Shown: piece by piece, positions 1-64,000 of the stretch
How the letters are laid out: each line of letters opens with the position of its first letter
How positions within the stretch are numbered: the first letter of the stretch is position 1
From: Achromobacter sp. UMC71
Lineage (GTDB): Bacteria > Pseudomonadota > Gammaproteobacteria > Burkholderiales > Burkholderiaceae_B
Length of the DNA stretch: 64,000 bases
Direction of reading: 5' to 3'
Assembly: GCF_014170305.1 (NCBI RefSeq)
Contig: NZ_LZZT01000059.1
Span: 1 to 64,000 of the forward strand
Made by a program: the position numbers and the translations under genes
Notes under the pieces: generated by a model
What the model saw: the letters and a program-made list of their open reading frames with translations, nothing else
What the model was told of the DNA's origin: nothing
Database searches by the model: none

Positions 1-225
1 AGACACGCGTAGCCCGTCGTGCAGGGCTTCGTGGCGGCGGGCAACCTCGATGCGCCCGAGGGAATCTGAAGGGAAGGCCGAAGGCCTGGACGAAGATGAC
101 GAAGGGGAAGTCCGGCGCCCGCGCGCCGGACCGCAATCGTGGGCGCTCGACACCGAGACCCGCCGCCAGACGGGCGGCCTACGAAGCGCCAAACCCATGC
201 CTACGAAGCACCAAACCCACGACCC
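1..225. other. No supported gene; left edge
   Basis: I see no recognisable gene here. The second forward frame is open from base 2 to a stop at 227-229, but its translation is acidic and then basic low-complexity sequence that I cannot assign. It could be the tail of a gene entering from the left and converging on the small membrane-protein gene that ends at 226, or chance openness in GC-rich DNA. The only structure is a near-perfect 22-base tandem repeat near its right end. Confidence 0.5.
179..221. repeat. 22-base tandem repeat, two copies
   Basis: Two 21-base units, at 179-199 and 201-221, begin CTACGAAGC and differ at two positions (188/210 G to A, 198/220 T to C). They lie just downstream of the leftward cco operon. 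There is no dyad symmetry or T-run, so this is not an intrinsic terminator. Function unknown. Confidence 0.7.
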
Positions 226-462
226 CTAAAGATCCTGATCCTCCTCCACCTTAGGCATCAAATAAGCCGTCAACGCACTAGCAGCCCCCGCCATCGCCCA
301 AAACAAAAAGAACGACACCGTATAAAACCCGCCCCGCCCCGAAGGCACGTACCCCATCACCGCCACATCCAGCGGATCGATCAAGGCAAAGACCACTCCG
401 CTCCCGATGGCCGCCGCCAGGAACGACGGCCAGAGAATCCACATCAGCGACTTCAAGCCCAT
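226..462 (-). CDS. Small membrane protein at the end of the cco operon
   Basis: A 78-residue protein with two clear hydrophobic segments, roughly residues 4-26 and 43-66, joined by a polar loop, and an acidic C-terminus (KVEEDQDL). I do not recognise a named family. The ATG at 462 is preceded by GGGAG at suitable spacing; a longer open frame upstream overlaps fixH and is not used. It lies 23 bases after fixH on the same strand, so it is probably co-transcribed with the cbb3 oxidase genes. An assembly or accessory role is inferred from position only. Confidence 0.75.
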   Translation of the reverse strand: MGLKSLMWILWPSFLAAAIGSGVVFALIDPLDVAVMGYVPSGRGGFYTVSFFLFWAMAGAASALTAYLMPKVEEDQDL

Positions 463-485
463 GGCATGGCTCCCTCGCAAGATCA

Positions 486-743
486 TCAACGCGCCGGCGT
501 CACGGCCGGCCCGGCTTCGCGGCCCGGCGCATCGGCCTGCTCGATCACCAGCCCGCGCTTGACCACCCCTTCCACGATCGGCTGGTTGCCGAACTGCGTA
601 TACGCCAGATAGATCGTGATCGCGCAGCCCACCACCGCGACGAACGGGCCCGCCATCAGCAGCCAGGGCCACGGCTCCCGATACCAGGGTTTCACCGCGC
701 GGGGCGCGGACAGGGAAGAAGCAAGCGGGGCAGCAGAGGTCAT
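486..743 (-). CDS. ccoH: FixH/CcoH-family protein
   Basis: An 85-residue single-span membrane protein. A basic, Pro-rich N-terminus (VKPWYREPWPW) precedes one hydrophobic helix of about 25 residues and a periplasmic tail ending in a Pro/Ala-rich stretch. CcoH/FixH proteins help assemble and stabilise cbb3 oxidase. The start at 743 has AAAAGG about 9 bases upstream; an in-frame ATG at 752 is too close to that site. Usual FixH is about 150-170 residues, so this is a short form without much of the periplasmic domain. It lies 31 bases after ccoG, the expected position. Confidence 0.8.
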   Translation of the reverse strand: MTSAAPLASSLSAPRAVKPWYREPWPWLLMAGPFVAVVGCAITIYLAYTQFGNQPIVEGVVKRGLVIEQADAPGREAGPAVTPAR

Positions 744-774
744 CGTCGGCATCCTTTTACAGAAGGCACATCCA

Positions 775-2265
775 TCAATCGGGTACGTAGAAACTGGCGG
801 CTTCGTCGGTCTCGACGGGCCGGTTCTCGGCATCATGGGCGCGGGCCCGCAACGTGATCGGGTGCGCGCCCGGCTCGGCGCCCGCCGGCGCGCGGATCAC
901 CATCGGTACCAGCTTGTTGGCCGCCGCCTCGACCTCGACCACGTCCGATCCGCTCTGGCCGGCCAGCACCGCCAGCCCCGGCATGCCGTCGGCCGACAGG
1001 CGCAGTCGCAGCGGCGCGTCCGAGGTATTGATGATCTGCAGCCGGTACACGTTTTCGATCATGCCGCCGGCGACCTCGCGGCCCAGCGAGCCGCGGTCGC
1101 GGATCACGTCGACCCGCAACGGATTGCGCAGGGCCAGCGACACCACGAACGCCACCGCCAGCCCCAGGATCAGGGTGCCGTAGATCAGCACCCGCGGCCG
1201 CAGCAGGTGCGAGCGCGCGCTCTGGGTCGACAGGCCGTCCAGCATGGCCCGCTCGGAGGTATAGCGGATCAGCCCCGACGGATACTGCATCTTGTCCATC
1301 ACCTGCTCGCAGGCGTCGATACAGGCGCCGCAGCCGATGCACATGTATTGCAGGCCCTCGCGGATATCGATGCCCGTCGGACAGACCTGCACGCACAGGC
1401 TGCAATCGACGCAATCGCCCAGTCCGGCGGCCTTGTGATCGACCTTGCGCGAGCGGCTGCCGCGCGGATCGCCGCGGCGCTTGTCGTAGGTGACGACGAA
1501 GGTGTCCGGGTCCACCATCACGCTCTGGAAGCGCGCATACGGGCACATGTACTTGCAGACCGACTCGCGCATGAAGCCCGCGTTGCCCCAGGTGGCAAAG
1601 CCGTAGAACAGCATCCAGAACCATTGCCACGGGCCCAGCTGCAGCGTGAACAGTTCGTGGCCCAGCTCGCGGATGGGCGCGAAATAGCCGATGAAGGTCG
1701 ATCCCGTCCACCACGCCAGCGCGATCCACAGCGCATGCTTGGTGACCTTGATGCGCGCCTTGCGCCAGGACCAGGGCGATTCATCCAGTCTGATGCGGGC
1801 GATGCGGTCGCCTTCGACCTTGCGCTCGATCCACATGAAGATCTCGGTGTAGACGGTCTGCGGACAGGCATAGCCGCAGAACAGCCGCCCCGCCACCGCG
1901 GTGAACAGGAACAGCGCCAGCGCCGAGATCACCAGCAGCACCGCCAGGTACACCACGTCTTGCGGCCACAGCACCAGGCCGAACAGGTAGAACTTGCGCG
2001 CGCCCAGGTCGAACAGCACGGCCTGGCGGCCGTTCCATTGCAGCCAGGGCAGGCCGTAGAAAATCAGCTGGGTCAGGAAGACGAATGCGATGCGCCAGCG
2101 CGCGAAGATGCCGCTGACCGAGCGCGGATAGATCTTGCTGCGCACGCCGGCCAGCGTCTGCTCCAGCGTTTCCTGGCCGGGCCGCGGCGGCCGCGTGTGC
2201 GGCCGCCAGGGTGGCGGGTCGCCGCCAGGCGGACTGCTGACGCTTGCGGTTGACCCATCATCCAT
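775..2265 (-). CDS. ccoG: Cytochrome c oxidase accessory protein CcoG (FixG)
   Basis: A 496-residue membrane ferredoxin, reported in this family to reduce copper for cbb3 oxidase assembly. It has several membrane spans, the conserved CGYACPQ motif in the membrane part, two 4Fe-4S cysteine clusters (CVDCSLCVQVCP and CIGCGACIDAC) and a C-terminal Ig-like FixG domain. The start at 2265 is chosen because AGGAG lies 6 bases upstream; upstream in-frame codons lack a ribosome site. It follows ccoP by 73 bases and precedes fixH by 31. Confidence 0.96.
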   Translation of the reverse strand: MDDGSTASVSSPPGGDPPPWRPHTRPPRPGQETLEQTLAGVRSKIYPRSVSGIFARWRIAFVFLTQLIFYGLPWLQWNGRQAVLFDLGARKFYLFGLVLWPQDVVYLAVLLVISALALFLFTAVAGRLFCGYACPQTVYTEIFMWIERKVEGDRIARIRLDESPWSWRKARIKVTKHALWIALAWWTGSTFIGYFAPIRELGHELFTLQLGPWQWFWMLFYGFATWGNAGFMRESVCKYMCPYARFQSVMVDPDTFVVTYDKRRGDPRGSRSRKVDHKAAGLGDCVDCSLCVQVCPTGIDIREGLQYMCIGCGACIDACEQVMDKMQYPSGLIRYTSERAMLDGLSTQSARSHLLRPRVLIYGTLILGLAVAFVVSLALRNPLRVDVIRDRGSLGREVAGGMIENVYRLQIINTSDAPLRLRLSADGMPGLAVLAGQSGSDVVEVEAAANKLVPMVIRAPAGAEPGAHPITLRARAHDAENRPVETDEAASFYVPD

Positions 2266-2295
2266 GTGCTGCTCCTGCCGTATGTCCATGTGATA

Positions 2296-2323
2296 TGGGG
2301 GCCGCCTTGCCGGCGCGCCCCCA
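2296..2323. other. Stem-loop between ccoP and ccoG
   Basis: A perfect 7-base inverted repeat (TGGGGGC at 2296-2302 with GCCCCCA at 2317-2323) around a 14-base GC-rich loop lies in the 73-base gap between ccoP and ccoG. There is no T-run, so it is not a classical terminator. It could stabilise the ccoNOQP part of the message or dampen read-through. Confidence 0.4.
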
Positions 2324-2338
2324 CCTATGCGCCGTCTG

Positions 2339-3295
2339 CTACTTGGCCGGTACCGTCGCCGCGGCCTGCGGCGCCGGGGCGGCATCCGTTTTGTTGGACA
2401 GCCCCCAGACCCAGGCCGTCAGGATCTTGATCTGCTCGGGCGTGAGGATGTCGCCGTGGGCCGGCATGCGGTTGTCGCGGCCATCCAGGATGGTCTTGAC
2501 GATGGTGGCCTCCGAACTGCCGTACAGCCACACGTCGTCGGTCAGATTGGGCGCGCCCAGGGCCTGGTTGCCCTTGCCGTCGACACCGTGACAGGCAACG
2601 CAGTAGTTGGCGAACTCGCGCTTGCCGCGGAAGACCCGCACCGGGTCGGCCGTCAGGCCCGACAGCGACCGCACGTACTGCGCGATGTCGCCGGCGGTCT
2701 TGGCGTCGATGGCGGCCTTCCAGGGCGGCATCATGCCGATGCGGCCGTTGGTGATGGTCTGCGTAATGGCTTCGGGCGAGCCGCCATGCAGCCAATCACC
2801 GTCGGTCAGGTTGGGAAAGCTGGGGCCGCCCTTGGCGTCCGACCCGTGGCACTGCGCGCAGGTGTTCAGAAACAGGCGCTGGCCGATTTCGCGGGCGCCG
2901 GGGTCGGCGGCGATCTGCGGCACGGTCATGGTCTCGAAGCGTGCGTAGATGGGGCGCACGGCTTCGGCCATCTGGGCCTGCTGGCGCGCCACTTCGTCGG
3001 CGCTGCTGTAGCCCAGTTGGCCCTTGTAGGAACCCAGGCCGGGCATGAAGAACAGGTAGCCCAGCGCGAACACGCAGGCCAGCAGGTACATCCAGGTCCA
3101 CCAGCCGGGCACGGGGTTGTTCAGCTCGGTCAGGTCGCCGTCCCAGACGTGGCCGGTGTCTTGCACCTGGCCATTGGCCGGCTTGGTGCTGAGCCAGCGG
3201 CGCTGCGTGTACAGCAGCCATACGCACCAGACCACGCCGCCGACCGCGACGATCGAGATGAAATATCCCCAGAAGCCATTGACGAAATCGCTCAT
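2339..3295 (-). CDS. ccoP: cbb3 oxidase diheme subunit CcoP
   Basis: A 318-residue diheme c-type cytochrome subunit that passes electrons towards CcoO and CcoN. Two N-terminal membrane segments (about residues 8-30 and 64-84) are followed by two cytochrome c domains with CAQCH and CVACH heme sites and matching Met ligands in the PPW and NRMP regions. The C-terminus is Ala/Pro-rich. Its ATG overlaps the ccoQ stop by 4 bases, so the two are translationally coupled. Confidence 0.97.
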   Translation of the reverse strand: MSDFVNGFWGYFISIVAVGGVVWCVWLLYTQRRWLSTKPANGQVQDTGHVWDGDLTELNNPVPGWWTWMYLLACVFALGYLFFMPGLGSYKGQLGYSSADEVARQQAQMAEAVRPIYARFETMTVPQIAADPGAREIGQRLFLNTCAQCHGSDAKGGPSFPNLTDGDWLHGGSPEAITQTITNGRIGMMPPWKAAIDAKTAGDIAQYVRSLSGLTADPVRVFRGKREFANYCVACHGVDGKGNQALGAPNLTDDVWLYGSSEATIVKTILDGRDNRMPAHGDILTPEQIKILTAWVWGLSNKTDAAPAPQAAATVPAK

Positions 3296-3465
3296 GACCG
3301 ATCCGCTCCATCTTGTTGTGCAGGCCCGAACTCATCGGGCAGCGCGAACGGCAGCAGGGCCGATTCGCTGTTGGCGCGCTGGCGGCCGCGCGAGCAGGCC
3401 CACCAGACGATGCCGAAAAAGGTCGCCATCGAAATGGCGGTGACGATTGCGCTCAGGAACGCCAT
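3292..3465 (-). CDS. ccoQ: cbb3 oxidase small subunit CcoQ
   Basis: A 57-residue protein with one N-terminal membrane helix (FLSAIVTAISMATFFGIVWW) and a short polar tail containing FALPDE. This matches CcoQ/FixQ in length and place between ccoO and ccoP; CcoQ stabilises the CcoP interaction. The ATG is 2 bases after the ccoO stop, and the gene overlaps ccoP by 4 bases. Confidence 0.93.
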   Translation of the reverse strand: MAFLSAIVTAISMATFFGIVWWACSRGRQRANSESALLPFALPDEFGPAQQDGADRS

Positions 3466-3467
3466 GA

Positions 3468-4208
3468 TCAGCCTCCCGTGGCGGCCGGTTGGGTGGCCGT
3501 GGCGGCGGGGGCCGGCGCGGGCTGGGCCGCCCTCCTGGCTTGCTCGGCTTTCTTGGCCTCTTCCGCCTTCTTTGCCTGCTGTGCCTTGCGTACGCCCACA
3601 CCCAGCCCTTGCAGGTAGGCCACCAGCGCGTCCTCTTCGGTCTTGCCTTCGATGGCCTTGGGCGCGGCGGCGATTTCGTCGTCGGTGTACGGCACGCCCA
3701 GGGCGCGCAGCGCGCGCATGCGCTGGTCCACGTTCTGACCGGTGATCACGGTCTGTTGCAGCCACGGGTAGGCCGGCATGTTGGACTCGGGCACCACCTT
3801 GCGCGGGTCGCGCAGATGGATGCGGTGCCAGTCATCCGAATACCGCTCGCCCACGCGTGCCAGATCGGGACCGGTGCGCTTGGAGCCCCACAGGAAGGGA
3901 TGATCGAACACCGATTCCGATGCCAGCGAGTACGAGCCATAGCGCTGCACTTCGGCGGCCAGCAGGCGCACCTGCTGCGAGTGGCAGCCGACACAGCCTT
4001 CGCGGATGTAGACGTCGCGGCCCATCAGGCGCAGCGGGCTGTAGGGTTCGACCCCGGCGACCGGCTGCGTCGTGCTGTGCTGGAAGAACAGCGGCACGAT
4101 CTGGACCAGGCCGGCGAAGGACACCACCAGGATGCTGGCGATGATCATCCAGCCGATGTTCTTCTCAAGCGTCTGGTGAGAAAAAAAGCCTTGTTGCTTG
4201 TTGGCCAT
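3468..4208 (-). CDS. ccoO: cbb3 oxidase monoheme subunit CcoO
   Basis: A 246-residue membrane-anchored monoheme cytochrome c. One N-terminal helix (about residues 18-40) is followed by a CVGCH heme site and the conserved SQQVR and WHxxHLRDPR regions. The last 40 or so residues are a low-complexity tail rich in Ala, Lys, Glu, Gln and Pro, longer than I expect for CcoO. The start at 4208 (MANKQ) fits the family; the frame stays open further upstream into ccoN's end but is not conserved. It lies 10 bases after ccoN. Confidence 0.96.
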
Positions 4209-4218
4209 GATGTCCTCG

Positions 4219-5706
4219 TCAAACAGTAGCCGGCGCGGCGGCGATGGCCGGCGTGCGGGCAGCGTGGGGGTCGTCTTGCGGAATCGCGGGGTTGACCGCT
4301 TGCGCGCCGCGCACGGTCTTCCATACGTTCCAGGCCATGACCAGGACACCCGACAGGAACAGCGCGCCCCCCAGCAGGCGGATCAGGTAATAAGGCACGC
4401 GCGTCTTGAGTTCTTCGACGAAGCTGTAGACCAGCGTGCCGTCGGATGCCGTGTCGCGCCACATCAGGCCCTGCTGCACCCCGGCGATCCACATCGCGGC
4501 GATGTACAGCACCACGCCGATGGTGGCGATCCAGAAATGCAGTTCGATGGCCTTGACGCTGTACATCTTTTCGCGGCCGTACAGGCGCGGAATCAGGTAG
4601 TACAGCGAACCGAACGTGATCATCGCGACCCAGCCGAGCGCGCCGGAGTGCACGTGGCCGATGGTCCAGTCCGTGTAATGCGACAGCGCGTTCACGGTGC
4701 GGATCGACATCATCGAGCCCTCGAAGGTGGCCATGCCGTAGAACGACAGCGCGGTCACCATGAACTTGAGGATCGGGTCGGTGCGCAGCTTGTACCAGGC
4801 GCCCTGCAGCGTCATGATGCCGTTGATCATGCCGCCCCACGAGGGCGCCAGCAGGATCAGCGAGAACGTCATGCCCAGCGACTGGGTCCAGTCGGGCAGC
4901 GAGGTGTACAGCAGGTGGTGCGGGCCCGCCCACATGTACGTGAAGGCCAGCGCCCAGAAGTGGACGATGGACAGCCGGTACGAATAGATCGGACGGCCGG
5001 CCTGCTTGGGCACGAAGTAATACATCATGCCCAGGAAGCTGGTGGTCAGGAAAAAGCCCACGGCGTTGTGGCCGTACCACCATTGCACCATCGCGTCCTG
5101 CACGCCCGAGTAGGCGGAGTACGACTTCCACAGCGTCACCGGCATCTCGATGTTATTGAAGATGTGCAGGATGGCAATGGTGAGGATGTACGAGCCGAAG
5201 AACCAGTTGGCCACGTAGATGTGCTTGGACCGGCGCTTGATGATGGTGCCGAAGAACACGATGGCGTAGGCCACCCAGACCAGTGTGATCAGGATGTCGA
5301 TCGGCCATTCCAGCTCGGCGTATTCCTTGCTGCTGGTAAAGCCCATCGGCAGGGTGATGGCGGCGGCCACGATGACGGCCTGCCACCCCCAGAAGGTGAA
5401 CGCCGCGAGCCGGTCGCAGAACAGGCGCGTCTGACAGGTGCGCTGCACGACGTAGTACGAGGTCGCGAACAGCGCGCTGCCGCCGAAGGCGAAGATCACC
5501 GCATTGGTGTGCAGCGGACGCAGGCGGCCGTAGCTCAGCCAGGCGGTATCGAAGTTCAACTGAGGCCAAATCAGCTGCGCGGCGAGAAAAACGCCCACAG
5601 CCATGCCGACAATGCCCCAGACCACCGTCATGAGCGCGAATTGCCTCACGATCCTGTAGTTGAAGGTATCGGCCTTGCTTGCGATTGCGGCGCAATCGTT
5701 CATCAC
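4219..5706 (-). CDS. ccoN: cbb3 oxidase catalytic subunit CcoN
   Basis: A 495-residue integral membrane heme-copper oxidase subunit that holds the low-spin heme b and the heme b3-CuB centre where oxygen is reduced. It has about 12 hydrophobic helices and typical CcoN stretches ([33 protein letters not shown]). Adjacent ATGs at 5706 and 5703 are both possible. First gene of ccoNOQP; a consensus ANR/FNR box is centred about 71 bases upstream, so induction at low oxygen is expected. Confidence 0.97.
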
Positions 5707-5770
5707 CCTTCCCCTAAAAGAAACAAATAGCTCCAGGTTTCAATGATGGGGGCAGGCGCGCAAACGGGTG

Positions 5771-5784
5771 TTGATATGCGTCAA
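5771..5784. promoter_or_regulatory. ANR/FNR box upstream of ccoN
   Basis: TTGAT-ATGC-GTCAA, matching the TTGAY-N4-RTCAA consensus. Its centre is about 71 bases upstream of the ccoN ATG. A class II promoter (site at -41.5) would then give a leader of about 30 bases. It lies in the 128-base gap between ccoS and ccoN, so ccoNOQP can be transcribed separately from the upstream genes. Confidence 0.85.
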
Positions 5785-5834
5785 ACGCGGCACGGAGCGC
5801 GGGGGAACTTGCGCGAATCGCGCGACAACGCGTG

Positions 5835-5996
5835 TCAGCCGCGCGACGCGGGCCCGCTGTCGTCGTCCCGCAGGATGGCGGCGCCGGCGCTGTCGGTGTC
5901 GTCGTACTGGCCGTTGAACACGGCCCACCACAGGAAAATGCCAATCGCGAACACGAACAGCAGCGACAGCGGCAGCAGCAGGTACAGGATGGTCAT
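5835..5996 (-). CDS. ccoS: cbb3 oxidase maturation protein CcoS
   Basis: A 53-residue protein with one N-terminal membrane helix (ILYLLLPLSLLFVFAIGIF), then FLWWAVFNGQYDD, the CcoS signature. CcoS is needed for heme and copper insertion into CcoN. The ATG overlaps the stop of the upstream short ccoI gene by 4 bases, so they are translationally coupled. An acidic, serine-containing tail is usual for the family. Confidence 0.93.
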   Translation of the reverse strand: MTILYLLLPLSLLFVFAIGIFLWWAVFNGQYDDTDSAGAAILRDDDSGPASRG

Positions 5997-6967
5997 GGCG
6001 CGGCTTCCAGCGCGCCGTCGGCGGCCTCGTGGACGCTGCCGCCATGGCGCGTCAGCCGCCATGAGTTGTAGGCCACAGCCAGCGACGACACCAGCATGGT
6101 GATCGCGGCCAGCCAGGGCGTGACCCAGCCCACCAGCGCCAGCGGCGTCATCAGCAGGTGCCAGGCCAGCGAGCCGTGCAGGTTCTGGCGCGCCTTGCCG
6201 CGGGCGCGATCCAGCAGCGCGTCCAGCATCGCATCGGACATGGCCGGGTCGGCCGCCAGCGCGGCATGCGCCGAGGCCATAGCGGTGGGCACCGCCATCG
6301 ACATGGCACAGGGACAGCTCATCACCAGCAACGCCACCATCACCGGCACGCTATGCGCCGGGTCGATATAGGCCCAGACCGCGCCCGCGCCCAGCGCCAA
6401 CGCCACCTGCGCCAGGACGAAGCGCGAGGCCAGGCGATCGGCGCTGGCGCCCAGGGCCAGCCGCTGCGTTTCGACCCGCGCGTGGCGCAGGCCTCCCGCG
6501 GCACCGCCGAACGACTGGCGGGCGCACAGCTCCAGATAGCGCGCGGTCAGCAGGAACGCGACGAACATCGTGACGGAATCGAAATAGACTTCGCCGCGCC
6601 CCGTATACGTCGCGTGCACGCTGGGGATGAAGGCAGCGACGATGCCTAGCGCCACTGGCACGTCCATGCCGGCGCGCCCCTGCCGCAGATTCGCCCCGGC
6701 GTGACGCCAGATCGGCCAGGCGGAATACAACACCACGGGCACGGTCAGCGCCAGGCTGGCCCAGTTCATCAGCACGATCGCCCAGTCCAGCGTGTCCAGC
6801 GCATCCTTGGGGATGCCCTCATGGCGCAGATACCCGGGCCAGGCGAACATCATCACCTGCATCATCGCCAGCCACGCCAGCGACAGGCGCACCAGCGCAT
6901 GGCGGCGCTGCTGGCGTTCGGCGTCGGACAGGGTCGCCGGGACGGCGAAGATCGATTTTGCTCGCAT
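5993..6967 (-). CDS. Catalytic-domain-less CcoI/FixI-like membrane protein
   Basis: At 324 residues this is under half of a normal CcoI copper P-type ATPase (about 750-820). It keeps the CcoI membrane core: a MMQVMMFAWPGY helix, the MDVPVALG and EVYFDSVTMF segments, a CPC metal site at residues 218-220, and C-terminal helices with MLVSS. The N-terminal heavy-metal domain, the actuator domain (expected near residue 150-177), and the whole phosphorylation and nucleotide part with DKTGT (expected near 238-250) are absent. The TM7 YN pair appears as WH (about 269-270). The frame is clean and coupled to ccoS. It cannot hydrolyse ATP by the known mechanism; a passive copper channel or an assembly scaffold is inference. 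Confidence 0.85.
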   Translation of the reverse strand: MRAKSIFAVPATLSDAERQQRRHALVRLSLAWLAMMQVMMFAWPGYLRHEGIPKDALDTLDWAIVLMNWASLALTVPVVLYSAWPIWRHAGANLRQGRAGMDVPVALGIVAAFIPSVHATYTGRGEVYFDSVTMFVAFLLTARYLELCARQSFGGAAGGLRHARVETQRLALGASADRLASRFVLAQVALALGAGAVWAYIDPAHSVPVMVALLVMSCPCAMSMAVPTAMASAHAALAADPAMSDAMLDALLDRARGKARQNLHGSLAWHLLMTPLALVGWVTPWLAAITMLVSSLAVAYNSWRLTRHGGSVHEAADGALEAAP

Positions 6968-7002
6968 GCGCCGATGGTAAGCCGCGCGCGCCCCTCTTCA
7001 CC

Positions 7003-7016
7003 TTGATGTGGATCAA
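7003..7016. promoter_or_regulatory. Perfect ANR/FNR box upstream of the short ccoI gene
   Basis: TTGAT-GTGG-ATCAA, a perfect consensus site in the 62-base gap between bioA and the ccoI-like gene. The centre is only about 42 bases from the ATG at 6967. If it acts as a normal class II site, transcription would start at or next to the start codon, giving a leaderless message. No good ribosome site precedes the ATG. Confidence 0.85.
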
Positions 7017-7029
7017 GGGGGCCGCCCAC

Positions 7030-8298
7030 CTAAGGCCGCTGCGCCCGCAGCACCCCCACCACCGCCCGCATCAAGATATCCAATTCCTCCGCCCCGATAG
7101 TCAGGGCCGGCGTCAGATACACCACGTTGCCAAACGGCCGCACCCACACGCCCGCCTCGACCAGGCGGCGCTTGAGAGCCTCGCGGTCGTGGATGCCGTC
7201 CAGCTCGACCACGCCGATGGCGCCCAGCACCCGCACGTCGCGCACCCAGTCCAGCTCGCGGCATGGGGCCAGGCCCGCGGCCAGGGCCGCCGAGATCGCC
7301 CGCGCCTGGTCCAACCGCGGCTCGGTCTCGAACAGGTCCAGCGATGCATTGGCGGCGGCGCAGGCCAGCGCGTTGCCCATGAAGGTGGGGCCGTGCATCA
7401 GCGCATGCGCCGGATCGTCGGACCAGAAACCGTCAAACACCCGGTTGCTGGCCACGGTGGCGGCCAGCGGCAGCGTGCCGCCGGTCAGGGCCTTGGACAG
7501 CGTGATGATGTCGGGCTTCACGCCAGCTTGCTCGAACGCGAACATCGTGCCGGTGCGGCCAAAACCCGTGAAGATCTCGTCGAAGATCAGCAGCAGGCCA
7601 TGGCGGTCGGCCAGCCGGCGCAAGCGCCGCAACACATCCGGGTCATGCAGCAGCATGCCGCCGGCGCCTTGCACCAGCGGCTCGACCAGAATGCCGGCCA
7701 ACTGCGGTCCGCGGGTTTCCAGAAATGCGTCCAATTGGGCCATGGCCTCGTCGCTGCGCGGCAGGTCAACGATGTCGTGCTCGGCCAGCATGCCGCGAAA
7801 CAGGCTGTGCATGCCCTCGTCCGGGTCGCACACCGCCATGGTGCCGAAGGTATCGCCGTGGTAGCCGCCGCGGAACGCCAGGAAACGGCTGCGGCCGCGT
7901 TCGCCCTGGTTCAGCCAGAACTGCACCGCCATCTTCATGGCGACTTCCACCGCCACCGAGCCCGAATCCGTATAGAACACGCGGTCCAGCCCCGGACCGA
8001 GCAGGCCGGCCAGGCGCCGCGCCAGGGTCAGGGCCGGCTCGTGGGTCAGGCCGCCGAACATCACGTGCGGCATGGCGTCCAGCTGCGCGCGCACGGCCTG
8101 GGCGATATGCGGATGGTTGTAACCGTGGCAGGCGGTCCACCAGGACGCCACGCCGTCGATCAGTTCGCGGCCGTCGGCCAGTTCCAGCCGGCTGCCGCGG
8201 CTGCGGGCCACGGGCAAGGGCGGCGTCGCCGTTTTCATCTGGGCATAGGGCAGCCAGATATGGGGCTGGCCCTGGGCCACCCAGTCGGGGGTCTGCAT
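7030..8298 (-). CDS. bioA: Adenosylmethionine-8-amino-7-oxononanoate aminotransferase
   Basis: A 422-residue class III PLP aminotransferase that converts 7-keto-8-aminopelargonate to 7,8-diaminopelargonate with S-adenosylmethionine as amino donor. Visible are the N-terminal IWLPYAQM, ASWWTACHGYNHP, the cofactor region IFDEIFTGFGRTG, and the PLP lysine at about residue 269 (TLSKALTGG). The start has a strong GGAGGTG site 5 bases upstream. It is divergent from bioF across 81 bases, so one control region can serve both biotin arms. Confidence 0.96.
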   Translation of the reverse strand: MQTPDWVAQGQPHIWLPYAQMKTATPPLPVARSRGSRLELADGRELIDGVASWWTACHGYNHPHIAQAVRAQLDAMPHVMFGGLTHEPALTLARRLAGLLGPGLDRVFYTDSGSVAVEVAMKMAVQFWLNQGERGRSRFLAFRGGYHGDTFGTMAVCDPDEGMHSLFRGMLAEHDIVDLPRSDEAMAQLDAFLETRGPQLAGILVEPLVQGAGGMLLHDPDVLRRLRRLADRHGLLLIFDEIFTGFGRTGTMFAFEQAGVKPDIITLSKALTGGTLPLAATVASNRVFDGFWSDDPAHALMHGPTFMGNALACAAANASLDLFETEPRLDQARAISAALAAGLAPCRELDWVRDVRVLGAIGVVELDGIHDREALKRRLVEAGVWVRPFGNVVYLTPALTIGAEELDILMRAVVGVLRAQRP

Positions 8299-8379
8299 GT
8301 TTCACCTCCACTACAATGGCTCGCATTCTACGGCCTGGCCCGGGCCCTCCCCTGGCGCCGGCCGCTGCGGGAAATCGTC
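8299..8379. promoter_or_regulatory. Divergent bioA/bioF promoter region
   Basis: An 81-base gap between the two start codons. Candidate -10 elements are TACAAT at 8312-8317 facing bioF and TAGAAT on the minus strand at 8330-8325 facing bioA. I find no good -35 boxes and no clear BirA-type operator, so the regulator cannot be named. Confidence 0.45.
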
Positions 8380-9552
8380 ATGTCTAAGCTGGATCCTCTG
8401 TTTTCTTCCGAATTGGCGCTTGCCGAATCGCGCCATGTGCGCCGCCGGCTGCGCACCGCCACCGTCGCCCCGGCCGGGCGCATCGAGATCAACGGCGCGC
8501 CCGCGCTGAATTTCTCCAGCAACGACTACCTGGGCCTGTCCAAGCATCCGCTGCTGATCGACCGCGCCCGCGAATGGGCCGCCCGCCACGGCGCCGGCGC
8601 GCAGGCGTCGCGCCTGGTCTGCGGCAACCTGGACCTGCACGAGCAGGTCGAGGCCAAGCTGGCGCGCCTGAAGGGGACACAAGCCGCGCTGCTGCTGGCA
8701 TCCGGCTGGCAGGCCAACGCCGCCGTCCTGCCCGCGCTGCTGCGCGCCGCCGCCGGCCAGGGCGAGGTGCAGGTCTACGCCGACAAGCTCAACCACGCCA
8801 GCCTGCACCACGGCTGCCAGGCGGCGGGCGTCAAGCAGATCCGCTTTCGCCACAACGATCTGGACCACCTGGAGACCCTGCTGGCTGCCCGCCCGGGGCC
8901 AGCGGCCCGCTTCATCGTTACCGAAAGCGTCTTCAGCATGGACGGCGACCGCACCGACGTGGTCCGCCTGGCGGCGCTGGCCGACCGCTACAACGCCTTT
9001 GTCTACCTGGACGAGGCCCACGCCACCGGCGTGCTGGGGCCGGACGGCATGGGACTGGCCGGACTGGCGCCCGGCCATATCGACCTGGCCATGGGCACCT
9101 TCAGCAAGGCGCTGGGCGGTTTCGGCGCCTACATCGCCGGCTCGCGCGCCCTGTGCGACTATCTGATCAACGCCTGCTCGGGCTTCATCTACACCACGGC
9201 ACTGCCGCCGGCGGTGCTGGGTGCCATGGACGCCGCGCTGGACCTGGTGCCCACGCTGGACGCCGAACGCGCCCGCCTGGCCGCCTCGGGCGAGCGCCTG
9301 CGCCACGCCTTGCGCGGGCTGGGCCTGGATACCGGCGCCTCGTCGACGCAGATCGTGCCCGCCATGGTCGGCGACGCCGCCCGCGCCCTGGCGCTGGCGT
9401 CCAATCTGGAACAGCGCGGCCTGCTGGCCGTGGCGATCCGCCCGCCCACCGTGCCGGCCGGCACCAGCCGCCTGCGCATCGCCCTGAGCGCCGCGCATCG
9501 CGACGCCGACCTTGACCGCCTGATCGCCGGCCTGGCCGCCGCCCTCGCCTGA
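8380..9552 (+). CDS. bioF: 8-amino-7-oxononanoate synthase
   Basis: A 390-residue alpha-oxoamine synthase that condenses pimeloyl-ACP (or -CoA) with L-alanine. Motifs: NFSSNDYLGLS near 44-54, DEAHATG at 211-217 and the PLP lysine at 243 in FSKALGGFGA. The start at 8380 (MSKLDPL) matches the family; the frame extends far upstream opposite bioA but is not coding there. It starts the bioF, bioH-like, bioCD operon, with 11 bases to the next gene. Confidence 0.96.
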   Translation: MSKLDPLFSSELALAESRHVRRRLRTATVAPAGRIEINGAPALNFSSNDYLGLSKHPLLIDRAREWAARHGAGAQASRLVCGNLDLHEQVEAKLARLKGTQAALLLASGWQANAAVLPALLRAAAGQGEVQVYADKLNHASLHHGCQAAGVKQIRFRHNDLDHLETLLAARPGPAARFIVTESVFSMDGDRTDVVRLAALADRYNAFVYLDEAHATGVLGPDGMGLAGLAPGHIDLAMGTFSKALGGFGAYIAGSRALCDYLINACSGFIYTTALPPAVLGAMDAALDLVPTLDAERARLAASGERLRHALRGLGLDTGASSTQIVPAMVGDAARALALASNLEQRGLLAVAIRPPTVPAGTSRLRIALSAAHRDADLDRLIAGLAAALA

Positions 9553-9563
9553 CGACCGCCGCC

Positions 9564-10226
9564 ATGCAAGCCTCCGCTCCCCGCCCCACCCTGCTGTTCG
9601 TGCACGGCTGGGCCTTCGACGCCGCGTTCTGGGCGCCGCTGGCCGCCGCGCTAAGCGACTGGCCCCAGGCCACATTCGACGCCGGCTACTTCGGCCCCGG
9701 CCGCGAACCCCTGCCCGACGGCCCGTGGGTGGCCATCGGCCATTCCCTGGGCGTGCTGCGGCTGCTGCGCGACCCCGCGCCGGCCCGCATCGGCCTGGTG
9801 TCCATCAATGGTTTCGCCCGCTTCGCCGCTGCGCCGGACTTTGCCGCCGGCGTGCCGGCGCGGATGCTGGACCGCATGCTGAACCGGCTGGCGATCCAGC
9901 CCGACGCGGTGCTGCGGGATTTCCGCCAGCGCTGCGGCGATGCGGCCGCGTTCGGCTCGCCCCGGCTCGCCCCCTTGACCCGCGACCTGCAGGCGCTGCG
10001 CGACGAAGACCAGCGCGCCGCGCTGGCCGGCCTGGCCGTGCCGCTGCTGGCGCTGGCCGGCGGGCAGGACCCCATCGTGTCCGCGCCGCTGACGCAGGCG
10101 ACCTTTGGCGATGCCGCCGGCCTGCGCTGGCGCGACACCGGCGGCCACTTGCTGCCCGCCACCGACACCGATTGGTGCGCGCGGCAGATCCGCGATTTTC
10201 TCGCCGCGCTGGCGCCCGCCGCATGA
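9564..10226 (+). CDS. bioH: BioH-like pimeloyl-ACP methyl ester esterase (alpha/beta hydrolase)
   Basis: A 220-residue alpha/beta hydrolase. The catalytic triad is visible as Ser61 in GHSLG, Asp169 in GGQDPIV and His195 in GGHLLP, with an oxyanion HGW near residue 15. Its place between bioF and bioC suggests it removes the methyl ester from pimeloyl-ACP. It is shorter than E. coli BioH (about 256) and its lid region is reduced, so it may be another biotin esterase class such as BioG. The stop overlaps the bioCD start by 4 bases. Confidence 0.8.
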   Translation: MQASAPRPTLLFVHGWAFDAAFWAPLAAALSDWPQATFDAGYFGPGREPLPDGPWVAIGHSLGVLRLLRDPAPARIGLVSINGFARFAAAPDFAAGVPARMLDRMLNRLAIQPDAVLRDFRQRCGDAAAFGSPRLAPLTRDLQALRDEDQRAALAGLAVPLLALAGGQDPIVSAPLTQATFGDAAGLRWRDTGGHLLPATDTDWCARQIRDFLAALAPAA

Positions 10227-11656
10227 CGCAGGCGGCGCGCAACACCCAGGTCGGCGCCCGCTTCGGCGCCGCCGCGGACCAGTACGAGGCCCACGCCTGC
10301 GCCCAGCGCATCACCGCCCAGCGGCTGGCCGACGACATCCTGCGGCTGCCGCTGCCGCCGCGCCCGCGCATCCTGGAGATCGGCTGCGGCACCGGCCTGC
10401 TGACCCAGGCGCTGGCCGCCCGGCTGGGTCCGGCCGACTGGACCATCACCGATATCTCGCCCGCGATGCTGGCCCGTGCCGGGCAGGGCCCGGCCCTGCC
10501 CGGCACGGCCCGCTACCAGGTGCTGGACGGCGAGCATCCCGGCGAGCTGCCGGGCGGCTACGACCTGATCTGCTCCAGCCTGGCGGTGCAATGGTTCACG
10601 GACCTGAACGCCGGGCTGGGGCGGCTGGCCGCCCTGCTGGCGCCCGGCGGCCACCTGGCGGTGGCCACGCTGGCCGCCGGCACCTTCATGGAATGGCGGA
10701 CCGCCCACGATGCCGCCGGGCTGACGGCGGCGACCCCGCCCTATCCGGCCGCCGGCGCCATCCATCCGGCCCAGGGCAATCTGGCCGGTGGCGTGCACAG
10801 CGAGCGACTGATACAACAACATCCTGACGGCCTGCATTTCCTGAAAGCGCTCAAGGGCATCGGCGCCACCACGCCCGCCCCCGGGCGCGCGCCGCTGGGC
10901 GCCGCCGCCTTACGGCGCGTGCTGGCCCATTTCGACCAACAAGGAGCCACGGTGACCTATCACCTGGCCTACGGCATGTGGACAAACAAGACTGACTCCC
11001 GCCCCAAGGGCGTATTCGTGACCGGCACCGACACCGGCATCGGCAAGACCCTGGTGTCGGCCATCCTGGCCCGCGCCTGGCACGCCGACTACTGGAAGCC
11101 GGTGCAGACCGGCGTGGCCGAGGAGCCGGGCGACACCGACACCGTCGCCCGCCTGGCGCAGCTGCCGCCCGAACGGCTGCACCTGCCCGCCTACGTGCTG
11201 CAGGCGCCGCTGTCGCCCTGGGCCGCCGCGCCGCTGGAAGACGCGGAAATCGACGCCACCGCCATCGTGCCGCCCGCCACCCGCGCACCGCTCATCATCG
11301 AAGGCGCCGGCGGCCTGTACGTGCCGATCGACGACAGCCACATGATGATCGACCTGATCGCGCGCCTGGGCCTGCCCGTGGTGCTGGCCGCGCGCAGCGG
11401 CCTGGGCACCATCAACCACACGCTGCTCAGCCTGGAGGCGCTGCGCCGCCGCGCCATTCCGGTGCTGGGGGTGGTCATGAGCGGACCGCTGTCGGCAGGC
11501 AACCGCGAAGCCATCGAGCGCTTCGGCAATGTGCGGGTGCTGGCGGAAATCCCGCCGCTGGACCGCGTGGACGCGGCAGCGGTAGATGCGCTGGCGGGCA
11601 CGATTGCGCCGCTGGACGAGTGCCTGGCCGCGCTGAGCAACGCCGCGGCCTCCTAG
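10223..11656 (+). CDS. bioCD: Fused malonyl-ACP methyltransferase / dethiobiotin synthetase
   Basis: One uninterrupted 477-residue frame. Residues 1 to about 255 are BioC: SAM motif LEIGCGTG at 51-58 and the family C-terminus VTYHLAYG near 244-251. From about 262 it is BioD: P-loop VTGTDTGIGKT at 266-276, WKPVQTG near 291-297 and later IIEGAGGLYVP. BioC methylates malonyl-ACP to start pimelate synthesis; BioD closes the ureido ring. No stop separates the parts. An AAGGAG and an in-frame GTG at 10952 (also ATG at 10976) lie before the BioD part, so separate BioD could also be made. Confidence 0.9.
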   Translation: MTQAARNTQVGARFGAAADQYEAHACAQRITAQRLADDILRLPLPPRPRILEIGCGTGLLTQALAARLGPADWTITDISPAMLARAGQGPALPGTARYQVLDGEHPGELPGGYDLICSSLAVQWFTDLNAGLGRLAALLAPGGHLAVATLAAGTFMEWRTAHDAAGLTAATPPYPAAGAIHPAQGNLAGGVHSERLIQQHPDGLHFLKALKGIGATTPAPGRAPLGAAALRRVLAHFDQQGATVTYHLAYGMWTNKTDSRPKGVFVTGTDTGIGKTLVSAILARAWHADYWKPVQTGVAEEPGDTDTVARLAQLPPERLHLPAYVLQAPLSPWAAAPLEDAEIDATAIVPPATRAPLIIEGAGGLYVPIDDSHMMIDLIARLGLPVVLAARSGLGTINHTLLSLEALRRRAIPVLGVVMSGPLSAGNREAIERFGNVRVLAEIPPLDRVDAAAVDALAGTIAPLDECLAALSNAAAS

Positions 11657-11682
11657 GGCCTGTCAACACTAAAAGGCCCTAG
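11653..11682. terminator. Bidirectional hairpin holding both convergent stop codons
   Basis: A perfect 9-base inverted repeat, CTAGGGCCT (11653-11661) and AGGCCCTAG (11674-11682), with a 12-base loop. The TAG stop of bioCD lies in the left arm and the TAG stop of the opposing CoA-transferase gene lies in the right arm. No T-run, so termination strength is uncertain. Confidence 0.6.
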
Positions 11683-12878
11683 CCCAACGCCCCCCTGGCG
11701 CGCAGCCGCGCCACCCGCGCCGGATCGATCCCCGCTTCCGCCAGCACCTCATCGCCATGCTCGCCAAAGGCGGGCGCGGCGCGCGGCGTGGCCGGTTGGC
11801 TGCGGCCGTACTTTATGGCCTGCGCGAAACCGCGGTAGCTGCCCACCACCGGATGCGCGAAGGTCGAGATCATATCTTCGGCCTGCACCTGCGGAAAATC
11901 GAACATGTCCTCGACGCCGCGCGCCGCGGCGCAAGGCACCTCTTCGCCGAACAGCGCCTCCCATTCCAGCGCGCCATGGGCTTGCAAGGCCTGGTGCAGC
12001 AGCGGCACGATTTCATCGCGATACTGCGCGCGCTTGCGCACCGAGTCATAGCGCGCATCCGCCGCCAAGTCGTGCAGGCCGGTCTTGGCGCACAGCGCCT
12101 GCCAGAAATGCGGTGTATTGGCCGATATGTACAGATAGCCGTCACGCGTGGGATGGATGCCGGTGATACCGCCCGACCGCATGTCGCGACCGACCTCGCG
12201 CGGCTCGCCCTCGGCCCACACCAGCCGCGCCGATTGCAGCGCCAGCGCGCTGCGCAGCAGCGACACGCCGACGAACTGGCCGCGCCCGCTGCGCTCGCGC
12301 TCGTACAGCGCGGACGCCACCCCCGCAGCCACCATGGCCGACGCGTAGTAGTCCACCACCGAGCCGTACAGCACTTCGGGCGGCCCTTCCGCGCGGCCTT
12401 GCAACGCGCACATGCCCGTCATGGTCTGCAGTACCTGGTCGTAGCCCGCCTTGTCCTTGAGCGGCCCGCTTTCGCCATAGCCGCTGACCGCGCAATAGAT
12501 CAGGCGCGGGTTGATCTCGGCCAGTTGCTCGTAGGCAATGCCCAGCCGCGCCGGCACGCTGGGACGAAAGTTGTGCACCAGCACGTCGGCGCGCGCGACC
12601 AGCGTGCGCAGGACCTCGCGCGCCGCGTCCTGCTTCAGGTCCAGCACCAGTCCGCGCTTGCCGCGGTTCACGCCCAGGAACGCGCGGCTCTCGGCCTCCA
12701 GCGTGGAGGGATACTTGCGCAGGTTGTCGCCCGTGGGCGGCTCCACCTTGATCACGTCAGCGCCCTGGTCGGCCAGCAAGGCGCAACCGTACGGGCCGGC
12801 GATATAAGCGCTCAGGTCCAGCACCCGGACTCCGGCCAGCGGTCCGGTGGCCGCTTGCGGCGTCGCGGCGGCAGTCAT
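11679..12878 (-). CDS. Class III (CaiB/BaiF) CoA-transferase
   Basis: A 399-residue family III CoA-transferase that moves CoA between an acyl-CoA donor and a carboxylic acid through an enzyme aspartyl-CoA intermediate. It begins with GVRVLDLSAYIAGPYG and VIKVEPPTGDNLR; the likely catalytic aspartate is in SVVDYYASAM. Its start overlaps the CitE-like gene by 4 bases and it follows a Bug receptor gene, so it probably activates an imported organic acid that the neighbouring lyase then cleaves. The acid itself is not shown by the sequence. Confidence 0.88.
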   Translation of the reverse strand: MTAAATPQAATGPLAGVRVLDLSAYIAGPYGCALLADQGADVIKVEPPTGDNLRKYPSTLEAESRAFLGVNRGKRGLVLDLKQDAAREVLRTLVARADVLVHNFRPSVPARLGIAYEQLAEINPRLIYCAVSGYGESGPLKDKAGYDQVLQTMTGMCALQGRAEGPPEVLYGSVVDYYASAMVAAGVASALYERERSGRGQFVGVSLLRSALALQSARLVWAEGEPREVGRDMRSGGITGIHPTRDGYLYISANTPHFWQALCAKTGLHDLAADARYDSVRKRAQYRDEIVPLLHQALQAHGALEWEALFGEEVPCAAARGVEDMFDFPQVQAEDMISTFAHPVVGSYRGFAQAIKYGRSQPATPRAAPAFGEHGDEVLAEAGIDPARVARLRARGALG

Positions 12879-13738
12879 CGCGCCTCCAGCGTGTCGGCCA
12901 GGCGCACGACGGTTTCGGCGCGGCGCAGGAAGGGGCCGTCGATCATGCGCCCGTCCACCACGAATGCGGCCACGCCTTGCGCCTCGGCCTGGCCGGCGGC
13001 CAGCACCACCCGCCGCGCGTGCGCGATCTCGGCATCCGTGGGCCGGAACGCCGCGTTGGCCAGCGGCACCTGGCGCGGGTGGATGCAGCTCTTGCCCAGA
13101 AAGCCCAGCCGGCGCGCCAACGCGGCCTCGGCCTGGAAACCGGCCTCGTCCTCGATGTTGGCAAAGGCCGAGTCGTAGGCGAACACGCCCGCCTCGGCCG
13201 CCGCCAGCCGCAGCGCGAACATGGCCTGCTGCACCGCCGCCGGCTCGCGACGGTCGATGCCGGCCGGCTCGAACAGATCGCCCAGCCCCAGCTGCAGGCC
13301 GGCCACGCTGGGGTGCGCCGCGGCCAACGCCGCCGCGTCGCGCAAAGCGCGCGGGGATTCGATGTTCAGCAGCAAGCCCACCGCTTGCTCGACGCCGTTG
13401 TCCCGGCGCGCCTGCTCGATGGCCTGCGCCGCGGCCCGCACCTGGTCCGCGGACTCTGCCTTGGGCAGGTTCACCAGCCGCAGCGCCGGGCGCACCACGG
13501 CCTGCACATCCGCCTGGAAGCAGCCGGAATCCAGCGCATTGACGCGCACGATCAACGTCTTGGCGCTGGCCGCCGCCGCGGGCGAGACCAGCAGGTCCGC
13601 CAGATGACGGCGCGCCTCGTCCTTGCGTTCGCCGGCCACGGCGTCTTCCAGGTCGAACGACAAGGCGTCGGCCGGGCCGGCCAGAGCCTTGGCGAACAGT
13701 TCGGGACGCGATCCCGGGACAAACAGTTTGCTTCTCAT
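12875..13738 (-). CDS. CitE-like HpcH/HpaI lyase (beta-hydroxyacyl-CoA lyase)
   Basis: A 287-residue CitE-family TIM-barrel protein. It opens with RSKLFVPGSRPELFAKA and has FDLEDAV (metal and substrate region), NIESPRAL and GKSCIHPRQV, all family hallmarks. Such enzymes cleave malyl-, citramalyl- or citryl-CoA type esters. There is no citrate lyase alpha or gamma subunit nearby, so it is probably a free-standing lyase acting on the product of the adjacent CoA-transferase. It is 33 bases downstream of the Bug receptor gene. Confidence 0.87.
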   Translation of the reverse strand: MRSKLFVPGSRPELFAKALAGPADALSFDLEDAVAGERKDEARRHLADLLVSPAAAASAKTLIVRVNALDSGCFQADVQAVVRPALRLVNLPKAESADQVRAAAQAIEQARRDNGVEQAVGLLLNIESPRALRDAAALAAAHPSVAGLQLGLGDLFEPAGIDRREPAAVQQAMFALRLAAAEAGVFAYDSAFANIEDEAGFQAEAALARRLGFLGKSCIHPRQVPLANAAFRPTDAEIAHARRVVLAAGQAEAQGVAAFVVDGRMIDGPFLRRAETVVRLADTLEAR

Positions 13739-13771
13739 GCGGGCACTCTCAAATGCGGCGGGGGTTGCGGA

Positions 13772-14740
13772 TCATTGAACGGTGATGTTGCGGTCGGCGG
13801 CGACCTGCTTCCAGCGGGCGGCATCGGCCTGCACCAGCTCGGTGAATTGCGCCACGGTCAGCTCGGCGGGCACCGCGCTTTCCTCGGCGAACATGGCGCG
13901 CATCTTCGGATCGTTGACGATGCCGCGGATCTCGGCATTCAGGCGCTCGACCAGCGGCACGGGCGTGTCCGCGGGGGCCAGCACGCCCCACCACAATTCG
14001 ACCGAATAGCCCGGCTGGCCTTCGCCGATGGTGGGCAGGTCGGGATAGAACGGCGAGCGAGCCGGCGACGTTACGGCCAGCACGCGCAGCTTGCCGCCCT
14101 TGAGCAAGGCCGCGGTCGAGGCAAAGCTGCCGATGACGAAATCGACCCGGCCGCCGGCCAGGTCGTTAAGCGCGTGCGACATGCCCTTGTAGGGCACGTG
14201 CGTGAAACTGGTCTTCTCGCCGCCCGCCAGGATCTCGCTGGCCATCTGGTTGACCGAGCCCAGCCCGGCGCTGCCGTAGGTCAGCTTGCCGGGTTCCTTG
14301 CGGCCGGCAGCAAGCAGGTCGGCCACGGATTGATACGGCGAGTCCTTGCCCACCACCAGCGCCATCGGGCTGCGGGCCAGCATGGCCACCGGCGCGAAGC
14401 TGCGCGTCACGTCGTATTTCAGATTGGTCTGCACCGCCGCATTGGTCGTCAACGTCGACGACGACAGCATCAGCACCGAACCGTCCTTGGGGGCGCGCGC
14501 CACGTATTCGGCGCCGATGGCGCCGCCCGCGCCGGGGCGGTTCTCGACGATGACGGTGGCGCCCACGCGGGCGCCCAGCTTTTCGGCCAGTACCCGCGCA
14601 AACACATCATTGCTGCCGCCCGGCGGGAACGGCACCACCATCGTGACGGTGGGCGGCAGGGAGGGCGGTGCGGCCGAGGCGCCCGCGGCCATCAGCCCGG
14701 CCAGGCAAGCGGCCGCCAGGCCGCCCAGGATCTTCTTCAT
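13772..14740 (-). CDS. Bug/TctC-family periplasmic solute receptor
   Basis: A 322-residue secreted protein: signal peptide MKKILGGLAAACLAGLMAAGASA, then the Bug fold with PTVTMVVPFPPGGSNDVFAR and VENRPGAGG. Bug receptors bind carboxylates and feed tripartite tricarboxylate (TctAB) transporters; no TctAB genes are in this window. It is the first gene of a Bug, CitE-like, CoA-transferase operon divergent from a LysR regulator, so its ligand is likely the acid those enzymes degrade. Confidence 0.92.
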   Translation of the reverse strand: MKKILGGLAAACLAGLMAAGASAAPPSLPPTVTMVVPFPPGGSNDVFARVLAEKLGARVGATVIVENRPGAGGAIGAEYVARAPKDGSVLMLSSSTLTTNAAVQTNLKYDVTRSFAPVAMLARSPMALVVGKDSPYQSVADLLAAGRKEPGKLTYGSAGLGSVNQMASEILAGGEKTSFTHVPYKGMSHALNDLAGGRVDFVIGSFASTAALLKGGKLRVLAVTSPARSPFYPDLPTIGEGQPGYSVELWWGVLAPADTPVPLVERLNAEIRGIVNDPKMRAMFAEESAVPAELTVAQFTELVQADAARWKQVAADRNITVQ

Positions 14741-14854
14741 GGCATGTCTCCGTGTCCACGGTCTGACACCTAGGTGCCAGCCGCGTTGTTATGGTCGACG
14801 CCATGCTAGGCCTGTCGCCTGATGATATAAAGCGAGGATTCTTAAAACACTACG

Positions 14855-14867
14855 TGAGGATTCCTCA
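14855..14867. promoter_or_regulatory. 13-base palindrome over the LysR gene start
   Basis: TGAGGA-T-TCCTCA is a perfect dyad that contains the ribosome site (GAGGA) and ends on the A of the ATG at 14867. A second GAGGATTC half-copy lies about 20 bases upstream (14834-14841). This arrangement suits self-repression by the LysR product, or translational control if a hairpin forms. LysR sites are usually T-N11-A, so the assignment is tentative. Confidence 0.5.
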
Positions 14868-15724
14868 TGAAGATCGAATCGTTCCGCACGCTCAACGCCG
14901 TGTTGCGCGGCGGCAGCTTCGCGGCCGGCGCGGCCGACATGAGCCTGTCGCCCAGCGCCGTCAGCCTGCAGATGAAGCAGATCGAGGAATATTTCGGCCA
15001 GCCGTTATTCGACCGGTCGGCGCTGCAAGCCCGGCCCAACGCGTTCGCGGCCGAGGTCGACGCCGTGCTGCAGGACGCCCTGTCGCGGCTGGACGAGCTG
15101 CGCCGGCGCAGTACGCCGCAAGTCGAAGGGCGTGTGCGGCTGGGCACGATCGAACCCTTGCAGGTGACCCTGCTGCCGCCGCTGCTGCGGGTGCTGCGCG
15201 AGCGCTATCCGCAACTGGACGTGCGGCTGATGCGCGGCCGCGCGACCGAGCTGGTCGAAAAGCTCAAGACCGGCGAAATCGACGCGGCGATCATCACGCA
15301 GCCGGAAACGGGCGGATCCCGGCGGCTGGCATGGACGCCGCTGTTTCGCGAACGGCTGGTGCTGATCGCCCCGCCCCAATCGCGCGAAAAATCGCTGGCC
15401 GACCTGTTCGAACGCTACGAATGGATCCGCTTTGACAAGACCACCATCGGCGGCCGGCTGGCGGCCCGTTATGTGGCGCGGCATGCGCCGCATGCGCGCT
15501 GCCGCATCGACCTGCAATCGCTGGCCGCGCTGACCGCGCTGGTGTCCGAAGGGCTGGGCGTATGCATCCTGCCCGAGCCCGGTCCCAATCTGCTGGACGT
15601 GCATCCGGTGCGCGTGCTGCCGCTGGGCAAGGACGCGCCCTATCGGCAGATCTCGTTCGTGTGCCGGCAGACGGACCAGGACAATCGCCTGGTGCAGGCG
15701 CTGCTGGAAGGCGCGCGCCGGTAA
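14867..15724 (+). CDS. LysR-family transcriptional regulator
   Basis: A 285-residue LysR protein. The N-terminal winged helix (about 1-60) has GGSFAAGAADMSLSPSAVSLQMKQ-type helix-turn-helix sequence; the rest is the periplasmic-binding-like effector domain. It is divergent from the Bug, CitE-like, CoA-transferase operon across 126 bases and very probably controls it in response to the imported acid. Confidence 0.92.
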   Translation: MKIESFRTLNAVLRGGSFAAGAADMSLSPSAVSLQMKQIEEYFGQPLFDRSALQARPNAFAAEVDAVLQDALSRLDELRRRSTPQVEGRVRLGTIEPLQVTLLPPLLRVLRERYPQLDVRLMRGRATELVEKLKTGEIDAAIITQPETGGSRRLAWTPLFRERLVLIAPPQSREKSLADLFERYEWIRFDKTTIGGRLAARYVARHAPHARCRIDLQSLAALTALVSEGLGVCILPEPGPNLLDVHPVRVLPLGKDAPYRQISFVCRQTDQDNRLVQALLEGARR

Positions 15725-15785
15725 CACCGCGCCCAACCCGCCCACGCCGCGGAACGGCCTGACGCACGAACCCGCCCCTCGCGCC

Positions 15786-16550
15786 TCAATCCGCCGCCAC
15801 CGCATGCAAAAAGCGCTCGATCGCCGCCACCAGGGCCAGCGGCGTTTCATTCATCGGGTAGTGCCCCGCGTTCTGCAGCACCTGAACCGCTGCCCCCGGG
15901 TAGCGCTGTCCATACGTCGCAGTCATCAGCGCCGCGGTGAACACCGGATCATGTTCGCCCACCAGCGCCAACACCGGATGACGCCCATCGATCGCATCGC
16001 TGAAATCGGTATCGGCCCAGGCCGGCAGGTAGGCGGCAAATGCATCGGCTGAGGCGTGTTGCGCGGAATACGCCGCCTTCCACTGAACCCACGCCGCCGG
16101 CAGGCGTGCGCCGGTGCTGCGGTCGATGATGGCGCGGCGCTTGGCAAGGTCGGCGGCCGCCCCCTGCAGCAATCCCCGCGCGGCTGGCGCCATCGGCACG
16201 CCGCCGCAAGGCACCGGCGCCACCGGCACCAACGCACGCACCCGCCGCGGCGCCAACGTCGCGACCCGCTCGATGGCCATGCCGCCCATCGAATGCCCCA
16301 CCAGGCTGAACCGGTCAAAGCCCAGCGCGTCCGCCAGTGCCAGGGTATCCGCGGCGATCTCGTCGATGCAGTACGCTCCCGGCGCATCCCGCATGCCGCC
16401 ATAGCCGCGGTAGTCCATGAACACGTAGCTGAAGGCGTCGCCCGACAGCCAGGGCTCGATCGGTTCGAATGCATGCGCATCGCCAAACCAGCCATGCAGC
16501 ACGATGACGGGATGGGGGCCTTGCCCCACGCGGTGAAAAGTATTGGGCAT
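15786..16550 (-). CDS. Alpha/beta-fold hydrolase
   Basis: A 254-residue hydrolase with HGWFGDAHAF (oxyanion), nucleophile GHSMGG, acid in GEHDPVF and histidine in NAGHYPMNE. The substrate is unknown; its general form resembles esterases and C-C bond hydrolases. I use ATG 16550 (MPNTF); the frame extends to 16619 but the extra residues are basic and non-conserved, and the ribosome site is weak at either start. It faces the LysR gene tail to tail and is divergent from the AraC gene. Confidence 0.82.
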   Translation of the reverse strand: MPNTFHRVGQGPHPVIVLHGWFGDAHAFEPIEPWLSGDAFSYVFMDYRGYGGMRDAPGAYCIDEIAADTLALADALGFDRFSLVGHSMGGMAIERVATLAPRRVRALVPVAPVPCGGVPMAPAARGLLQGAAADLAKRRAIIDRSTGARLPAAWVQWKAAYSAQHASADAFAAYLPAWADTDFSDAIDGRHPVLALVGEHDPVFTAALMTATYGQRYPGAAVQVLQNAGHYPMNETPLALVAAIERFLHAVAAD

Positions 16551-16633
16551 CCGGGTTCCAGAAGCGTTGTCGCGGCGCGCTCGCGGGCGGGCGGCCTTGG
16601 GTTGCAGAGACCTTGGCATCGTAGGCCGCCTCC

Positions 16634-16673
16634 GCCTGGCCTGCCTTCGATGCCAGGCCTATCAATGTAGAAT
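16634..16673 (+). promoter_or_regulatory. Promoter and inverted repeat before the AraC gene
   Basis: GCCTGGC (16634-16640) and GCCAGGC (16652-16658) form a perfect 7-base inverted repeat just upstream of TGTAGAAT, whose TAGAAT (16668-16673) is a good extended -10. The first transcribed base would fall near 16680, at the ATG (16681), suggesting a leaderless message with an operator over the -35 area. Confidence 0.45.
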
Positions 16674-16680
16674 CCGGGCC

Positions 16681-17478
16681 ATGCGCAACACCCTGGTCGA
16701 CCCCTACGAGGACATTGCCCGCGACGTGGTCGTAACCGCCTGCGACTACCCCGCGGGCCTGACGTTTCCCGTGCACGCCCACCGGCGCGGCCAGTTCGCC
16801 TTTGCCGCGCGTGGCGCGATCAGCGTCGCCACGCCCCACGGCCGCTGGCTGGTGCCGCCGCAGCGCGCCTGCTGGGTGCCCGCCGGCATCACCCACGAAA
16901 TGACCATGGGCGGACCGGTGACCATGCTGAACACCTTCCTGGCCGATCCCGCGGCGCAGGCCTTGGGGCTGCCCGCGCATTGCTGCGTGCTGGGCGTGTC
17001 CCCCCTGCTGCGCCGGTTGCTGGACGCCGCCATCGACCTGCCCGCGCTGTACGACCTGGACGGTCGCGCCGGCAAGCTCATGGCCCTGTTGGCCGAGGAA
17101 ATCGCCGCCATGGCGCCGCTGCCGTTGAGCGCGCCGCTGCCCGACGATCCCCGCCTGGCGCGCGCCTGCCGGCAACTGTTCGCCGAACCGTCCATCGCAC
17201 CCAGCCTGGACAGCGTCGCCGCACAAGCCGGCATGAGCCGACGCGCGTTCACCCGCCTGTTCCGCGCGCAGACGGGCACAAGCTTCGCCGCCTGGCGCCA
17301 GCAGGCCTGCCTGCTGGCCGCGATCGAACGCCTGAGCCAGGGCCTGCCGGTGACCCGTATCGCGCTGGACCTGGGCTACGCCAGCCCCAGCGCCTTCACG
17401 TCCGCCTTCCGCCGCGCACTGGGTCAGCCTCCCGGCGCCTATCTGGCCGAAAAAAAAGGGTGCCCGAAGGCACCCTGA
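16681..17478 (+). CDS. AraC-family transcriptional regulator
   Basis: A 265-residue regulator. The N-terminal cupin-like part contains FPVHAHRRGQFAFA and ends in IPAGITHEM-like sequence (WVPAGITHEM); the C-terminal AraC domain (about 165-262) has MSRRAFTRLFRAQTG and DLGYASPSAFTSAFRRALGQPP. It is divergent from a hydrolase gene. Its last codons contain the opposing aceA terminator, so its C-terminus (EKKGCPKAP) is partly dictated by that hairpin. Confidence 0.93.
   Translation: MRNTLVDPYEDIARDVVVTACDYPAGLTFPVHAHRRGQFAFAARGAISVATPHGRWLVPPQRACWVPAGITHEMTMGGPVTMLNTFLADPAAQALGLPAHCCVLGVSPLLRRLLDAAIDLPALYDLDGRAGKLMALLAEEIAAMAPLPLSAPLPDDPRLARACRQLFAEPSIAPSLDSVAAQAGMSRRAFTRLFRAQTGTSFAAWRQQACLLAAIERLSQGLPVTRIALDLGYASPSAFTSAFRRALGQPPGAYLAEKKGCPKAP
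17450..17475 (-). terminator. Intrinsic terminator of aceA, inside the AraC coding end
   Basis: On the minus strand GGGTGCC-TTCG-GGCACCC (17475-17458) is followed by eight T (17457-17450). The UUCG tetraloop and T-run make it a textbook terminator for aceA, whose stop is 57 bases upstream. It lies wholly within the last codons of the convergent AraC gene. Confidence 0.93.
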
Positions 17479-17531
17479 ATCCACCCTACAACAGCACTAC
17501 AACTGCAACTGCAAAATCTGATCCGTCAGGC

Positions 17532-18851
<1,320 letters not shown>

Positions 18852-19173
18852 GGTCATGCTCCTTGGTCTATGGCTGAAAAGGCAAAAAAACTTTGGTTTG
18901 CATTGCGTGAATCGTTGGACAAAGTCTATGCCTGTGCTGCGGAGCAAGGTGAACCGGTCTCTTATATAAGATGAAAAATATTATTGAATAAAATCAATAT
19001 GTTATTCGTTCAATTTTGTATTGTGGAACGAGATTGTCATCTGTGAAATGGCCCCGCGATGCGGCGCAGCACGAACTTTCACATACCGAGATCGGCGTTT
19101 CATCATGCGAAAAATGCACCATTCGCGAGCGCCTACAATGCGAACATTCCCAAGCATTTCGACGACCCATTCC
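18852..19173. promoter_or_regulatory. AT-rich divergent aceA/queF control region
   Basis: No gene. A tract at about 18958-19024 is much more AT-rich than anything else here and probably holds the aceA promoter; I could not fix one -35/-10 pair. On the queF side TACAAT at 19134-19139 is a likely -10. A 7-base inverted repeat, TGTGAAA (19042-19048) and TTTCACA (19077-19083), lies between them and could be a regulator site. Confidence 0.5.
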
Positions 19174-19998
19174 ATGACGCTGTCTCACGGCCCGCTGGGC
19201 CAGAGCGTGGCCTACGCCTCGCAATACGACCCCTCGCTGCTGTTCCCCATCGCGCGCAGCCACAACCGCCAGGCGCTGGACCTGGCCGCGGGCACGCTCC
19301 CGTTCACCGGCGTGGACCTGTGGAACGCCTACGAACTGTCGTGGCTGGACGCCAAGGGCAAGCCGCGCGTCGCCATGGCCACCTTCTCGGTGCCGGCCGA
19401 CAGCCCCAACATCATCGAATCCAAGTCGTTCAAGCTCTATCTGAACTCGTTCAACCAGACCCGCCTGGTCAATTCGGCCGCATTGCGGGGCCGCCTCGAA
19501 CGCGACCTGAGCGCTGCCGCGGGCGCCCCCGTGGGCCTGGACTTCATTCTGCCGCAGCGGTTTTCCGAGCTGCGCATGGGCGAGCTGGACGGTATTTATA
19601 TAGATAAGCTGGATATCGAGATCGACACCTACGAGCCGGCGCCCGAAGTGCTGCGCACGCGCCCGGGCGATCCCGTGGACGAAACCCTGTGCTCGCGCCT
19701 GCTCAAGTCCAACTGCCCGGTGACCGGCCAGCCCGACTGGGCCAGCGTGCAGATCCGCTACCGCGGCGCGCCCATCGACCGCGAGGCGCTGCTGCGCTAT
19801 GTCATCTCGTTCCGCCAACACGCTGAATTCCACGAGCATTGCGTGGAACGGATCTTCACCGACATCATGCGCGCCTGCGCGCCCGAGCAATTGACGGTCT
19901 ACGCCCGCTACACGCGGCGCGGCGGGCTGGACATCAACCCATGGCGCAGCAACTTCGAAGCCGCGCCGCCGCCGGACGTGCGCACCGTCCGGCAGTAA
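19174..19998 (+). CDS. queF: NADPH-dependent 7-cyano-7-deazaguanine reductase QueF
   Basis: A 274-residue long-form QueF that reduces preQ0 to preQ1 in queuosine synthesis. It has the QueF motif [11 protein letters not shown] at about 82-92, the thioimide-forming Cys181 in [11 protein letters not shown] and Asp188. The length fits the long-form family (E. coli 282). The start at 19174 (MTLSHGPL) is conserved in kind; longer upstream starts add unrelated residues. No other queuosine genes are beside it. Confidence 0.96.
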
Positions 19999-20123
19999 GC
20001 GCCGCGCGGCCGCCTGCTACCCGGGCGGCTCGGCGCGAGGCTTGGCCGCTTGGGCCAGTGGCAGCGCCGGGCGCCGAACGCCGGTTGGCCGCCGGATCAG
20101 CTCCTGCCCTGCGAGGCCGCCGC

Positions 20124-21032
20124 TCAGTCCCTCAGCGGTTGCCTGCGCAGGTGATCCTCCAGGAAATCCACACAAACCCGCACCTTGGCCGACGCATTCA
20201 CCCGCGACGGATACACCGCCCAGATGTTCGCTTCCTGCCGATATTGCGGCAGTACGGGCACGAGCTTGCCTGCCGCAATCAGCGGGCCCACGTCCCAGGC
20301 TGACCGCAGGATGATGCCGCGGCCGTCCACGGCCCACTGCACCACCATCTCGCCATTGTTGGCCGACAGCGGGCCGCGCACCTTGACGGTGTGTTCCTGG
20401 TCGCCGCGCCGCATGCGCCAGACGCCGAAGGGGTGGTCGCGCTCCTTGATGACCAGGCAATCGTGCGCCGCCAGGTCGGCCAGCTTGCGCGGCTCACCGC
20501 GCTCGGCCAGATAGGATGGCGCGGCGCACAGCAGGCGGTGGTTGTCGGCCAGCTTGCGGGCGATGACGTGCGGCGCGATGTCGTCGCCCACCCGCACGTC
20601 CAGGTCGTAGCCTTCGGCTGCCACGTCGACCAGACGGTCAAACACCTCGAAGCGCACCTGAACGGCGGGGTGCCGCGACACGAACGCCGATAGTGCCGGC
20701 GCCACCACCCGCCGCCCGAAACCGAAGCTGCTGCACACCCGCAGCAGCCCGCGCGGCTCGCGCCGCGTGGTGCCGACCTCCTCCACCAGATGATCCACAT
20801 CGTCCAGGATGCGCTGCGCCCAGTGATAGACGCGCTCGCCCGCCTCGCTGACCACCACCCGCCGCGTGGTGCGATGGAACAGCGGCGTGCCCAGGCTTTC
20901 CTCCAGCAGGCGGATGCGCTTGGTGACGTAGGCGGGCGACATCCCGAGGTCTTCGGCGGCCTTGGAAAAACTGGATGCGCGCACCACCGCGTTGAAGACG
21001 CGCAGGTCGGCTGGCAGCAGGTCATTATTCAT
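20124..21032 (-). CDS. LysR regulator, DmlR-like
   Basis: A 302-residue LysR protein with an N-terminal helix-turn-helix (SSFSKAAEDLGMSPAYVTKRI) and the subfamily marks FHRTTRRVVVSEAG and GYDLDVRVG. It is divergent from a dmlA-like dehydrogenase across 137 bases, the same arrangement as E. coli dmlR-dmlA, so activation of that gene by D-malate or tartrate is likely. It converges with queF over 125 bases without a clear terminator. Confidence 0.9.
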   Translation of the reverse strand: MNNDLLPADLRVFNAVVRASSFSKAAEDLGMSPAYVTKRIRLLEESLGTPLFHRTTRRVVVSEAGERVYHWAQRILDDVDHLVEEVGTTRREPRGLLRVCSSFGFGRRVVAPALSAFVSRHPAVQVRFEVFDRLVDVAAEGYDLDVRVGDDIAPHVIARKLADNHRLLCAAPSYLAERGEPRKLADLAAHDCLVIKERDHPFGVWRMRRGDQEHTVKVRGPLSANNGEMVVQWAVDGRGIILRSAWDVGPLIAAGKLVPVLPQYRQEANIWAVYPSRVNASAKVRVCVDFLEDHLRRQPLRD

Positions 21033-21169
21033 GATTCGTGCATAGTCATTTCACGGAACAGCCCATTGTAGATGGACTGTGTAGACCCCTACCATGACCG
21101 GGTTCCCGTTGCCGGCTGCCTCGCGGCGCTGCGCAGCGGGCCCCTTCCCCTTCTTTCCCAGGTTTTTCC

Positions 21170-22246
21170 ATGTCCCACGTCTACAAGATCGCAGCCATCG
21201 CCGGCGACGGCATCGGCAACGAAGTCCTGCCCGAAGGCCTGCGCGCCGTGCAGGCCGCCGCCCGCCGCTTCGGCCTGGCGCTGCAGATCGATACCTTCCC
21301 CTGGGCCAATTGCGCGTACTACGCCCAGCATGGCGAGATGATGCCGCCCGACTGGAAGGCCCAGCTAGCCGGCTACGACGCCATCTTCTTCGGCGCGGTG
21401 GGCTGGCCGGCCACGGTACCCGACCACGTGTCGCTGTGGGGCTCGCTGCTCAAGTTCCGCCGCGAATTCGACCAGTACATCAACCTGCGTCATGTTCGGC
21501 TGTTCGACGGCGTGGCCTGCCCGCTGGCCGGCCGGCGCGCCGGCGACATCGACTTTTTCATCGTGCGCGAAAACACCGAAGGCGAATACACCAACCTGGG
21601 CGGGCGCCTGTTCGAAGGCACCGACCGCGAAGTCGTCATCCAGGAATCGGTCTTCACGCGCCACGGCACCGACCGCGTCATGCGCTACGCCTTCGAGCTG
21701 GCCAACCGCCGCGAACGCAAGCACCTGACCGTGGCCACCAAGAGCAACGGCATCGCCATCAGCATGCCGTGGTGGGACGAACGTGCCGACGCCATGGGCC
21801 AGCACTATCCCGACGTCAAGACCGACAAGCAGCACATCGACATCCTGGCCGCGCGCTTCGTGTTGCAGCCGCAGCGCTTTGACGTGGTGGTGGCGTCCAA
21901 CCTGTTCGGCGACATCCTGTCGGACCTGGGTCCGGCCTGCACCGGCACCATCGGCATCGCGCCATCGGCCAACCTGAACCCGGAACGCAAGTTCCCGTCG
22001 CTGTTCGAGCCGGTGCACGGCTCGGCGCCGGACATCTACGGCAAGGGCATCGCCAATCCCATCGCCATGATCTGGTCGGGCGCGCTGATGCTGCAGTTCC
22101 TGGGCAGCCAGGACGCCCATGACGCCATCCTGGCCGCCATCGAGCACTGCCTGAAGGACGGGCCGCGCACGCCTGACCTGGGCGGCCAGGCCCGCACCGA
22201 AGACATCGGCCGGGCCATCGCGGCGCATATCGAAGCGGGAGCCTGA
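21170..22246 (+). CDS. dmlA: Tartrate / D-malate dehydrogenase (decarboxylating)
   Basis: A 358-residue member of the isocitrate/isopropylmalate dehydrogenase family. It begins KIAAIAGDGIGNEV and contains VRENTEGEYTNLGG and SNLFGDILSDLG (metal-binding Asp residues). The VRENTEGEY form and the absence of leuCD neighbours favour the D-malate/tartrate group over LeuB. It oxidises D-malate to pyruvate and CO2, or acts on tartrate, using NAD+. The divergent LysR gene supports this. Confidence 0.88.
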   Translation: MSHVYKIAAIAGDGIGNEVLPEGLRAVQAAARRFGLALQIDTFPWANCAYYAQHGEMMPPDWKAQLAGYDAIFFGAVGWPATVPDHVSLWGSLLKFRREFDQYINLRHVRLFDGVACPLAGRRAGDIDFFIVRENTEGEYTNLGGRLFEGTDREVVIQESVFTRHGTDRVMRYAFELANRRERKHLTVATKSNGIAISMPWWDERADAMGQHYPDVKTDKQHIDILAARFVLQPQRFDVVVASNLFGDILSDLGPACTGTIGIAPSANLNPERKFPSLFEPVHGSAPDIYGKGIANPIAMIWSGALMLQFLGSQDAHDAILAAIEHCLKDGPRTPDLGGQARTEDIGRAIAAHIEAGA

Positions 22247-22313
22247 CGCCCGGCGGTCCGGAATCGTGCCGGCCGGCATCAGGCCGACACGACTCACCCG
22301 CTCAACAAGCAGA

Positions 22314-22333
22314 ACGCCGCCCGAGGGCGGCGT
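22314..22333. terminator. Bidirectional terminator between dmlA and MFS gene
   Basis: ACGCCGCCC-GA-GGGCGGCGT, a perfect 9-base stem, followed on the plus strand by GCTGTTT. It sits between the convergent dmlA and MFS genes and probably serves dmlA mainly. Confidence 0.75.
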
Positions 22334-22360
22334 GCTGTTTATGGCAAAAGGCGGCCCCCG

Positions 22361-23656
22361 TCAGGAACGCGCCCCGACGGGCGCGGCGGCGGGATCCGCC
22401 CGGCGCGCCTGCACCGCAATCCACTGCGCCAGCAAGGCGGCCGCCGTGAACGCCACGCCTGCGCCGATCCACGGCCCCTGGCGCAACCCCGCATCCAGCA
22501 GCAACCCGAAGGCCAGCGGCCCCAAGGCCGAACCCACGTCCATGCCCGAATACACCAGGCCGTAGACCGACCCGGTGGAGCCCTTGGGCGTGACCTTGCG
22601 GATCAGCATGTCGCGCGACGGCGCGGCCACACCCGAGCAGAAACCGGCCAGGGCCACCACCGGGGCCGCCAGCACCGCCGGCACCAGGCCCAGGGCCAGC
22701 ACCACCAGCGTCAGGCCCGACAGGATCAACGCCACCATCACGGTGCGCTCGGTCCGCGGATTGGCCGACACCAGGAACCCGCCGGCCGCCATGCCCACCG
22801 CCGACGCCACCATATAGCCCGACAACGCCGAGCTGGCCGCCACCTTGGACAGGTCGTACAGCTGGCCGAGCAGCGGAATAGTGTAGTTCTGCACCGACGA
22901 CAAGGCGATGGAGGTGCAGGCAAAGAACAGGAACGCGCCCCACAGCGCCGGCTTGGACAAGAGCGTGGCCAACGTGGTCAGCACCCCTTCCTGCGGCTTG
23001 GGCGCGGCGCGCGCGCCCTTGGCATCCTGGCCGTCGGCCTGGGCCGCCGGCTCGGCGCCGCCCAGCAGGCCGCGCCAGATCACCGTCATCAGCAGCACCA
23101 CCGCCACCAGGGCGGCGGCGCTGTAGGCCGCCACGCGCCAGTTGGCCAGCAGCGTGATCGTGGTCATGAACACGGGCGTAAGGGCCCAGCCCAGGTTGCC
23201 GGTCAGGCCGTGGGTCGAAAACGCGTGCCCCAGGCGCGGGGCAGTAATGCGGTGGTTGATGATGGAATAGTCGGCCGGATGGAACACCGAATTGCCGATG
23301 CCGCCCACGACGGCGGCCGTCATCAGCATGGGGTAGCCGGTGGCCGACCCGATCAGCAGGCCCGACAGCACGAAGCACGCCAGGCCGAACCACAGCACCG
23401 GGCGCGCGCCGATGCGGTCCACCACAAAGCCGGACGACGCCTGGCCAATGCCCGACACCACATAGAAGGCCGACACCAGCAGGCCCAGCCGGGCGAAATC
23501 CAGGCCGAACTCGTTGCCCAGCGACACATACAGGGACGGCAAGACCAGTTGGAAGAAGTGCGACGAGGCGTGGGCCACGCCGATCAGCAGAATGATCTGC
23601 CAGTCGCGCCGGCGGACAGCGGGGTCCGAGGCCAGGGGGGATGCAGCGGTAGTCAT
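22361..23656 (-). CDS. MFS transporter
   Basis: A 431-residue major facilitator protein with about 12 hydrophobic helices in two halves, split by a charged loop rich in Ala, Gln and Lys near residues 205-225. The GxxxDRxGxRxV-type loop (GFVVDRIGARPVLW) follows helix 2. The start HASSHFFQLVLPSLY resembles the fosmidomycin-resistance-like (FSR) branch. The substrate is unknown. ATG 23656 is used; a start at 23674 adds six residues. Confidence 0.88.
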   Translation of the reverse strand: MTTAASPLASDPAVRRRDWQIILLIGVAHASSHFFQLVLPSLYVSLGNEFGLDFARLGLLVSAFYVVSGIGQASSGFVVDRIGARPVLWFGLACFVLSGLLIGSATGYPMLMTAAVVGGIGNSVFHPADYSIINHRITAPRLGHAFSTHGLTGNLGWALTPVFMTTITLLANWRVAAYSAAALVAVVLLMTVIWRGLLGGAEPAAQADGQDAKGARAAPKPQEGVLTTLATLLSKPALWGAFLFFACTSIALSSVQNYTIPLLGQLYDLSKVAASSALSGYMVASAVGMAAGGFLVSANPRTERTVMVALILSGLTLVVLALGLVPAVLAAPVVALAGFCSGVAAPSRDMLIRKVTPKGSTGSVYGLVYSGMDVGSALGPLAFGLLLDAGLRQGPWIGAGVAFTAAALLAQWIAVQARRADPAAAPVGARS

Positions 23657-23811
23657 GGCACGGGGCCGCCCCAAGGGCGGCGATAGGCGGCCGCGCAGGG
23701 GCGCGGCTCGCGGGTTGTCTCCTCAACGTCCGGTCTGTCCGGCCGTTGTCCGTATGGCGAATGCGGCGGGTGGCCGTGCCGGCGCTGTGCCGGCATCGCT
23801 CTTTATAGGTA

Positions 23812-23843
23812 ACGGCGGCCCCGGACGCGAGCCGGGCCGCCGT
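23812..23843 (-). terminator. Hairpin just after pgsA
   Basis: ACGGCGGCCCGG and its near-complement (with one bulged base) form a long GC stem 3 bases after the pgsA stop on the minus strand, followed by TTACCTATAAAG. The T-run is poor, so this is a possible rather than certain terminator. Confidence 0.55.
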
Positions 23844-23846
23844 AAA

Positions 23847-24419
23847 TTATTGGGCTTTCTCGCGGATGGCGGGCCAGGCGCGCTGCAGGTAATACAGCAT
23901 CGACCAGACCGTCAGCACCGCGGCAACGATGATCAGCACGTCGCCCAGCATCTTGGTGGACACGCCGTACAGCGGCTGGTTGTACAAGAGGCAGGGAATC
24001 GCCACCATCTGGGCGGCGGTCTTGAACTTGCCCAGCCGGTGCACCGCCACGCTGGCGCTGGCGCCGATCTTGGCCATCCATTCGCGCAGGGCGGAAATCG
24101 TGATTTCACGGCCGATGATGATCAGCGAAATGAATGCGTCCACCCGGCTCAGGTCCAGCAGCACGATCAGGGCGGCGCACACCATCAGCTTGTCGGCCAC
24201 CGGATCCAGGAACGCCCCGAATGCGGACGTCTGGTTCCAGCGGCGGGCCAGCCAGCCGTCGAACCAGTCGGTCAGCGCGGCGATGATGAATGCGCAGGCG
24301 GCGAAGGTGTCGCGCACGGGCACGGACATCCAGCTTTCGGGCAGGTAAAACAGCCCGACCACCAGCGGAATCATGGCGATGCGCAGCCACGTCAGAATAA
24401 TGGGTACGTTAATTGGCAT
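23847..24419 (-). CDS. pgsA: CDP-diacylglycerol-glycerol-3-phosphate 3-phosphatidyltransferase
   Basis: A 190-residue membrane enzyme with four to five helices and the CDP-alcohol phosphotransferase signature DG-x2-AR-x8-G-x3-D-x3-D (DWFDGWLARRW to FLDPVADK). It makes phosphatidylglycerol phosphate, the first step to phosphatidylglycerol and cardiolipin. It follows uvrC, as in many proteobacteria, but a terminator separates the two here. Confidence 0.96.
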   Translation of the reverse strand: MPINVPIILTWLRIAMIPLVVGLFYLPESWMSVPVRDTFAACAFIIAALTDWFDGWLARRWNQTSAFGAFLDPVADKLMVCAALIVLLDLSRVDAFISLIIIGREITISALREWMAKIGASASVAVHRLGKFKTAAQMVAIPCLLYNQPLYGVSTKMLGDVLIIVAAVLTVWSMLYYLQRAWPAIREKAQ

Positions 24420-24501
24420 AGTGTCCGTATGCTACATCAGGCAGATGGCACTGACTGTCTTGGAAGCGGCGTCTGGCCAGCAGTTGACCCACGACGGGCA
24501 G

Positions 24502-24524
24502 AAAAAACGGGGCCTGCGAGCCCC
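24502..24524 (-). terminator. Intrinsic terminator overlapping the uvrC stop
   Basis: On the minus strand GGGGC-TCGCAG-GCCCC region followed by six T (24507-24502). The left arm begins at the uvrC TAG stop, so termination is immediate. It should isolate pgsA from the uvrC transcript. Confidence 0.85.
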
Positions 24525-26353
24525 TAACCGCGCAACGCTTCATAGATCCGCTCGGCCAATTCGTCCGAAATGCCCTCCACCGACGCCAGATCCTCGATAC
24601 TGGCCGATGCCACCCCCGAGAATCCGCCGAAACGGGCCAGCAGGCGCTGGCGGCGGCGCGCGCCCACGCCTTCGATTTCCTCCAGGCGGGACACATTGCG
24701 GGTCTTGGCCCGCCGCGCCCGCATGCCGGTGATGGCGAAACGGTGGGCCTCGTCGCGCACCTGGGCGATCAGCATCAGCGCGGCGGATTCCCCGCCCAGC
24801 GCCACCGGTGGGCGGTCGTCGGCGAATACCAGGGTTTCCAGGCCGACCTTGCGCCCTTCCCCCTTGGCCACGCCCACCAGGGTCTGGATATCCAGACCCA
24901 ATTCGACGAAGACCTTGCGCGCGACCTCGACCTGGCCCTTGCCGCCGTCGATCAGCACCAGCCCGGGCATCTGGGCCTCGCCGTCGGCGACCTTGGCAAA
25001 GCGCCGCGTCAGCACCTGGCGCATGGCCGCGTAGTCATCACCCGGGGTAATGCCGGCGATGTTGTAACGGCGGTATAGCGACGGCTGCATGTCGTGGTGC
25101 TCGAACACCACGCAGGACGCCTGGGTGGCCTCGCCCGCGGTATGGCTGATGTCGAAGCACTCGATGCGCAGCGCGTCCAGCGCGGCCTCGTCGGTGTCCA
25201 GGTCCAGCGTTTCGGCCAGCGCCAGCGTGCGCGCGGCGCGCGCGCCGGACTCGGTCAGGGCGCGGGCCAGCGCCATGTCGGCGTTCTTCTGCGCTTGCTC
25301 CAGCCAGGCGCGGCGCGTGCCTTGCGGCCGCGTCAGCACGCGCGATGGCCGCCCGCCCGCCTGCTCGACCAGCAGGTCGATCAGGCGGGCATCGGGCAAG
25401 GCGTGCGAACAGACCAGCACCGGCGGCAGCGCATTGTCGGTGTAGTGCTGCGCCACGAAGGCTTCCAGCACCTGCGGCGCGGCCTCGCCCTCGGCGTGGG
25501 TCGGGAAAAACGGCTTGTCGCCCAGGTGGCGTCCGCCCCGCACCATGGCCAGGTTGACGCAGACCTTGCCGCCCGCGATGGCAATGGCGACGATGTCGGT
25601 GTCTTCGCCGCTGACGTTTTCCATGGTCTGCTGGTGCAGCACCCGCGCCAGCGAACCCATCTGGTCGCGCAGCGCGGCCGCTTCCTCGAAGCGCAGCGCT
25701 TCGGCGGCTTCCAGCATACGGGCTTCGATTTCGCCCATCACGTCCTTGGCCTCGCCGTTCAGGAAACGCACCGCCCGCTGCACGTCCGATGCGTAATCCT
25801 CGGCCTGGATGGCGCCCACGCAGGGCGCCGAGCAGCGGCCGATCTGATGCAGCAGACAGGGCCGCGAACGGTTGGCGAAGACGGAGTCCTCGCAGGTCCG
25901 CAGGCGGAACACCTTCTGCAGGATCTGGATGGTTTCGCGCACCGCCCAGGCATTGGGGAACGGGCCGAAATACTGGCCGCGCTTGTTGGTCGCGCCGCGG
26001 TAGTAGGCAATGCGGGGCCAGTCGTGGCCGGTGATCAGCAGGTACGGATAAGACTTGTCGTCGCGAAACAGGATGTTGTAGCGCGGCTTCAAGCTCTTGA
26101 TGAGGTTGTTTTCCAGAATCAGCGCTTCGGCTTCGGAGCGCGTCACCGTGACCTCCAGCCGCGCCACCTTCGCCACCATCTGGGCGATGCGCGGGCTGGC
26201 CAGGTTCTTCTGGAAATACGACGAGACGCGCTTTTTCAGGTCGCGCGCCTTGCCGACATACATGACCTCGCCGGCCGCATCCAGGTGCCGGTAGACACCC
26301 GGCAGATGCGGCAGGTCAGCCAGGAACGATTTGAGATTGAAGTCGTCGGGCAT
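24524..26353 (-). CDS. uvrC: Excinuclease ABC subunit C
   Basis: A 609-residue UvrC, the double-incision nuclease of nucleotide excision repair. It has an N-terminal GIY-YIG domain ([19 protein letters not shown]), the Cys-rich region ([17 protein letters not shown]), a UVR motif, the RNase H-like C-terminal nuclease ([20 protein letters not shown]) and a helix-hairpin-helix tail. Its start overlaps the end of nagZ by 38 bases, so the pair is co-translated. Confidence 0.98.
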
Positions 26354-27371
26354 TCTGGTAACGGCTTTCGGCCTGCAGGGAGTCCCAGTCCAGCGCGTCG
26401 AAACGCGGCATCAGGCGGCGGATTCGGGCCACGGACTCGGGGGCGTGGTCAACCTTCAGGCGCGCCAGCAATTCATCGGCCAGGTCGGGCCGGTTGCACA
26501 CCAGCACCATGTCGCAGCCGGCGCCCAACGCGGCATTGGCGCGCGCCAGGATGTCGCCCGCGACCGAGGCGCCTTCCATGGTCAGGTCGTCCGAGAACAC
26601 CACGCCGTCATAGCCCAGGCGGGTGCGCAGGATGTCCTGCACCCAGCGCTTGGAGAAGCCGGCGGGATGCTTGTCGACCTTGGGATAGATGACGTGGGCC
26701 GGCATCACCGACGGCAGCACGGCGTCGCCCAGCCAGGCGTACGGCGCGCCGTCGTCCTTCAAGATGCGCTCGAGCGGACGCGGGTCGATGGGGATTTCAT
26801 GGTGCGAATCGGCGCCCACGAAACCATGCCCCGGGAAATGCTTGCCGCAGGCCGACATGCCGGCCAGGGCCAGGCCCTGGATCAGCGCGCGCGACAGCAT
26901 GGTGACCACGCGCGGATCATGGTGAAAAGCACGGTTGCCGATCACCTTGCTCACGCCGTAGTCCAGGTCCAGCACGGGGGTGAAGCTCATGTCCACGCCG
27001 CAGGCGCGCAGCTCGGCGGCCAGCACGTAACCGGCTTCGGTCGCCAGGCGCATGGCGGTCAAGGGGTCGCGATCCCACAGCACGCCCAGGTCGCGCATCG
27101 CCGGCAAGGCGGTGAAGCCGTCTTCGCGGAAACGCTGCACCCGGCCGCCTTCGTGGTCGACCAGGATCAGCAGGCGCTCTTTGCGCGCCTTATGGATCTG
27201 GCGGGTCAGCTCGGTCAGCTGGCGACGATTTTCGAAGTTGCGCGCGAACAGGATCACGCCACCCACCAGCGGGTGGCGCAGACGCTTCTTTTCTTCCTTG
27301 GTCAGCACGGTGCCGGCCACATCGACCATCACGGGACCGGGCGGCAACGCCCTGGATTTTTTCTTGGCCAT
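26316..27371 (-). CDS. nagZ: Beta-N-acetylhexosaminidase NagZ
   Basis: A 351-residue family GH3 glucosaminidase of cell-wall recycling. The signature [18 protein letters not shown] carries the mobile catalytic His/Asp dyad, and [11 protein letters not shown] carries the nucleophile Asp. It acts in the cytoplasm on GlcNAc-anhydroMurNAc peptides. It lies 44 bases after acpS and overlaps uvrC by 38 bases. Confidence 0.96.
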
Positions 27372-27415
27372 CGGCTTGTCCTTCTGTATTTGGCTTGCAA
27401 ACCCGCCGCGGGCGG

Positions 27416-27853
27416 TCAGGGCTTGCGTTCGACCACCACGTAGGCGGCGGCCATGTCGGATTCATCGGTGATGGACACGTGCGCGGCGCCGAAGCGCTGC
27501 ACATACCAATCCAGCAATTCAGGGGCGATCACCAGCACCGGCCGGCCGCCCGGCGCATTCAGCGTCTGCACGCGGCGCCACGTCATCGGCATGCGCATGC
27601 CCAGGCCCACCGCCTTGGAAAAGGCCTCTTTCGCGGCAAAACGGGTGGCCAGAAAGCGCACCCCGCGCACCGGGTCACGGGCCCGCCGCGCGTGAAACTT
27701 CAGCAGCTCTTCGGGGCCCAGGATCTTTTCGGCGAAGCGGTCGCCGTGGCGCGCCAGCGCGCGCTCGATCCGGTCGATACGCAGAAGGTCCATGCCGATG
27801 CCGCCGATGGCGGCGGGCGGCGAAACGGCAGGGGCGGATTCAGGTTGGGACAT
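27416..27853 (-). CDS. acpS: Holo-[acyl-carrier-protein] synthase
   Basis: A 145-residue phosphopantetheinyl transferase that activates acyl carrier protein. [12 protein letters not shown] gives the metal Asp22, and [14 protein letters not shown] gives Glu75. An N-terminal extension of about 17 residues rich in Pro and Ala precedes the fold; ATG 27853 is the most plausible start. It follows pdxJ by 92 bases, the usual pdxJ-acpS order. Confidence 0.95.
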
Positions 27854-27869
27854 CGCGGCGGCGTCTAAA

Positions 27870-27894
27870 GGGAATGACAGCTGGGAATGACAGT
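27870..27894. repeat. Short direct repeat between pdxJ and acpS
   Basis: GGGAATGACAG occurs twice (27870-27880 and 27884-27894) in the 92-base pdxJ-acpS gap, just upstream of the acpS start. On the coding strand it reads CTGTCATTCCC twice. It may be chance or a small regulatory element; nothing else in the gap is recognisable. Confidence 0.5.
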
Positions 27895-27945
27895 CACCAG
27901 AGTAGCAGTTGGCGGCCGGCCGCGTTGGCCATCGGCCGCCTGCGG

Positions 27946-28686
27946 TCAACGGCCGCGCACCGCTTCCAGGCGGGCCTGCACCATCAAGGCCTTCATGTCG
28001 CGTACCGCTTTTTCCCAGCCGTCGAACACCGCCTGCGCCACGATGGCGTGGCCAATGTTCAATTCGGAGATGCCGTCCAGGGCCGCCACCGGCTTGACGT
28101 TGCCGTAATGCAGGCCGTGGCCCGCATTGACGCGCAGACCGTGGCGCAGGCCCTCGGCCACCGCCACGCGAATGCGCTGCAGTTCGGCCTGGGCGGCCTC
28201 GCCTTCGCTTTCAGCATAGGCGCCGGTGTGCAGTTCGATGACCGGCGCGCCCGCGCGGGCGGCGGCTTCGATTTGCACGGGGTCCGGATCGATGAACAGC
28301 GACACGCGGATGCCGGCTTCGGTCAAAAGGCCAACGGCATCGGACACCGCGGCGAACGCGCCCGCCACTTCCAGCCCGCCTTCAGTGGTGAGCTCGGTGC
28401 GCTTTTCAGGCACCAGGCAGACGTCGCTGGGCTTGACCGCGCAGGCGATCTCGAGCATTTCGGCCGTGACCGCGCATTCCAGGTTCATGCGGGTGCGCAG
28501 CACCGGCCGGATGGCGTAGACGTCGGCGTCCTGGATGTGGCGGCGGTCTTCGCGCAGATGCAGCGTGATCAGGTCGGCGCCGGCGTCTTCGGCGCGCAGC
28601 GCCGCGGCTACCGGGTCGGGATAGGCCGTGTGGCGCTGCTGCCGCAGCGTCGCGACGTGATCGATGTTTACACCAAGTTCTATCAT
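27946..28686 (-). CDS. pdxJ: Pyridoxine 5'-phosphate synthase
   Basis: A 246-residue TIM-barrel enzyme that makes pyridoxine 5'-phosphate from 1-deoxyxylulose 5-phosphate and aminoacetone phosphate derivative. [41 protein letters not shown] and NAGHGLHY are all PdxJ hallmarks. Its ATG overlaps the stop of the RND outer-membrane gene by 4 bases, an unusual coupling of vitamin B6 synthesis to an efflux operon. Confidence 0.97.
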
Positions 28687-30176
28687 TGCACTTTCGTTGT
28701 TTCTTCCCAGCCGCCGCCCAACGCCTTGTAGAGTTCCACACGGTTGATCAGCGCGGCCAGGCCGGTTTGCACCAGCGCGAGCTGGGCATTGAAAAGGTCC
28801 ACTTGCGCGGTCTGCACCTGCAGGTAGCTGTCGATGCCATTGGTATAGCGCAAATTCGACAGTTCCAGCGTGCGGGCCGACGAATCCTGCAACGCGCGCT
28901 GGGCATCCAGTTGCGCGCCATAGGTGGCTTCACCCGCCAGCGCATCCGACACTTCGCGGAACGCCTGCTGGATGGTCTGCTCGTACTGCGCCACCGCGAT
29001 GTTGTCGCGGGCCTTCGCCAGGTTCAGGCCCTCGCGGATGCTGCCGCCCGCGAACAGCGGGGTGGTGATCGACGGCGAGAAGCTCCAGTAGCCCTGCCCG
29101 CCCTTGAACAGCGTATCCAGCGATGGGCTCGACACGCCCAGCAGGCCGGTCAGCGAGATGGTCGGGAAGAACGCCGCGCGCGCCGCGCCGATATTGGCGT
29201 TGGCCGACAGCAGCTGGTTTTCGGCGGCCAGGATGTCGGGCCGGCGTTCCAGCAAGTCGGACGGCAGGCCGGCCGGCACGCTGGCCAGCAACTGATCGCG
29301 GCCGAACACGGCCGGCGCCGGCAGGTCGTCGGGCAGCGGCGTGCCCAGCACCAGCACCAGCGCATTGACGGCCTGCGCCTTGGCGCGGGCCAGCTGGGCC
29401 AGGTCGGCCGAGGCCGTGTCCAGCAGCGACTTGGACTGATTCAGGTCCAGCTCGGACGCCACACCGCCGTCGAAGCGGCGCTTGACCAGGTTGTACGACT
29501 CTTGCCGCGAGGCCAGCGTGCGCTGCGTCAGTTCCAGCTGGACCTCGGCGGCGCGCAGATTGAAATACGACTCGGCCACCGAACCGATCAGGGTGATGTG
29601 GGTGGTCTTTTGCGCCTGCTCGGTCGACAGGTACTGCTGGTACGCGGCCTCGGACAGATTGCGCAAGCGGCCGAACAGGTCGATCTCGAACGTGGTCAGG
29701 CCGATACCGGCCTGGTACGAGCTGCTGATCGACGTCGAATCGGGGCCGCCCGGACGCATGTTGCGCGGCAGGTGCTGACGCTGGCCCTGGATGCCGGCGC
29801 CGATGCTGGGCCACTGCGCGCCGCGCTGCACGCCGTACTGGGCGCGTGCTTCTTCGACGCGCTGCACGGCCACGCGCAGGTCGCGGTTATTGACCAGCGC
29901 CAATTCGATCAGGCGCTGCAGGCGCGCGTCGCGGAAGAATTCGCGCCAACCCAGGTCGGCCGCGGGGGTGCCCGTCTGCGGCGCCACCGCATCCGCGGGC
30001 TGCGTGCCCAGCGTCATGGGATTGGCGTACGCGCCGTACTGCACCTTGGGCTGGTCCGGGAACGTGCCGGAAACCGGCGCATCGGGCCGCTTGTAGTCGG
30101 GCGCCAGCGAGCAGCCGGCCAACGCCACCGCCACGAAGGCGGACAGGGCGGTCTGTTTGAACATCAGGGCGCTCAT
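28683..30176 (-). CDS. RND efflux outer-membrane factor (OprM/NodT family)
   Basis: A 497-residue TolC-like lipoprotein. The signal ends in a lipobox (ALAGC), followed by [13 protein letters not shown], typical of the OprM/NodT family, with two repeated OEP coiled-coil halves ([29 protein letters not shown]). It forms the trimeric outer-membrane exit duct. It overlaps the pump gene upstream and pdxJ downstream by 4 bases each. Confidence 0.95.
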
Positions 30177-33100
30177 TCCTTGCCCTCCTGGCCACCGTGT
30201 GCGGGAGATTGCGGGGATGCGGGCGGCGCGTCCGGCGGGGTCTGTCCCGCGGCCGCTTTCTTAGCCGCCTGCTCTTCTTCGAAGGCGCGCAGTTCGGCGC
30301 CCAACAGGCGTGGCTTGGTCTTGAACAGGCCCAGCACCACCACGAAGAAGGTCGGCACGAAAATCACCGCGAACGGCGTGGCGGCCAGCATGCCGCCCAA
30401 CACGCCCAAGCCCACGGCGCGTTGGCTGGCGGCGCCGGCGCCGGTGGCCATGGCCAGCGGCACCACGCCCAGGATGAATGCCAGCGACGTCATCAGGATC
30501 GGCCGGAACCGCAGGCGCGCGGCTTCCACCGCGGCCTCGTAAAGGCCCATGCCCCGCGCGTACTGATCCTTGGCGAATTCCACGATCAGGATGGCGTTTT
30601 TGGCCGCCAGCCCGATCACGGTCACCATACCCACCTGGAAGTACACGTCGTTGGACATGCCCAGCGCGCTGACCAGCGCCACCGCGCCCAGCATGCCCAG
30701 CGGCACCACCAGCATGACGGAGATGGGGATCGCCCAGCTTTCGTACAACGCGGCCAGCACCAGGAACACGATCAGGAGCGACAGGCCCATCAGGATCGGG
30801 GCCTGGTTGCCGGCCTGGCGTTCCTGGTAGGACAGGCCGGTCCATTCGTAGCCAAAGCCTTGCGGCAACTGCGCCACCAGCTTCTGCATTTCTTCCATGG
30901 CCTGGCCGGTGGTGTAACCGGCCGCGGCGCTGCCGCCGATACGCATGGATTCATAGCTGTTGTAGCGCACCACCTGCACCGGGCCCTGCGACCACTTGGC
31001 CGACACGAACGTCGACAGCGGCACCATGCCGCCCTGCACGTTGCGGGCGTTCAGCTTGAGCACGTCCGACAACTGCATGCGGTACGGCGCATCCGCCTGC
31101 ACCCAGATGTTCTGCATCCGGCCCAGGTTGGGGAACTTGCTCAGGTAGGCCGAACCGACCGCCGTGGAAATCAGCGAGGCGGCCTCGTCGAAGTTCACGC
31201 CCAGCGCGGCGGCCTTGTCGCGGTCGATGTCCAGCGTCAGCTGCGTGCCGGCCGACAGGCCGGTGATACGCACCTGCGACAGCACCGGGCTCTTCATGGC
31301 CATGCCCATCAGCTGGCCGGTGGCCGCGGCGAGCGCGTCGGTGCCTGCCGAACCGCGATCCTGCAGGCGCAGGTCGAAGCCCGTGGCATTGCCCAGCGAC
31401 GAGATCGCGGGCGGCACCAGCGTGAACACCATGGCGTCGTGCACGCCCATCAGCTGCTTCTGGAACGCGTTGAACGCGATGGCGCCAGCGGAATCGCCCT
31501 TGCCCTTGCGGTCCTTGAAGTCCTTGAGCGTGGTGAACGCGATAGCGGCGTTCAGGCCGTTACCGTTGAAGCTGAAACCCTGCACCGTGATGATGTTCTC
31601 GACCGCGGGAATCTGGCGGAAGTAGGCTTCGACCTCTTCGATGACCTGGACCGTGCGGTTGGCGCTGGCGCCGGTGGGCAGTTCGATGTTGCTGATGACG
31701 TAGCCCTGGTCTTCTTCAGGCAGGAACGACGACGGCAGGCGCAGGTACAGCCAGCCCAGCAGAATCACCAGCACCAGGAAGGCCAGCATCATGCGTCCGC
31801 CCTTGTGCAGGATACGGGACACCCAATTCTGGTAGCCGTGGGTGGTGGCGTCGAACTTGCGGTTGAACCAGCCGAAAAAGCCCTTCTTGTCGTTGTGATG
31901 CCCCTTGGGCACCGGCTTGAGGATGGTCGCGCACAGCGCCGGCGTGAAGGTCAGGGCCAGCAGCGCCGAGAAGAAGATCGACACGGCCATGGCCACCGAG
32001 AACTGGCGGTAGATCACGCCCACCGACCCGCTCATGAAGGCCAGCGGCAGGAACACCGTCACCAGCACCAGCGTGATGCCGATGATGGCCCCGCTGATCT
32101 GGGGCATGGCCTTCTTGGTGGCTTCCTTGGGTGGCAGCCCTTCCGTGGCCATGATCCGTTCGACGTTTTCGACCACCACGATGGCGTCGTCCACGAGAAT
32201 CCCGATCGCCAGCACCATGGCGAACATGGTCAGCACGTTGATCGAGAACCCCAGCGCCAGCATGACCGCGAACGACCCCAGCATGGCCACCGGCACCACC
32301 AGCGCCGGGATCAGGGTGTAGCGCACGTTCTGCAGGAACAGGTACATCACCAGGAACACCAGCACCATGGCTTCGGCCAGGGTGTGCAGCACCTGCTCGA
32401 TCGAGACCTTGACGTAGGGCGCGGTGTCGTAGGGGATGGCGTAGGTGATGTTGCCGGGGAAGTACTTGGACAGTTCGTCCATCTGCTGGCGCACGCCCTG
32501 GGCGGTAGCCAGCGCGTTGGCGTCGGGCGAGAGCACGATGGCGAAGGCCGCCGTGGGCTTGCCGTTCAGGCGGGCGCCGAACTGGTAGTTGTCGGCGCCG
32601 ACCTCAATGCGGGCGACGTCGCGCAGCAGCACCTTGGAACCATCGGTATTGGCGCGCAGGACGATCTTGCCGAAACCTTCGACCGTGCTGAGCTGGCCGT
32701 TGGCCACCACGGTGGCGGTGATGCGCTGCGATTCGGGGTTGGGCGGCGCGCCGATGCTGCCGCCGGACACCAGCACGTTCTGCGCCGAAATCGCCTGGTT
32801 GACCTCGGCCATGCTCAGGCTGAAGCCCACCAACTTGGCGGGATCGACCCAGATGCGCATGGCGCGCGGCGCCGCGAACAGCTGGAACTGGCCCACGCCG
32901 GCCACGCGCGACACCGGGTTCTGCACGTTGCGGGTGATGTAGTCGGCCAGCGCGGTCTGGTCCAGCGAGCCGTCGGTGGACGACAGCGTCACGATCATCA
33001 GGAAGCCGGTACTGGTCTGCTCGTACTTCAGGCCCTGCTGCTGCACGGCGGCGGGCAGCTGGGCGATCACGTTGGACACGCGGTTCTGCACATCCACCTG

Positions 33101-33409
33101 CGCCAGGTCGGGGTCGCGGCCCGGCGCAAACGTGGCGGTGATGGTCGAGGTGCCATACGAATCGCTGACCGACTCGTAGTAGATCAGGCCCTTGGCGCCG
33201 TTGAGCTTGTCCTCGATGATACTGGTGACCGATTCGGCCACTTCCTTGGCCGACGCGCCCGGGTAGGTCGCGGTGATGGTGATGGCCGGGGGCGCCACGT
33301 CGGGGTACTGGGACACCGGCATGTTCGGGATCGCCAGCACCCCAGCCAGCAGGATGAACAGGGCGACTACCCAGGCAAAAATTGGTCGATCAATAAAAAA
33401 TTGCGGCAT
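30173..33409 (-). CDS. RND multidrug efflux pump (AcrB/MexB type)
   Basis: A 1078-residue inner-membrane proton antiporter of the HAE1 family. It starts MPQFFIDRPIFAWVVALFI, has the proton-relay Asp pair in AIGILVDDAIVVVENVER near residue 400, two large periplasmic loops and 12 membrane helices. The length is slightly over the usual 1030-1050, with an Ala/Pro-rich C-terminal tail. It exports lipophilic drugs or similar compounds; substrates cannot be told from sequence. Confidence 0.97.
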   Translation of the reverse strand: MPQFFIDRPIFAWVVALFILLAGVLAIPNMPVSQYPDVAPPAITITATYPGASAKEVAESVTSIIEDKLNGAKGLIYYESVSDSYGTSTITATFAPGRDPDLAQVDVQNRVSNVIAQLPAAVQQQGLKYEQTSTGFLMIVTLSSTDGSLDQTALADYITRNVQNPVSRVAGVGQFQLFAAPRAMRIWVDPAKLVGFSLSMAEVNQAISAQNVLVSGGSIGAPPNPESQRITATVVANGQLSTVEGFGKIVLRANTDGSKVLLRDVARIEVGADNYQFGARLNGKPTAAFAIVLSPDANALATAQGVRQQMDELSKYFPGNITYAIPYDTAPYVKVSIEQVLHTLAEAMVLVFLVMYLFLQNVRYTLIPALVVPVAMLGSFAVMLALGFSINVLTMFAMVLAIGILVDDAIVVVENVERIMATEGLPPKEATKKAMPQISGAIIGITLVLVTVFLPLAFMSGSVGVIYRQFSVAMAVSIFFSALLALTFTPALCATILKPVPKGHHNDKKGFFGWFNRKFDATTHGYQNWVSRILHKGGRMMLAFLVLVILLGWLYLRLPSSFLPEEDQGYVISNIELPTGASANRTVQVIEEVEAYFRQIPAVENIITVQGFSFNGNGLNAAIAFTTLKDFKDRKGKGDSAGAIAFNAFQKQLMGVHDAMVFTLVPPAISSLGNATGFDLRLQDRGSAGTDALAAATGQLMGMAMKSPVLSQVRITGLSAGTQLTLDIDRDKAAALGVNFDEAASLISTAVGSAYLSKFPNLGRMQNIWVQADAPYRMQLSDVLKLNARNVQGGMVPLSTFVSAKWSQGPVQVVRYNSYESMRIGGSAAAGYTTGQAMEEMQKLVAQLPQGFGYEWTGLSYQERQAGNQAPILMGLSLLIVFLVLAALYESWAIPISVMLVVPLGMLGAVALVSALGMSNDVYFQVGMVTVIGLAAKNAILIVEFAKDQYARGMGLYEAAVEAARLRFRPILMTSLAFILGVVPLAMATGAGAASQRAVGLGVLGGMLAATPFAVIFVPTFFVVVLGLFKTKPRLLGAELRAFEEEQAAKKAAAGQTPPDAPPASPQSPAHGGQEGKE

Positions 33410-33447
33410 GTGGGCTGACTCTGAAAGCGATGCTCACCAAAGAGGAA

Positions 33448-33466
33448 CGCAGCGCGTTGCGCTGCG
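33448..33466. other. Hairpin between adaptor and pump genes
   Basis: CGCAGCGC-GTT-GCGCTGCG, a perfect 8-base stem with a 3-base loop, in the 63-base gap between the adaptor and pump genes. It has no T-run. It could stabilise the upstream message and set the adaptor:pump ratio. Confidence 0.5.
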
Positions 33467-33472
33467 GGCCGC

Positions 33473-34729
33473 TTACGATTTCTGGCCTGCGGCCTTGTCC
33501 TGCGGCGCCGGCTCGGCCGGCTTGGCGCCGGGCTCCGCGGGCTTGCCGCCGGGCTGCGCCGCCGGCTGGCCGCCAGCAGCGGGCGCACCGCCGTTCTTGT
33601 TCCAGGGGCTGGCCTGCACCGGCGCGCCCGGACGGATCTTCTGGAAGCCTTCGACCACGACGACGTCGCCGGCCTTCAGGCCGCTGTTGATGATCCAGCT
33701 GTTCTTGACGGCGCCGCCGGTGGTGACGGGCAGCTGTTCGATCTTGTTGTCCTTGACCAGCATCAGGCTTTGCGAACCGTCGGCGGTACGTTGCAGCGCC
33801 TGCTGCGGCACCACCAGGGCCTGGTCGTCCACGCCCTGCTCCAGACGCACGCGCACGTACATGCCGGGCAACAGGATGCCGTCGGGGTTGGGGATTTCGG
33901 CGCGCAGGTTGACCTGGCCGGTGGACGGGTCGACGGTGATGCCGGTGAACAGCAGCTTGCCCGGCTTGTCGTATTCGGAGCCGTCTTCGAGCACCACGGT
34001 GGCGCGCGCGGCGTCCTTGCCGACCTGCTGCAGCTTGCCGCTGGCAAAGGCGCGGCGCAGCGCCGCCAGGTCCGCGGTCGACTGGGTGAAGTCGACGTAG
34101 ATCGGGTCCAGTTGCTGCACGGTGGCCATTTGCGTGGCCTGGGTGGCATCGACCAGCGCGCCTTCGGTCACCAGCGGCTTGCCGATGCGGCCCGTGATGG
34201 GCGAGACGACATCGGTGTAGCCGAGGTTGATCGACGCGTTGTCCTGGGCGGCCTTGGCGGCGGCCACGTTGGCCTCGGCCTGGCGGTACGACGCCACGGC
34301 GTTGTCGTATTCCTGCTTGCTGACGGCGTTGGCCTTGACCAGCGGCGCGTAGCGGTCAGCCAGCACCTTGGCGCTGAACAGGGTGGCCTGCGCCTGCTTG
34401 AGCTGTGCGGTGGCCTGATCGTAGGTGGCTTTGTAGGGCGCCGGATCGATCTTGAACAGTAGCTGGTTTTCCTTGACGTCGCCGCCCTGCTCGAAGGTGA
34501 TCTTCTGGACGATGCCGGTGACCCGCGAGCGGATCTGGGCGTCGCGCACCGCGTCGACGCGGCCCGGCAACTCGGCCACGATGGGCGTGCGTTGCGGCTG
34601 TACGGTAATGACGCTGACCTGGGGCATGCCCGGGTTCATTTGCGGCTTTTCACCGCACCCCGCCAACAACAGCGCGAGGACGCCGCCGGAAAAAGCCAGA
34701 CCTGAGACACGTTTAGGCGAAAACCGCAT
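33473..34729 (-). CDS. RND periplasmic adaptor (AcrA/MexA family)
   Basis: A 418-residue membrane-fusion lipoprotein: signal with lipobox LLLAGC, lipoyl-type halves (RVDAVRDAQIRSRVTG; VSPITGRIG), a coiled-coil hairpin near 110-175, and a C-terminal Pro/Gly/Ala/Lys-rich tail of about 45 residues. It links pump and outer-membrane duct. ATG 34729 has a GGGGG site; the frame stays open to 34861 but the lipoprotein signal fixes the start. First gene of the efflux operon. Confidence 0.95.
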   Translation of the reverse strand: MRFSPKRVSGLAFSGGVLALLLAGCGEKPQMNPGMPQVSVITVQPQRTPIVAELPGRVDAVRDAQIRSRVTGIVQKITFEQGGDVKENQLLFKIDPAPYKATYDQATAQLKQAQATLFSAKVLADRYAPLVKANAVSKQEYDNAVASYRQAEANVAAAKAAQDNASINLGYTDVVSPITGRIGKPLVTEGALVDATQATQMATVQQLDPIYVDFTQSTADLAALRRAFASGKLQQVGKDAARATVVLEDGSEYDKPGKLLFTGITVDPSTGQVNLRAEIPNPDGILLPGMYVRVRLEQGVDDQALVVPQQALQRTADGSQSLMLVKDNKIEQLPVTTGGAVKNSWIINSGLKAGDVVVVEGFQKIRPGAPVQASPWNKNGGAPAAGGQPAAQPGGKPAEPGAKPAEPAPQDKAAGQKS

Positions 34730-35000
34730 TGAAACCCCCGCGAAGTTGACCGCGCCAAGCGACCGCAACAATGTGACGGCGATAAGCAATCGCCGTGTCC
34801 CGTTGCCGAAGACAGCCGCAGGTTTCGGGGGGCCGCATCCGACCGCCGTATTTGACCGCAAACCCTGCCTGCGATCAAAGCAAAACGCCGCGCGCCGCGC
34901 GTGACACGTGAATAGCCCGTTAATGTAACTCAGTTATTGGGGAAATCACTGATTTTCACAGCACGGCGCAAGCAGGGGGCCGGGAATCAAAAGGCCGGAA
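34730..35000. promoter_or_regulatory. Upstream region of the efflux operon
   Basis: A 271-base gap without a gene. It contains an 11-base palindrome TAACT-C-AGTTA at 34926-34936 in a locally AT-rich stretch, a candidate repressor site for the adaptor-pump-duct operon. No TetR or MarR regulator gene is adjacent; the nearest regulator is the orphan winged-helix gene upstream on the same strand. Confidence 0.4.
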
Positions 35001-35441
35001 TCACAGATCGGAGATCTCTCGCAGGTTGCCCAGGAACACGTAGCCGGCGCCGTGCACAGTGTGCAGGGGCAGGCGCGCGTCCAGATGTCGCACTTTGCGG
35101 CGCAGCCGGCAGATCGCCACGTTCAGCGTGCGCAGGTTGGTGCCCTGGCGTGCGGCCATGAGTTCTTCGCGGAGAAGTTCGCGGCGCGGGTTACCCAGCA
35201 GGCACTGGAAGCAGGCGCGTTCGACTTCGGTCAGGTCCAGCCGCGCGCCATCCGGGGTCACCAGGGTCCAGCCGCGATACGCCAGGCTCCACCAGCCGTC
35301 GGGCGGAAAGGCTGACGCGGCGCACGCGGCCTCGGCGGCCGGCCGCTTGCGTGCCGCGGCGGTCCGTGACGCGCCTGCAGGAGAATCTGTACGGCCCGCG
35401 GCGGCGGGGGGAGCGGAAGAACGGGGAAAGGAAGCAGTCAC
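35001..35441 (-). CDS. Orphan winged-helix regulator (OmpR/PhoB C-terminal domain only)
   Basis: A 146-residue protein with a Pro/Ala/Arg-rich N-terminus (about 1-45) and a Trans_reg_C winged helix: DLTEVERACFQCLLGNP, LRTLNVAICRLRRKV, LHTVHGAGYVFLG. There is no receiver domain or transmembrane segment, so it lacks a visible sensor input. I choose GTG 35441, which has GGAG 8 bases upstream; a TTG at 35501 has none. It lies upstream of the RND operon on the same strand and might control it, but this is only positional. Confidence 0.8.
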   Translation of the reverse strand: MTASFPRSSAPPAAAGRTDSPAGASRTAAARKRPAAEAACAASAFPPDGWWSLAYRGWTLVTPDGARLDLTEVERACFQCLLGNPRRELLREELMAARQGTNLRTLNVAICRLRRKVRHLDARLPLHTVHGAGYVFLGNLREISDL

Positions 35442-35644
35442 GCCAAGGTCTCCACCGGGCAGGCCGCCGCCCAGGGGAGCGGCGCTCCGGATCCGGAACA
35501 AGGTTGCTAATCTTGCCGAAAGACTACCGGGCTTGGGCGGGTTGCGCCGTACAAAGGCCTTGAAATCAGACTAGTCCTAGGCAAATCGCGGCGCGGCGCA
35601 ATCCTGCGTGACCGGCCGCCCCGGCGGGCGCCCGCGGCACCGCC

Positions 35645-36841
35645 TTAGGACACGTGCGTGCCATTACGGTGGATGTCGTGGGAAACGAAGCAGCTGTTCT
35701 GGGTCGGACGCGCCAGGATGCCCGGCTTGGCCAGCGTCTGGCGGATGTCTGCCAGGCCCGATTCCCAGTGTTCGCGCATGGCCTCGGTACCGAACTCGTA
35801 GTCCTTGGAAAAACGCTCGCGGTGCTTGGACTCGTAGATCAGGTTGATGATGTTGGTCGCCGGGGTATTGGCCAGCTTGCGGATGTCGGCCAGGTCGGGC
35901 GCGTTGCGTTCTTTCTCGGGCAGGCGGTCCAGCAGTTGCTGCAGGCCGTGGCGCAGCTTCAGCACCCGCCGCAATTGGTCGGTGACCATACGGGTACGGC
36001 TGGAATACTGGATGTCCTTCTGGCGTTCAGCGACTTCCTCGAGCGTGGTGGGCAGCCCGCCCCGGGCGGGCCAGAGGTCCACCTGGAAGGCCAGCGTGTC
36101 GCGCATGGTGTCGGTTGTCAGCACCTGGGCCAGGGGCGTGTTGGACACGACGCCGCCGTCCCAGTAGTGCTCGCCGTCGATCTCCACCGACGGGAAGCCC
36201 GGCGGCAAGGCGCCTGAAGCCATGATGTGCTCGGGGCCGAGCGTGTGCTTCTGGCTGTCGAAATAGGCGAAATTGCCGCTGCGTACGTTCACCACGCCGA
36301 AGCTGGCGCGCACCTTGCCCTTGTTGAGCAGGTCGAAATCCACGTACTGGCGCAACGTGTCCGCCAGCGGCGTGGTGTCGTAGAAGCTGGTGGAGGCCGC
36401 GCCCTTGCCGTGCAGCAGGTACGGCGGCGGGACACGCAGCTTGAAAAAACCCGGCTGCCCCGAGAACAACGCCTGGAAAGCCGACAGCTGGCCATTCATG
36501 GCGGGCGAGCCGAAGCCGAACGGAATGCCGTCGAACATATTGGCCAGCGTTTCGCCCCATGGCAGGGCGGCAAAGCCGGTGGGGCGGCAGATGCTCTCCC
36601 AGAAACCGCGCAGCCGCGCCACCCGCTCGTCCTCGGGCGACCCGGCGATGATCGCCGCGTTGATCGACCCGATGGAAATGCCCGACACCCAGTTCGGCCG
36701 GATGCCCGCCTCGTGCAGGCCCTCGTATACGCCCGCCTGGTAGGACCCCAGGGCCCCGCCCCCCTGCAAGACCAGGGCCACGGTGTCATAGGACGGCGTC
36801 GCGCCGGTGTCGGGGGTCTGGGCCTTGCGGCGTGTACTCAT
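35645..36841 (-). CDS. Patatin-like phospholipase
   Basis: A 398-residue patatin-family acyl hydrolase. The oxyanion loop GGGALGSYQAG (27-37), nucleophile Ser56 in GISIG and dyad Asp228 in YWDGG are all present, so it should be active. The C-terminal third (RTRMVTDQLRRVLKLR and onwards) is helical and resembles the DUF3734 extension. No signal peptide is visible, so it is probably cytoplasmic; lipid or polyhydroxyalkanoate-related turnover is possible. Confidence 0.93.
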   Translation of the reverse strand: MSTRRKAQTPDTGATPSYDTVALVLQGGGALGSYQAGVYEGLHEAGIRPNWVSGISIGSINAAIIAGSPEDERVARLRGFWESICRPTGFAALPWGETLANMFDGIPFGFGSPAMNGQLSAFQALFSGQPGFFKLRVPPPYLLHGKGAASTSFYDTTPLADTLRQYVDFDLLNKGKVRASFGVVNVRSGNFAYFDSQKHTLGPEHIMASGALPPGFPSVEIDGEHYWDGGVVSNTPLAQVLTTDTMRDTLAFQVDLWPARGGLPTTLEEVAERQKDIQYSSRTRMVTDQLRRVLKLRHGLQQLLDRLPEKERNAPDLADIRKLANTPATNIINLIYESKHRERFSKDYEFGTEAMREHWESGLADIRQTLAKPGILARPTQNSCFVSHDIHRNGTHVS

Positions 36842-36869
36842 GCGGGAATCCTTTGAAAGTCACATAGCC

Positions 36870-37466
36870 CTAGGGCTTGCTCTTGTCCGGCAACTGCGGG
36901 GCGGCGACGCCGGCCCGGAACGGATACTTGGCGAAAATCAGCGCGACGGCTTTCTCGACGCTTTGCGCCGATGCCGCCATCTCGGGGTTCTGAACCTCGC
37001 CGACCGCCACGCCTTCCCAGACCAGCTGTTTGCGGCGCGAGTCGACCAGGTCGACGTTCAGGGTGCCTTCGGTGTACTGGTAGACGGTGTCGCCCCAGCC
37101 GTAGCCGGGCCAGCCGCCGTAGAAGCCGCCGCGGTAGCCGTAGTACGGCCCCATCGCCGGCGGTGCTTCGGTGACCTGGGTCTTTTGTTGCAGCTTGCCG
37201 TTGAAATTGACCAGCAGGTCGGGGTTGGAAGCACTGTAGACGTAGCCGCGCATCTCCATCTGGCCACGGGTGGCGTCTTTCAGCCTTTCGGTCAGCAGGG
37301 TGCTGTAGCCGGCCTTGTCGGTGCCCAGCGGCGACATGTAGCCGAACGTGCGGTACTGCGCGAAATCGGCCTTGTGATCGTAATCGCCCTTGACGGTGGG
37401 GCCGGAGGCGCAAGCCGCCAACAAGCCCGTCAAGGAACCCACCGCCAGCATTTTGAACGCTTTCAT
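36870..37466 (-). CDS. DUF4136-family lipoprotein
   Basis: A 198-residue lipoprotein with signal MKAFKMLAVGSLTGLLAAC (lipobox LAAC). DUF4136 features follow: DYDHKADFAQYRTFGYM near 28-44, a Gly/Tyr-rich stretch (YYGYRGGFYGGWPGYG) and a TLNVDLVDSRRKQLVWEG strand. Members are envelope proteins of unknown function. It lies 28 bases upstream of the patatin gene on the same strand, so the two may be co-expressed. Confidence 0.88.
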   Translation of the reverse strand: MKAFKMLAVGSLTGLLAACASGPTVKGDYDHKADFAQYRTFGYMSPLGTDKAGYSTLLTERLKDATRGQMEMRGYVYSASNPDLLVNFNGKLQQKTQVTEAPPAMGPYYGYRGGFYGGWPGYGWGDTVYQYTEGTLNVDLVDSRRKQLVWEGVAVGEVQNPEMAASAQSVEKAVALIFAKYPFRAGVAAPQLPDKSKP

Positions 37467-37654
37467 GTCGATCTCCGAGAGAACGAGCCCGCGCGGGCCC
37501 GGGTGTCAACAGGACTTAGGCGCATTCATAGTGCCGCGAAGCGGACAAAGTTTCAACAAGGACGCATTCTCATTGGATCAAGATCAAACCGCGGCGCGCG
37601 CGGGCTCCATTACACTCGGGGGATTATTCCAGACCCAGACCACACGATACCCCC

Positions 37655-38449
37655 ATGTTGGAACTCGACGGCTCGATTTGGTTTCGTTCCGGCGCCCAGA
37701 ATTGGGGCGGAAAGAACCGCATAGACCTGTTGGCGCAAATCGACGCCACGGGCTCCATCACCGCTGCCGCGCGCGCGGTGGGCATGAGCTACAAGGGCGC
37801 CTGGGACGCCATCGACGCCATGAACAACCTGGCGGGCGAACCGCTGGTGCTGCGCGCCGCGGGCGGCAAGGGCGGCGGCGGCACGCGCCTGACGGACCGG
37901 GCCCGCAGCCTGATCGCGACCTTCCGCGCGCTGGAGTCCGAGCACCGCAAATTCATGGAAAACCTGACGCGCGCCGGCCTGACCGCCCGTGGCGACATCG
38001 ACCTGATGAGGCGATTTATGTTGAAGACCAGCGCACGCAACAAGCTCCTGGGCACCGTGATGGAAGTCCGCACCGGGGCCGTCAACGACGAGATCCTGCT
38101 GCGCATCGCCGGCGGCCACGTCATCACCGCCACCATCACGCGTGACAGCACGCAGGAGCTGGAACTGGCCCCTGGCAAAGAGGCGCTGGCGCTGGTCAAG
38201 GCCTCATCGGTGATCGTCGGCGCCCCGGGCCCCGGCCTGCGGCTGTCGGCCCGCAACCAGCTGCCGGGCACCATCGCGGCGGTGCGCACCGGCGCGGTCA
38301 ACAGCGAAATCCTGATCGACCTGGAAGGCGGCACCACGCTCGTGGCAATTGTCACCAACGAAAGCGCCACCGAGCTGGGGTTGGGCGACGGCGCTCCCGC
38401 GGTCGCCATCTTCAAGGCGTCCAGCGTGATCCTGGGCGTGCTGGACTGA
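37655..38449 (+). CDS. modE: Molybdate-responsive regulator ModE
   Basis: A 264-residue regulator with an N-terminal winged helix (IDLLAQIDATGSITAAARAVGMSYKGAWDAIDAMNN) and two tandem Mop/TOBE molybdate-binding domains (SARNKLLGTVMEVRTGAVNDE; SARNQLPGTIAAVRTGAVNSE). With molybdate bound it represses the molybdate transporter. It is convergent with modABC rather than divergent from it; a ModE-like site lies upstream of modA. TACACT at 37611-37616 is a possible -10. Confidence 0.95.
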   Translation: MLELDGSIWFRSGAQNWGGKNRIDLLAQIDATGSITAAARAVGMSYKGAWDAIDAMNNLAGEPLVLRAAGGKGGGGTRLTDRARSLIATFRALESEHRKFMENLTRAGLTARGDIDLMRRFMLKTSARNKLLGTVMEVRTGAVNDEILLRIAGGHVITATITRDSTQELELAPGKEALALVKASSVIVGAPGPGLRLSARNQLPGTIAAVRTGAVNSEILIDLEGGTTLVAIVTNESATELGLGDGAPAVAIFKASSVILGVLD

Positions 38450-38453
38450 CGCG

Positions 38454-38488
38454 CGCCCGTCGCTAACGGGCGGCGGGCAAGCTCCCGC
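38454..38488. terminator. Hairpins between modE and modC
   Basis: Two adjacent stems, CGCCCGT-CGCTA-ACGGGCG (38454-38472) and GGCGGG-CAAGCT-CCCGCC (38472-38489), lie between the convergent modE and modC genes. There is no clear T-run on either strand; likely a weak or factor-assisted bidirectional terminator. Confidence 0.5.
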
Positions 38489-38501
38489 CCTGCCCTCGCC
38501 C

Positions 38502-39188
38502 CTATACGCCCACGTCTTCGTCGCGCCGGCGCACCTTGCCCTCGCGCACCTCGAACACCTCATCGGCCAGCGCGTCGACGTCCGCCGGATCATGCGTGAT
38601 CAGCAGCATCGGCACGTTCAGTTGGCGTTGCAAGGCGTTCAGTTCCTGGCGCATCTTGCCGCGCAACTGGGAATCCAGGGCCGAAAACGGCTCGTCCAGC
38701 AGCAGGATGTCGGGCTTGAGCATCAGCGCCCGCGCCAGCGCGACCCGCTGCTTCTGACCGCCCGAGATCTCGCTGGGATAGCTGCCGACGATGGCGCCCA
38801 GTTCAAAGGCGTCGACCCAGCGCCGCGCGTCGGCCGAAACCGCCCGCTTGGGCGGATTGAGCCAGCCGCGGCGCGAGCCGAAGGCAATGTTCTGGGCCAC
38901 CGTCAGGTGCGGGAACAGCGCGTAGTCCTGGAACAGGTAGGCCACCCGCCGGGCTTGCGGCGCGACGCTGACACGGGCCTCGGAATCGAACAGCACGCGG
39001 CCGTTGACTTCGATGCGGCCAGCGTCGGGCCGCAGCAAGCCGGCCACCGCGCGCAGCGTCAGGCTCTTGCCGGCTCCGGACGGCCCAAACAGCGCAATCC
39101 GCTTGGACGCCGACGAAAACGCCACGTCCAGCGAAAAATGCCGATCGCCCGAGACCATGTTCTTGCGGATCCGCAGGTCGACGCTCAT
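38502..39188 (-). CDS. modC: Molybdate ABC transporter ATPase ModC, short form
   Basis: A 228-residue ABC ATPase: Walker A FGPSGAGKS, Q-loop FQDYALFPHLTV, signature [15 protein letters not shown], Walker B ILLLDEPFSALD, and the switch His in LLITHDPAD. ModC is normally about 350 residues with a C-terminal TOBE/Mop domain; this one stops right after the ATPase core. The start at 39188 overlaps the modB stop (TGATG); ATG 39191 is also possible. Confidence 0.92.
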   Translation of the reverse strand: MSVDLRIRKNMVSGDRHFSLDVAFSSASKRIALFGPSGAGKSLTLRAVAGLLRPDAGRIEVNGRVLFDSEARVSVAPQARRVAYLFQDYALFPHLTVAQNIAFGSRRGWLNPPKRAVSADARRWVDAFELGAIVGSYPSEISGGQKQRVALARALMLKPDILLLDEPFSALDSQLRGKMRQELNALQRQLNVPMLLITHDPADVDALADEVFEVREGKVRRRDEDVGV

Positions 39189-39871
39189 CATGCGCCTCCG
39201 CTGCGTCGGCTGGAACTGATCGGCACCAGTTTGCCGGCCGCCAGCAGCACCGCGATGCAGGTGATCGAAGTCACCAGCACCAGAAAGTTGGCGGTGGCAT
39301 CGTCGCCCGCCTGCACCGCTTCGTAGATGGCCACCGACAGCGTCTGGGTGCGGCCCGGCAGGTTGCCGGCGATCATCAGCGTGGCGCCGAATTCGCCCAG
39401 CGCGCGGGCAAACGCCAGCAGCACGCCGGCCACGATGCCCCGCGCCGCCAGCGGCAGCGTCACCCGGAAGAAGACACCGGCTTCGCACACGCCCAACACG
39501 CGGGCGGCGCTTTCCAGCTGCGCGTCGACGTTTTCGAACGCGGCGCGGGCCGACTTGAACACCAGCGGAAACGCCACCACCGACGCGGCGATGACGGCGC
39601 CCTGCCAGGTGAACACGAGTTCAATGCCCAGCGCCGCCAGCTTTTCGCCCAGCACGCCGCGCCGGCCCAGCAGCACCAGCAGGTAATAGCCCAGCACCGT
39701 AGGCGGCAGCACCAGCGGCAGCGTCAAAATGGCGTCCAGCAGGTCCCGCCCCGGCCAGCGCCAGCGGGACAAGCCGTAGGCTGCCGCGGTGCCGGCCACG
39801 GTTGCCAACAGCGTTGCCCAGCCCGCCACTTTCAGGGTAAGCAGCAGGGGCACCCATACTGGATCGCTCAT
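39188..39871 (-). CDS. modB: Molybdate ABC transporter permease ModB
   Basis: A 227-residue permease with five to six membrane helices and the EAA loop (ESAARVLGVCEAGVFFRVTLPLAARGI). LPLVLPPTVLGYYLL and FARALGEFGATLMIAGN are ModB hallmarks. It lies 43 bases after modA and overlaps modC. Confidence 0.95.
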   Translation of the reverse strand: MSDPVWVPLLLTLKVAGWATLLATVAGTAAAYGLSRWRWPGRDLLDAILTLPLVLPPTVLGYYLLVLLGRRGVLGEKLAALGIELVFTWQGAVIAASVVAFPLVFKSARAAFENVDAQLESAARVLGVCEAGVFFRVTLPLAARGIVAGVLLAFARALGEFGATLMIAGNLPGRTQTLSVAIYEAVQAGDDATANFLVLVTSITCIAVLLAAGKLVPISSSRRSGGA

Positions 39872-39914
39872 GACGCCTGCGATTCAAGATTCAACGTTCA
39901 ATCCCGGCCTGGAC

Positions 39915-40673
39915 TCAGGGCTTCTGGAAGCCGTAACGCGACAGGATCTCCTGGCCGGCGGGCGACAGCACATAGGCCACGAAGCTCTGGGCTTCCTTGG
40001 CGGCGGCGTCGCGCGCGGTCACGGCGATAGGATAGGTGACGGGCGTCTGCGACGGCACGCGCACGGCGACCTTGACCTTGTCCGGCATCACGGCGGCATC
40101 GGTGGCGAACACGAAGCCCGCGTCCACTTCGCCGCGCGACACGTAGTCCAGGCTCTGGCGCACGTTCTGCGCCAGCACGCTCTTGGCCTGCACCGCGTCC
40201 CACAGGCCGGCGGCCTGCAGCGCGCCTTGGGTGTAGCGGCCCACCGGCACCGAGGCCGGATTGCCGTAGGCGATGCGCTTGACGTCGTCGCGCGTCAGGT
40301 CCTTGAGCGCGGCGATGTTGAGCTTGCTGTCCGTCGGCACGATCAGCACGATCTGGTTGGACGCGAAGTCCACCCGCGAATCGGCCTTGACGGCTTTTTC
40401 CTCGACGGCCTTGTCCATCGCCTTCTGGTCGGCGGACGCGAACACGTCGGCGGGCGCGCCCTTGACGATCTGCTGCAGCAGCACGTCGGAGGCACCGAAG
40501 TTCAGGACGACCTTGGTGCCGGCATGCTCCTTTTCGTAGGCCTGCGCCACTTCCTTGAACGCGTTGGTCAGGCTGGCGGCGGCGGACACCACCAGGTCGC
40601 CGGCGTGGGCGCTGGAACCCCAGACGGCGGCCAGGGCCAGCGACACAGCCAGGATCGGGTGTTTGCGGAACAT
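39915..40673 (-). CDS. modA: Molybdate-binding protein ModA
   Basis: A 252-residue periplasmic binding protein with a signal peptide ending SSAHA. LVVSAAASLTNAFKEVAQAYE, FGASDVLLQQI and GEVDAGFVFATDAAV are typical of ModA. First gene of modABC, under a ModE-like site. Confidence 0.95.
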   Translation of the reverse strand: MFRKHPILAVSLALAAVWGSSAHAGDLVVSAAASLTNAFKEVAQAYEKEHAGTKVVLNFGASDVLLQQIVKGAPADVFASADQKAMDKAVEEKAVKADSRVDFASNQIVLIVPTDSKLNIAALKDLTRDDVKRIAYGNPASVPVGRYTQGALQAAGLWDAVQAKSVLAQNVRQSLDYVSRGEVDAGFVFATDAAVMPDKVKVAVRVPSQTPVTYPIAVTARDAAAKEAQSFVAYVLSPAGQEILSRYGFQKP

Positions 40674-40706
40674 GGCACTCTCCTAGAACAAGATCAATAT
40701 CGGTAA

Positions 40707-40730
40707 CGAAATATATATAGGTATATAACG
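40707..40730. promoter_or_regulatory. ModE-like operator upstream of modA
   Basis: CGAAATATA and TATATAACG flank a short spacer; the right half matches the E. coli ModE half-site (TATATAACG) and the left half differs from its mirror at two positions. It is 34-57 bases upstream of the modA start, overlapping the likely promoter, as expected for molybdate-dependent repression. Confidence 0.75.
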
Positions 40731-40802
40731 CCCGTCAATTTGCAGCCGGCAGGCGGCTTGCGCCAGGTCAAAGGTTGGGGGAATGCCGCCGGCGCCGGGC
40801 GT

Positions 40803-41198
40803 TCAGCCGCGGTCGACCGTAGTGACGCGCACGGTCTGGGGCGCCAGCGCCGCGTGCAGGCGCTCCAGCGCCAGCTCGGGCCGCGCCGCGCCGCACATGA
40901 AGATGTCCAGCGCCGCGAACTGGTGTTCGGGCCAGGAATGCACGCTGATGTGGGATTCGCTGAGCATGACCACGCCGGTCACGCCGGCGCCTTCGCCGAA
41001 ATGGTGGAAATGGGCGCCCAGCACCTTGGCCCCCGCCGCTTCGGCGGCCAGGACCAGCTCGCGCTCCAGCGCCCGCGCGTCGGCCAGCAAGCCGGCCGGC
41101 ACGCCGCGAAAGTCGGCCAGGATGTGACGGCCGGGCGTGGCGTGCGGCGTCACCGGGGCGGGACGCGGGTCTTGCGGGGTCGAAACCAGCGCTGTCAC
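40803..41198 (-). CDS. speH: S-adenosylmethionine decarboxylase proenzyme (class 1B)
   Basis: A 131-residue bacterial SpeH that makes decarboxylated S-adenosylmethionine, the aminopropyl donor. The self-cleavage site SESHISVHSWPE is intact: Ser82 should become the pyruvoyl group, with His87 and Cys102 as processing and catalytic residues. The start is GTG 41198, which overlaps the stop of the 58-residue upstream gene (GTGA). The N-terminal 20 residues are a Pro/Thr-rich extension. The partner aminopropyltransferase-like gene is in the divergent operon. Confidence 0.93.
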   Translation of the reverse strand: MTALVSTPQDPRPAPVTPHATPGRHILADFRGVPAGLLADARALERELVLAAEAAGAKVLGAHFHHFGEGAGVTGVVMLSESHISVHSWPEHQFAALDIFMCGAARPELALERLHAALAPQTVRVTTVDRG

Positions 41199-41371
41199 TT
41201 GTGCGATCCGCCCGAGGACCAGCCCGAGCTGCCCGATGAACCACCGCCCCAGCTGCTGCTGCTGCCGCTGCTGGTACTGCCGCCGCTGGTGAAGCGGGCG
41301 CCGGGCGAGCTGGCGCCGGTGGCGGCCATGACCACGATCACGGCGTAGATGGCATAGAGGAACTTGCCCAT
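41195..41371 (-). CDS. 58-residue Gly/Ser-rich membrane peptide
   Basis: Too short for routine calling but well supported: ATG 41371 is 3 bases after the DUF4178 gene stop, and its TGA overlaps the speH GTG by 4 bases. The product has one hydrophobic segment (about residues 4-18) followed by a tail of some 35 residues made almost only of Gly and Ser with three Trp, ending SGGSHK. It could be a membrane-anchored or exported flexible tail, conceivably an acceptor for modification. No known family recognised. Confidence 0.75.
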   Translation of the reverse strand: MGKFLYAIYAVIVVMAATGASSPGARFTSGGSTSSGSSSSWGGGSSGSSGWSSGGSHK

Positions 41372-41374
41372 CCG

Positions 41375-42844
41375 CTATTCGTCCTTTGCGGACATCTTGT
41401 CCGCGAGGCTGGCCGGCAGCCACAGGAACGCCAGGCCGATCAGGATCGGCAGGAGGCGGCCGTTGAAAATATTTCCCAGGTTCAGGAAACCCATGGCGAT
41501 GGTCGCGAACCAGGCCCACTTGCGGTAACCGCCCGGCGTGCTCGCCCGCGGCATGGCTTTCTGCTTGGCCAGTTCGGGGTTGCCGAACCACTCGGCCAGC
41601 TGGGCGGGTGCCACCGGCCCAGCGGCGGACCAGCCCAGTTCGGCCGGCCCCTGCTCGCGGGTGAGCTTGAGGTTGCCCGCCTTGTAGTCGGTGATCTGCG
41701 TGCTGTCGCCCACCTTCACCCGCCAGTTGAAGGCGCCCAGCGCCAGGTCGACGCGCGACGTGTAGTCGTACAGCTTCTGGTACAGCTTGTCGCGCCAGCG
41801 CACGCTGGTGGCATTGTTGCGACTGGGCCAGGTGTCGCAGACCTGCACACGTTCCCAGCCCTCGTCCGTTTCCACCAGCCAGATGAAGCCCTTGACCGGG
41901 TTGAACAGCAGGTATTCGATCCAGTCGGACGGCTCTTCGGGGTCCGGGTCGGCGCATTTCATCAGGCCGATCAGGGTATAGGCCGCGCCGTCGATCTTGG
42001 CGGTGGCGCCGAGCGCCAGCGTGGTCTTGATGGCCTTGACCTTCTGCGCCTTGGCGATGACCTCGGCGGTCTCGCCGGCGCAGTCGACCGTGGCGGCGCA
42101 CGACGGGCACACCACCTGGGTGGCCATGGCCGCGACAAAGCTGATGGGCGCGCCGCAATTGGGGCAATCCAGCGCCTTGATCTGGCCGCGAAAGCGCCCC
42201 GCCGTCTCTTGCACCTGTTCGTTCGAACGCAACGAGGCCGCCTGCATGCCCGCCAGGTCGAAGGCCTTGCCTATGTACAGCTCGGGATCGGGGCTGTCGG
42301 AAAAATCCAGCGTCAGGAAGGCGTCCAGGCTGCGATAGTCGGCCACCTTGGCCTCCCAGCCATCGCCCGGCACGAAGGGCAACTCGCCCTGCGCGCCGCC
42401 GGCGCGGCAGGTGCGCACGTCGGACGCCGCGAAGCGCTGGCCGTCCAGCTTCAGTTCGTCGCCCGGCGCGATGTCGGCGAACGCCGGCATGCCCTGGGTT
42501 GACTTGACCTTGCGGCGGCGGGTGATGGCGTACTGGCCCGAGGCGTCCGACAACCAGCCGTCCGAGCCGTCGTCGAACCACAGATACCACTCGTTCCAGA
42601 AGCCGTCTTCATAGCGCAGCTGGATGCGGCCGATCAGGTCGAAGCGCTTGCCTTCGAACTGGCCGGCAGCGCCCAGGCACAGGGGCGAATAGTCTTCCAG
42701 CACATCCGCGGTTTCGCCGATGCGCTTGACCGACTCGGCGTCCTTGAGCAGCGTGCTGCGGCATGCGCCGCAGACCGCCATGACCGACGCCGTGGACGTG
42801 AACTTGACGGGCGCTCCGCACTGCGGACACAGGACCTGCTGCAT
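41375..42844 (-). CDS. Zinc-ribbon DUF4178 protein
   Basis: A 489-residue protein. Two zinc ribbons are visible (CPQCG at 6-10 with CGAC at 25-28; CPNCG with CPSC near 227-245), each followed by a DUF4178-type beta-rich region (LIGRIQLRYEDGFWNEWYLWFDDG; LIGLMKCADPDPEEPSDWIEYLLF). One or two membrane helices lie at the C-terminus before KMSAKDE. DUF4178 function is unknown. It lies 13 bases after the SPFH gene. Confidence 0.85.
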   Translation of the reverse strand: MQQVLCPQCGAPVKFTSTASVMAVCGACRSTLLKDAESVKRIGETADVLEDYSPLCLGAAGQFEGKRFDLIGRIQLRYEDGFWNEWYLWFDDGSDGWLSDASGQYAITRRRKVKSTQGMPAFADIAPGDELKLDGQRFAASDVRTCRAGGAQGELPFVPGDGWEAKVADYRSLDAFLTLDFSDSPDPELYIGKAFDLAGMQAASLRSNEQVQETAGRFRGQIKALDCPNCGAPISFVAAMATQVVCPSCAATVDCAGETAEVIAKAQKVKAIKTTLALGATAKIDGAAYTLIGLMKCADPDPEEPSDWIEYLLFNPVKGFIWLVETDEGWERVQVCDTWPSRNNATSVRWRDKLYQKLYDYTSRVDLALGAFNWRVKVGDSTQITDYKAGNLKLTREQGPAELGWSAAGPVAPAQLAEWFGNPELAKQKAMPRASTPGGYRKWAWFATIAMGFLNLGNIFNGRLLPILIGLAFLWLPASLADKMSAKDE

Positions 42845-42857
42845 GGGCGTTCGGCGC

Positions 42858-43910
42858 TCAGCTGGTGAGTTTCTTCAGCACTTCGGCCTTGGCCGAGTCG
42901 TAGTCGGCCGGCGTGATCAGGCCCTTGTCGAGCAGGTCCTTGAGCTGCTGCAGCCGCTGCACGGGGTCGCCCCCGGCCGCCGCGCCCGCAGCCCCTGCCG
43001 CGGCGGCGCCAGCCGCCGTGGCCTGCGCCGGCTGGCCCTGAGCCGCAGCCTGCCCCACGCCCAGCCCGGTCGCCATGGTCTGGCCCAGCGCCGCGCCGGC
43101 CGCCAGGCCCGCGCCGATGCCGGCGATGCCGCCTTCGTTCTGCGCCGCCAGCGGGATCGAGGTGGCCGTCTGGTACTGGGTGAACTTGCCCAGGTCGCCG
43201 GCCATGCCCATCGAGATCCGGGTGTCCAGCGCCTTTTGCAACTCTTCGGGCAGCGACACGTTTTCAACCGTGAAGTTGTCCAGCTTGACCCCGTAGCGAT
43301 CGAACACCGGGGCCAGCTGCTCGCTGATGCTCTGCGACATCAGGCCCTGATTGCCGGCGATGTCCAGGAACGCCACCTTGGAGCCGCCCAGCGCGGTAGT
43401 CATGGCGGCGACCACCATGTTGCGCAGCTGCAATTCCAGGTCGTCGACGGTGTAGACGTCGCGCGTGCCGCTGATCTCGCGGTAGAACTTGGCCGGATCG
43501 GTGATCTGGTACGAATACACGCCGAAGGCGCGCAGCCGCACCATGCCGAATTCGCTGTCGCGCAGCGTGACCGGCTGCGCCGTGCCCCAGCGCCGGCCCA
43601 GTTGCAGGCGGGTACTGAAGAAGATCACATCCGACTTGAAGGGCGACTCGAACAGCTTGTCCCAGTTCTTCAGGTACGTCAGGATCGGCAGCGTCTGCGT
43701 CGTCAGCTTGTACATGCCGGGGCCGAACACGTCGGCCACCTTGCCTTCGTTGACGAATACCGCCATCTGCGATTCGCGCACGGTCAGGCTGGCGCCGTAC
43801 TGGATTTCAAAATCCTGCATCGGATGGCGCCAGGCCAGCACGCCATCGCCATCCTCGTTCCATTGCAGGATGTCAATAAACTGCTTGCGGATAAATGAAC
43901 CGAGACTCAT
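42858..43910 (-). CDS. SPFH-domain protein with C-terminal SHOCT motif
   Basis: A 350-residue protein of the 'virion core protein'/YdjI-like SPFH branch (starts GSFIRKQFIDILQW, then MAVFVNEGKVADVFGPGMY). The SPFH fold covers about residues 30-240, followed by an Ala/Gly-rich linker and a SHOCT helix pair (LQQLKDLLDKGLITPADYDSAKAEVLKKL). SPFH proteins organise membrane microdomains. It is flanked by DUF350 and DUF4178 genes. Confidence 0.88.
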   Translation of the reverse strand: MSLGSFIRKQFIDILQWNEDGDGVLAWRHPMQDFEIQYGASLTVRESQMAVFVNEGKVADVFGPGMYKLTTQTLPILTYLKNWDKLFESPFKSDVIFFSTRLQLGRRWGTAQPVTLRDSEFGMVRLRAFGVYSYQITDPAKFYREISGTRDVYTVDDLELQLRNMVVAAMTTALGGSKVAFLDIAGNQGLMSQSISEQLAPVFDRYGVKLDNFTVENVSLPEELQKALDTRISMGMAGDLGKFTQYQTATSIPLAAQNEGGIAGIGAGLAAGAALGQTMATGLGVGQAAAQGQPAQATAAGAAAAGAAGAAAGGDPVQRLQQLKDLLDKGLITPADYDSAKAEVLKKLTS

Positions 43911-43955
43911 GGCAAGTTCTCCTGTGTCAGATCGGAATCAGCGCGTTCGGCCCGC

Positions 43956-44354
43956 TCAGGTCAGGCAGGCGGCGTTGACGACGCCGGCGGCCAGCGAGAT
44001 CGAACCGATCAGGCCGCCCATGGCGATATTGTTTTCTTCGATGGCTTCGTTCAGGCCGCGGATGGCCCGCGCCATGATCGCGTAGACGACCAGTTGCACC
44101 GCCATGGCGGCGACGCCCCAGACCACGAACATGACGAAGCTGGCGTGGATGGCGATGCTGGAGCACAGCGTGAAGGAAAAGCCCACCAGCGCGCCGCTGT
44201 ACGACAGCACCGCGGCGATGTTGCCTTCGCGGATCAGGTCGAATTCCTTGTAGCGCGTCACCGTGGTGTAGACGGCGGTGAACACGCCCAGCATCACCAG
44301 CGCCGAGACGATGTAGATCAGATAGGTCACGGCCGGATGCATCGCTTCTCCCAT
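43956..44354 (-). CDS. DUF350 membrane protein
   Basis: A 132-residue protein with four hydrophobic helices, matching DUF350 (YjfL-like). SYSGALVGFSFTLCSSI and NEAIEENNIAMGGLIGSISLAAGVVNAA are the characteristic repeats. ATG 44354 has GGGGGG upstream; ATG 44342 is also plausible with GGGAG. First gene of the leftward operon, reading from the shared divergent promoter. Function unknown. Confidence 0.85.
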   Translation of the reverse strand: MGEAMHPAVTYLIYIVSALVMLGVFTAVYTTVTRYKEFDLIREGNIAAVLSYSGALVGFSFTLCSSIAIHASFVMFVVWGVAAMAVQLVVYAIMARAIRGLNEAIEENNIAMGGLIGSISLAAGVVNAACLT

Positions 44355-44440
44355 ATTCGCCCCCCTTCAGGCCCTAATTGCGCGCAGTATATACGGCGCC
44401 TTCGATATACTGCGAACGCATTTTCTGAGTCGGAACCCCC
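44355..44440. promoter_or_regulatory. Shared divergent promoter with perfect inverted repeat
   Basis: Two 10-base arms, CGCAGTATAT (44383-44392) and ATATACTGCG (44405-44414), are exact reverse complements around a 12-base spacer containing GGCGCC. Each arm holds a TATACT -10 pointing outwards: 44406-44411 for the rightward gene and 44391-44386 for the leftward gene. The promoters therefore overlap back to back, and one dimeric regulator could control both operons. No regulator gene is in the cluster. Confidence 0.75.
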
Positions 44441-45952
44441 ATGCGCGACCGCGTTCTCATCCTGTCGGTATTGATCGTCGCATCCTGCGGCTTGGGCTAC
44501 GAGCTCATCAGCAGCGCGCTGGCCAGCTATTTGCTGGGCGATTCCATTCTCCAGTTCTCTTCCGTCATCGGCTGCTATCTGTTCGCGATGGGCATCGGAT
44601 CGTGGTTGTCAAAATATGTAAAAGACGACGACGTTTTGAATCGCTTTATCGACGTCGAACTGGCCGTCGCATTATTGGGGGGAGTTTCCGCCGCCGTCCT
44701 GTTCCTGGTGTTCGCCTGGCTGTCGGCGCCCTTCCGCGCCGCCTTGTACGTGGGCGTGTTCATCATCGGCCTGATGGTGGGCATGGAAATCCCGCTGGTA
44801 ATGCGCGTGTTCAACCAGCGCAAGACGGAATTCCGCGAAATCGTCAGCCGGGTGCTGACGTTCGACTACCTGGGCGCGCTGGCCGTCTCGCTGATCTTTC
44901 CGCTGCTGCTGGCGCCCAAGCTGGGCTTGCTGCGCACCGGGTTCCTGTTCGGCATCCTCAATGCCAGCGTGGCGCTCTGGACCACCTGGCTGTTCCGCGC
45001 CGAAGTGCGCCGGCCCGCTGAAAAAGCCATCCGCGGCGGCGTGGTGCTCGGCTTGCTGGCCCTGGGCTTCCTGTTCTCAGGCCAGATGACGGCCTGGGCC
45101 GAAAAAGGCCTGTACGGCGACGATGTGGTGCACGCCGAAACCACGCCCTACCAGCGCCTGATCGTGACGCGCTGGCACGACGACCTGCGCCTGTACATCA
45201 ACGGCAACCTGCAGTTCTCGTCGCGCGACGAACACCGTTACCACGAGTCGCTGGTGATTCCCGGCCTGCAAGCGCTGCCGTGGGCCCGCAACGTGCTGGT
45301 GCTGGGCGGCGGCGATGGCCTGGCGGTGCGTGAAATCCTCAAGTACAAGCACGTCGAGCACGTGACGCTGGTGGACCTGGACCCGGCCATGACCGGCCTG
45401 TTCTCGCGTTCCGAACCGCTGACCCGGCTGAACCAGAATTCGCTGAAGGATCCGCGCGTCACCGTCATCAACGACGACGCGGGCCGCTGGCTGGAAAGCC
45501 ATGCCGAGGTCTACGACTACATCGTGGTCGACTTCCCCGACCCGTCCAACTTCGGCCTGGGCCGGCTGTATTCGGTGCCGGTCTACCACCTGATGGCGCG
45601 GCACCTGGCCGAGAACGGCTACATGGTCATCCAGTCGACCTCGCCCTACTTCGCGCCGCGCTCGTTCTGGAGCGTGGACGCCACACTGAAGGAAGCCGGC
45701 CTGAACACCTGGCCGTACCACGCCTACGTACCGTCGTTCGGCGACTGGGGCTTCATCCTGGCCGGCAAGCGCCGCGACTACACGCCGCCCGCAGCCATCT
45801 CGGTGCCGACCCGCTACCTGGACCCGCCCACCCTGCGCGAGCTGTTCCACTTTCCCGCCGACATGCCGGCGCTGGCCATGCCGCCGAACCGCTTGAACGA
45901 ACAATCGCTCGTGCGCTACTTCGACGAGGACTGGCGCAAGGTCATCCGCTGA
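44441..45952 (+). CDS. Membrane-anchored spermidine-synthase-like aminopropyltransferase
   Basis: A 503-residue fusion of a membrane domain (about seven helices, residues 1-215) and a cytoplasmic spermidine-synthase fold. The latter has YQRLIVTR, GGGDG at 289-293, VDLDP at 311-315, and DFPDPSN at 364-370 in place of the soluble enzymes' catalytic D-x-x-D/DPxGP type loop. It should transfer an aminopropyl group from the SpeH product to an amine at the membrane; the acceptor is unknown. The ribosome site is weak. Confidence 0.9.
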   Translation: MRDRVLILSVLIVASCGLGYELISSALASYLLGDSILQFSSVIGCYLFAMGIGSWLSKYVKDDDVLNRFIDVELAVALLGGVSAAVLFLVFAWLSAPFRAALYVGVFIIGLMVGMEIPLVMRVFNQRKTEFREIVSRVLTFDYLGALAVSLIFPLLLAPKLGLLRTGFLFGILNASVALWTTWLFRAEVRRPAEKAIRGGVVLGLLALGFLFSGQMTAWAEKGLYGDDVVHAETTPYQRLIVTRWHDDLRLYINGNLQFSSRDEHRYHESLVIPGLQALPWARNVLVLGGGDGLAVREILKYKHVEHVTLVDLDPAMTGLFSRSEPLTRLNQNSLKDPRVTVINDDAGRWLESHAEVYDYIVVDFPDPSNFGLGRLYSVPVYHLMARHLAENGYMVIQSTSPYFAPRSFWSVDATLKEAGLNTWPYHAYVPSFGDWGFILAGKRRDYTPPAAISVPTRYLDPPTLRELFHFPADMPALAMPPNRLNEQSLVRYFDEDWRKVIR

Positions 45953-47589
45953 TGCGCCGCCGCACCTTCCTGTTGGGCACGGCCACCGCCGCCGCGGCGG
46001 GCACGGCGGGCTACTACCGGTCGCGCATCATCGAGACCACGCCCGACGTGCGCTATCCCGGCATGCAGGCCGGCCATGCGCTGCGCGACGGTGCCACGCT
46101 GCCGACGTCATCAAGTAGCCGCCGCTGCCAGGTGGCGATCCTGGGGTCCGGCGTGGCCGGCCTGACCTGCGCCTGGAAACTGGCGCGCGAAGGCCATACC
46201 GATTTCGTGGTGGTCGAGGGCCCCGAGTACGGCGGCAATGCCTCGGCCGGGCAGCGCGACGGCCTGGACTATCCACTGGGCGCGCACTACCTGCCGCTGC
46301 CGTCGCTGCAGTCCACCCACGTGCGCGAGATGCTGGCCGACTTCGGCATCGCCGAACGCGACGCCTACGCCGCGCGGCCCTATTACGACGAAACCGTCCT
46401 GGCGCATTCGCCGCAGGAGCGCCTGCTGCGCAACGGCCACTGGGAAGACGGCCTGCTGCCGATGACCGGCCTGCCCGACGGCGACGCCGAACAGCATCGC
46501 AAGTTCCTGGCGCTGGTGGATCAACTGCACGGGCAGGTCGGCAACGACGGCCACAAGGTCTTCTGCATTCCCATCGCGCTGTCGTCGCGCGACCCGGCCT
46601 GGCGCGCGCTGGACACGCTGACGTTCAAAGCGTGGCTGGACCGCGAGGGCTATACCTCGCCCGCGCTGCACTGGTACCTGAACTACTGCTGCCGCGACGA
46701 CTACGGCGCGCAATACGACGTGGTCTCGGCCTGGGCCGGCCTGCATTATTTCGCCAGCCGCGACGGTCATGCCGCCAACGCCGCCGAGGGCGCGGTGCTG
46801 ACCTGGCCCGGCGGCTTGGCGCCGCTGATGCAGCGCCTGCGCGATGCGATCAGCGCGCGGCTGGGCCACGCCGGCTGGCTGCTGCCCGGCACCGCGGTGC
46901 GCCTGCGCGAGACCGCCGCCGGCCCCCAGGTCGATTGCCTGGCGCCGGGCCCCGCCGCCAGCGTCTACACGCTGCAGGCGCGGCGCGCCGTCTGCGCCAT
47001 GCCGTTGTTCGTGGCCCAGCGCATCCTGCCCGACATCCGCGCCTACGGCTACGACCCGGCGGTGCACGCTTCACCGCACGCGCCATGGCTGGTGTCCAAC
47101 TTCGTCATGGACGGCTATCCGCGCGAAGCGCCCGGCGAGCCGCTGTCCTGGGACAACGTGGTCTACCAGGGCCGCGCATTGGGCTATGTGGTGTCGACCC
47201 ACCAATTGCTGCGGGTGGCGCGTTCGCCGCGCACGGTGTTCACGGCCTACGACGCGCTCAGCGGCAAGACGCCGCAAGCCACGCGACGATGGCTGGCCAG
47301 CGCCAGTCCCGAAGCGCTGCGCGACGAAGCGGCGGCGGATCTGGTGGCCGCCTACGGCGATGACTTCTGGCGCCGCGCGCGCCAGCTTGAAATCACGGTG
47401 CGCGGCCACGCCATGGCCTCGCCGTATTGCGGCTACCTGTCCAACCCGGGCCTGGCAGCCCTGCGCGACGTCGACGGCCCGGTGCTGTTCGCCCACGCCG
47501 ACCTGTCCGGCTATTCCGTTTTCGAGGAGGCGGCGTGGTGGGGCGTGGCCGCGGCCGGCCGGATCCTGGGGCAACGGCCGCCAACCTGA
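45952..47589 (+). CDS. FAD-dependent amine-oxidase-like protein
   Basis: A 545-residue flavoprotein. The N-terminus MRRRTFLLGTATAAAAG looks like a Tat-type or anchor signal with RRR; the FAD-binding VAILGSGVAGLTCAWKLA is at about 61-77, followed by EGPEYGGNASAG. The C-terminal part contains SGYSVFEEAAWWG, as in amine-oxidase-family ends. Its A of ATG is the last base of the upstream stop, so it is tightly coupled to the aminopropyltransferase-like gene; oxidation of a polyamine product is a reasonable inference. Confidence 0.85.
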   Translation: MRRRTFLLGTATAAAAGTAGYYRSRIIETTPDVRYPGMQAGHALRDGATLPTSSSSRRCQVAILGSGVAGLTCAWKLAREGHTDFVVVEGPEYGGNASAGQRDGLDYPLGAHYLPLPSLQSTHVREMLADFGIAERDAYAARPYYDETVLAHSPQERLLRNGHWEDGLLPMTGLPDGDAEQHRKFLALVDQLHGQVGNDGHKVFCIPIALSSRDPAWRALDTLTFKAWLDREGYTSPALHWYLNYCCRDDYGAQYDVVSAWAGLHYFASRDGHAANAAEGAVLTWPGGLAPLMQRLRDAISARLGHAGWLLPGTAVRLRETAAGPQVDCLAPGPAASVYTLQARRAVCAMPLFVAQRILPDIRAYGYDPAVHASPHAPWLVSNFVMDGYPREAPGEPLSWDNVVYQGRALGYVVSTHQLLRVARSPRTVFTAYDALSGKTPQATRRWLASASPEALRDEAAADLVAAYGDDFWRRARQLEITVRGHAMASPYCGYLSNPGLAALRDVDGPVLFAHADLSGYSVFEEAAWWGVAAAGRILGQRPPT

Positions 47590-47701
47590 GCCGGGCGGCC
47601 TGCCGGCCCCTGCGGCCTGCGACGGCGCAGTCATCGCGCGGCCCTCGCCGCGGGCGTCCACGCCGTGGCCTGTCCCGCGCGCAGGCCGCCCCCCGCTGCC
47701 C

Positions 47702-47707
47702 TACAAT
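47702..47707 (+). promoter_or_regulatory. Possible -10 for the D-amino-acid operon
   Basis: TACAAT, 43 bases upstream of the dehydrogenase ATG, in the 160-base gap after the FAD protein. It would give a leader of about 36 bases. I see no good -35. Confidence 0.4.
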
Positions 47708-47749
47708 CGCCGACGGGTCCCTTTGCCCCTAGCCTGAGTCCAAAAAAAG

Positions 47750-48994
47750 ATGGGAAAACAAGTCATTGTGCTCGGCGCCGGCATCGTCGGCGTCTGCTGT
47801 GCGCTGGAACTGCAGCGTCGCGGCATGGACGTCACCCTGGTCGACCGCCAGGAACCTGGCCAGGAAACCTCGCACGGCAACGCCGGCGTGCTGGCCCGCA
47901 GTTCCCTGATGCCGTTCAACCATCCCGGCCTGTGGCGCCAGTTGCCCCGGCTGCTCAAGAACGACACCGTCCAATTCCGCTACCGCCCCGGCTACCTGGC
48001 CCGCAACCTGGGCTGGGCCGCCAGCTTCCTGTGGCGCGCGCGGCCCTCGGTCTTCCAGGAAACCGCCGCGGCGCTGGACAGCCTGATCCGGCTGTCGGCG
48101 CCCGAGCACCAGCGCCTGCTGGCTGAAGCCGGCATCAGCCACCGCCTGCGCGACACGGGCTGGATCTTCCTGTTCCGCAGCGAAGCCGCCTGGCAGGGCA
48201 GCGCCCTGTCGCGCGCCGCCTACGCCCGCCACCAGGTGCCGACCCAGGCGCTGGACCCGGCCGAGCTGGCGCGGCTGGAACCTGCCCTGGCCCCGATATT
48301 CACCCGCGCCCTGTGGATTCAAGGTTCGTATTCGGTGGACGATCCCGGCGCCGTCACGCGCGCCTACGCCGACCTGTTCCAGCGCCGGGGCGGCACCTTG
48401 CGCCGCCTGGACGCAACGGCCATCTGCCGCGACGGCGCAGGCTGGACCGTGCAAGGCGACCATGCGTCCGCCGCGCTCGCCGCGCCGGACTTGGTGGTGG
48501 CGCTGGGCCCCTGGTCCAAGTCACTGCTCAAGACCACCGGCATCGACCTGCCCATGGCGTTCGAGCGCGGCTATCACATGCACTATGGCGCCGGCGACGG
48601 GCCGGCGCTGACCCGGCCGGTCTACGACACCGGCGGCGGTTATGTGCTGTCCCCGATGGCCCGCGGCCTGCGGCTGACGACCGGCGTCGAGCTGAACGAC
48701 TGCGAGACCCCTGCCCGCCCCGATCAACTGGACCTGGCGGAAAGCCGCGCCCGCGAAGCGCTGGCCCTGGGCGCGCGGCTGGATCCACAGGCCTGGCTGG
48801 GCCGCCGCCCGACCCTGCCGGACAGCCGCCCGATGATCGGCCAGGCGCCGCGCCGCCCCGGCCTGTGGCTGGCGCTGGGCCATCAGCACATCGGTTTCAG
48901 CACCGCGCCAGGAACGGCGAAGATACTAGGCGAACTGATGTCCGGAGCGGACGGCACGCCCTACCGCGCATTTCGTCCCGGCCGGTTCATTTAA
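47750..48994 (+). CDS. D-amino-acid dehydrogenase (DadA-like)
   Basis: A 414-residue FAD enzyme: IVLGAGIVGVCCALELQRRG (dinucleotide fold), TSHGNAGVL (covered flavin region), YHMHYGAGDG, and the C-terminal GRRPTLPDSRPMIG and LGHQHIGFSTAPGTA. This matches the DadA group, which deaminates D-amino acids at the membrane and passes electrons to quinone. It is followed by an amino-acid ABC transporter and a racemase-like gene on the same strand. Confidence 0.88.
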   Translation: MGKQVIVLGAGIVGVCCALELQRRGMDVTLVDRQEPGQETSHGNAGVLARSSLMPFNHPGLWRQLPRLLKNDTVQFRYRPGYLARNLGWAASFLWRARPSVFQETAAALDSLIRLSAPEHQRLLAEAGISHRLRDTGWIFLFRSEAAWQGSALSRAAYARHQVPTQALDPAELARLEPALAPIFTRALWIQGSYSVDDPGAVTRAYADLFQRRGGTLRRLDATAICRDGAGWTVQGDHASAALAAPDLVVALGPWSKSLLKTTGIDLPMAFERGYHMHYGAGDGPALTRPVYDTGGGYVLSPMARGLRLTTGVELNDCETPARPDQLDLAESRAREALALGARLDPQAWLGRRPTLPDSRPMIGQAPRRPGLWLALGHQHIGFSTAPGTAKILGELMSGADGTPYRAFRPGRFI

Positions 48995-49058
48995 GACGCC
49001 ATCACAGCAGCACGGGCCGCCCGCGGCCCCGTACCAGACAGACCCCAAGGAGAAGCCC

Positions 49059-49895
49059 ATGAACACCAAACGCAAATTCGTCGCGTCCGTCCTGGCGCTG
49101 GCCGGCCTGGCCTTCGCCGGCGCGGCGCACGCCCAGTCCGCCAACGAGACCGCCATGGAGCGCATCATGCGCACCAAGACGATCCGCATCGGCGCCATCG
49201 CCGGCGCCATCCCCTACTTCAACAAGAACATCAATACCGGCAAGTGGGAAGGCTTCGGCCCCGACTTCGCCGAGATGTTCGCCGCCCGCCTGGGCGTGAA
49301 GACCGAATACCTGGAAACCACCTGGGGCAATTCGGTGCTGGACGTGCAGACCAACAAGATCGACCTGATGTTCGGCATGGCGCCCACCCCGGCGCGCAAG
49401 GAAGTCGTGAATTTCTCCGACACCCTGTTCCAGAACACCTACACCACCGTCTGCCGCAAGGGCTTCCCGGCCAAATCGTGGGCCGAACTCAACGCCCCCG
49501 AGAACCGCGTCGTGGTCGACGTGGGCTCCAGCCATGACCAGCTCGCCACGCGCGTGCTGACCAAGGCCACCGTCACTCGCCTGGAGAATTCCGGTTCGGC
49601 CACGCTGGCGCTGTCGTCCGGCCGCGCCGATTGCCAGATCCTGGTGGTGCTGCTGGCCAAGCCGCTGCTGGAAAAGCGGCCCGGCATCGGCGTCATGTCG
49701 ATCCCCAGCCCGGTTGAAACCGCGCCAGTCAGCATCGGTCTGCGCAAGGAAGCCGACGATTCGTTGCAAAAGGCCGTCAACGCCTGGCTGGCCGACATCC
49801 GCGCCAAAGGCGAGGTGCGTGGCGTGATTCTGTCCAACATGCAGAAGCTGGCCGGCGTGCCGCCCGAAGCCTTCCCGCCCGAAATCCAGTTCTAA
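49059..49895 (+). CDS. Amino-acid ABC transporter substrate-binding protein
   Basis: A 278-residue periplasmic receptor (SBP family 3). The signal peptide ends in AGAAHA; then IRIGAIAGAIPYFN, WEGFGPDFAEMFAARLGVK, TNKIDLMFGMAPTPARKE. Family 3 receptors bind polar or acidic amino acids. It lies 64 bases after the dehydrogenase gene; the gap has a small GGCCGCCCGCGGCC hairpin. Confidence 0.92.
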   Translation: MNTKRKFVASVLALAGLAFAGAAHAQSANETAMERIMRTKTIRIGAIAGAIPYFNKNINTGKWEGFGPDFAEMFAARLGVKTEYLETTWGNSVLDVQTNKIDLMFGMAPTPARKEVVNFSDTLFQNTYTTVCRKGFPAKSWAELNAPENRVVVDVGSSHDQLATRVLTKATVTRLENSGSATLALSSGRADCQILVVLLAKPLLEKRPGIGVMSIPSPVETAPVSIGLRKEADDSLQKAVNAWLADIRAKGEVRGVILSNMQKLAGVPPEAFPPEIQF

Positions 49896-49905
49896 GGCCG
49901 CGGCA

Positions 49906-50694
49906 ATGAACGACCAGAACGAAACCCTGCCCCGCTCGCGGGCAGGCGCCTGGCTGCTGGGCGTGGCGGTGGCCGTCGCCGTGCTCGCGGTCATCGTCAA
50001 GCGCGAAGCCATCTTCGGCGCGGCGGTCCAGTACGACTGGGACTTCAGCGTGTTGTGGGAATACCGCAAGCTGATCGCCGTGGGCGTCATGAACACCATC
50101 CTGTTCACCATCCTGTGCGTGTTCCTGGGCCTGGCGGTAGGACTGGTAACCGGCCTGGGGCGGCTGTCGCGCAACGTGCTGGTCACCGCGCCGATCCGCG
50201 CCTACATCGAGGTGTTCCGCTGCACCCCGGTGCTGGTGCAACTGGTCTGGTTCTACTACGCCCTGCCCGTGGTCACCGGCATCGAGATGTCGCCGGTGGC
50301 GGCGGCCACGCTGTGCCTGGCGCTGTACGGCGGCGCTTTCTATTCCGAGATCATCCGTGGCGGCATCATTTCCACGGATGCCGGCCAGACCGAGGCGGCC
50401 AAGGCGCTGGGCATGACGCCGGCGCAGGCCCTGCGCCGAGTGATCCTGCCGCAGGCGTTCAAGAAGATGGTGCCGCCCCTGATGAATCAGTCCATCATGC
50501 AGCTCAAGAACACCTCGCTGCTGTCCGTGCTAGCAGTGCCCGACCTGCTGTACCAGGGCCAGGTGGTGGCGCACGACACCTACCGGCCGCTGGAGATCTA
50601 CACCTTCATCGCGGTCGCGTATTTCGTGATCCTGCTGCCCTTCACGCTGTGGGCCAAGAAGCTCGAATTCGGCAGCACCGCCAAAGAGGCATGA
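49906..50694 (+). CDS. Amino-acid ABC transporter permease
   Basis: A 262-residue HisM/GlnP-type permease with about five helices and the EAA loop ([33 protein letters not shown]). It starts 10 bases after the receptor gene and its TGA overlaps the ATGACCATG start region of the ATPase gene. The N-terminal cytoplasmic tail is polar. Confidence 0.93.
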
Positions 50695-50696
50695 CC

Positions 50697-51482
50697 ATGG
50701 GCAACCCTCTCATCAATATCCAGGGCCTGCGCAAGTCGTTCGGCGGACAGGAAGTGCTCAAGAACATCAACCTGCAGGTCGAACGCGGCCAGGCCGTGGC
50801 CCTGATCGGGCCGTCGGGCTCGGGCAAGTCCACGCTGCTGCGCTGCATCAACCTGCTGACCATTCCCGACGGCGGCCGCATCGCGGTGGGCGGCCAGTCG
50901 CTGGCGTTCCAGGGCGCCGCCACCCGCCTGCCCAGCGAGAAGCAGCTGGCCAGTTTTCGCGCCTCGGCCGGCATGGTGTTCCAGCATTTCAACCTGTTCC
51001 CTCACATGACGGCGCTGCGCAATGTGATGGAAGGCCCGGTCACCGTGCTACGCATGCCGAAAAAGGAAGCCGAGGAACGCGCCCGCGAACTGCTGCGCAA
51101 GGTCGGCCTGGCCGAGCGCGCCGACTACTACCCCGACAAGCTGTCCGGCGGCCAGAAGCAGCGCGTGGCGATTGCCCGCGCGCTGGCGATGCAGCCGGCC
51201 GTGATGCTGTTCGATGAAGCCACCTCGGCGCTGGACCCCGAACTGGTGGGCGAAGTGCTGAACGTCATCAAAGGCCTGGCCCGCGATGGCATGACGATGA
51301 TCCTGGTGACCCACGAGATCGGCTTCGCCCGCGAGGTCGCCGACCAGGTCGTGTTCATGCGCGACGGCGTGGTCGCCGAAAGCGGGCCGCCGCAAGCCGT
51401 GATCGGCAATCCGCAAAACGAAGCCACCCGCGCCTTCCTGGCGCGCTTTCACCGCGCGCCAGGACAGGAGACTTCCGCATGA
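50697..51482 (+). CDS. Amino-acid ABC transporter ATPase
   Basis: A 261-residue GlnQ/HisP-type ATPase: Walker [11 protein letters not shown]-loop [13 protein letters not shown], signature [17 protein letters not shown], Walker [15 protein letters not shown], switch His in [12 protein letters not shown] 50697 is chosen because AAAGAGG lies 8 bases upstream; ATG 50691, overlapping the permease stop, is the alternative. Confidence 0.95.
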
Positions 51483-52147
51483 GCGCCGCCGGCTTCCTGG
51501 GCGTGCTGATGCTGGACACCCGCTTTCCGCGGCCGCCCGGCGACGTCGGCAACGCCCAGACCTATGCACGGGCCGGCATCCCGGTGCGCTTTGTCACGGT
51601 GCAGGGGGCATCGCCGCGCAAGATCGTGCAGGAGGCCGACCCGGCCTTTCTGCAGCCGTTCATCGATGCCGCCGTGGCGCTGGCGCGCGACGGCGCCGCA
51701 TTGATCTCCACCAGTTGCGGCTTCCTGGCCAGGTACCAGTCGGCGCTGGCCGCCGCCGTGCCGGTGCCTGTGGTCACGTCCAGCCTGCTGCAATGCCGCG
51801 GCCTGGCGCGCGTGGGCGTCGTCACCTTCGACGCGCGGTCGTTGTCGCGCGGCATCCTGGATGCGGTCGATGTGCCGGCCAATGCCATCGTCGAAGGCCT
51901 GGCGCCCGGCTGCGAAATGCATGCGCGCATCCTGGAAAACAGCCCCGTGATGGACCTGGCCCAGGTCGAGCGCGATGTGGTGGACGCCGCCACGCGCCTG
52001 GCGGCGCGGGCGCCGGACCTGAGCGACATCGTGCTGGAATGCACCAATATGCCGCCCTACCGCGACGCCGTGGCGCGCGCCACCGGGCTGCCGGTGCACG
52101 ACATCGAAACGCTGCTGCTCAAGACCTGGCGAAGCCTGGCCCCCTGA
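51479..52147 (+). CDS. Aspartate/glutamate racemase-family protein
   Basis: A 222-residue PLP-independent racemase-like protein. The two catalytic cysteines of the family are present: Cys80 in STSCGF and Cys188 in ECTNMPPY. It overlaps the ATPase gene by 4 bases. It may interconvert L- and D-amino acids for the dehydrogenase at the head of the operon, or be a hydantoin/decarboxylase relative of the same fold; the substrate is unknown. Confidence 0.85.
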
Positions 52148-52172
52148 CAGCCCAACCCGGCCACGCCATGAA

Positions 52173-52220
52173 AAACGCCCGGTGAGACGCCCCTGGAATG
52201 GGGCGCCGCACCGGGCGTTT
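52173..52220. terminator. Bidirectional terminator
   Basis: AAACGCCCGGTG (52173-52184) pairs perfectly with CACCGGGCGTTT (52209-52220); an inner GCCCC/GGGGC stem extends the hairpin. A-run before and T-run after the stem suit both directions. It ends the rightward racemase operon and the leftward ABC transporter operon. Confidence 0.85.
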
Positions 52221-52242
52221 CGCTGAGCGGGTCAGCGCGGGA

Positions 52243-53037
52243 TCACCCCAGCAGCAACGCGTCGTCCGACAGCTTCTCGCCGCGCACGCGCTCGAACATC
52301 GCCAGCAGGTCCGGCACGTCCATGCCGCGGCGCTCCTCGCCGGACACGTCCAGCACCACCTGCCCCTGATGCAGCATGACCGTGCGGTCGCCCACGTCCA
52401 GCGCCTGGCGCATGCTGTGCGTGACCATCATGGTGGTCAGCTTGTTTTCCGCCACGATGCGGGCGGTCAGTTGCAGCACGAAGTCGGCGGTACGCGGATC
52501 CAGCGCGGCGGTGTGCTCGTCCAGCAGCAGGATGCGCGACGGCTGCAGCGCGGCCATCAGCAGGCTCACCGCCTGGCGCTGGCCGCCCGACAACAGGCCG
52601 ATGCGGTCCGACAGGCGGTTTTCCAGGCCCAGGCCCAAGGTTGCGAGGCGTTCGCGGAAACCGTCCTTCATCGATGCCTTGACCGCGCGGCCGTAGCCGC
52701 GGCGCGCGCCGCGCAGCTGCGCCAACGCCATGTTTTCTTCGATGGTCAGGTCTTCGCAGGTGCCGGCCATGGGGTCCTGGAACACCCGCGCCACGCGCCC
52801 CGCACGGGCCCAGACGGGCTGGCGGGTGACGTCGGCGTCGTTGATCATGATGGTGCCGGAATCGATCGGCAGGTCACCCGACACGGCGTTCAGGAAGGTG
52901 GACTTGCCCGCGCCGTTCGAGCCGATGACGGTCACGAACTGGCCCGAGGGAATGTCCAGCGACAGGCCGCGCAGCGCGCGCGTTTCGATCGGCGTGCCCG
53001 CGTTGAAAGTGATCTTGAGGTCTTTTGCGGACAGCAT
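52243..53037 (-). CDS. ABC transporter ATPase (TrpZ-like)
   Basis: A 264-residue ABC ATPase: Walker A GSNGAGKST, Q-loop FQDPMAGTCEDLTIEEN, signature LSGGQRQAVSLLMAA (a variant common to this transporter group), Walker B ILLLDEHTAALDP with His instead of Pro after DE, and switch His in VTHSMRQAL. It follows the permease gene by one base. Confidence 0.93.
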   Translation of the reverse strand: MLSAKDLKITFNAGTPIETRALRGLSLDIPSGQFVTVIGSNGAGKSTFLNAVSGDLPIDSGTIMINDADVTRQPVWARAGRVARVFQDPMAGTCEDLTIEENMALAQLRGARRGYGRAVKASMKDGFRERLATLGLGLENRLSDRIGLLSGGQRQAVSLLMAALQPSRILLLDEHTAALDPRTADFVLQLTARIVAENKLTTMMVTHSMRQALDVGDRTVMLHQGQVVLDVSGEERRGMDVPDLLAMFERVRGEKLSDDALLLG

Positions 53038-53038
53038 A

Positions 53039-53929
53039 TCAGCGCCCCTTCTTGCCGAGGAGCCGGCGCTTGAGCATGGGGATGACCAGGGCGATGGTGA
53101 CCAGGACCGCGGTGACGAGGTTCAGGTCTTGCGCCTTCAGGCCGATGAAATCGCTATTGAGAGCCAACGCGATGAAGAAGCGGTAGACAATGGCGCCGAT
53201 GATGACGGCCAGCGTGGCCAGCACCAGTTTGCGCGACGGCAGGATGCTTTCGCCCACGATCACGGCGGCCAGGCCGATGACGATGGTGCCGATGCCCATC
53301 GAGATGTCCGACCCGCCCTGGGTCTGCGCGAACAGCGCGCCCGCCATGGCGACCAGTGCGTTGGACAGCGCCATGCCGAACAGGATCATGCGACCGGTGT
53401 TCACGCCCTGGGCGCGGGCCATGCGGCCGTTCGAGCCGGTGGCGCGCACCGCCAGGCCCGTCTGGGTGGCGAAGAACCAGTCCAACGCCAGCTTGGCCAG
53501 CACCACGATGACCAGCAGGATCAGCGGCCGCGCCACGTAATCCGACAGCCAGCCCGGCTGCAGGATCGTGAAGACGGTGGGTTCCGTGATCAGCGGCACG
53601 TTGGGCTTGCCCATGATGCGCAGGTTCACGGAATACAGCGCGATCATCATGAGGATACTGGCCAGCAGATCCATGATCTTGAGCTTGACGTTGAGCCAGC
53701 CGGTGACCAGGCCGGCGGCCGCGCCCGCGAACGTGGCGACGATGGTGGCCACGAACGGGTCGGTGCCCGAAGCGATCAGCGTGGCACAGACGGCGCCGCC
53801 CAGCGGGAAGCTGCCGTCAACGGTCAGGTCAGGGAAGCGCAACAGGCGAAAGGAGATATACACGCCCAAGGCCACCAGGCTGAAGATCAGGCCGATCTCC
53901 AGTGCGCCTAACAACGAGAACAATGACAT
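53039..53929 (-). CDS. ABC transporter permease (TrpY-like)
   Basis: A 296-residue permease of the branched-chain/BMP type with about eight to nine helices; FRLLRFPDLTVDGSFPLGGAV and GIGTIVIGLAAVIVGESI are typical of permeases paired with ABC_sub_bind receptors. These systems carry tryptophan/tyrosine or unknown ligands. It is separated from its receptor gene by 388 bases with a strong terminator. Confidence 0.92.
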   Translation of the reverse strand: MSLFSLLGALEIGLIFSLVALGVYISFRLLRFPDLTVDGSFPLGGAVCATLIASGTDPFVATIVATFAGAAAGLVTGWLNVKLKIMDLLASILMMIALYSVNLRIMGKPNVPLITEPTVFTILQPGWLSDYVARPLILLVIVVLAKLALDWFFATQTGLAVRATGSNGRMARAQGVNTGRMILFGMALSNALVAMAGALFAQTQGGSDISMGIGTIVIGLAAVIVGESILPSRKLVLATLAVIIGAIVYRFFIALALNSDFIGLKAQDLNLVTAVLVTIALVIPMLKRRLLGKKGR

Positions 53930-54317
53930 GGGTCAAATCCAATCAGGTAAGGAACGAGCATATTAGTGATTTGAAACGTCCGACTTCTTGCGTTTCGGGG
54001 TCAGTTTTACCCGAGCTTTCGCAATAAACGTTTCTTGCCGTGTGATTTTCTCTCGATTCCTGCCAAGGCGTCGCCAGGCTCGCCGGCCAGGGCCGCAAGC
54101 GGGCTGCTCGATGGACGCTCCAGGGGAGCAAAACGCAGCGTGGCGGCCAAGGCCGACATGCCGTTAAGACCAACGCCTTTGCGCCGGGCCGCGCGCACCT
54201 TGTGGATGCTGCCGCCCTGTGGGCCCCGCCTGCCGGCCGGGAAAACACAAGAAAACAAGATAAAAACAAGCCCCGCCCGCGCCGGGTGGGCACGGGCGGG
54301 GCAGACCAGCCATTACT
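53930..54317. other. Gene-free gap between receptor and permease genes
   Basis: A 388-base stretch with no convincing gene. An open frame at 54007-54258 on the minus strand translates to a basic, Arg/Ala-rich sequence without family resemblance. The right end holds the receptor terminator; the left end (about 53930-54060), which is less GC-rich, may hold a separate promoter for the permease and ATPase genes. Confidence 0.6.
54262..54302 (-). terminator. Terminator after the TrpX-like receptor gene
   Basis: A perfect 10-base stem, GCCCCGCCCG (plus 54270-54279) with CGGGCGGGGC (54293-54302), followed on the minus strand by TTGTTTTTA. It lies 16 bases after the receptor stop and should uncouple the abundant receptor from the permease and ATPase genes. 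Confidence 0.85.
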
Positions 54318-55289
54318 TTACTTCACGACCACCGCGGCCGACTTGATGACCGCGTCGGACAACGTCACGCCTTGCTTGGCGGCCGCGCCCGGGTTCACGT
54401 AGAGCTCGAGCTTGTTGATGGTTTCGGACGGAATGGCGCCGGGCTTTTCGCCCTTCAGGATGCGCACCACCACCTTGCCGGTCTGCACGCCCAGGTCGCG
54501 ATAGTTGATGCCCAGGGCGGCGATGCCACCGCGCTTGACGCTGTCGGTGTCCGAGGCGATCAGGGGGATCTTCGCGTCGTTGCCGACCTTCACCAGCGAC
54601 TCGTAGGCCGAAACCACGTTGTTGTCGGTGTTGGTGTAGATGACGTCGACCTTGCCGATCAGGCTGCGCGCGGCCGAGGCCACGTCGACCGAACGCGGGG
54701 CGGCGGCTTCGACCAGGCTCATGCCCGACTTGGGCAGCAGTTCCTGCAGCTTCTTGACCACCACGACCGAGTTGGCTTCGCCCGGGTTGTAGACGATGCC
54801 GACGCGCTTGGCGTTGGGAACGATCTTCTTGATCAGGTCGACCTGCTTGTCCAGCGCCAGCAGATCCGACACGCCCGTCACGTTGGTGCCCGAGGCGTCC
54901 ATGCTGGACACGAGCTGGGCGGCAACCGGATCGGTCACGGCGGAATACACCACCGGCACGTCCTTGGTGGCGGCCACGACGGCCTGGGCCGACGGGGTGG
55001 CGATGGCGACGATGGCGTCAGGCTTGTCGCCGACGAACTTGCGAGCGATCTGGGCGGCGGTGCCGTTGTTGCCCTGGGCGCTCTGGTATTGCCACTTCAG
55101 GTTCTTGCCCGGCTCGTAACCGGCTGCCTTGAGGGCGTCCTGCACCCCGTCACGCACGGCATCCAGCGCCGGATGCTCGACGATGGCGGTGACCGCCACC
55201 GACTTCTGCTGCGCCGACACAGGCGCGGCGATAGCCATCGCCAGCGCCATGGCGCCAACCGTCAGAAAATGTTTTTTCCCGATCAGCAT
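54318..55289 (-). CDS. ABC transporter substrate-binding protein (ABC_sub_bind, TrpX-like)
   Basis: A 323-residue periplasmic receptor; the signal peptide ends APVSAQ. VAVTAIVEHPALDAVRDGVQDALKAAGY, VYSAVTDPVAAQLV, GIVYNPGEANSVVVV and YTNTDNNVVSAYESL are all typical of the PF04392-type family, often annotated as tryptophan/tyrosine receptors. Its transporter genes lie downstream on the same strand. Confidence 0.93.
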   Translation of the reverse strand: MLIGKKHFLTVGAMALAMAIAAPVSAQQKSVAVTAIVEHPALDAVRDGVQDALKAAGYEPGKNLKWQYQSAQGNNGTAAQIARKFVGDKPDAIVAIATPSAQAVVAATKDVPVVYSAVTDPVAAQLVSSMDASGTNVTGVSDLLALDKQVDLIKKIVPNAKRVGIVYNPGEANSVVVVKKLQELLPKSGMSLVEAAAPRSVDVASAARSLIGKVDVIYTNTDNNVVSAYESLVKVGNDAKIPLIASDTDSVKRGGIAALGINYRDLGVQTGKVVVRILKGEKPGAIPSETINKLELYVNPGAAAKQGVTLSDAVIKSAAVVVK

Positions 55290-55386
55290 AGGTAAGCTCC
55301 TCGAACCTTTGGTATTTGTTCATTGTTACGGCTGTTCCGTGGGCTTCCCCACAGTCCGGGCAACCGTAAAGCCGTATAGTCTAACG

Positions 55387-55396
55387 TGTTGCAACA
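55387..55396. promoter_or_regulatory. Palindrome upstream of the TrpX-like gene
   Basis: TGTTGCAACA, a perfect 10-base palindrome in the 151-base gap between the receptor gene (minus) and the aldo/keto reductase gene (plus). It is 45 bases from the reductase start and about 100 from the receptor start. Possible operator; regulator unknown. Confidence 0.3.
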
Positions 55397-55440
55397 TATT
55401 TTGACTTCGGGGAATCCCTGAACCACCCAAAGGCCACGCC

Positions 55441-56397
55441 ATGATCAAACGCGCACTAGGCCGCTCCGGCCTGCAGATCCCTCCCCTGACTTTCGGCGGC
55501 AACGTCTTCGGCTGGACCGTCGACGAGGCCGGCACGTTTTCCTTGCTGGACGCCCTGGTCGACGCGGGCCTGAACTTCATCGATACCGCCGACGTGTATT
55601 CGCGCTGGGTTCCCGGCAACCAGGGCGGCGAATCGGAAGCCCTGATCGGCAAATGGCTCAAGCGCTCGGGCAAGCGCGGCCAGGTCCTGATCGCCACCAA
55701 GGTCGGCATGGAAATGGGCCCGGACGCCAAGGGCCTGGCGCCGGCCTACATCCGGCGCTCGATCGACGCCTCGCTGGCCCGGCTGCAGACCGATCACGTC
55801 GACCTGTACCAGTCGCACAAGGACGATCCCGACACCCCGCTGACCGACACACTGGGCGAATACGCCAAGCTGATCGAGGCCGGCAAGGTGCGCGCCATCG
55901 GCGCGTCCAACTACACGCCGGTGCGCCTGTCCGAAGCGCTGATCGCCGCCGAACGGCACAACCTGCCGCGCTACGAAAGCATCCAGCCTGAATACAACCT
56001 GTACAGCCGCGAGCCCTTCGAGGCCGGCTTGCAGTCCTTGGTGAAGGCGCAGGACATGGGCACCATCAACTACTACGCGCTGGCCAGCGGCTTTCTCAGC
56101 GGCAAATACCGCAGCCCGGCCGACGTGGGCAAGAGCGCGCGCGGCAAGAAGATCGTCGATACCTACCTGAACGACCGCGGCTACCGCATCCTGAAGGCGC
56201 TGGACGAAGTGGCCGAAGACGCCGGTTGTTCGCCCGCCCAGGCCGCGCTGGCCTGGCAGATCGCGCAGCCCGGCATCACCTCGCCGATCGTCAGCGCGAC
56301 GTCACTGACGCAGCTGGACGAACTGGTCAAGGCCGCCAGCCTGACGCTGACGCGCGACCAACTGGCCAAGCTCAGCCTGGCCAGCGACTGGCGCTGA
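55441..56397 (+). CDS. Aldo/keto reductase
   Basis: A 318-residue NADPH-linked TIM-barrel oxidoreductase. The catalytic tetrad is recognisable: Asp and Tyr in FIDTADVYS, Lys in IATKVGM, His in DLYQSHKDD. LGRSGLQIPPLTFGG and GASNYTPVRL are family marks of the YajO/Tas-like group. The substrate is unknown. It is a single gene, convergent with the Bug receptor of the malonate locus. Confidence 0.92.
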   Translation: MIKRALGRSGLQIPPLTFGGNVFGWTVDEAGTFSLLDALVDAGLNFIDTADVYSRWVPGNQGGESEALIGKWLKRSGKRGQVLIATKVGMEMGPDAKGLAPAYIRRSIDASLARLQTDHVDLYQSHKDDPDTPLTDTLGEYAKLIEAGKVRAIGASNYTPVRLSEALIAAERHNLPRYESIQPEYNLYSREPFEAGLQSLVKAQDMGTINYYALASGFLSGKYRSPADVGKSARGKKIVDTYLNDRGYRILKALDEVAEDAGCSPAQAALAWQIAQPGITSPIVSATSLTQLDELVKAASLTLTRDQLAKLSLASDWR

Positions 56398-56412
56398 GGC
56401 GGCAGTCGCTAC

Positions 56413-56437
56413 CCGCGGGCCGCCACGCGGCCCGCGG
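56413..56437. terminator. Hairpin between aldo/keto reductase and Bug genes
   Basis: CCGCGGGCCG-CCACG-CGGCCCGCGG, a perfect 10-base stem with a 5-base loop in the 46-base gap between these convergent genes. No T-run; probably a bidirectional transcription barrier. Confidence 0.6.
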
Positions 56438-56443
56438 CTCCCA

Positions 56444-57418
56444 TCAATCCAGCTTCACCCCCGAATCGCTGACGACCTTGGCCCAGCGTGTCACCTCGCT
56501 GTCGACGAACTTGCCGAAGTCGGCGCCGGTCAAGGTCGGCACCGACGATCCGTTGCTTTCCCAGGTTTCCTTGATCTTGGGCGCATTCAAGGCCTTGGTG
56601 ATTTCGGCCGTCATGCGGTCCACGGCCTCGGGCGGCGTGCCGGCCGGCGCCCAGATCGCGTACCAGGTCGACACCACGTAGTTCGGCACGCCGGCCTCGG
56701 CCGCGGTGGGCACGTCCGGCAACGACGGTGAACGCTTGTCGGCGGCCACGGCCAGCGGCTTGATGGTGCCCGAACGGATGTGGCCGGACGACGACCCGAG
56801 CCCGTCGAACGCCAGGTCCACCTGGCCGCCGATCAGCGCGGTCAGCATGGGCCCCGCGCCCTGGTACGGCACGTCGACCAGCTTGATGCCCGTCTGCATG
56901 GCGAATAGCTCGCCGGCCAGATGGTGCGTGCTGCCCTTGCCAGCGGTGCCGAAGTTGATCTCGCCCGGATGCTTCTTGGCGTAGTCGACGAATTCCTGCA
57001 CCGTCTTGACTGGCAGCTTGGTCGCGTTGATGACGACCACCTGCGGCGGCTGGGCCACCAGCGCCACGGGCACGAAGTCTTTCTGGATGTTGTAGTTCAG
57101 GCTCTTGTACAGCGACGGCGCCAGCGCGTGGTGCGCGCCGCCCATGAAGAAGGTGTAGCCGTCGGGCCGGGCCTTGGCGGCCACGCCCGCGCCGACGGTG
57201 CCGCCCGCCCCGCCCTTGTTGTCGATCACCACCGACTGCCCCAGTTGCAGGGTCAGCTGCTGGGCCAGCGGACGGGCGAATGTGTCCGTGCCGCCCCCGG
57301 CGGGGAAAGGCACGATGAGCGTAATGGGCCGTTCGGGCCAGGACGCGGCGCCGGCGGCGTCGGCAAAACCTGCGGCCGCCGTGGCCAACAGGGCCGTAAC
57401 GATTGTGCGGTATTTCAT
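56444..57418 (-). CDS. Bug/TctC-family periplasmic receptor, malonate locus
   Basis: A 324-residue Bug protein with a signal peptide ending DAAGAAS. PERPITLIVPFPAGGGTDTFAR and IDNKGGAGGTVGAG are typical. It lies downstream of matB on the same strand but behind matB's strong terminator, so it may have its own promoter in the 154-base gap. In this context malonate or a related dicarboxylate is the likely ligand; no TctAB membrane genes are nearby. Confidence 0.9.
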   Translation of the reverse strand: MKYRTIVTALLATAAAGFADAAGAASWPERPITLIVPFPAGGGTDTFARPLAQQLTLQLGQSVVIDNKGGAGGTVGAGVAAKARPDGYTFFMGGAHHALAPSLYKSLNYNIQKDFVPVALVAQPPQVVVINATKLPVKTVQEFVDYAKKHPGEINFGTAGKGSTHHLAGELFAMQTGIKLVDVPYQGAGPMLTALIGGQVDLAFDGLGSSSGHIRSGTIKPLAVAADKRSPSLPDVPTAAEAGVPNYVVSTWYAIWAPAGTPPEAVDRMTAEITKALNAPKIKETWESNGSSVPTLTGADFGKFVDSEVTRWAKVVSDSGVKLD

Positions 57419-57531
57419 TTTGTCTCCTCTTGCTGCAGCGTGGGGACGGCGCGTTTCCCGCGTCTCGTCTCTTGTGTTCTTGGGATCGGATGCTGCCAGG
57501 GTCTGGGCTTGCGTGGGGATCGGGCTCCTTG

Positions 57532-57558
57532 AAAAAAAGCCGGTCCCAAGGGACCGGC
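57532..57558 (-). terminator. Intrinsic terminator after matB
   Basis: On the minus strand GCCGGTCCC-TT-GGGACCGGC followed by seven T (57538-57532), 15 bases after the matB stop. Textbook form. Confidence 0.93.
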
Positions 57559-57572
57559 ATGGCATCGCGGCG

Positions 57573-59114
57573 CTACAGCGCTTGATAGGTTTCGCGCAGC
57601 ACGTTCTTTTGCACCTTGCCCATGGTGTTGCGGGGCAACTGGTCAACGATGTGCAGGCGCTTGGGCACTTTGAAGTTGGCGATGCGCGCCTTCAGTTCAG
57701 CCTGCATCGCCACGGCATCGAGCGACACGCCGTCCTTGGGCACCACCACCGCCACCACCGCTTCGCCGAAATCGGCGTGCGGCACGCCGATGACGGCGGA
57801 TTCGGCCACGCCGGGCATGTCGTCGATCAGGGTTTCGATTTCCTTGGGGTAGACGTTGAAGCCGCCCGAGATGATCAGGTCCTTGCTGCGGCCCACGATG
57901 GACAGGTAGTCGGCGGGCACGTCGCGGCCCGCGGATTCACCGCCCCAGCGGCCGACGTCGCCCGTCTTGAACCAGCCGTCGGCCGTGAATTCCTCGCGGG
58001 TCTTTTCCGGCATACGCCAGTAACCCGAGAACACGTTGGGCCCGCGCACCTGCACATTGCCGATCTCGCCCGGCGCCAGCGCAATGCCGGCGTCGTCCAC
58101 CACCCGCACCTGCACGCCCGGCAAGGCCCGGCCGACGGTGCCGGCCAGGCGCTCGCCATCGGCCGGGTCGTAGGGGTTGGAGGTCAACATCACGGTTTCG
58201 CTCATGCCGTAGCGTTCCAGGATGGCGTGGCCGCTGCGCTTGGCAAAGTCCGAGAACGTCTCGGCCAGGAGCGGCGCCGAACCCGAGATGAACAGGCGCA
58301 TGTTGGCGCACAGTTCGCGGTTGAAACGCTTGTCGGCCAACAGCCGCACGTAATAGGTGGGCACGCCCATCATCACCGTGCTTTGCGGCAGGTACCGCAG
58401 CGCCAGATCGGCGTCCAGCTTGGGCAGCCAGATCATCTTGGCGCCGGCCAGCAAGGCGCCGTGCGAGGCGACGAACAGGCCGTGCACGTGGAAGATCGGC
58501 AGCATGTGCAGCAGCACGTCGTCCGAACGCCAGCCCCAGTACTTGTGCAGCACCTGCGCGTTGGACGCCAGGTTGCCGTGCGACAGCATCGCGCCCTTGC
58601 TGCGGCCGGTGGTGCCCGACGTGTACAGGATGGCGGCCAGGTCGCCCGGCTTGCGCCTGACGGTCTTGAAGGTCTGCGGCAGGCCGCCGGCGGCGTCCAG
58701 CAGCGTGCCGCTGCGGTCCTCGTCCAGCGTGTAGACGTGGGCGCAGCCGGCCTTGTCGGCGGCGCGCTGGACCCAGTCGCGGTTCTTGCTGGCGCACACC
58801 ACTACGGCGGGTTCCGCGTTGCCCAGGAAGTATTCGATCTCGGCTTCGCGGTAAGCGGTGTTGAGCGGCAGGTACACCAGGCCCGCGCGCAGCGTGGCCA
58901 GGTACAGCAGCAGGGCCTCGGGCGATTTCTCGACCTGCACCGCCACCCGCGCCCCCTCGGGCAGCTTGAGCGAACTGAGCAGATTGGCCAGGCAGGCCGT
59001 GGCGTGGTCGATGTCGTCCCAGGTGTATTCGAGGTCGGGCGTCTCCAGCGCGACCTGCTTGCGGTCGGCGGGGAATCCGCCTTCCAGCACAGCGTATAGA
59101 TTGGCGTTGCTCAC
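57573..59114 (-). CDS. matB: Malonyl-CoA synthetase (MatB-like)
   Basis: A 513-residue ANL-family acyl-CoA synthetase that makes malonyl-CoA from malonate, ATP and CoA. The P-loop YTSGTTGRSKGAMLSHGN (about 164-181), YGMSETVMLTSNP, the adenylate-binding TGDVG and the catalytic lysine in RNTMGKVQKN are present. The adjacent malonyl-CoA decarboxylase gene strongly supports malonate as substrate rather than a fatty acid. It lies 5 bases after the enoyl-CoA hydratase gene. Confidence 0.92.
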   Translation of the reverse strand: MSNANLYAVLEGGFPADRKQVALETPDLEYTWDDIDHATACLANLLSSLKLPEGARVAVQVEKSPEALLLYLATLRAGLVYLPLNTAYREAEIEYFLGNAEPAVVVCASKNRDWVQRAADKAGCAHVYTLDEDRSGTLLDAAGGLPQTFKTVRRKPGDLAAILYTSGTTGRSKGAMLSHGNLASNAQVLHKYWGWRSDDVLLHMLPIFHVHGLFVASHGALLAGAKMIWLPKLDADLALRYLPQSTVMMGVPTYYVRLLADKRFNRELCANMRLFISGSAPLLAETFSDFAKRSGHAILERYGMSETVMLTSNPYDPADGERLAGTVGRALPGVQVRVVDDAGIALAPGEIGNVQVRGPNVFSGYWRMPEKTREEFTADGWFKTGDVGRWGGESAGRDVPADYLSIVGRSKDLIISGGFNVYPKEIETLIDDMPGVAESAVIGVPHADFGEAVVAVVVPKDGVSLDAVAMQAELKARIANFKVPKRLHIVDQLPRNTMGKVQKNVLRETYQAL

Positions 59115-59119
59115 CGTTT

Positions 59120-59911
59120 TCAGTCTCCGGAAAAATGAGGGTCTACGCCGGCCAGGAAAGCGCGCACGCCTTCTTTGTGGTCGCGGCTGTCGGCGTAGGA
59201 GAAATAATCCTGGTATTCGTCTTCGGTCAAGGCGCCGCCGCGGGCCAGCCGGGCGGACAGACGCTTGTTGATGCGGGCGGCCAACGGCGCGCCCTGGGCG
59301 ATGCGCTCGGCGCTACGGCGCGCCTGCTCGGCAACGTCGGCGTCGGCCACCACGCGAGTCACCAAGCCCAGCGCGTGGGCTTCGGCCGCGCCGAACACCC
59401 GGCCTTCCAGCAGGATGGCAAGCGTGGCCGCGCGCCCCACCAGCCCCAGCAATCCGCGCATTTCGTCCGGCGCCATCGGAAAGCCCAGCCGGTTGATCGG
59501 CACGCCGAAGCGGGCCGATTCGCCGGCGATGCGCAGGTCGCACTGGCTGGCGATTTCCAGCCCGCCGCCCACGCACACGCCCTCGACCTGCGCCACCACC
59601 GGATGCGGACAATCGGCCACGGCCTGCAGGGCCGGCGCCAGCACCTCACGGTGATAGCGCTGCACGCCCGCCGCATCGGCGCGCTCGACCGGGAATTCGC
59701 GGATGTCCGCGCCGGCCGCGAAATTGCCGCCTTCGCCGCGCACCACCACGCACCGCAGCGCGTCGTCCTGCGCAATGCGCGTGAACACGTCGCGCAATTC
59801 GCCCCACATATTCACGCTGATGGCGTTCAGGCGCCCCGGATGCGACAACGTCACCCAGGCCAAGTGGCCTTCGCGCTGCAGCAGCACGCGGCCTGCCACA
59901 TCTTCTGTCAT
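59120..59911 (-). CDS. Enoyl-CoA hydratase/isomerase family protein
   Basis: A 263-residue crotonase-fold protein. FAAGADIREF (first oxyanion strand) and VCVGGGLEIASQCDLRIA (second) are clear. It lies between malonyl-CoA decarboxylase and synthetase genes; malonate use by itself needs no hydratase, so it may handle a related dicarboxylyl-CoA or have been recruited for co-expression. Confidence 0.88.
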   Translation of the reverse strand: MTEDVAGRVLLQREGHLAWVTLSHPGRLNAISVNMWGELRDVFTRIAQDDALRCVVVRGEGGNFAAGADIREFPVERADAAGVQRYHREVLAPALQAVADCPHPVVAQVEGVCVGGGLEIASQCDLRIAGESARFGVPINRLGFPMAPDEMRGLLGLVGRAATLAILLEGRVFGAAEAHALGLVTRVVADADVAEQARRSAERIAQGAPLAARINKRLSARLARGGALTEDEYQDYFSYADSRDHKEGVRAFLAGVDPHFSGD

Positions 59912-59984
59912 GTCTTCTCCACGCCCGGGCCTGTCGACGCTGCGCAGGCCCGGTTCCGTCTGTTTTTATGGTTGGGCGGGCGGA

Positions 59985-61304
59985 TCAGGCCGCGCGCCCC
60001 ACGCTGCGGCTGATCTGGGGCTTGCCGTCATGCAGGCGCGCCAGGTTGTCGTCCAGTTCGTCCAGGTCATACAGGTAATTGACCATCAGCGCGCAAGACT
60101 GCTTGAGCCCCTTGGCCGAGGTGTCGGCCGCCCAGTTCAGGCGTTCGATGCGGGCGCCGTTGCCCAGGTGAAAGCGCGCCACCGCGTCCAGCGGCAGGCC
60201 GTTCTTCATCGATTGCAGGTAGTGCGCGGCCAGCCGGAAGCCGGCGCGCTTGACCACGTCGGGCGTCTTCCTGGCCTGCGCCGCCCGCGCCAGCCGGGCC
60301 ACCCAGCGCTGCCCGTCCGGCACGCCTTCGCGCTTGCGCGCCTTGGCGCGGGCCTTGTCTTCGCGCACGATGGCTTCGACCGCGTCGGCATCCAGCTTGC
60401 CCAGCCAATCGGCAAAGCCGGGAATCGGCGACAGGGTCGCGAACGACTTGAGCTTGGGCAGTTCTTCCAGCAATTGCTCGACCACGCGCTTGAGCAGGAA
60501 ATTGCCGAAACTGATGCCCTTCAGGCCCGGCTGCGTGTTCGAGATGGAATAGAAAATCGCCCAGCGTGCCTTGTCCAGGTCTTGCCGGGGCGCGTCGCTG
60601 TCCAGCAGCGCCTGCACGTTGTCGGCCATCTGCCCGGCGAAGGCCACCTCGACGAAGATCAGCGGCACACCCGGCATCTGCGGATGAAAATACGCGTAGC
60701 AGCGGCGGTCGGGCGCCACCCGGTGACGCAGGTCGTCCCACGATTTGATCTCGTGCACGGCCTCGTAGAGGATCAGTTTTTCCAGCAGCGAGGCCGGTGA
60801 ATCCCAGGTCAGCGGACGCAGTTCGAGCAGGCCGACATCGAACCACGCGGACAGCAAGCCTTCAAGGTCCTTGTCGAGCGCCTGGATGCCCGCCACCTGC
60901 TTGCGCCACCGCAGCATGTCGGCGCGCAGTTCCACCAGGAAACGCAGCCCCAACGGCTGCGCATTGAAGCGCTTGAACAGACGCACGCCCTCGCCGGCCT
61001 CGCCCGCGAAGCTGCCGCGCACCTGCGCCAGCGCGGCCAGCATCAGGCGACGGTCCTTGCCGTCGGCAGCGGTGTATTGCTCGCACCAGCGCCTCGCCAG
61101 CTTATTGGCGGCCACGTCCGTCAGACGCGCCTCGAACAGGCGCCGCACCTCGGATTCGCTGGGCAGGCGGCCGCGTTCCCACAGGCGGCCCAGACGCGTG
61201 ATCAGGCTGGATCCGGCGTCGGCGGCAGCCGGGTCCACGGCATCGACGTCGGCCTCAGGCGTGCGTGCGCCGCGCGCGGGCGCGAGATTGGCGGGTGCGT
61301 TCAT
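59985..61304 (-). CDS. matA: Malonyl-CoA decarboxylase
   Basis: A 439-residue malonyl-CoA decarboxylase that converts malonyl-CoA to acetyl-CoA. An N-terminal helical domain is followed by the GNAT-like catalytic part with the Ser region FYSISNTQPGLKGISFGNFLLK and the His in ARFHLGNGARIERLNW. ATG 61304 overlaps the end of the upstream GntR gene by 50 bases in another frame. Confidence 0.96.
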   Translation of the reverse strand: MNAPANLAPARGARTPEADVDAVDPAAADAGSSLITRLGRLWERGRLPSESEVRRLFEARLTDVAANKLARRWCEQYTAADGKDRRLMLAALAQVRGSFAGEAGEGVRLFKRFNAQPLGLRFLVELRADMLRWRKQVAGIQALDKDLEGLLSAWFDVGLLELRPLTWDSPASLLEKLILYEAVHEIKSWDDLRHRVAPDRRCYAYFHPQMPGVPLIFVEVAFAGQMADNVQALLDSDAPRQDLDKARWAIFYSISNTQPGLKGISFGNFLLKRVVEQLLEELPKLKSFATLSPIPGFADWLGKLDADAVEAIVREDKARAKARKREGVPDGQRWVARLARAAQARKTPDVVKRAGFRLAAHYLQSMKNGLPLDAVARFHLGNGARIERLNWAADTSAKGLKQSCALMVNYLYDLDELDDNLARLHDGKPQISRSVGRAA

Positions 61305-62025
61305 GGGCGGGTTCCTCTGCTACGGGGGGATCGGAAAGGGACGTGTCCGGGGCGGCCGGCGTATCGGGCGTATCGGCGGCGGCCAGCGTGCGCAACACCT
61401 CGAGCTGGCGCATCAGGTGATGGCGGGCGAGCGCTTCGGCGCGTTCGCTGTCGCGGGCCCGCAGGGCCTCGAAGATGGCCAGGTGTTCGCCGCAGGATTC
61501 CTCGATGCGGCCGGGCCAGGCCAGGCTGCGGTGGCGCGACAGGCTCAGCACCTTGCGCAGATTGCCCACCATGTCGACCAGCCATTGATTGCCAGCCAAC
61601 GCCTGCACAGCCTCGTGGATCAGGTAGTTGGTCTGGTAATAGGCGTCGATGCGGCCGGCGGCGGCGTGGCCAGCCAGGGCCTCGTGCAGCGGCGCCAGCG
61701 CCGCCAGTTGCGCGTCGGTGGCCTTGCGCGCGGCTTCGAAGGCGCAGCGGCCTTCCAGCATGGCCATCAGCGGGAAGATGTCTTCCAGGTCTTGCCCCGA
61801 CAGCTCATTGACGAAGCAGCCGCGGCGCGGTTCCAGCCGCACCAGCCCTTCGGTGGCCAGGACCTTCAGCGCTTCGCGCAGCGGGGTGCGGGAAATGCCC
61901 AGTTCGCCGGCCAGCCGCAGCTCGTCGATCCATTCGCCGTTGCGCAGCGAGCGCGCGTGGATCATGCCGCGCAGGCGATCCGCGACTTCCAGGTACAGGG
62001 CTTGCCGGACGATAGGGAGGGTCAT
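61255..62025 (-). CDS. matR: GntR-family regulator (FCD subfamily), malonate locus
   Basis: A 256-residue FadR-type regulator: winged helix (about 10-75; ELRLAGELGISRTPLREALKVLATEGLV) and an all-helical FCD ligand domain with the metal/ligand His residues near the middle and end. The C-terminal 35 residues are disordered, Pro/Thr/Arg-rich, and share DNA with the start of matA. It probably represses the operon until malonate or malonyl-CoA binds; a 16-base palindrome lies 26 bases upstream. Confidence 0.9.
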   Translation of the reverse strand: MTLPIVRQALYLEVADRLRGMIHARSLRNGEWIDELRLAGELGISRTPLREALKVLATEGLVRLEPRRGCFVNELSGQDLEDIFPLMAMLEGRCAFEAARKATDAQLAALAPLHEALAGHAAAGRIDAYYQTNYLIHEAVQALAGNQWLVDMVGNLRKVLSLSRHRSLAWPGRIEESCGEHLAIFEALRARDSERAEALARHHLMRQLEVLRTLAAADTPDTPAAPDTSLSDPPVAEEPAHERTRQSRARARRTHA

Positions 62026-62050
62026 GGGCGAACGGCCTGGCTGCGCCGTA

Positions 62051-62066
62051 ATTCATAATTATGAAT
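62051..62066. promoter_or_regulatory. 16-base palindrome upstream of the GntR gene
   Basis: ATTCATAA-TTATGAAT, a perfect dyad centred 33 bases upstream of the regulator start, in the promoter position. Size and symmetry suit a GntR/FCD dimer operator, implying self-control of the whole malonate operon. Confidence 0.75.
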
Positions 62067-62158
62067 AAGCCCATCATATCCCCGTCCGGGAAATCCGGGC
62101 TAGCCCAATGCGCTAAGGATTTGCCCTAGGGCGAGCCTGGCAGGCCCGGCCCAGGTGT

Positions 62159-62578
62159 TCAGAACGACACGCAAGCGTTCTGCCTGACCCGCATGGTCGC
62201 TTCCTGCTGGAAGCGGGTCTTGTATTCGGCCTGCAGTTCCCGCACCGCGGTTTCGCTGACGGGGTCGTCGGGGTGGACCAAGTCCAGCACGAAGGACGGC
62301 TCTTTGACGATGCTGCCGTCATTGCCGCGCCATTGCCCGGCGGCGCGCCAGGCGGTCAGCCCCTGCGGAAAGCGCGGCGTGACCGCCTCGCGCAGGAAGT
62401 CTTCCCAGGCCTGCTCGGAGACCTGGCCGGCCGGGCTATCCGTCCCCAGGAAGATCAGGTCATTGACCATCACCGTTTCCTGCGGCGCGCAGGATCCGGC
62501 CGGGGGTTTGGCCGCGCAACCGGCCAACAAGGCAACGCACAGCGGCACGGCAAGACCTGACAAGGGACGGACAGGCAT
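62159..62578 (-). CDS. DUF3574-family lipoprotein
   Basis: A 139-residue lipoprotein with signal PVRPLSGLAVPLCVALLAGC. DUF3574 marks include LIFLGTDSPAGQVSEQAWEDFLREAVTPRFPQGLT and WRGNDGSIVKEPSFVLDLVHPDD. Function unknown. ATG 62578 has AAGGAG 4 bases upstream, which fixes the start. It ends with a conserved-looking RVRQNACVSF. Confidence 0.9.
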   Translation of the reverse strand: MPVRPLSGLAVPLCVALLAGCAAKPPAGSCAPQETVMVNDLIFLGTDSPAGQVSEQAWEDFLREAVTPRFPQGLTAWRAAGQWRGNDGSIVKEPSFVLDLVHPDDPVSETAVRELQAEYKTRFQQEATMRVRQNACVSF

Positions 62579-62592
62579 GAAACTCCTTGGCA

Positions 62593-63363
62593 TCAGAAAT
62601 GCAGGATCCCGTCGACCGCATGGCGGGTCAACGCGCGCGCCCAACGGCGGGCCGGCAGGCCGTATTTGGACTCGACCACTTCGGCCCGCGCCAGCAGATC
62701 GGCCGGCGTGATCGCCAGGCGGGGCCCGGAAAACGCCAGCACGATCTGGTTGCCGGCGTCGATTTCCGGCAGCAGCACGATGCGGTCGTCGAAGGCCTTG
62801 GACAGATTGTCGATGTTCTTGCCGAAGCTTTCATGACGGCCGAACAGGTTCACCGCCAACACCCCGACCTCGCCCAGCACGCGCCGGCAGTCGCGGTAGA
62901 ACTTGACGCTGTCGCGCACGGGACCCGCGGCGGAGGCGTCGTACAGGTCGACCATCAGCACCGGGCAGCGCCCGGCATTGGCGGGGTCGGCCGCCCAGGC
63001 GGCGGCGTCGTCATGCTCGACCTTGAGGCGGTTTTCGCCCGGCAGGCGGAAAAACATGTGGCAGGCGGCGGTGACGCGCGGATTCCATTCCACCGCCAGC
63101 AGCGGGCTGCGGGTGTGCTTGACGCAATACCGCGCCAGCGACCCGGCCCCCAGGCCGAACAGGCCGATGGCCTCGTCCTTGGGCGGTTCCAGGAACAGCA
63201 GCCAGGCCAGCATCTGGGTGGTGTATTCCAGCACCAGTTCCGACGGATTCTTGATGCGCATGGCACCCTGGACCCATTCGGTGTTGAAGTGCAGATAGCG
63301 CACGCCGTCCACTTCGGAAAGCGTCGGCTGGTCCAGTTCGGACGGGAATTTGGATTTATGCAT
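62593..63363 (-). CDS. Spermidine-synthase-like protein
   Basis: A 256-residue Rossmann-fold protein related to spermidine synthase/SAM methyltransferases: LFGLGAGSLARYC (cofactor loop, with GxGxG-like glycines), LAVEWNPRVTAAC and VLMVDLYDASAAG. It lacks the full N-terminal beta domain of true SpeE enzymes, and its LYDAS loop differs from the usual polyamine-binding DPxGP. Function uncertain. It lies 14 bases upstream of the lipoprotein gene. Confidence 0.75.
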   Translation of the reverse strand: MHKSKFPSELDQPTLSEVDGVRYLHFNTEWVQGAMRIKNPSELVLEYTTQMLAWLLFLEPPKDEAIGLFGLGAGSLARYCVKHTRSPLLAVEWNPRVTAACHMFFRLPGENRLKVEHDDAAAWAADPANAGRCPVLMVDLYDASAAGPVRDSVKFYRDCRRVLGEVGVLAVNLFGRHESFGKNIDNLSKAFDDRIVLLPEIDAGNQIVLAFSGPRLAITPADLLARAEVVESKYGLPARRWARALTRHAVDGILHF

Positions 63364-63408
63364 GGCCGCGATTGTAGGACGGGCAGGAATCCCCCGCCCG
63401 CCCCGCCA

Positions 63409-64000
63409 TCAGATGCGCTCGAAGATCGCCGCGATACCCTGCCCGCCGCCAATGCACATCGTGACCAGCGCGTAGCGGCCCTGCACGCGTTGCAGTTCGT
63501 GCAGCGCCTTGACCGTGATGATCGTGCCGGTGGCGCCGATGGGGTGGCCCAGGCCGATGCCGCTGCCATTGGGGTTGACCTTGGCTGGATCCAGCTTCAG
63601 CTCGCGGGTCACGGCGCAGGCCTGCGCGGCGAACGCTTCGTTGGCCTCGATCACGTCCATCTGGTCCACCGTCAGGCCCGCGCGCTTGAGCGCCGCCTGC
63701 GTGGCCGGCACCGGGCCGATGCCCATGATATTGGGGTCGACGCCCGCGTGGGCATAGGCCACCAGGCGCGCCAGCGGCTTGATGCCGCGCTTGGCCGCGA
63801 CCGACGCGTTCATCAGCACCAAGGCGCCCGCGCCGTCGTTCAGGCCCGAAGCATTGCCGGCCGTGACGGTGCCGTTCTCTTTCTGGAAGACCGGCTTCAG
63901 GCCAGCCAGGCTGTCGGCGGTGACGTCGGGGCGCACGTGCTCGTCAGTGTCGAACACGACTTCGCCCTTGCGCGTCTTTTGCACGATCGGCACGATCTGG
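63409..64000 (-). CDS. Acetyl-CoA acetyltransferase (thiolase), C-terminal part
   Basis: The C-terminal 197 or so residues of a thiolase, cut by the right window edge. Visible active-site parts are NEAFAAQ, the His in GLGHPIGATG and the proton-donor Cys in MCIGGGQG. AGNASGLNDGAGAL is typical of acetyl-CoA acetyltransferases (PhaA/AtoB). The nucleophile Cys is outside the window. It could serve acetoacetyl-CoA formation for polyhydroxybutyrate or ketone metabolism. Confidence 0.93.
   Translation of the reverse strand, partial: QIVPIVQKTRKGEVVFDTDEHVRPDVTADSLAGLKPVFQKENGTVTAGNASGLNDGAGALVLMNASVAAKRGIKPLARLVAYAHAGVDPNIMGIGPVPATQAALKRAGLTVDQMDVIEANEAFAAQACAVTRELKLDPAKVNPNGSGIGLGHPIGATGTIITVKALHELQRVQGRYALVTMCIGGGQGIAAIFERI

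Follow-up and report, generated by a model that had tools for sequence, protein, structure and literature searches.

Gene content of the locus

The window, the 64,000-nucleotide stretch of DNA analysed here, contains a set of seven genes in which five genes on one strand face two on the other:

40803..41198, minus strand: SpeH, a class 1b AdoMet decarboxylase of 131 aa (TIGR03330, PF02675), whose GTG start overlaps the stop of the tail peptide gene
41195..41371, minus strand: tail peptide of 58 aa, the proposed substrate; its translation has a hydrophobic N-terminal segment, a Gly/Ser-rich middle and a C-terminal Gly-Ser-His-Lys
41198..41203, minus strand: codons CAC AAG for the C-terminal His-Lys of the tail, followed by TGA; the Lys is the proposed aminopropyl acceptor
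41375..42844, minus strand: zinc-ribbon DUF4178 protein of 489 aa with a hydrophobic C-terminal region (PF13785, 90.7 bits)
42858..43910, minus strand: SPFH (Band_7_1) protein of 350 aa with a C-terminal SHOCT domain (PF13421, 252 bits; PF09851, 28.7 bits, cut-off 27)
43956..44354, minus strand: DUF350 (YjfL family) membrane protein of 132 aa (PF03994, 106 bits)
44355..44440, no strand: divergent intergenic region of 86 bases (from the gene coordinates), a putative control region
44441..45952, plus strand: membrane aminopropyltransferase with seven predicted TM helices (residues 2-211) and a spermidine-synthase domain (about residues 226-503) (NF002956, AlphaFold2, matches to solved aminopropyltransferases)
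45952..47589, plus strand: FAD amine oxidase of 545 aa with a twin-arginine N-terminus, RRRTFLLG (PF01593, AlphaFold2)

All seven open reading frames that a preliminary description had placed in two divergent operons are present, and the gene spacing it gave (45, 13, 3, -4 and -1 bases) is reproduced exactly from the coordinates. Its family assignments are likewise borne out: PF13785, PF13421 with SHOCT, PF03994, PF01564 and PF01593 all score above their Pfam cut-offs, and SpeH matches the TIGR03330 equivalog at 117.4 bits (cut-off 75.65) as well as PF02675. The band-7 and SHOCT domains (PF13421 and PF09851) lie in a single protein, joined by a linker that reads as Gly/Ala-rich. The 58-aa Gly/Ser peptide has no family match in Pfam, NCBIfam or PADLOC, and we found no substrate role for it in the published literature.

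Recurrence of the cluster in other genomes

The preliminary description took these genes to be one unit recurring elsewhere, and a check of conserved neighbourhoods agrees, since the partner families recur around the transferase. All five other partner families surround it in 41 of 52 named loci whose flanking sequence reaches 7 kb or more on one side and 6 kb or more on the other, a co-occurrence that argues against a chance cluster. The underlying 80 loci were chosen by similarity to the transferase, a sample that leans to near relatives. Loci of lower-ranked fusion matches were taken in part, and a separate sample of the phylum supplied further transferase genomes, all of which were retrieved except G401, G549 and G274. 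Across this phylum sample, 26 of 396 genomes carry DUF4178, and all 26 are among the 45 (of 398) that bear the transferase. Gene content is constant between lineages while gene order is rearranged, and the content of the cassette is kept across betaproteobacterial genera. Solitary transferase loci also exist (L093, L098, L108 and L111).

The C-terminal lysine of the tail

Where a named locus carries the DUF4178 gene, the tail ends in Lys in 63 of 63 cases and in His-Lys in 61 of 63; the latter count combines 60 cases found by script (54 separate, 6 fused to DUF4178) with locus L078. Two acidobacterial tails end in GGK, and in some lineages the His-Lys tail is fused to DUF4178. The two codons vary synonymously among relatives (CAC/CAT, AAG/AAA), and all three stops are used. 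Across the 80 loci, only 10 of 2768 open reading frames of at least 150 aa end in His-Lys: six are DUF4178 fusions, two are tail-family calls and two share the tail's stop (by coordinates).

The terminal Lys extends to a further, more diverse set of 51 transferase loci (50 genomes), for 50 of which the genome encodes an exported protein whose low-complexity tail has a Lys end. These tails lie at the locus in 46 cases (35 + 9 + 2), about 10 kb away in one and on another contig in three. The remaining locus of the 51 sits at a contig end. Reading frames with a hydrophobic N-terminus and a Gly/Ser tail end in Lys in 32 of 34 cases near the transferase and in 1 of 6 further away. Transferase loci on plasmids have the Lys end in 5/5 (from 5 of 13 plasmid records), and exported or lipobox-bearing tail proteins with a Lys end also occur among the transferase loci.

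Two other accounts of this conservation were rejected. The Lys is not merely a by-product of a start codon overlapping AAGTGA, because it persists when its codon is AAA, whichever of the three stops follows, when the next gene is distant or different, and in the DUF4178 fusions. Nor is Gly/Ser-richness the conserved feature, because Rhodocyclales-type tails end in His-Lys although they are not Gly/Ser-rich.

YgiC and YjfC of E. coli carry the annotation of peptide-spermidine ligases, and their operons likewise contain DUF350 and, next to the polyamine-attaching enzyme, an exported tail protein of low complexity. In 33 DUF1190 loci (3 + 30) from a set of 62 genomes, the DUF1190 tail associated with YgiC/YjfC-type ligases ends in Gly-Gly in 33/33, with the ligase adjacent in 30. 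DUF1190 was found in none of the 45 transferase genomes, this one included, each being tested directly, and Pfam detects neither an ATP-grasp ligase nor a DUF1190 lipoprotein, the marks of the peptide-spermidine ligase operons and of the third group of Ravi et al., among the seven cluster proteins. A Lys end beside the aminopropyltransferase and a Gly-Gly end beside the ATP-grasp ligase thus suggest, from sequence comparison, that the C-terminal residue of the tail tracks the chemistry of the enzyme. The sister ligases are ATP-dependent and so should be cytoplasmic, in which case tails may be modified before export.

The membrane aminopropyltransferase

The transferase matches NF002956, named polyamine aminopropyltransferase in NCBIfam, at 698.8 bits (cut-off 472), and falls below the cut-off of NF037959 (MFS_SpdSyn; 28.4 bits against 40). 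Its AlphaFold2 model (mean pLDDT 89.4) has seven long N-terminal helices followed by a synthase domain that matches solved aminopropyltransferases. No fold was identified for the TM domain; Foldseek with the full transferase gave aminopropyltransferase chains among the 50 matches listed.

D292, D364, D367 and Y267 are kept in 101/101 fusion sequences, the three Asp being what we take to be the dcSAM-site and catalytic residues of spermidine synthase. The acceptor side differs. Position 400 is Glu in 9/10 soluble homologues and Thr in 91/101 fusions, while position 433 is Tyr in 10/10 soluble homologues and Phe in 101/101 fusions; this Glu and Tyr are presumably putrescine-site residues of spermidine synthase. 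In the membrane part E21, E116 and D142 are kept in 99, 101 and 101 of 101 sequences, respectively.

Lys and Arg are more numerous on the N-terminal side in 57/57 and 44/44 sequences, the 44 being gamma-type sequences whose topology comes from a forced alignment. The predicted, though not secure, seven-helix N-in topology would place the transferase domain in the periplasm.

The amine oxidase

The oxidase matches PF01593 (30.5 bits, cut-off 19.8) and PF13450, an FAD Rossmann motif. Of 66 homologous loci, 65 have an oxidase N-terminus of twin-arginine type. Putrescine oxidase is among the best folds for its AlphaFold2 model (pLDDT 92.6), with a Z of 27.8 and an rmsd of 3.4 over 423 aligned residues. 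Monoamine oxidase, L-amino-acid oxidase and phytoene desaturase lie within 1 Z unit of the leading putrescine oxidase, so the fold search cannot single out the substrate. The oxidase is missing from several lineages and loci that keep the transferase and the Lys tail. Oxidation is therefore better seen as an accessory step, and the earlier suggestion of aminopropylation followed by oxidation is not general; the oxidase as the cause of the terminal Lys is weakened by the same loci.

Proposed pathway

The preliminary description had proposed aminopropylation of something at the membrane, whether lipid, protein tail or polyamine pool. A donor enzyme and a membrane transferase are indeed encoded, and the protein tail is the best supported of the three acceptors. 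On balance, we favour by a little the prediction that the cluster is an envelope polyamine system modifying the C-terminal Lys of a small tail protein. SpeH, judging by its equivalog-level match, would decarboxylate SAM in the cytoplasm. The membrane transferase would then pass the aminopropyl group not to putrescine but to the amine on the side chain of the tail's terminal Lys; since a Lys side chain and putrescine share an aminobutyl chain, little chemical change would be required. The acceptor would be a small tail protein, either exported or anchored in the membrane, and in this cluster it would be the 58-aa peptide with its -SHK end. The product would be N-epsilon-(3-aminopropyl)lysine, which is related to hypusine. 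DUF350, DUF4178 and SPFH-SHOCT may form a membrane scaffold for enzyme and tail, a role guessed from family for SPFH and DUF350. The Tat-exported oxidase might strip the aminopropyl group or oxidise its end to an aldehyde as an accessory step. Against this proposal stand the solitary transferase loci and three Psychrobacter-type DUF4178 fusions with an even helix count, in which the tail would lie on the same side as the DUF4178 domain.

A periplasmic version of the proposal is somewhat doubtful. The seven-helix domain would export decarboxylated SAM, the extracytoplasmic domain would write aminopropyl-Lys on envelope tails, and the Tat oxidase would erase the mark or make a cross-linking aldehyde; together with the ligase operons, this would make one family with two chemistries on C-terminal envelope tails. 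It would also point to possible use of decarboxylated SAM beyond the cytoplasm. Counting against it, a periplasmic transferase domain requires that decarboxylated SAM cross the membrane, and we know of no such passage.

Alternative explanations

It is possible, though unlikely, that a lipid or other small membrane molecule is aminopropylated and that the Lys-ended tail merely docks or regulates the enzyme. This would suit a membrane-embedded transferase whose helices contain invariant acidic residues and whose acceptor site is unlike that of soluble spermidine synthases, and the SPFH and DUF350 partners fit lipid surroundings. However, it leaves unexplained why the terminal Lys stays the same from lineage to lineage as the remainder of the tail changes, and why a Gly-Gly end stands beside the peptide ligase.

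Braun's lipoprotein ends in Lys, and the Lys of the tails might similarly serve for attachment to peptidoglycan, with the polyamine enzymes acting elsewhere. We consider this improbable. Exported or lipobox-bearing Lys-ended tails are compatible with it, but the strict linkage to the aminopropyltransferase (50/51 loci) and the sister Gly-Gly rule are unaccounted for. Braun's lipoprotein has a lipobox and a helical heptad body, whereas the peptide in the window is Cys-free and Gly/Ser-rich, with no heptad pattern by eye; only the terminal Lys is common to both.

Little credence can be given to the view that SpeH and the fusion simply make the cell's spermidine, even though genome content allows it. 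SpeH is the genome's only PF02675 match and only AdoMet decarboxylase. Of three PF01564 matches, only the fusion resembles a full aminopropyltransferase: the second protein (268 aa) has GGGSL replacing the GGGDG motif, and the third match is below cut-off. The NCBIfam name and the retained dcSAM-site and catalytic Asp residues also agree. Set against this, the putrescine-site Glu and Tyr are replaced; DUF4178, SPFH, the tail and an exported oxidase have no role in a spermidine pathway; and the available part of PMC12803844, with reference to Li et al. 2019, states that by experiment bacterial membrane-aminopropyltransferase fusions have no part in making spermidine or spermine. The lack of putrescine synthesis noted in the preliminary description holds for the cluster; elsewhere the genome has one PF01276 decarboxylase, and two PF02784 matches assigned at family level only.

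An anti-phage defence module is very improbable: PADLOC gave only two single-domain similarities, one of the transferase domain to mad2 (E 6.4e-16, residues 279-447 only) and one to a desaturase model, with no other relevant match, and cluster content is constant from one betaproteobacterial genus to another, as would suit a core function of the envelope.

Comparison with known systems

The preliminary description's view that parts of this set recur in comparative genomic work is confirmed by Ravi et al. 2024 (mSystems, PMC11237479), the available text of which groups DUF350 and DUF4178 with a 7TM-spermidine-synthase fusion. In the variant described there, band-7-SHOCT, with two TM segments between its domains, replaces a CesT/Tir-PspA pair, and an AdoMet decarboxylase and a polyamine oxidase are added. 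The gene set here is nearly the same, with AdoMet decarboxylase, polyamine oxidase and DUF350 all present, and no PspA or CesT family match was found by Pfam among the seven proteins. Polyamine sensing or aminopropylation of other substrates was proposed for that group, and the part of the text available mentions neither a tail substrate nor conservation of Lys at a C-terminus, nor on which membrane side the reaction would occur (PMC11237479). The kind of operon is thus already published in outline, as far as the available text goes (PMC11237479); the variant in function would be new. If correct, it would link polyamines to PspA/SPFH membrane-stress systems.

Li et al. 2019 (Biochem J) reportedly left the substrate of membrane protein-aminopropyltransferase fusions open, whereas a protein C-terminal Lys is now proposed. 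Those fusions share with the present enzyme an N-terminal membrane domain and a spermidine-synthase domain and, according to the available part of PMC12803844, make no spermidine. They would gain a concrete and cheaply testable candidate substrate.

The YgiB-YgiC and YjfM-YjfC operons of E. coli, reportedly described as peptide-spermidine ligase operons by Pederick et al. in 2023, resemble the present cluster in combining DUF350 with an exported low-complexity tail beside a polyamine enzyme. They differ in pairing an ATP-grasp ligase with a Gly-Gly end, where an aminopropyltransferase is paired here with a Lys end. The matching rule predicts that the substrates of YgiC and YjfC are the C-termini of YgiB and YjfM.

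Polyamine-derived groups are carried on protein Lys in the hypusine of eIF5A and in the silaffins of diatoms. Those cases involve other enzymes and internal lysines, not the tails of bacterial envelope proteins. The proposed product, if real, would be a new kind of protein modification, one that resembles hypusine and lies in the envelope of bacteria.

Organisation and conservation of the gene cluster

The preliminary description proposed a polyamine-dependent membrane system encoded by seven genes in two divergent operons. ORF and family searches recovered all seven at the positions claimed, and the intergenic spacing it gave agrees with the ORF coordinates.

Genes of the cluster in the window
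44354-43956, minus strand: DUF350 protein, family match above the curated cut-off
43910-42858, minus strand: SPFH-SHOCT protein, family match above the curated cut-off
42844-41375, minus strand: DUF4178 protein, family match above the curated cut-off
41371-41195, minus strand: 58-aa Gly/Ser-rich peptide, the only one of the seven products without a family match
41198-40803, minus strand: SpeH, family match above the curated cut-off
44441-45952, plus strand: membrane spermidine-synthase fusion, family match above the curated cut-off
45952-47589, plus strand: FAD amine oxidase, family match above the curated cut-off

By reading, the cluster is flanked on one side by an operon of molybdate-transport type that also encodes a ModE-like protein (37655-40673) and on the other by a D-amino-acid-dehydrogenase-like gene (DAO match) with an amino-acid ABC transporter (47750-51482). 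Both flanks look unrelated to it.

The closest relatives among named genomes are Achromobacter, the synthase (the membrane fusion) being 98% identical to that of A. deleyi. We compared 80 named loci fetched around the synthase alignment, using profiles built for this analysis to detect the partner families. Of the 52 loci whose flanks were long enough, 41 have all five partner families and 11 lack at least one; four of the 11 (L093, L098, L108 and L111) hold the synthase alone. Burkholderiales have the divergent arrangement, in Rhodocyclales the genes are collinear and SpeH comes last, and Psychrobacter has yet another order. Across the phylum sample, the synthase (E up to 1e-40) occurs in 45/398 genomes and DUF4178 in 26/396, with all 26 of the latter falling among the 45 synthase genomes (expected overlap 3.0; hypergeometric P 6.6e-29, uncorrected for kinship). 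Several lineages encode a half-length DUF350 (~70 aa), which replaces or accompanies the full-length form and lies directly 5' of the synthase (L117:5120-5329, L122:3360-3575, L124:9758-9973, L200:7703-7912).

SpeH is the sole PF02675 match in the genome. PF01564 has three matches. One is the fusion and another falls short of the cut-off; the third, a 268-aa protein (contig C17; L002, 1309-2115), has GGGSL where the fusion has GGGDG and is probably not an aminopropyltransferase. The genome also encodes one PF01276 decarboxylase, so putrescine can probably be made.

Active site and predicted topology of the transferase

The C-terminal domain of the fusion matches solved aminopropyltransferases both by sequence and by fold, and D292, D364, D367 and Y267 are invariant over 101 transferase sequences. 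Position 400 is Glu in nine of ten soluble homologues versus Thr (91/101), Gly (5), Ser (3) or Ala (2) in the transferases, while position 433 is Tyr in all ten soluble homologues versus Phe in 101/101 transferases. These two positions correspond to the residues that hold putrescine in human spermidine synthase. The PADLOC model mad2 matches residues 279-447 of the protein (E 6.4e-16), and is therefore probably a general detector of spermidine-synthase-like domains.

The AlphaFold2 model (pLDDT 89.4, pTM 0.70) has seven long helices at the N-terminus. Lys and Arg number 10.5 on the N-terminal side versus 3.2 on the enzyme side; the N-terminal excess is at least 3 in 57/57 sequences, and the same lean is seen, on forced alignment, in 44/44 more. 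The positive-inside rule thus predicts that the transferase domain lies outside. Within the membrane part E21, E116 and D142 are kept in 99/101, 101/101 and 101/101 sequences, respectively, and may form a route for cations like decarboxylated SAM.

A conserved C-terminal lysine

The Gly/Ser-rich peptide is encoded by a short ORF immediately after DUF4178. A script applied to the 63 loci with a DUF4178 match found this tail as a separate ORF ending His-Lys in 54; in six more it forms the C-terminal end of the DUF4178 protein itself, with the same last two residues. It missed three: the tail of L078 (Janthinobacterium lividum PAMC 25724), which also ends HK, and those of two acidobacterial loci, which end FGGK. 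The C-terminus is therefore HK in 61/63 loci and Lys in 63/63. The middle of the tail is not conserved, consisting of Gly/Ser repeats in some loci and of unrelated sequence in others; the terminal codons show synonymous variation, and each of the three stop codons is used. Among ORFs of at least 150 aa in the same loci, only 10 of 2768 end HK; six are the DUF4178 fusions, two were assigned to the tail family and the remaining two, in L081 and L106, share the tail's stop by coordinates.

A wider sample, reaching down to ~35% identity, took in 50 other genomes of the phylum with 51 synthase loci between them. Filtering for a protein within 3.5 kb with a hydrophobic N-terminus, a tail rich in G, S, R, T and Y, and a final Lys retrieved a tail in 35. 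Individual inspection of the other 16 revealed a Lys tail at the locus in 11 (two plus nine), ~10 kb away in one and on a different contig in three. In the last, L168, no tail is present on the visible side of the synthase, the other side ending at the contig end. A Lys-ended tail thus accompanies 50/51 synthases. As the filter had itself demanded Lys, it was rerun without that requirement, whereupon Lys terminated 32/34 such ORFs near the synthase versus 1/6 further away. Endings in the wider sample are HK, RGK, RRGK, GGK, SGK, RVK and RIK, and a lipobox is present in 15 of 25 tail proteins tested. Five plasmid loci also have the Lys end, including that of Gemmatirosa (Gemmatimonadota). An Alteromonas mediterranea plasmid (L202:7944-14602) carries a version, located 3' of a gene for a DNA cytosine methyltransferase, in which the synthase and SpeD are accompanied by DUF350, DUF4178, a TelA-type ('toxic anion resistance') protein and one whose C-terminus is PSSGK. 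We propose that the tail is the substrate of the transferase, its lysine being the putative site of aminopropylation.

The oxidase and the side of the membrane

A twin-arginine-type N-terminus is present on the oxidase in 65/66 homologous loci, the exception being L078, where the gene (11512-13142) seems to carry a frameshift, whether a true mutation or an error in the assembly. Several oxidases have a lipobox-like Cys. The oxidase model (pLDDT 92.6) matches putrescine oxidase first, with other folds tied within 1 Z. The enzyme should act in the periplasm; it is missing at several loci that have the synthase and a Lys tail.

DUF4178 fusions differ in the helices preceding the tail. One clear helix is found in six comamonad-type fusions, with L164 having one clear and one doubtful; Snodgrassella-type fusions have three near the end. 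In three Psychrobacter-type fusions there are two, a number that would leave the tail and the DUF4178 domain on the same side of the membrane. In comamonad-type DUF4178 proteins (L161, L162, L177, L178, L197) the stretch linking the last helix to the HK tail contains Cys residues, e.g. CSSCDPQRENC. The E. coli-type peptide-spermidine ligases discussed below need ATP and so should be cytoplasmic. Together with the Psychrobacter helix count, this makes modification of the tail before export possible.

Comparison with known systems

The cluster is of an already published kind. One report describes a variant of the operon and suggests that it senses polyamines or aminopropylates other substrates (PMC11237479). 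A second states that the bacterial counterparts of a membrane-aminopropyltransferase fusion from fungi are experimentally uninvolved in spermidine/spermine synthesis (PMC12803844), and a third ties a related PspA operon to biofilm (PMC10948618). A literature search, with most subscription journals outside its coverage, found no statement of a C-terminal Lys tail rule or of aminopropyl-lysine modification. The present analysis adds the substrate proposal and a Lys/Gly-Gly rule, both resting on strong sequence patterns, and the outside topology, which rests on prediction.

The Gly-Gly half of the rule comes from the E. coli operons ygiBC and yjfLMC, whose ligases are annotated as peptide-spermidine ligases. 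Their DUF1190 partners in K-12 (NC_000913.3), YgiB (L204:1745-2416) and YjfM (L205:7388-8026), end SRSMGG and RGHWGG, respectively. DUF1190 proteins end Gly-Gly in 33/33 loci read, the ligase lying inside the fetched stretch in 30, so the C-terminal Gly is the predicted target of YgiC and YjfC. DUF1190 occurs in 62/398 genomes of the phylum sample and in 0/45 of those with the synthase (expected overlap 7.0; P 3e-4, uncorrected for kinship). An enzyme joining a carboxylate to spermidine goes with a Gly-Gly end, and one that would aminopropylate an amine with a Lys end: the sister system combines a ligase with a Gly-Gly-ended DUF1190 protein, whereas the cluster described here combines an aminopropyltransferase with a Lys-ended tail.
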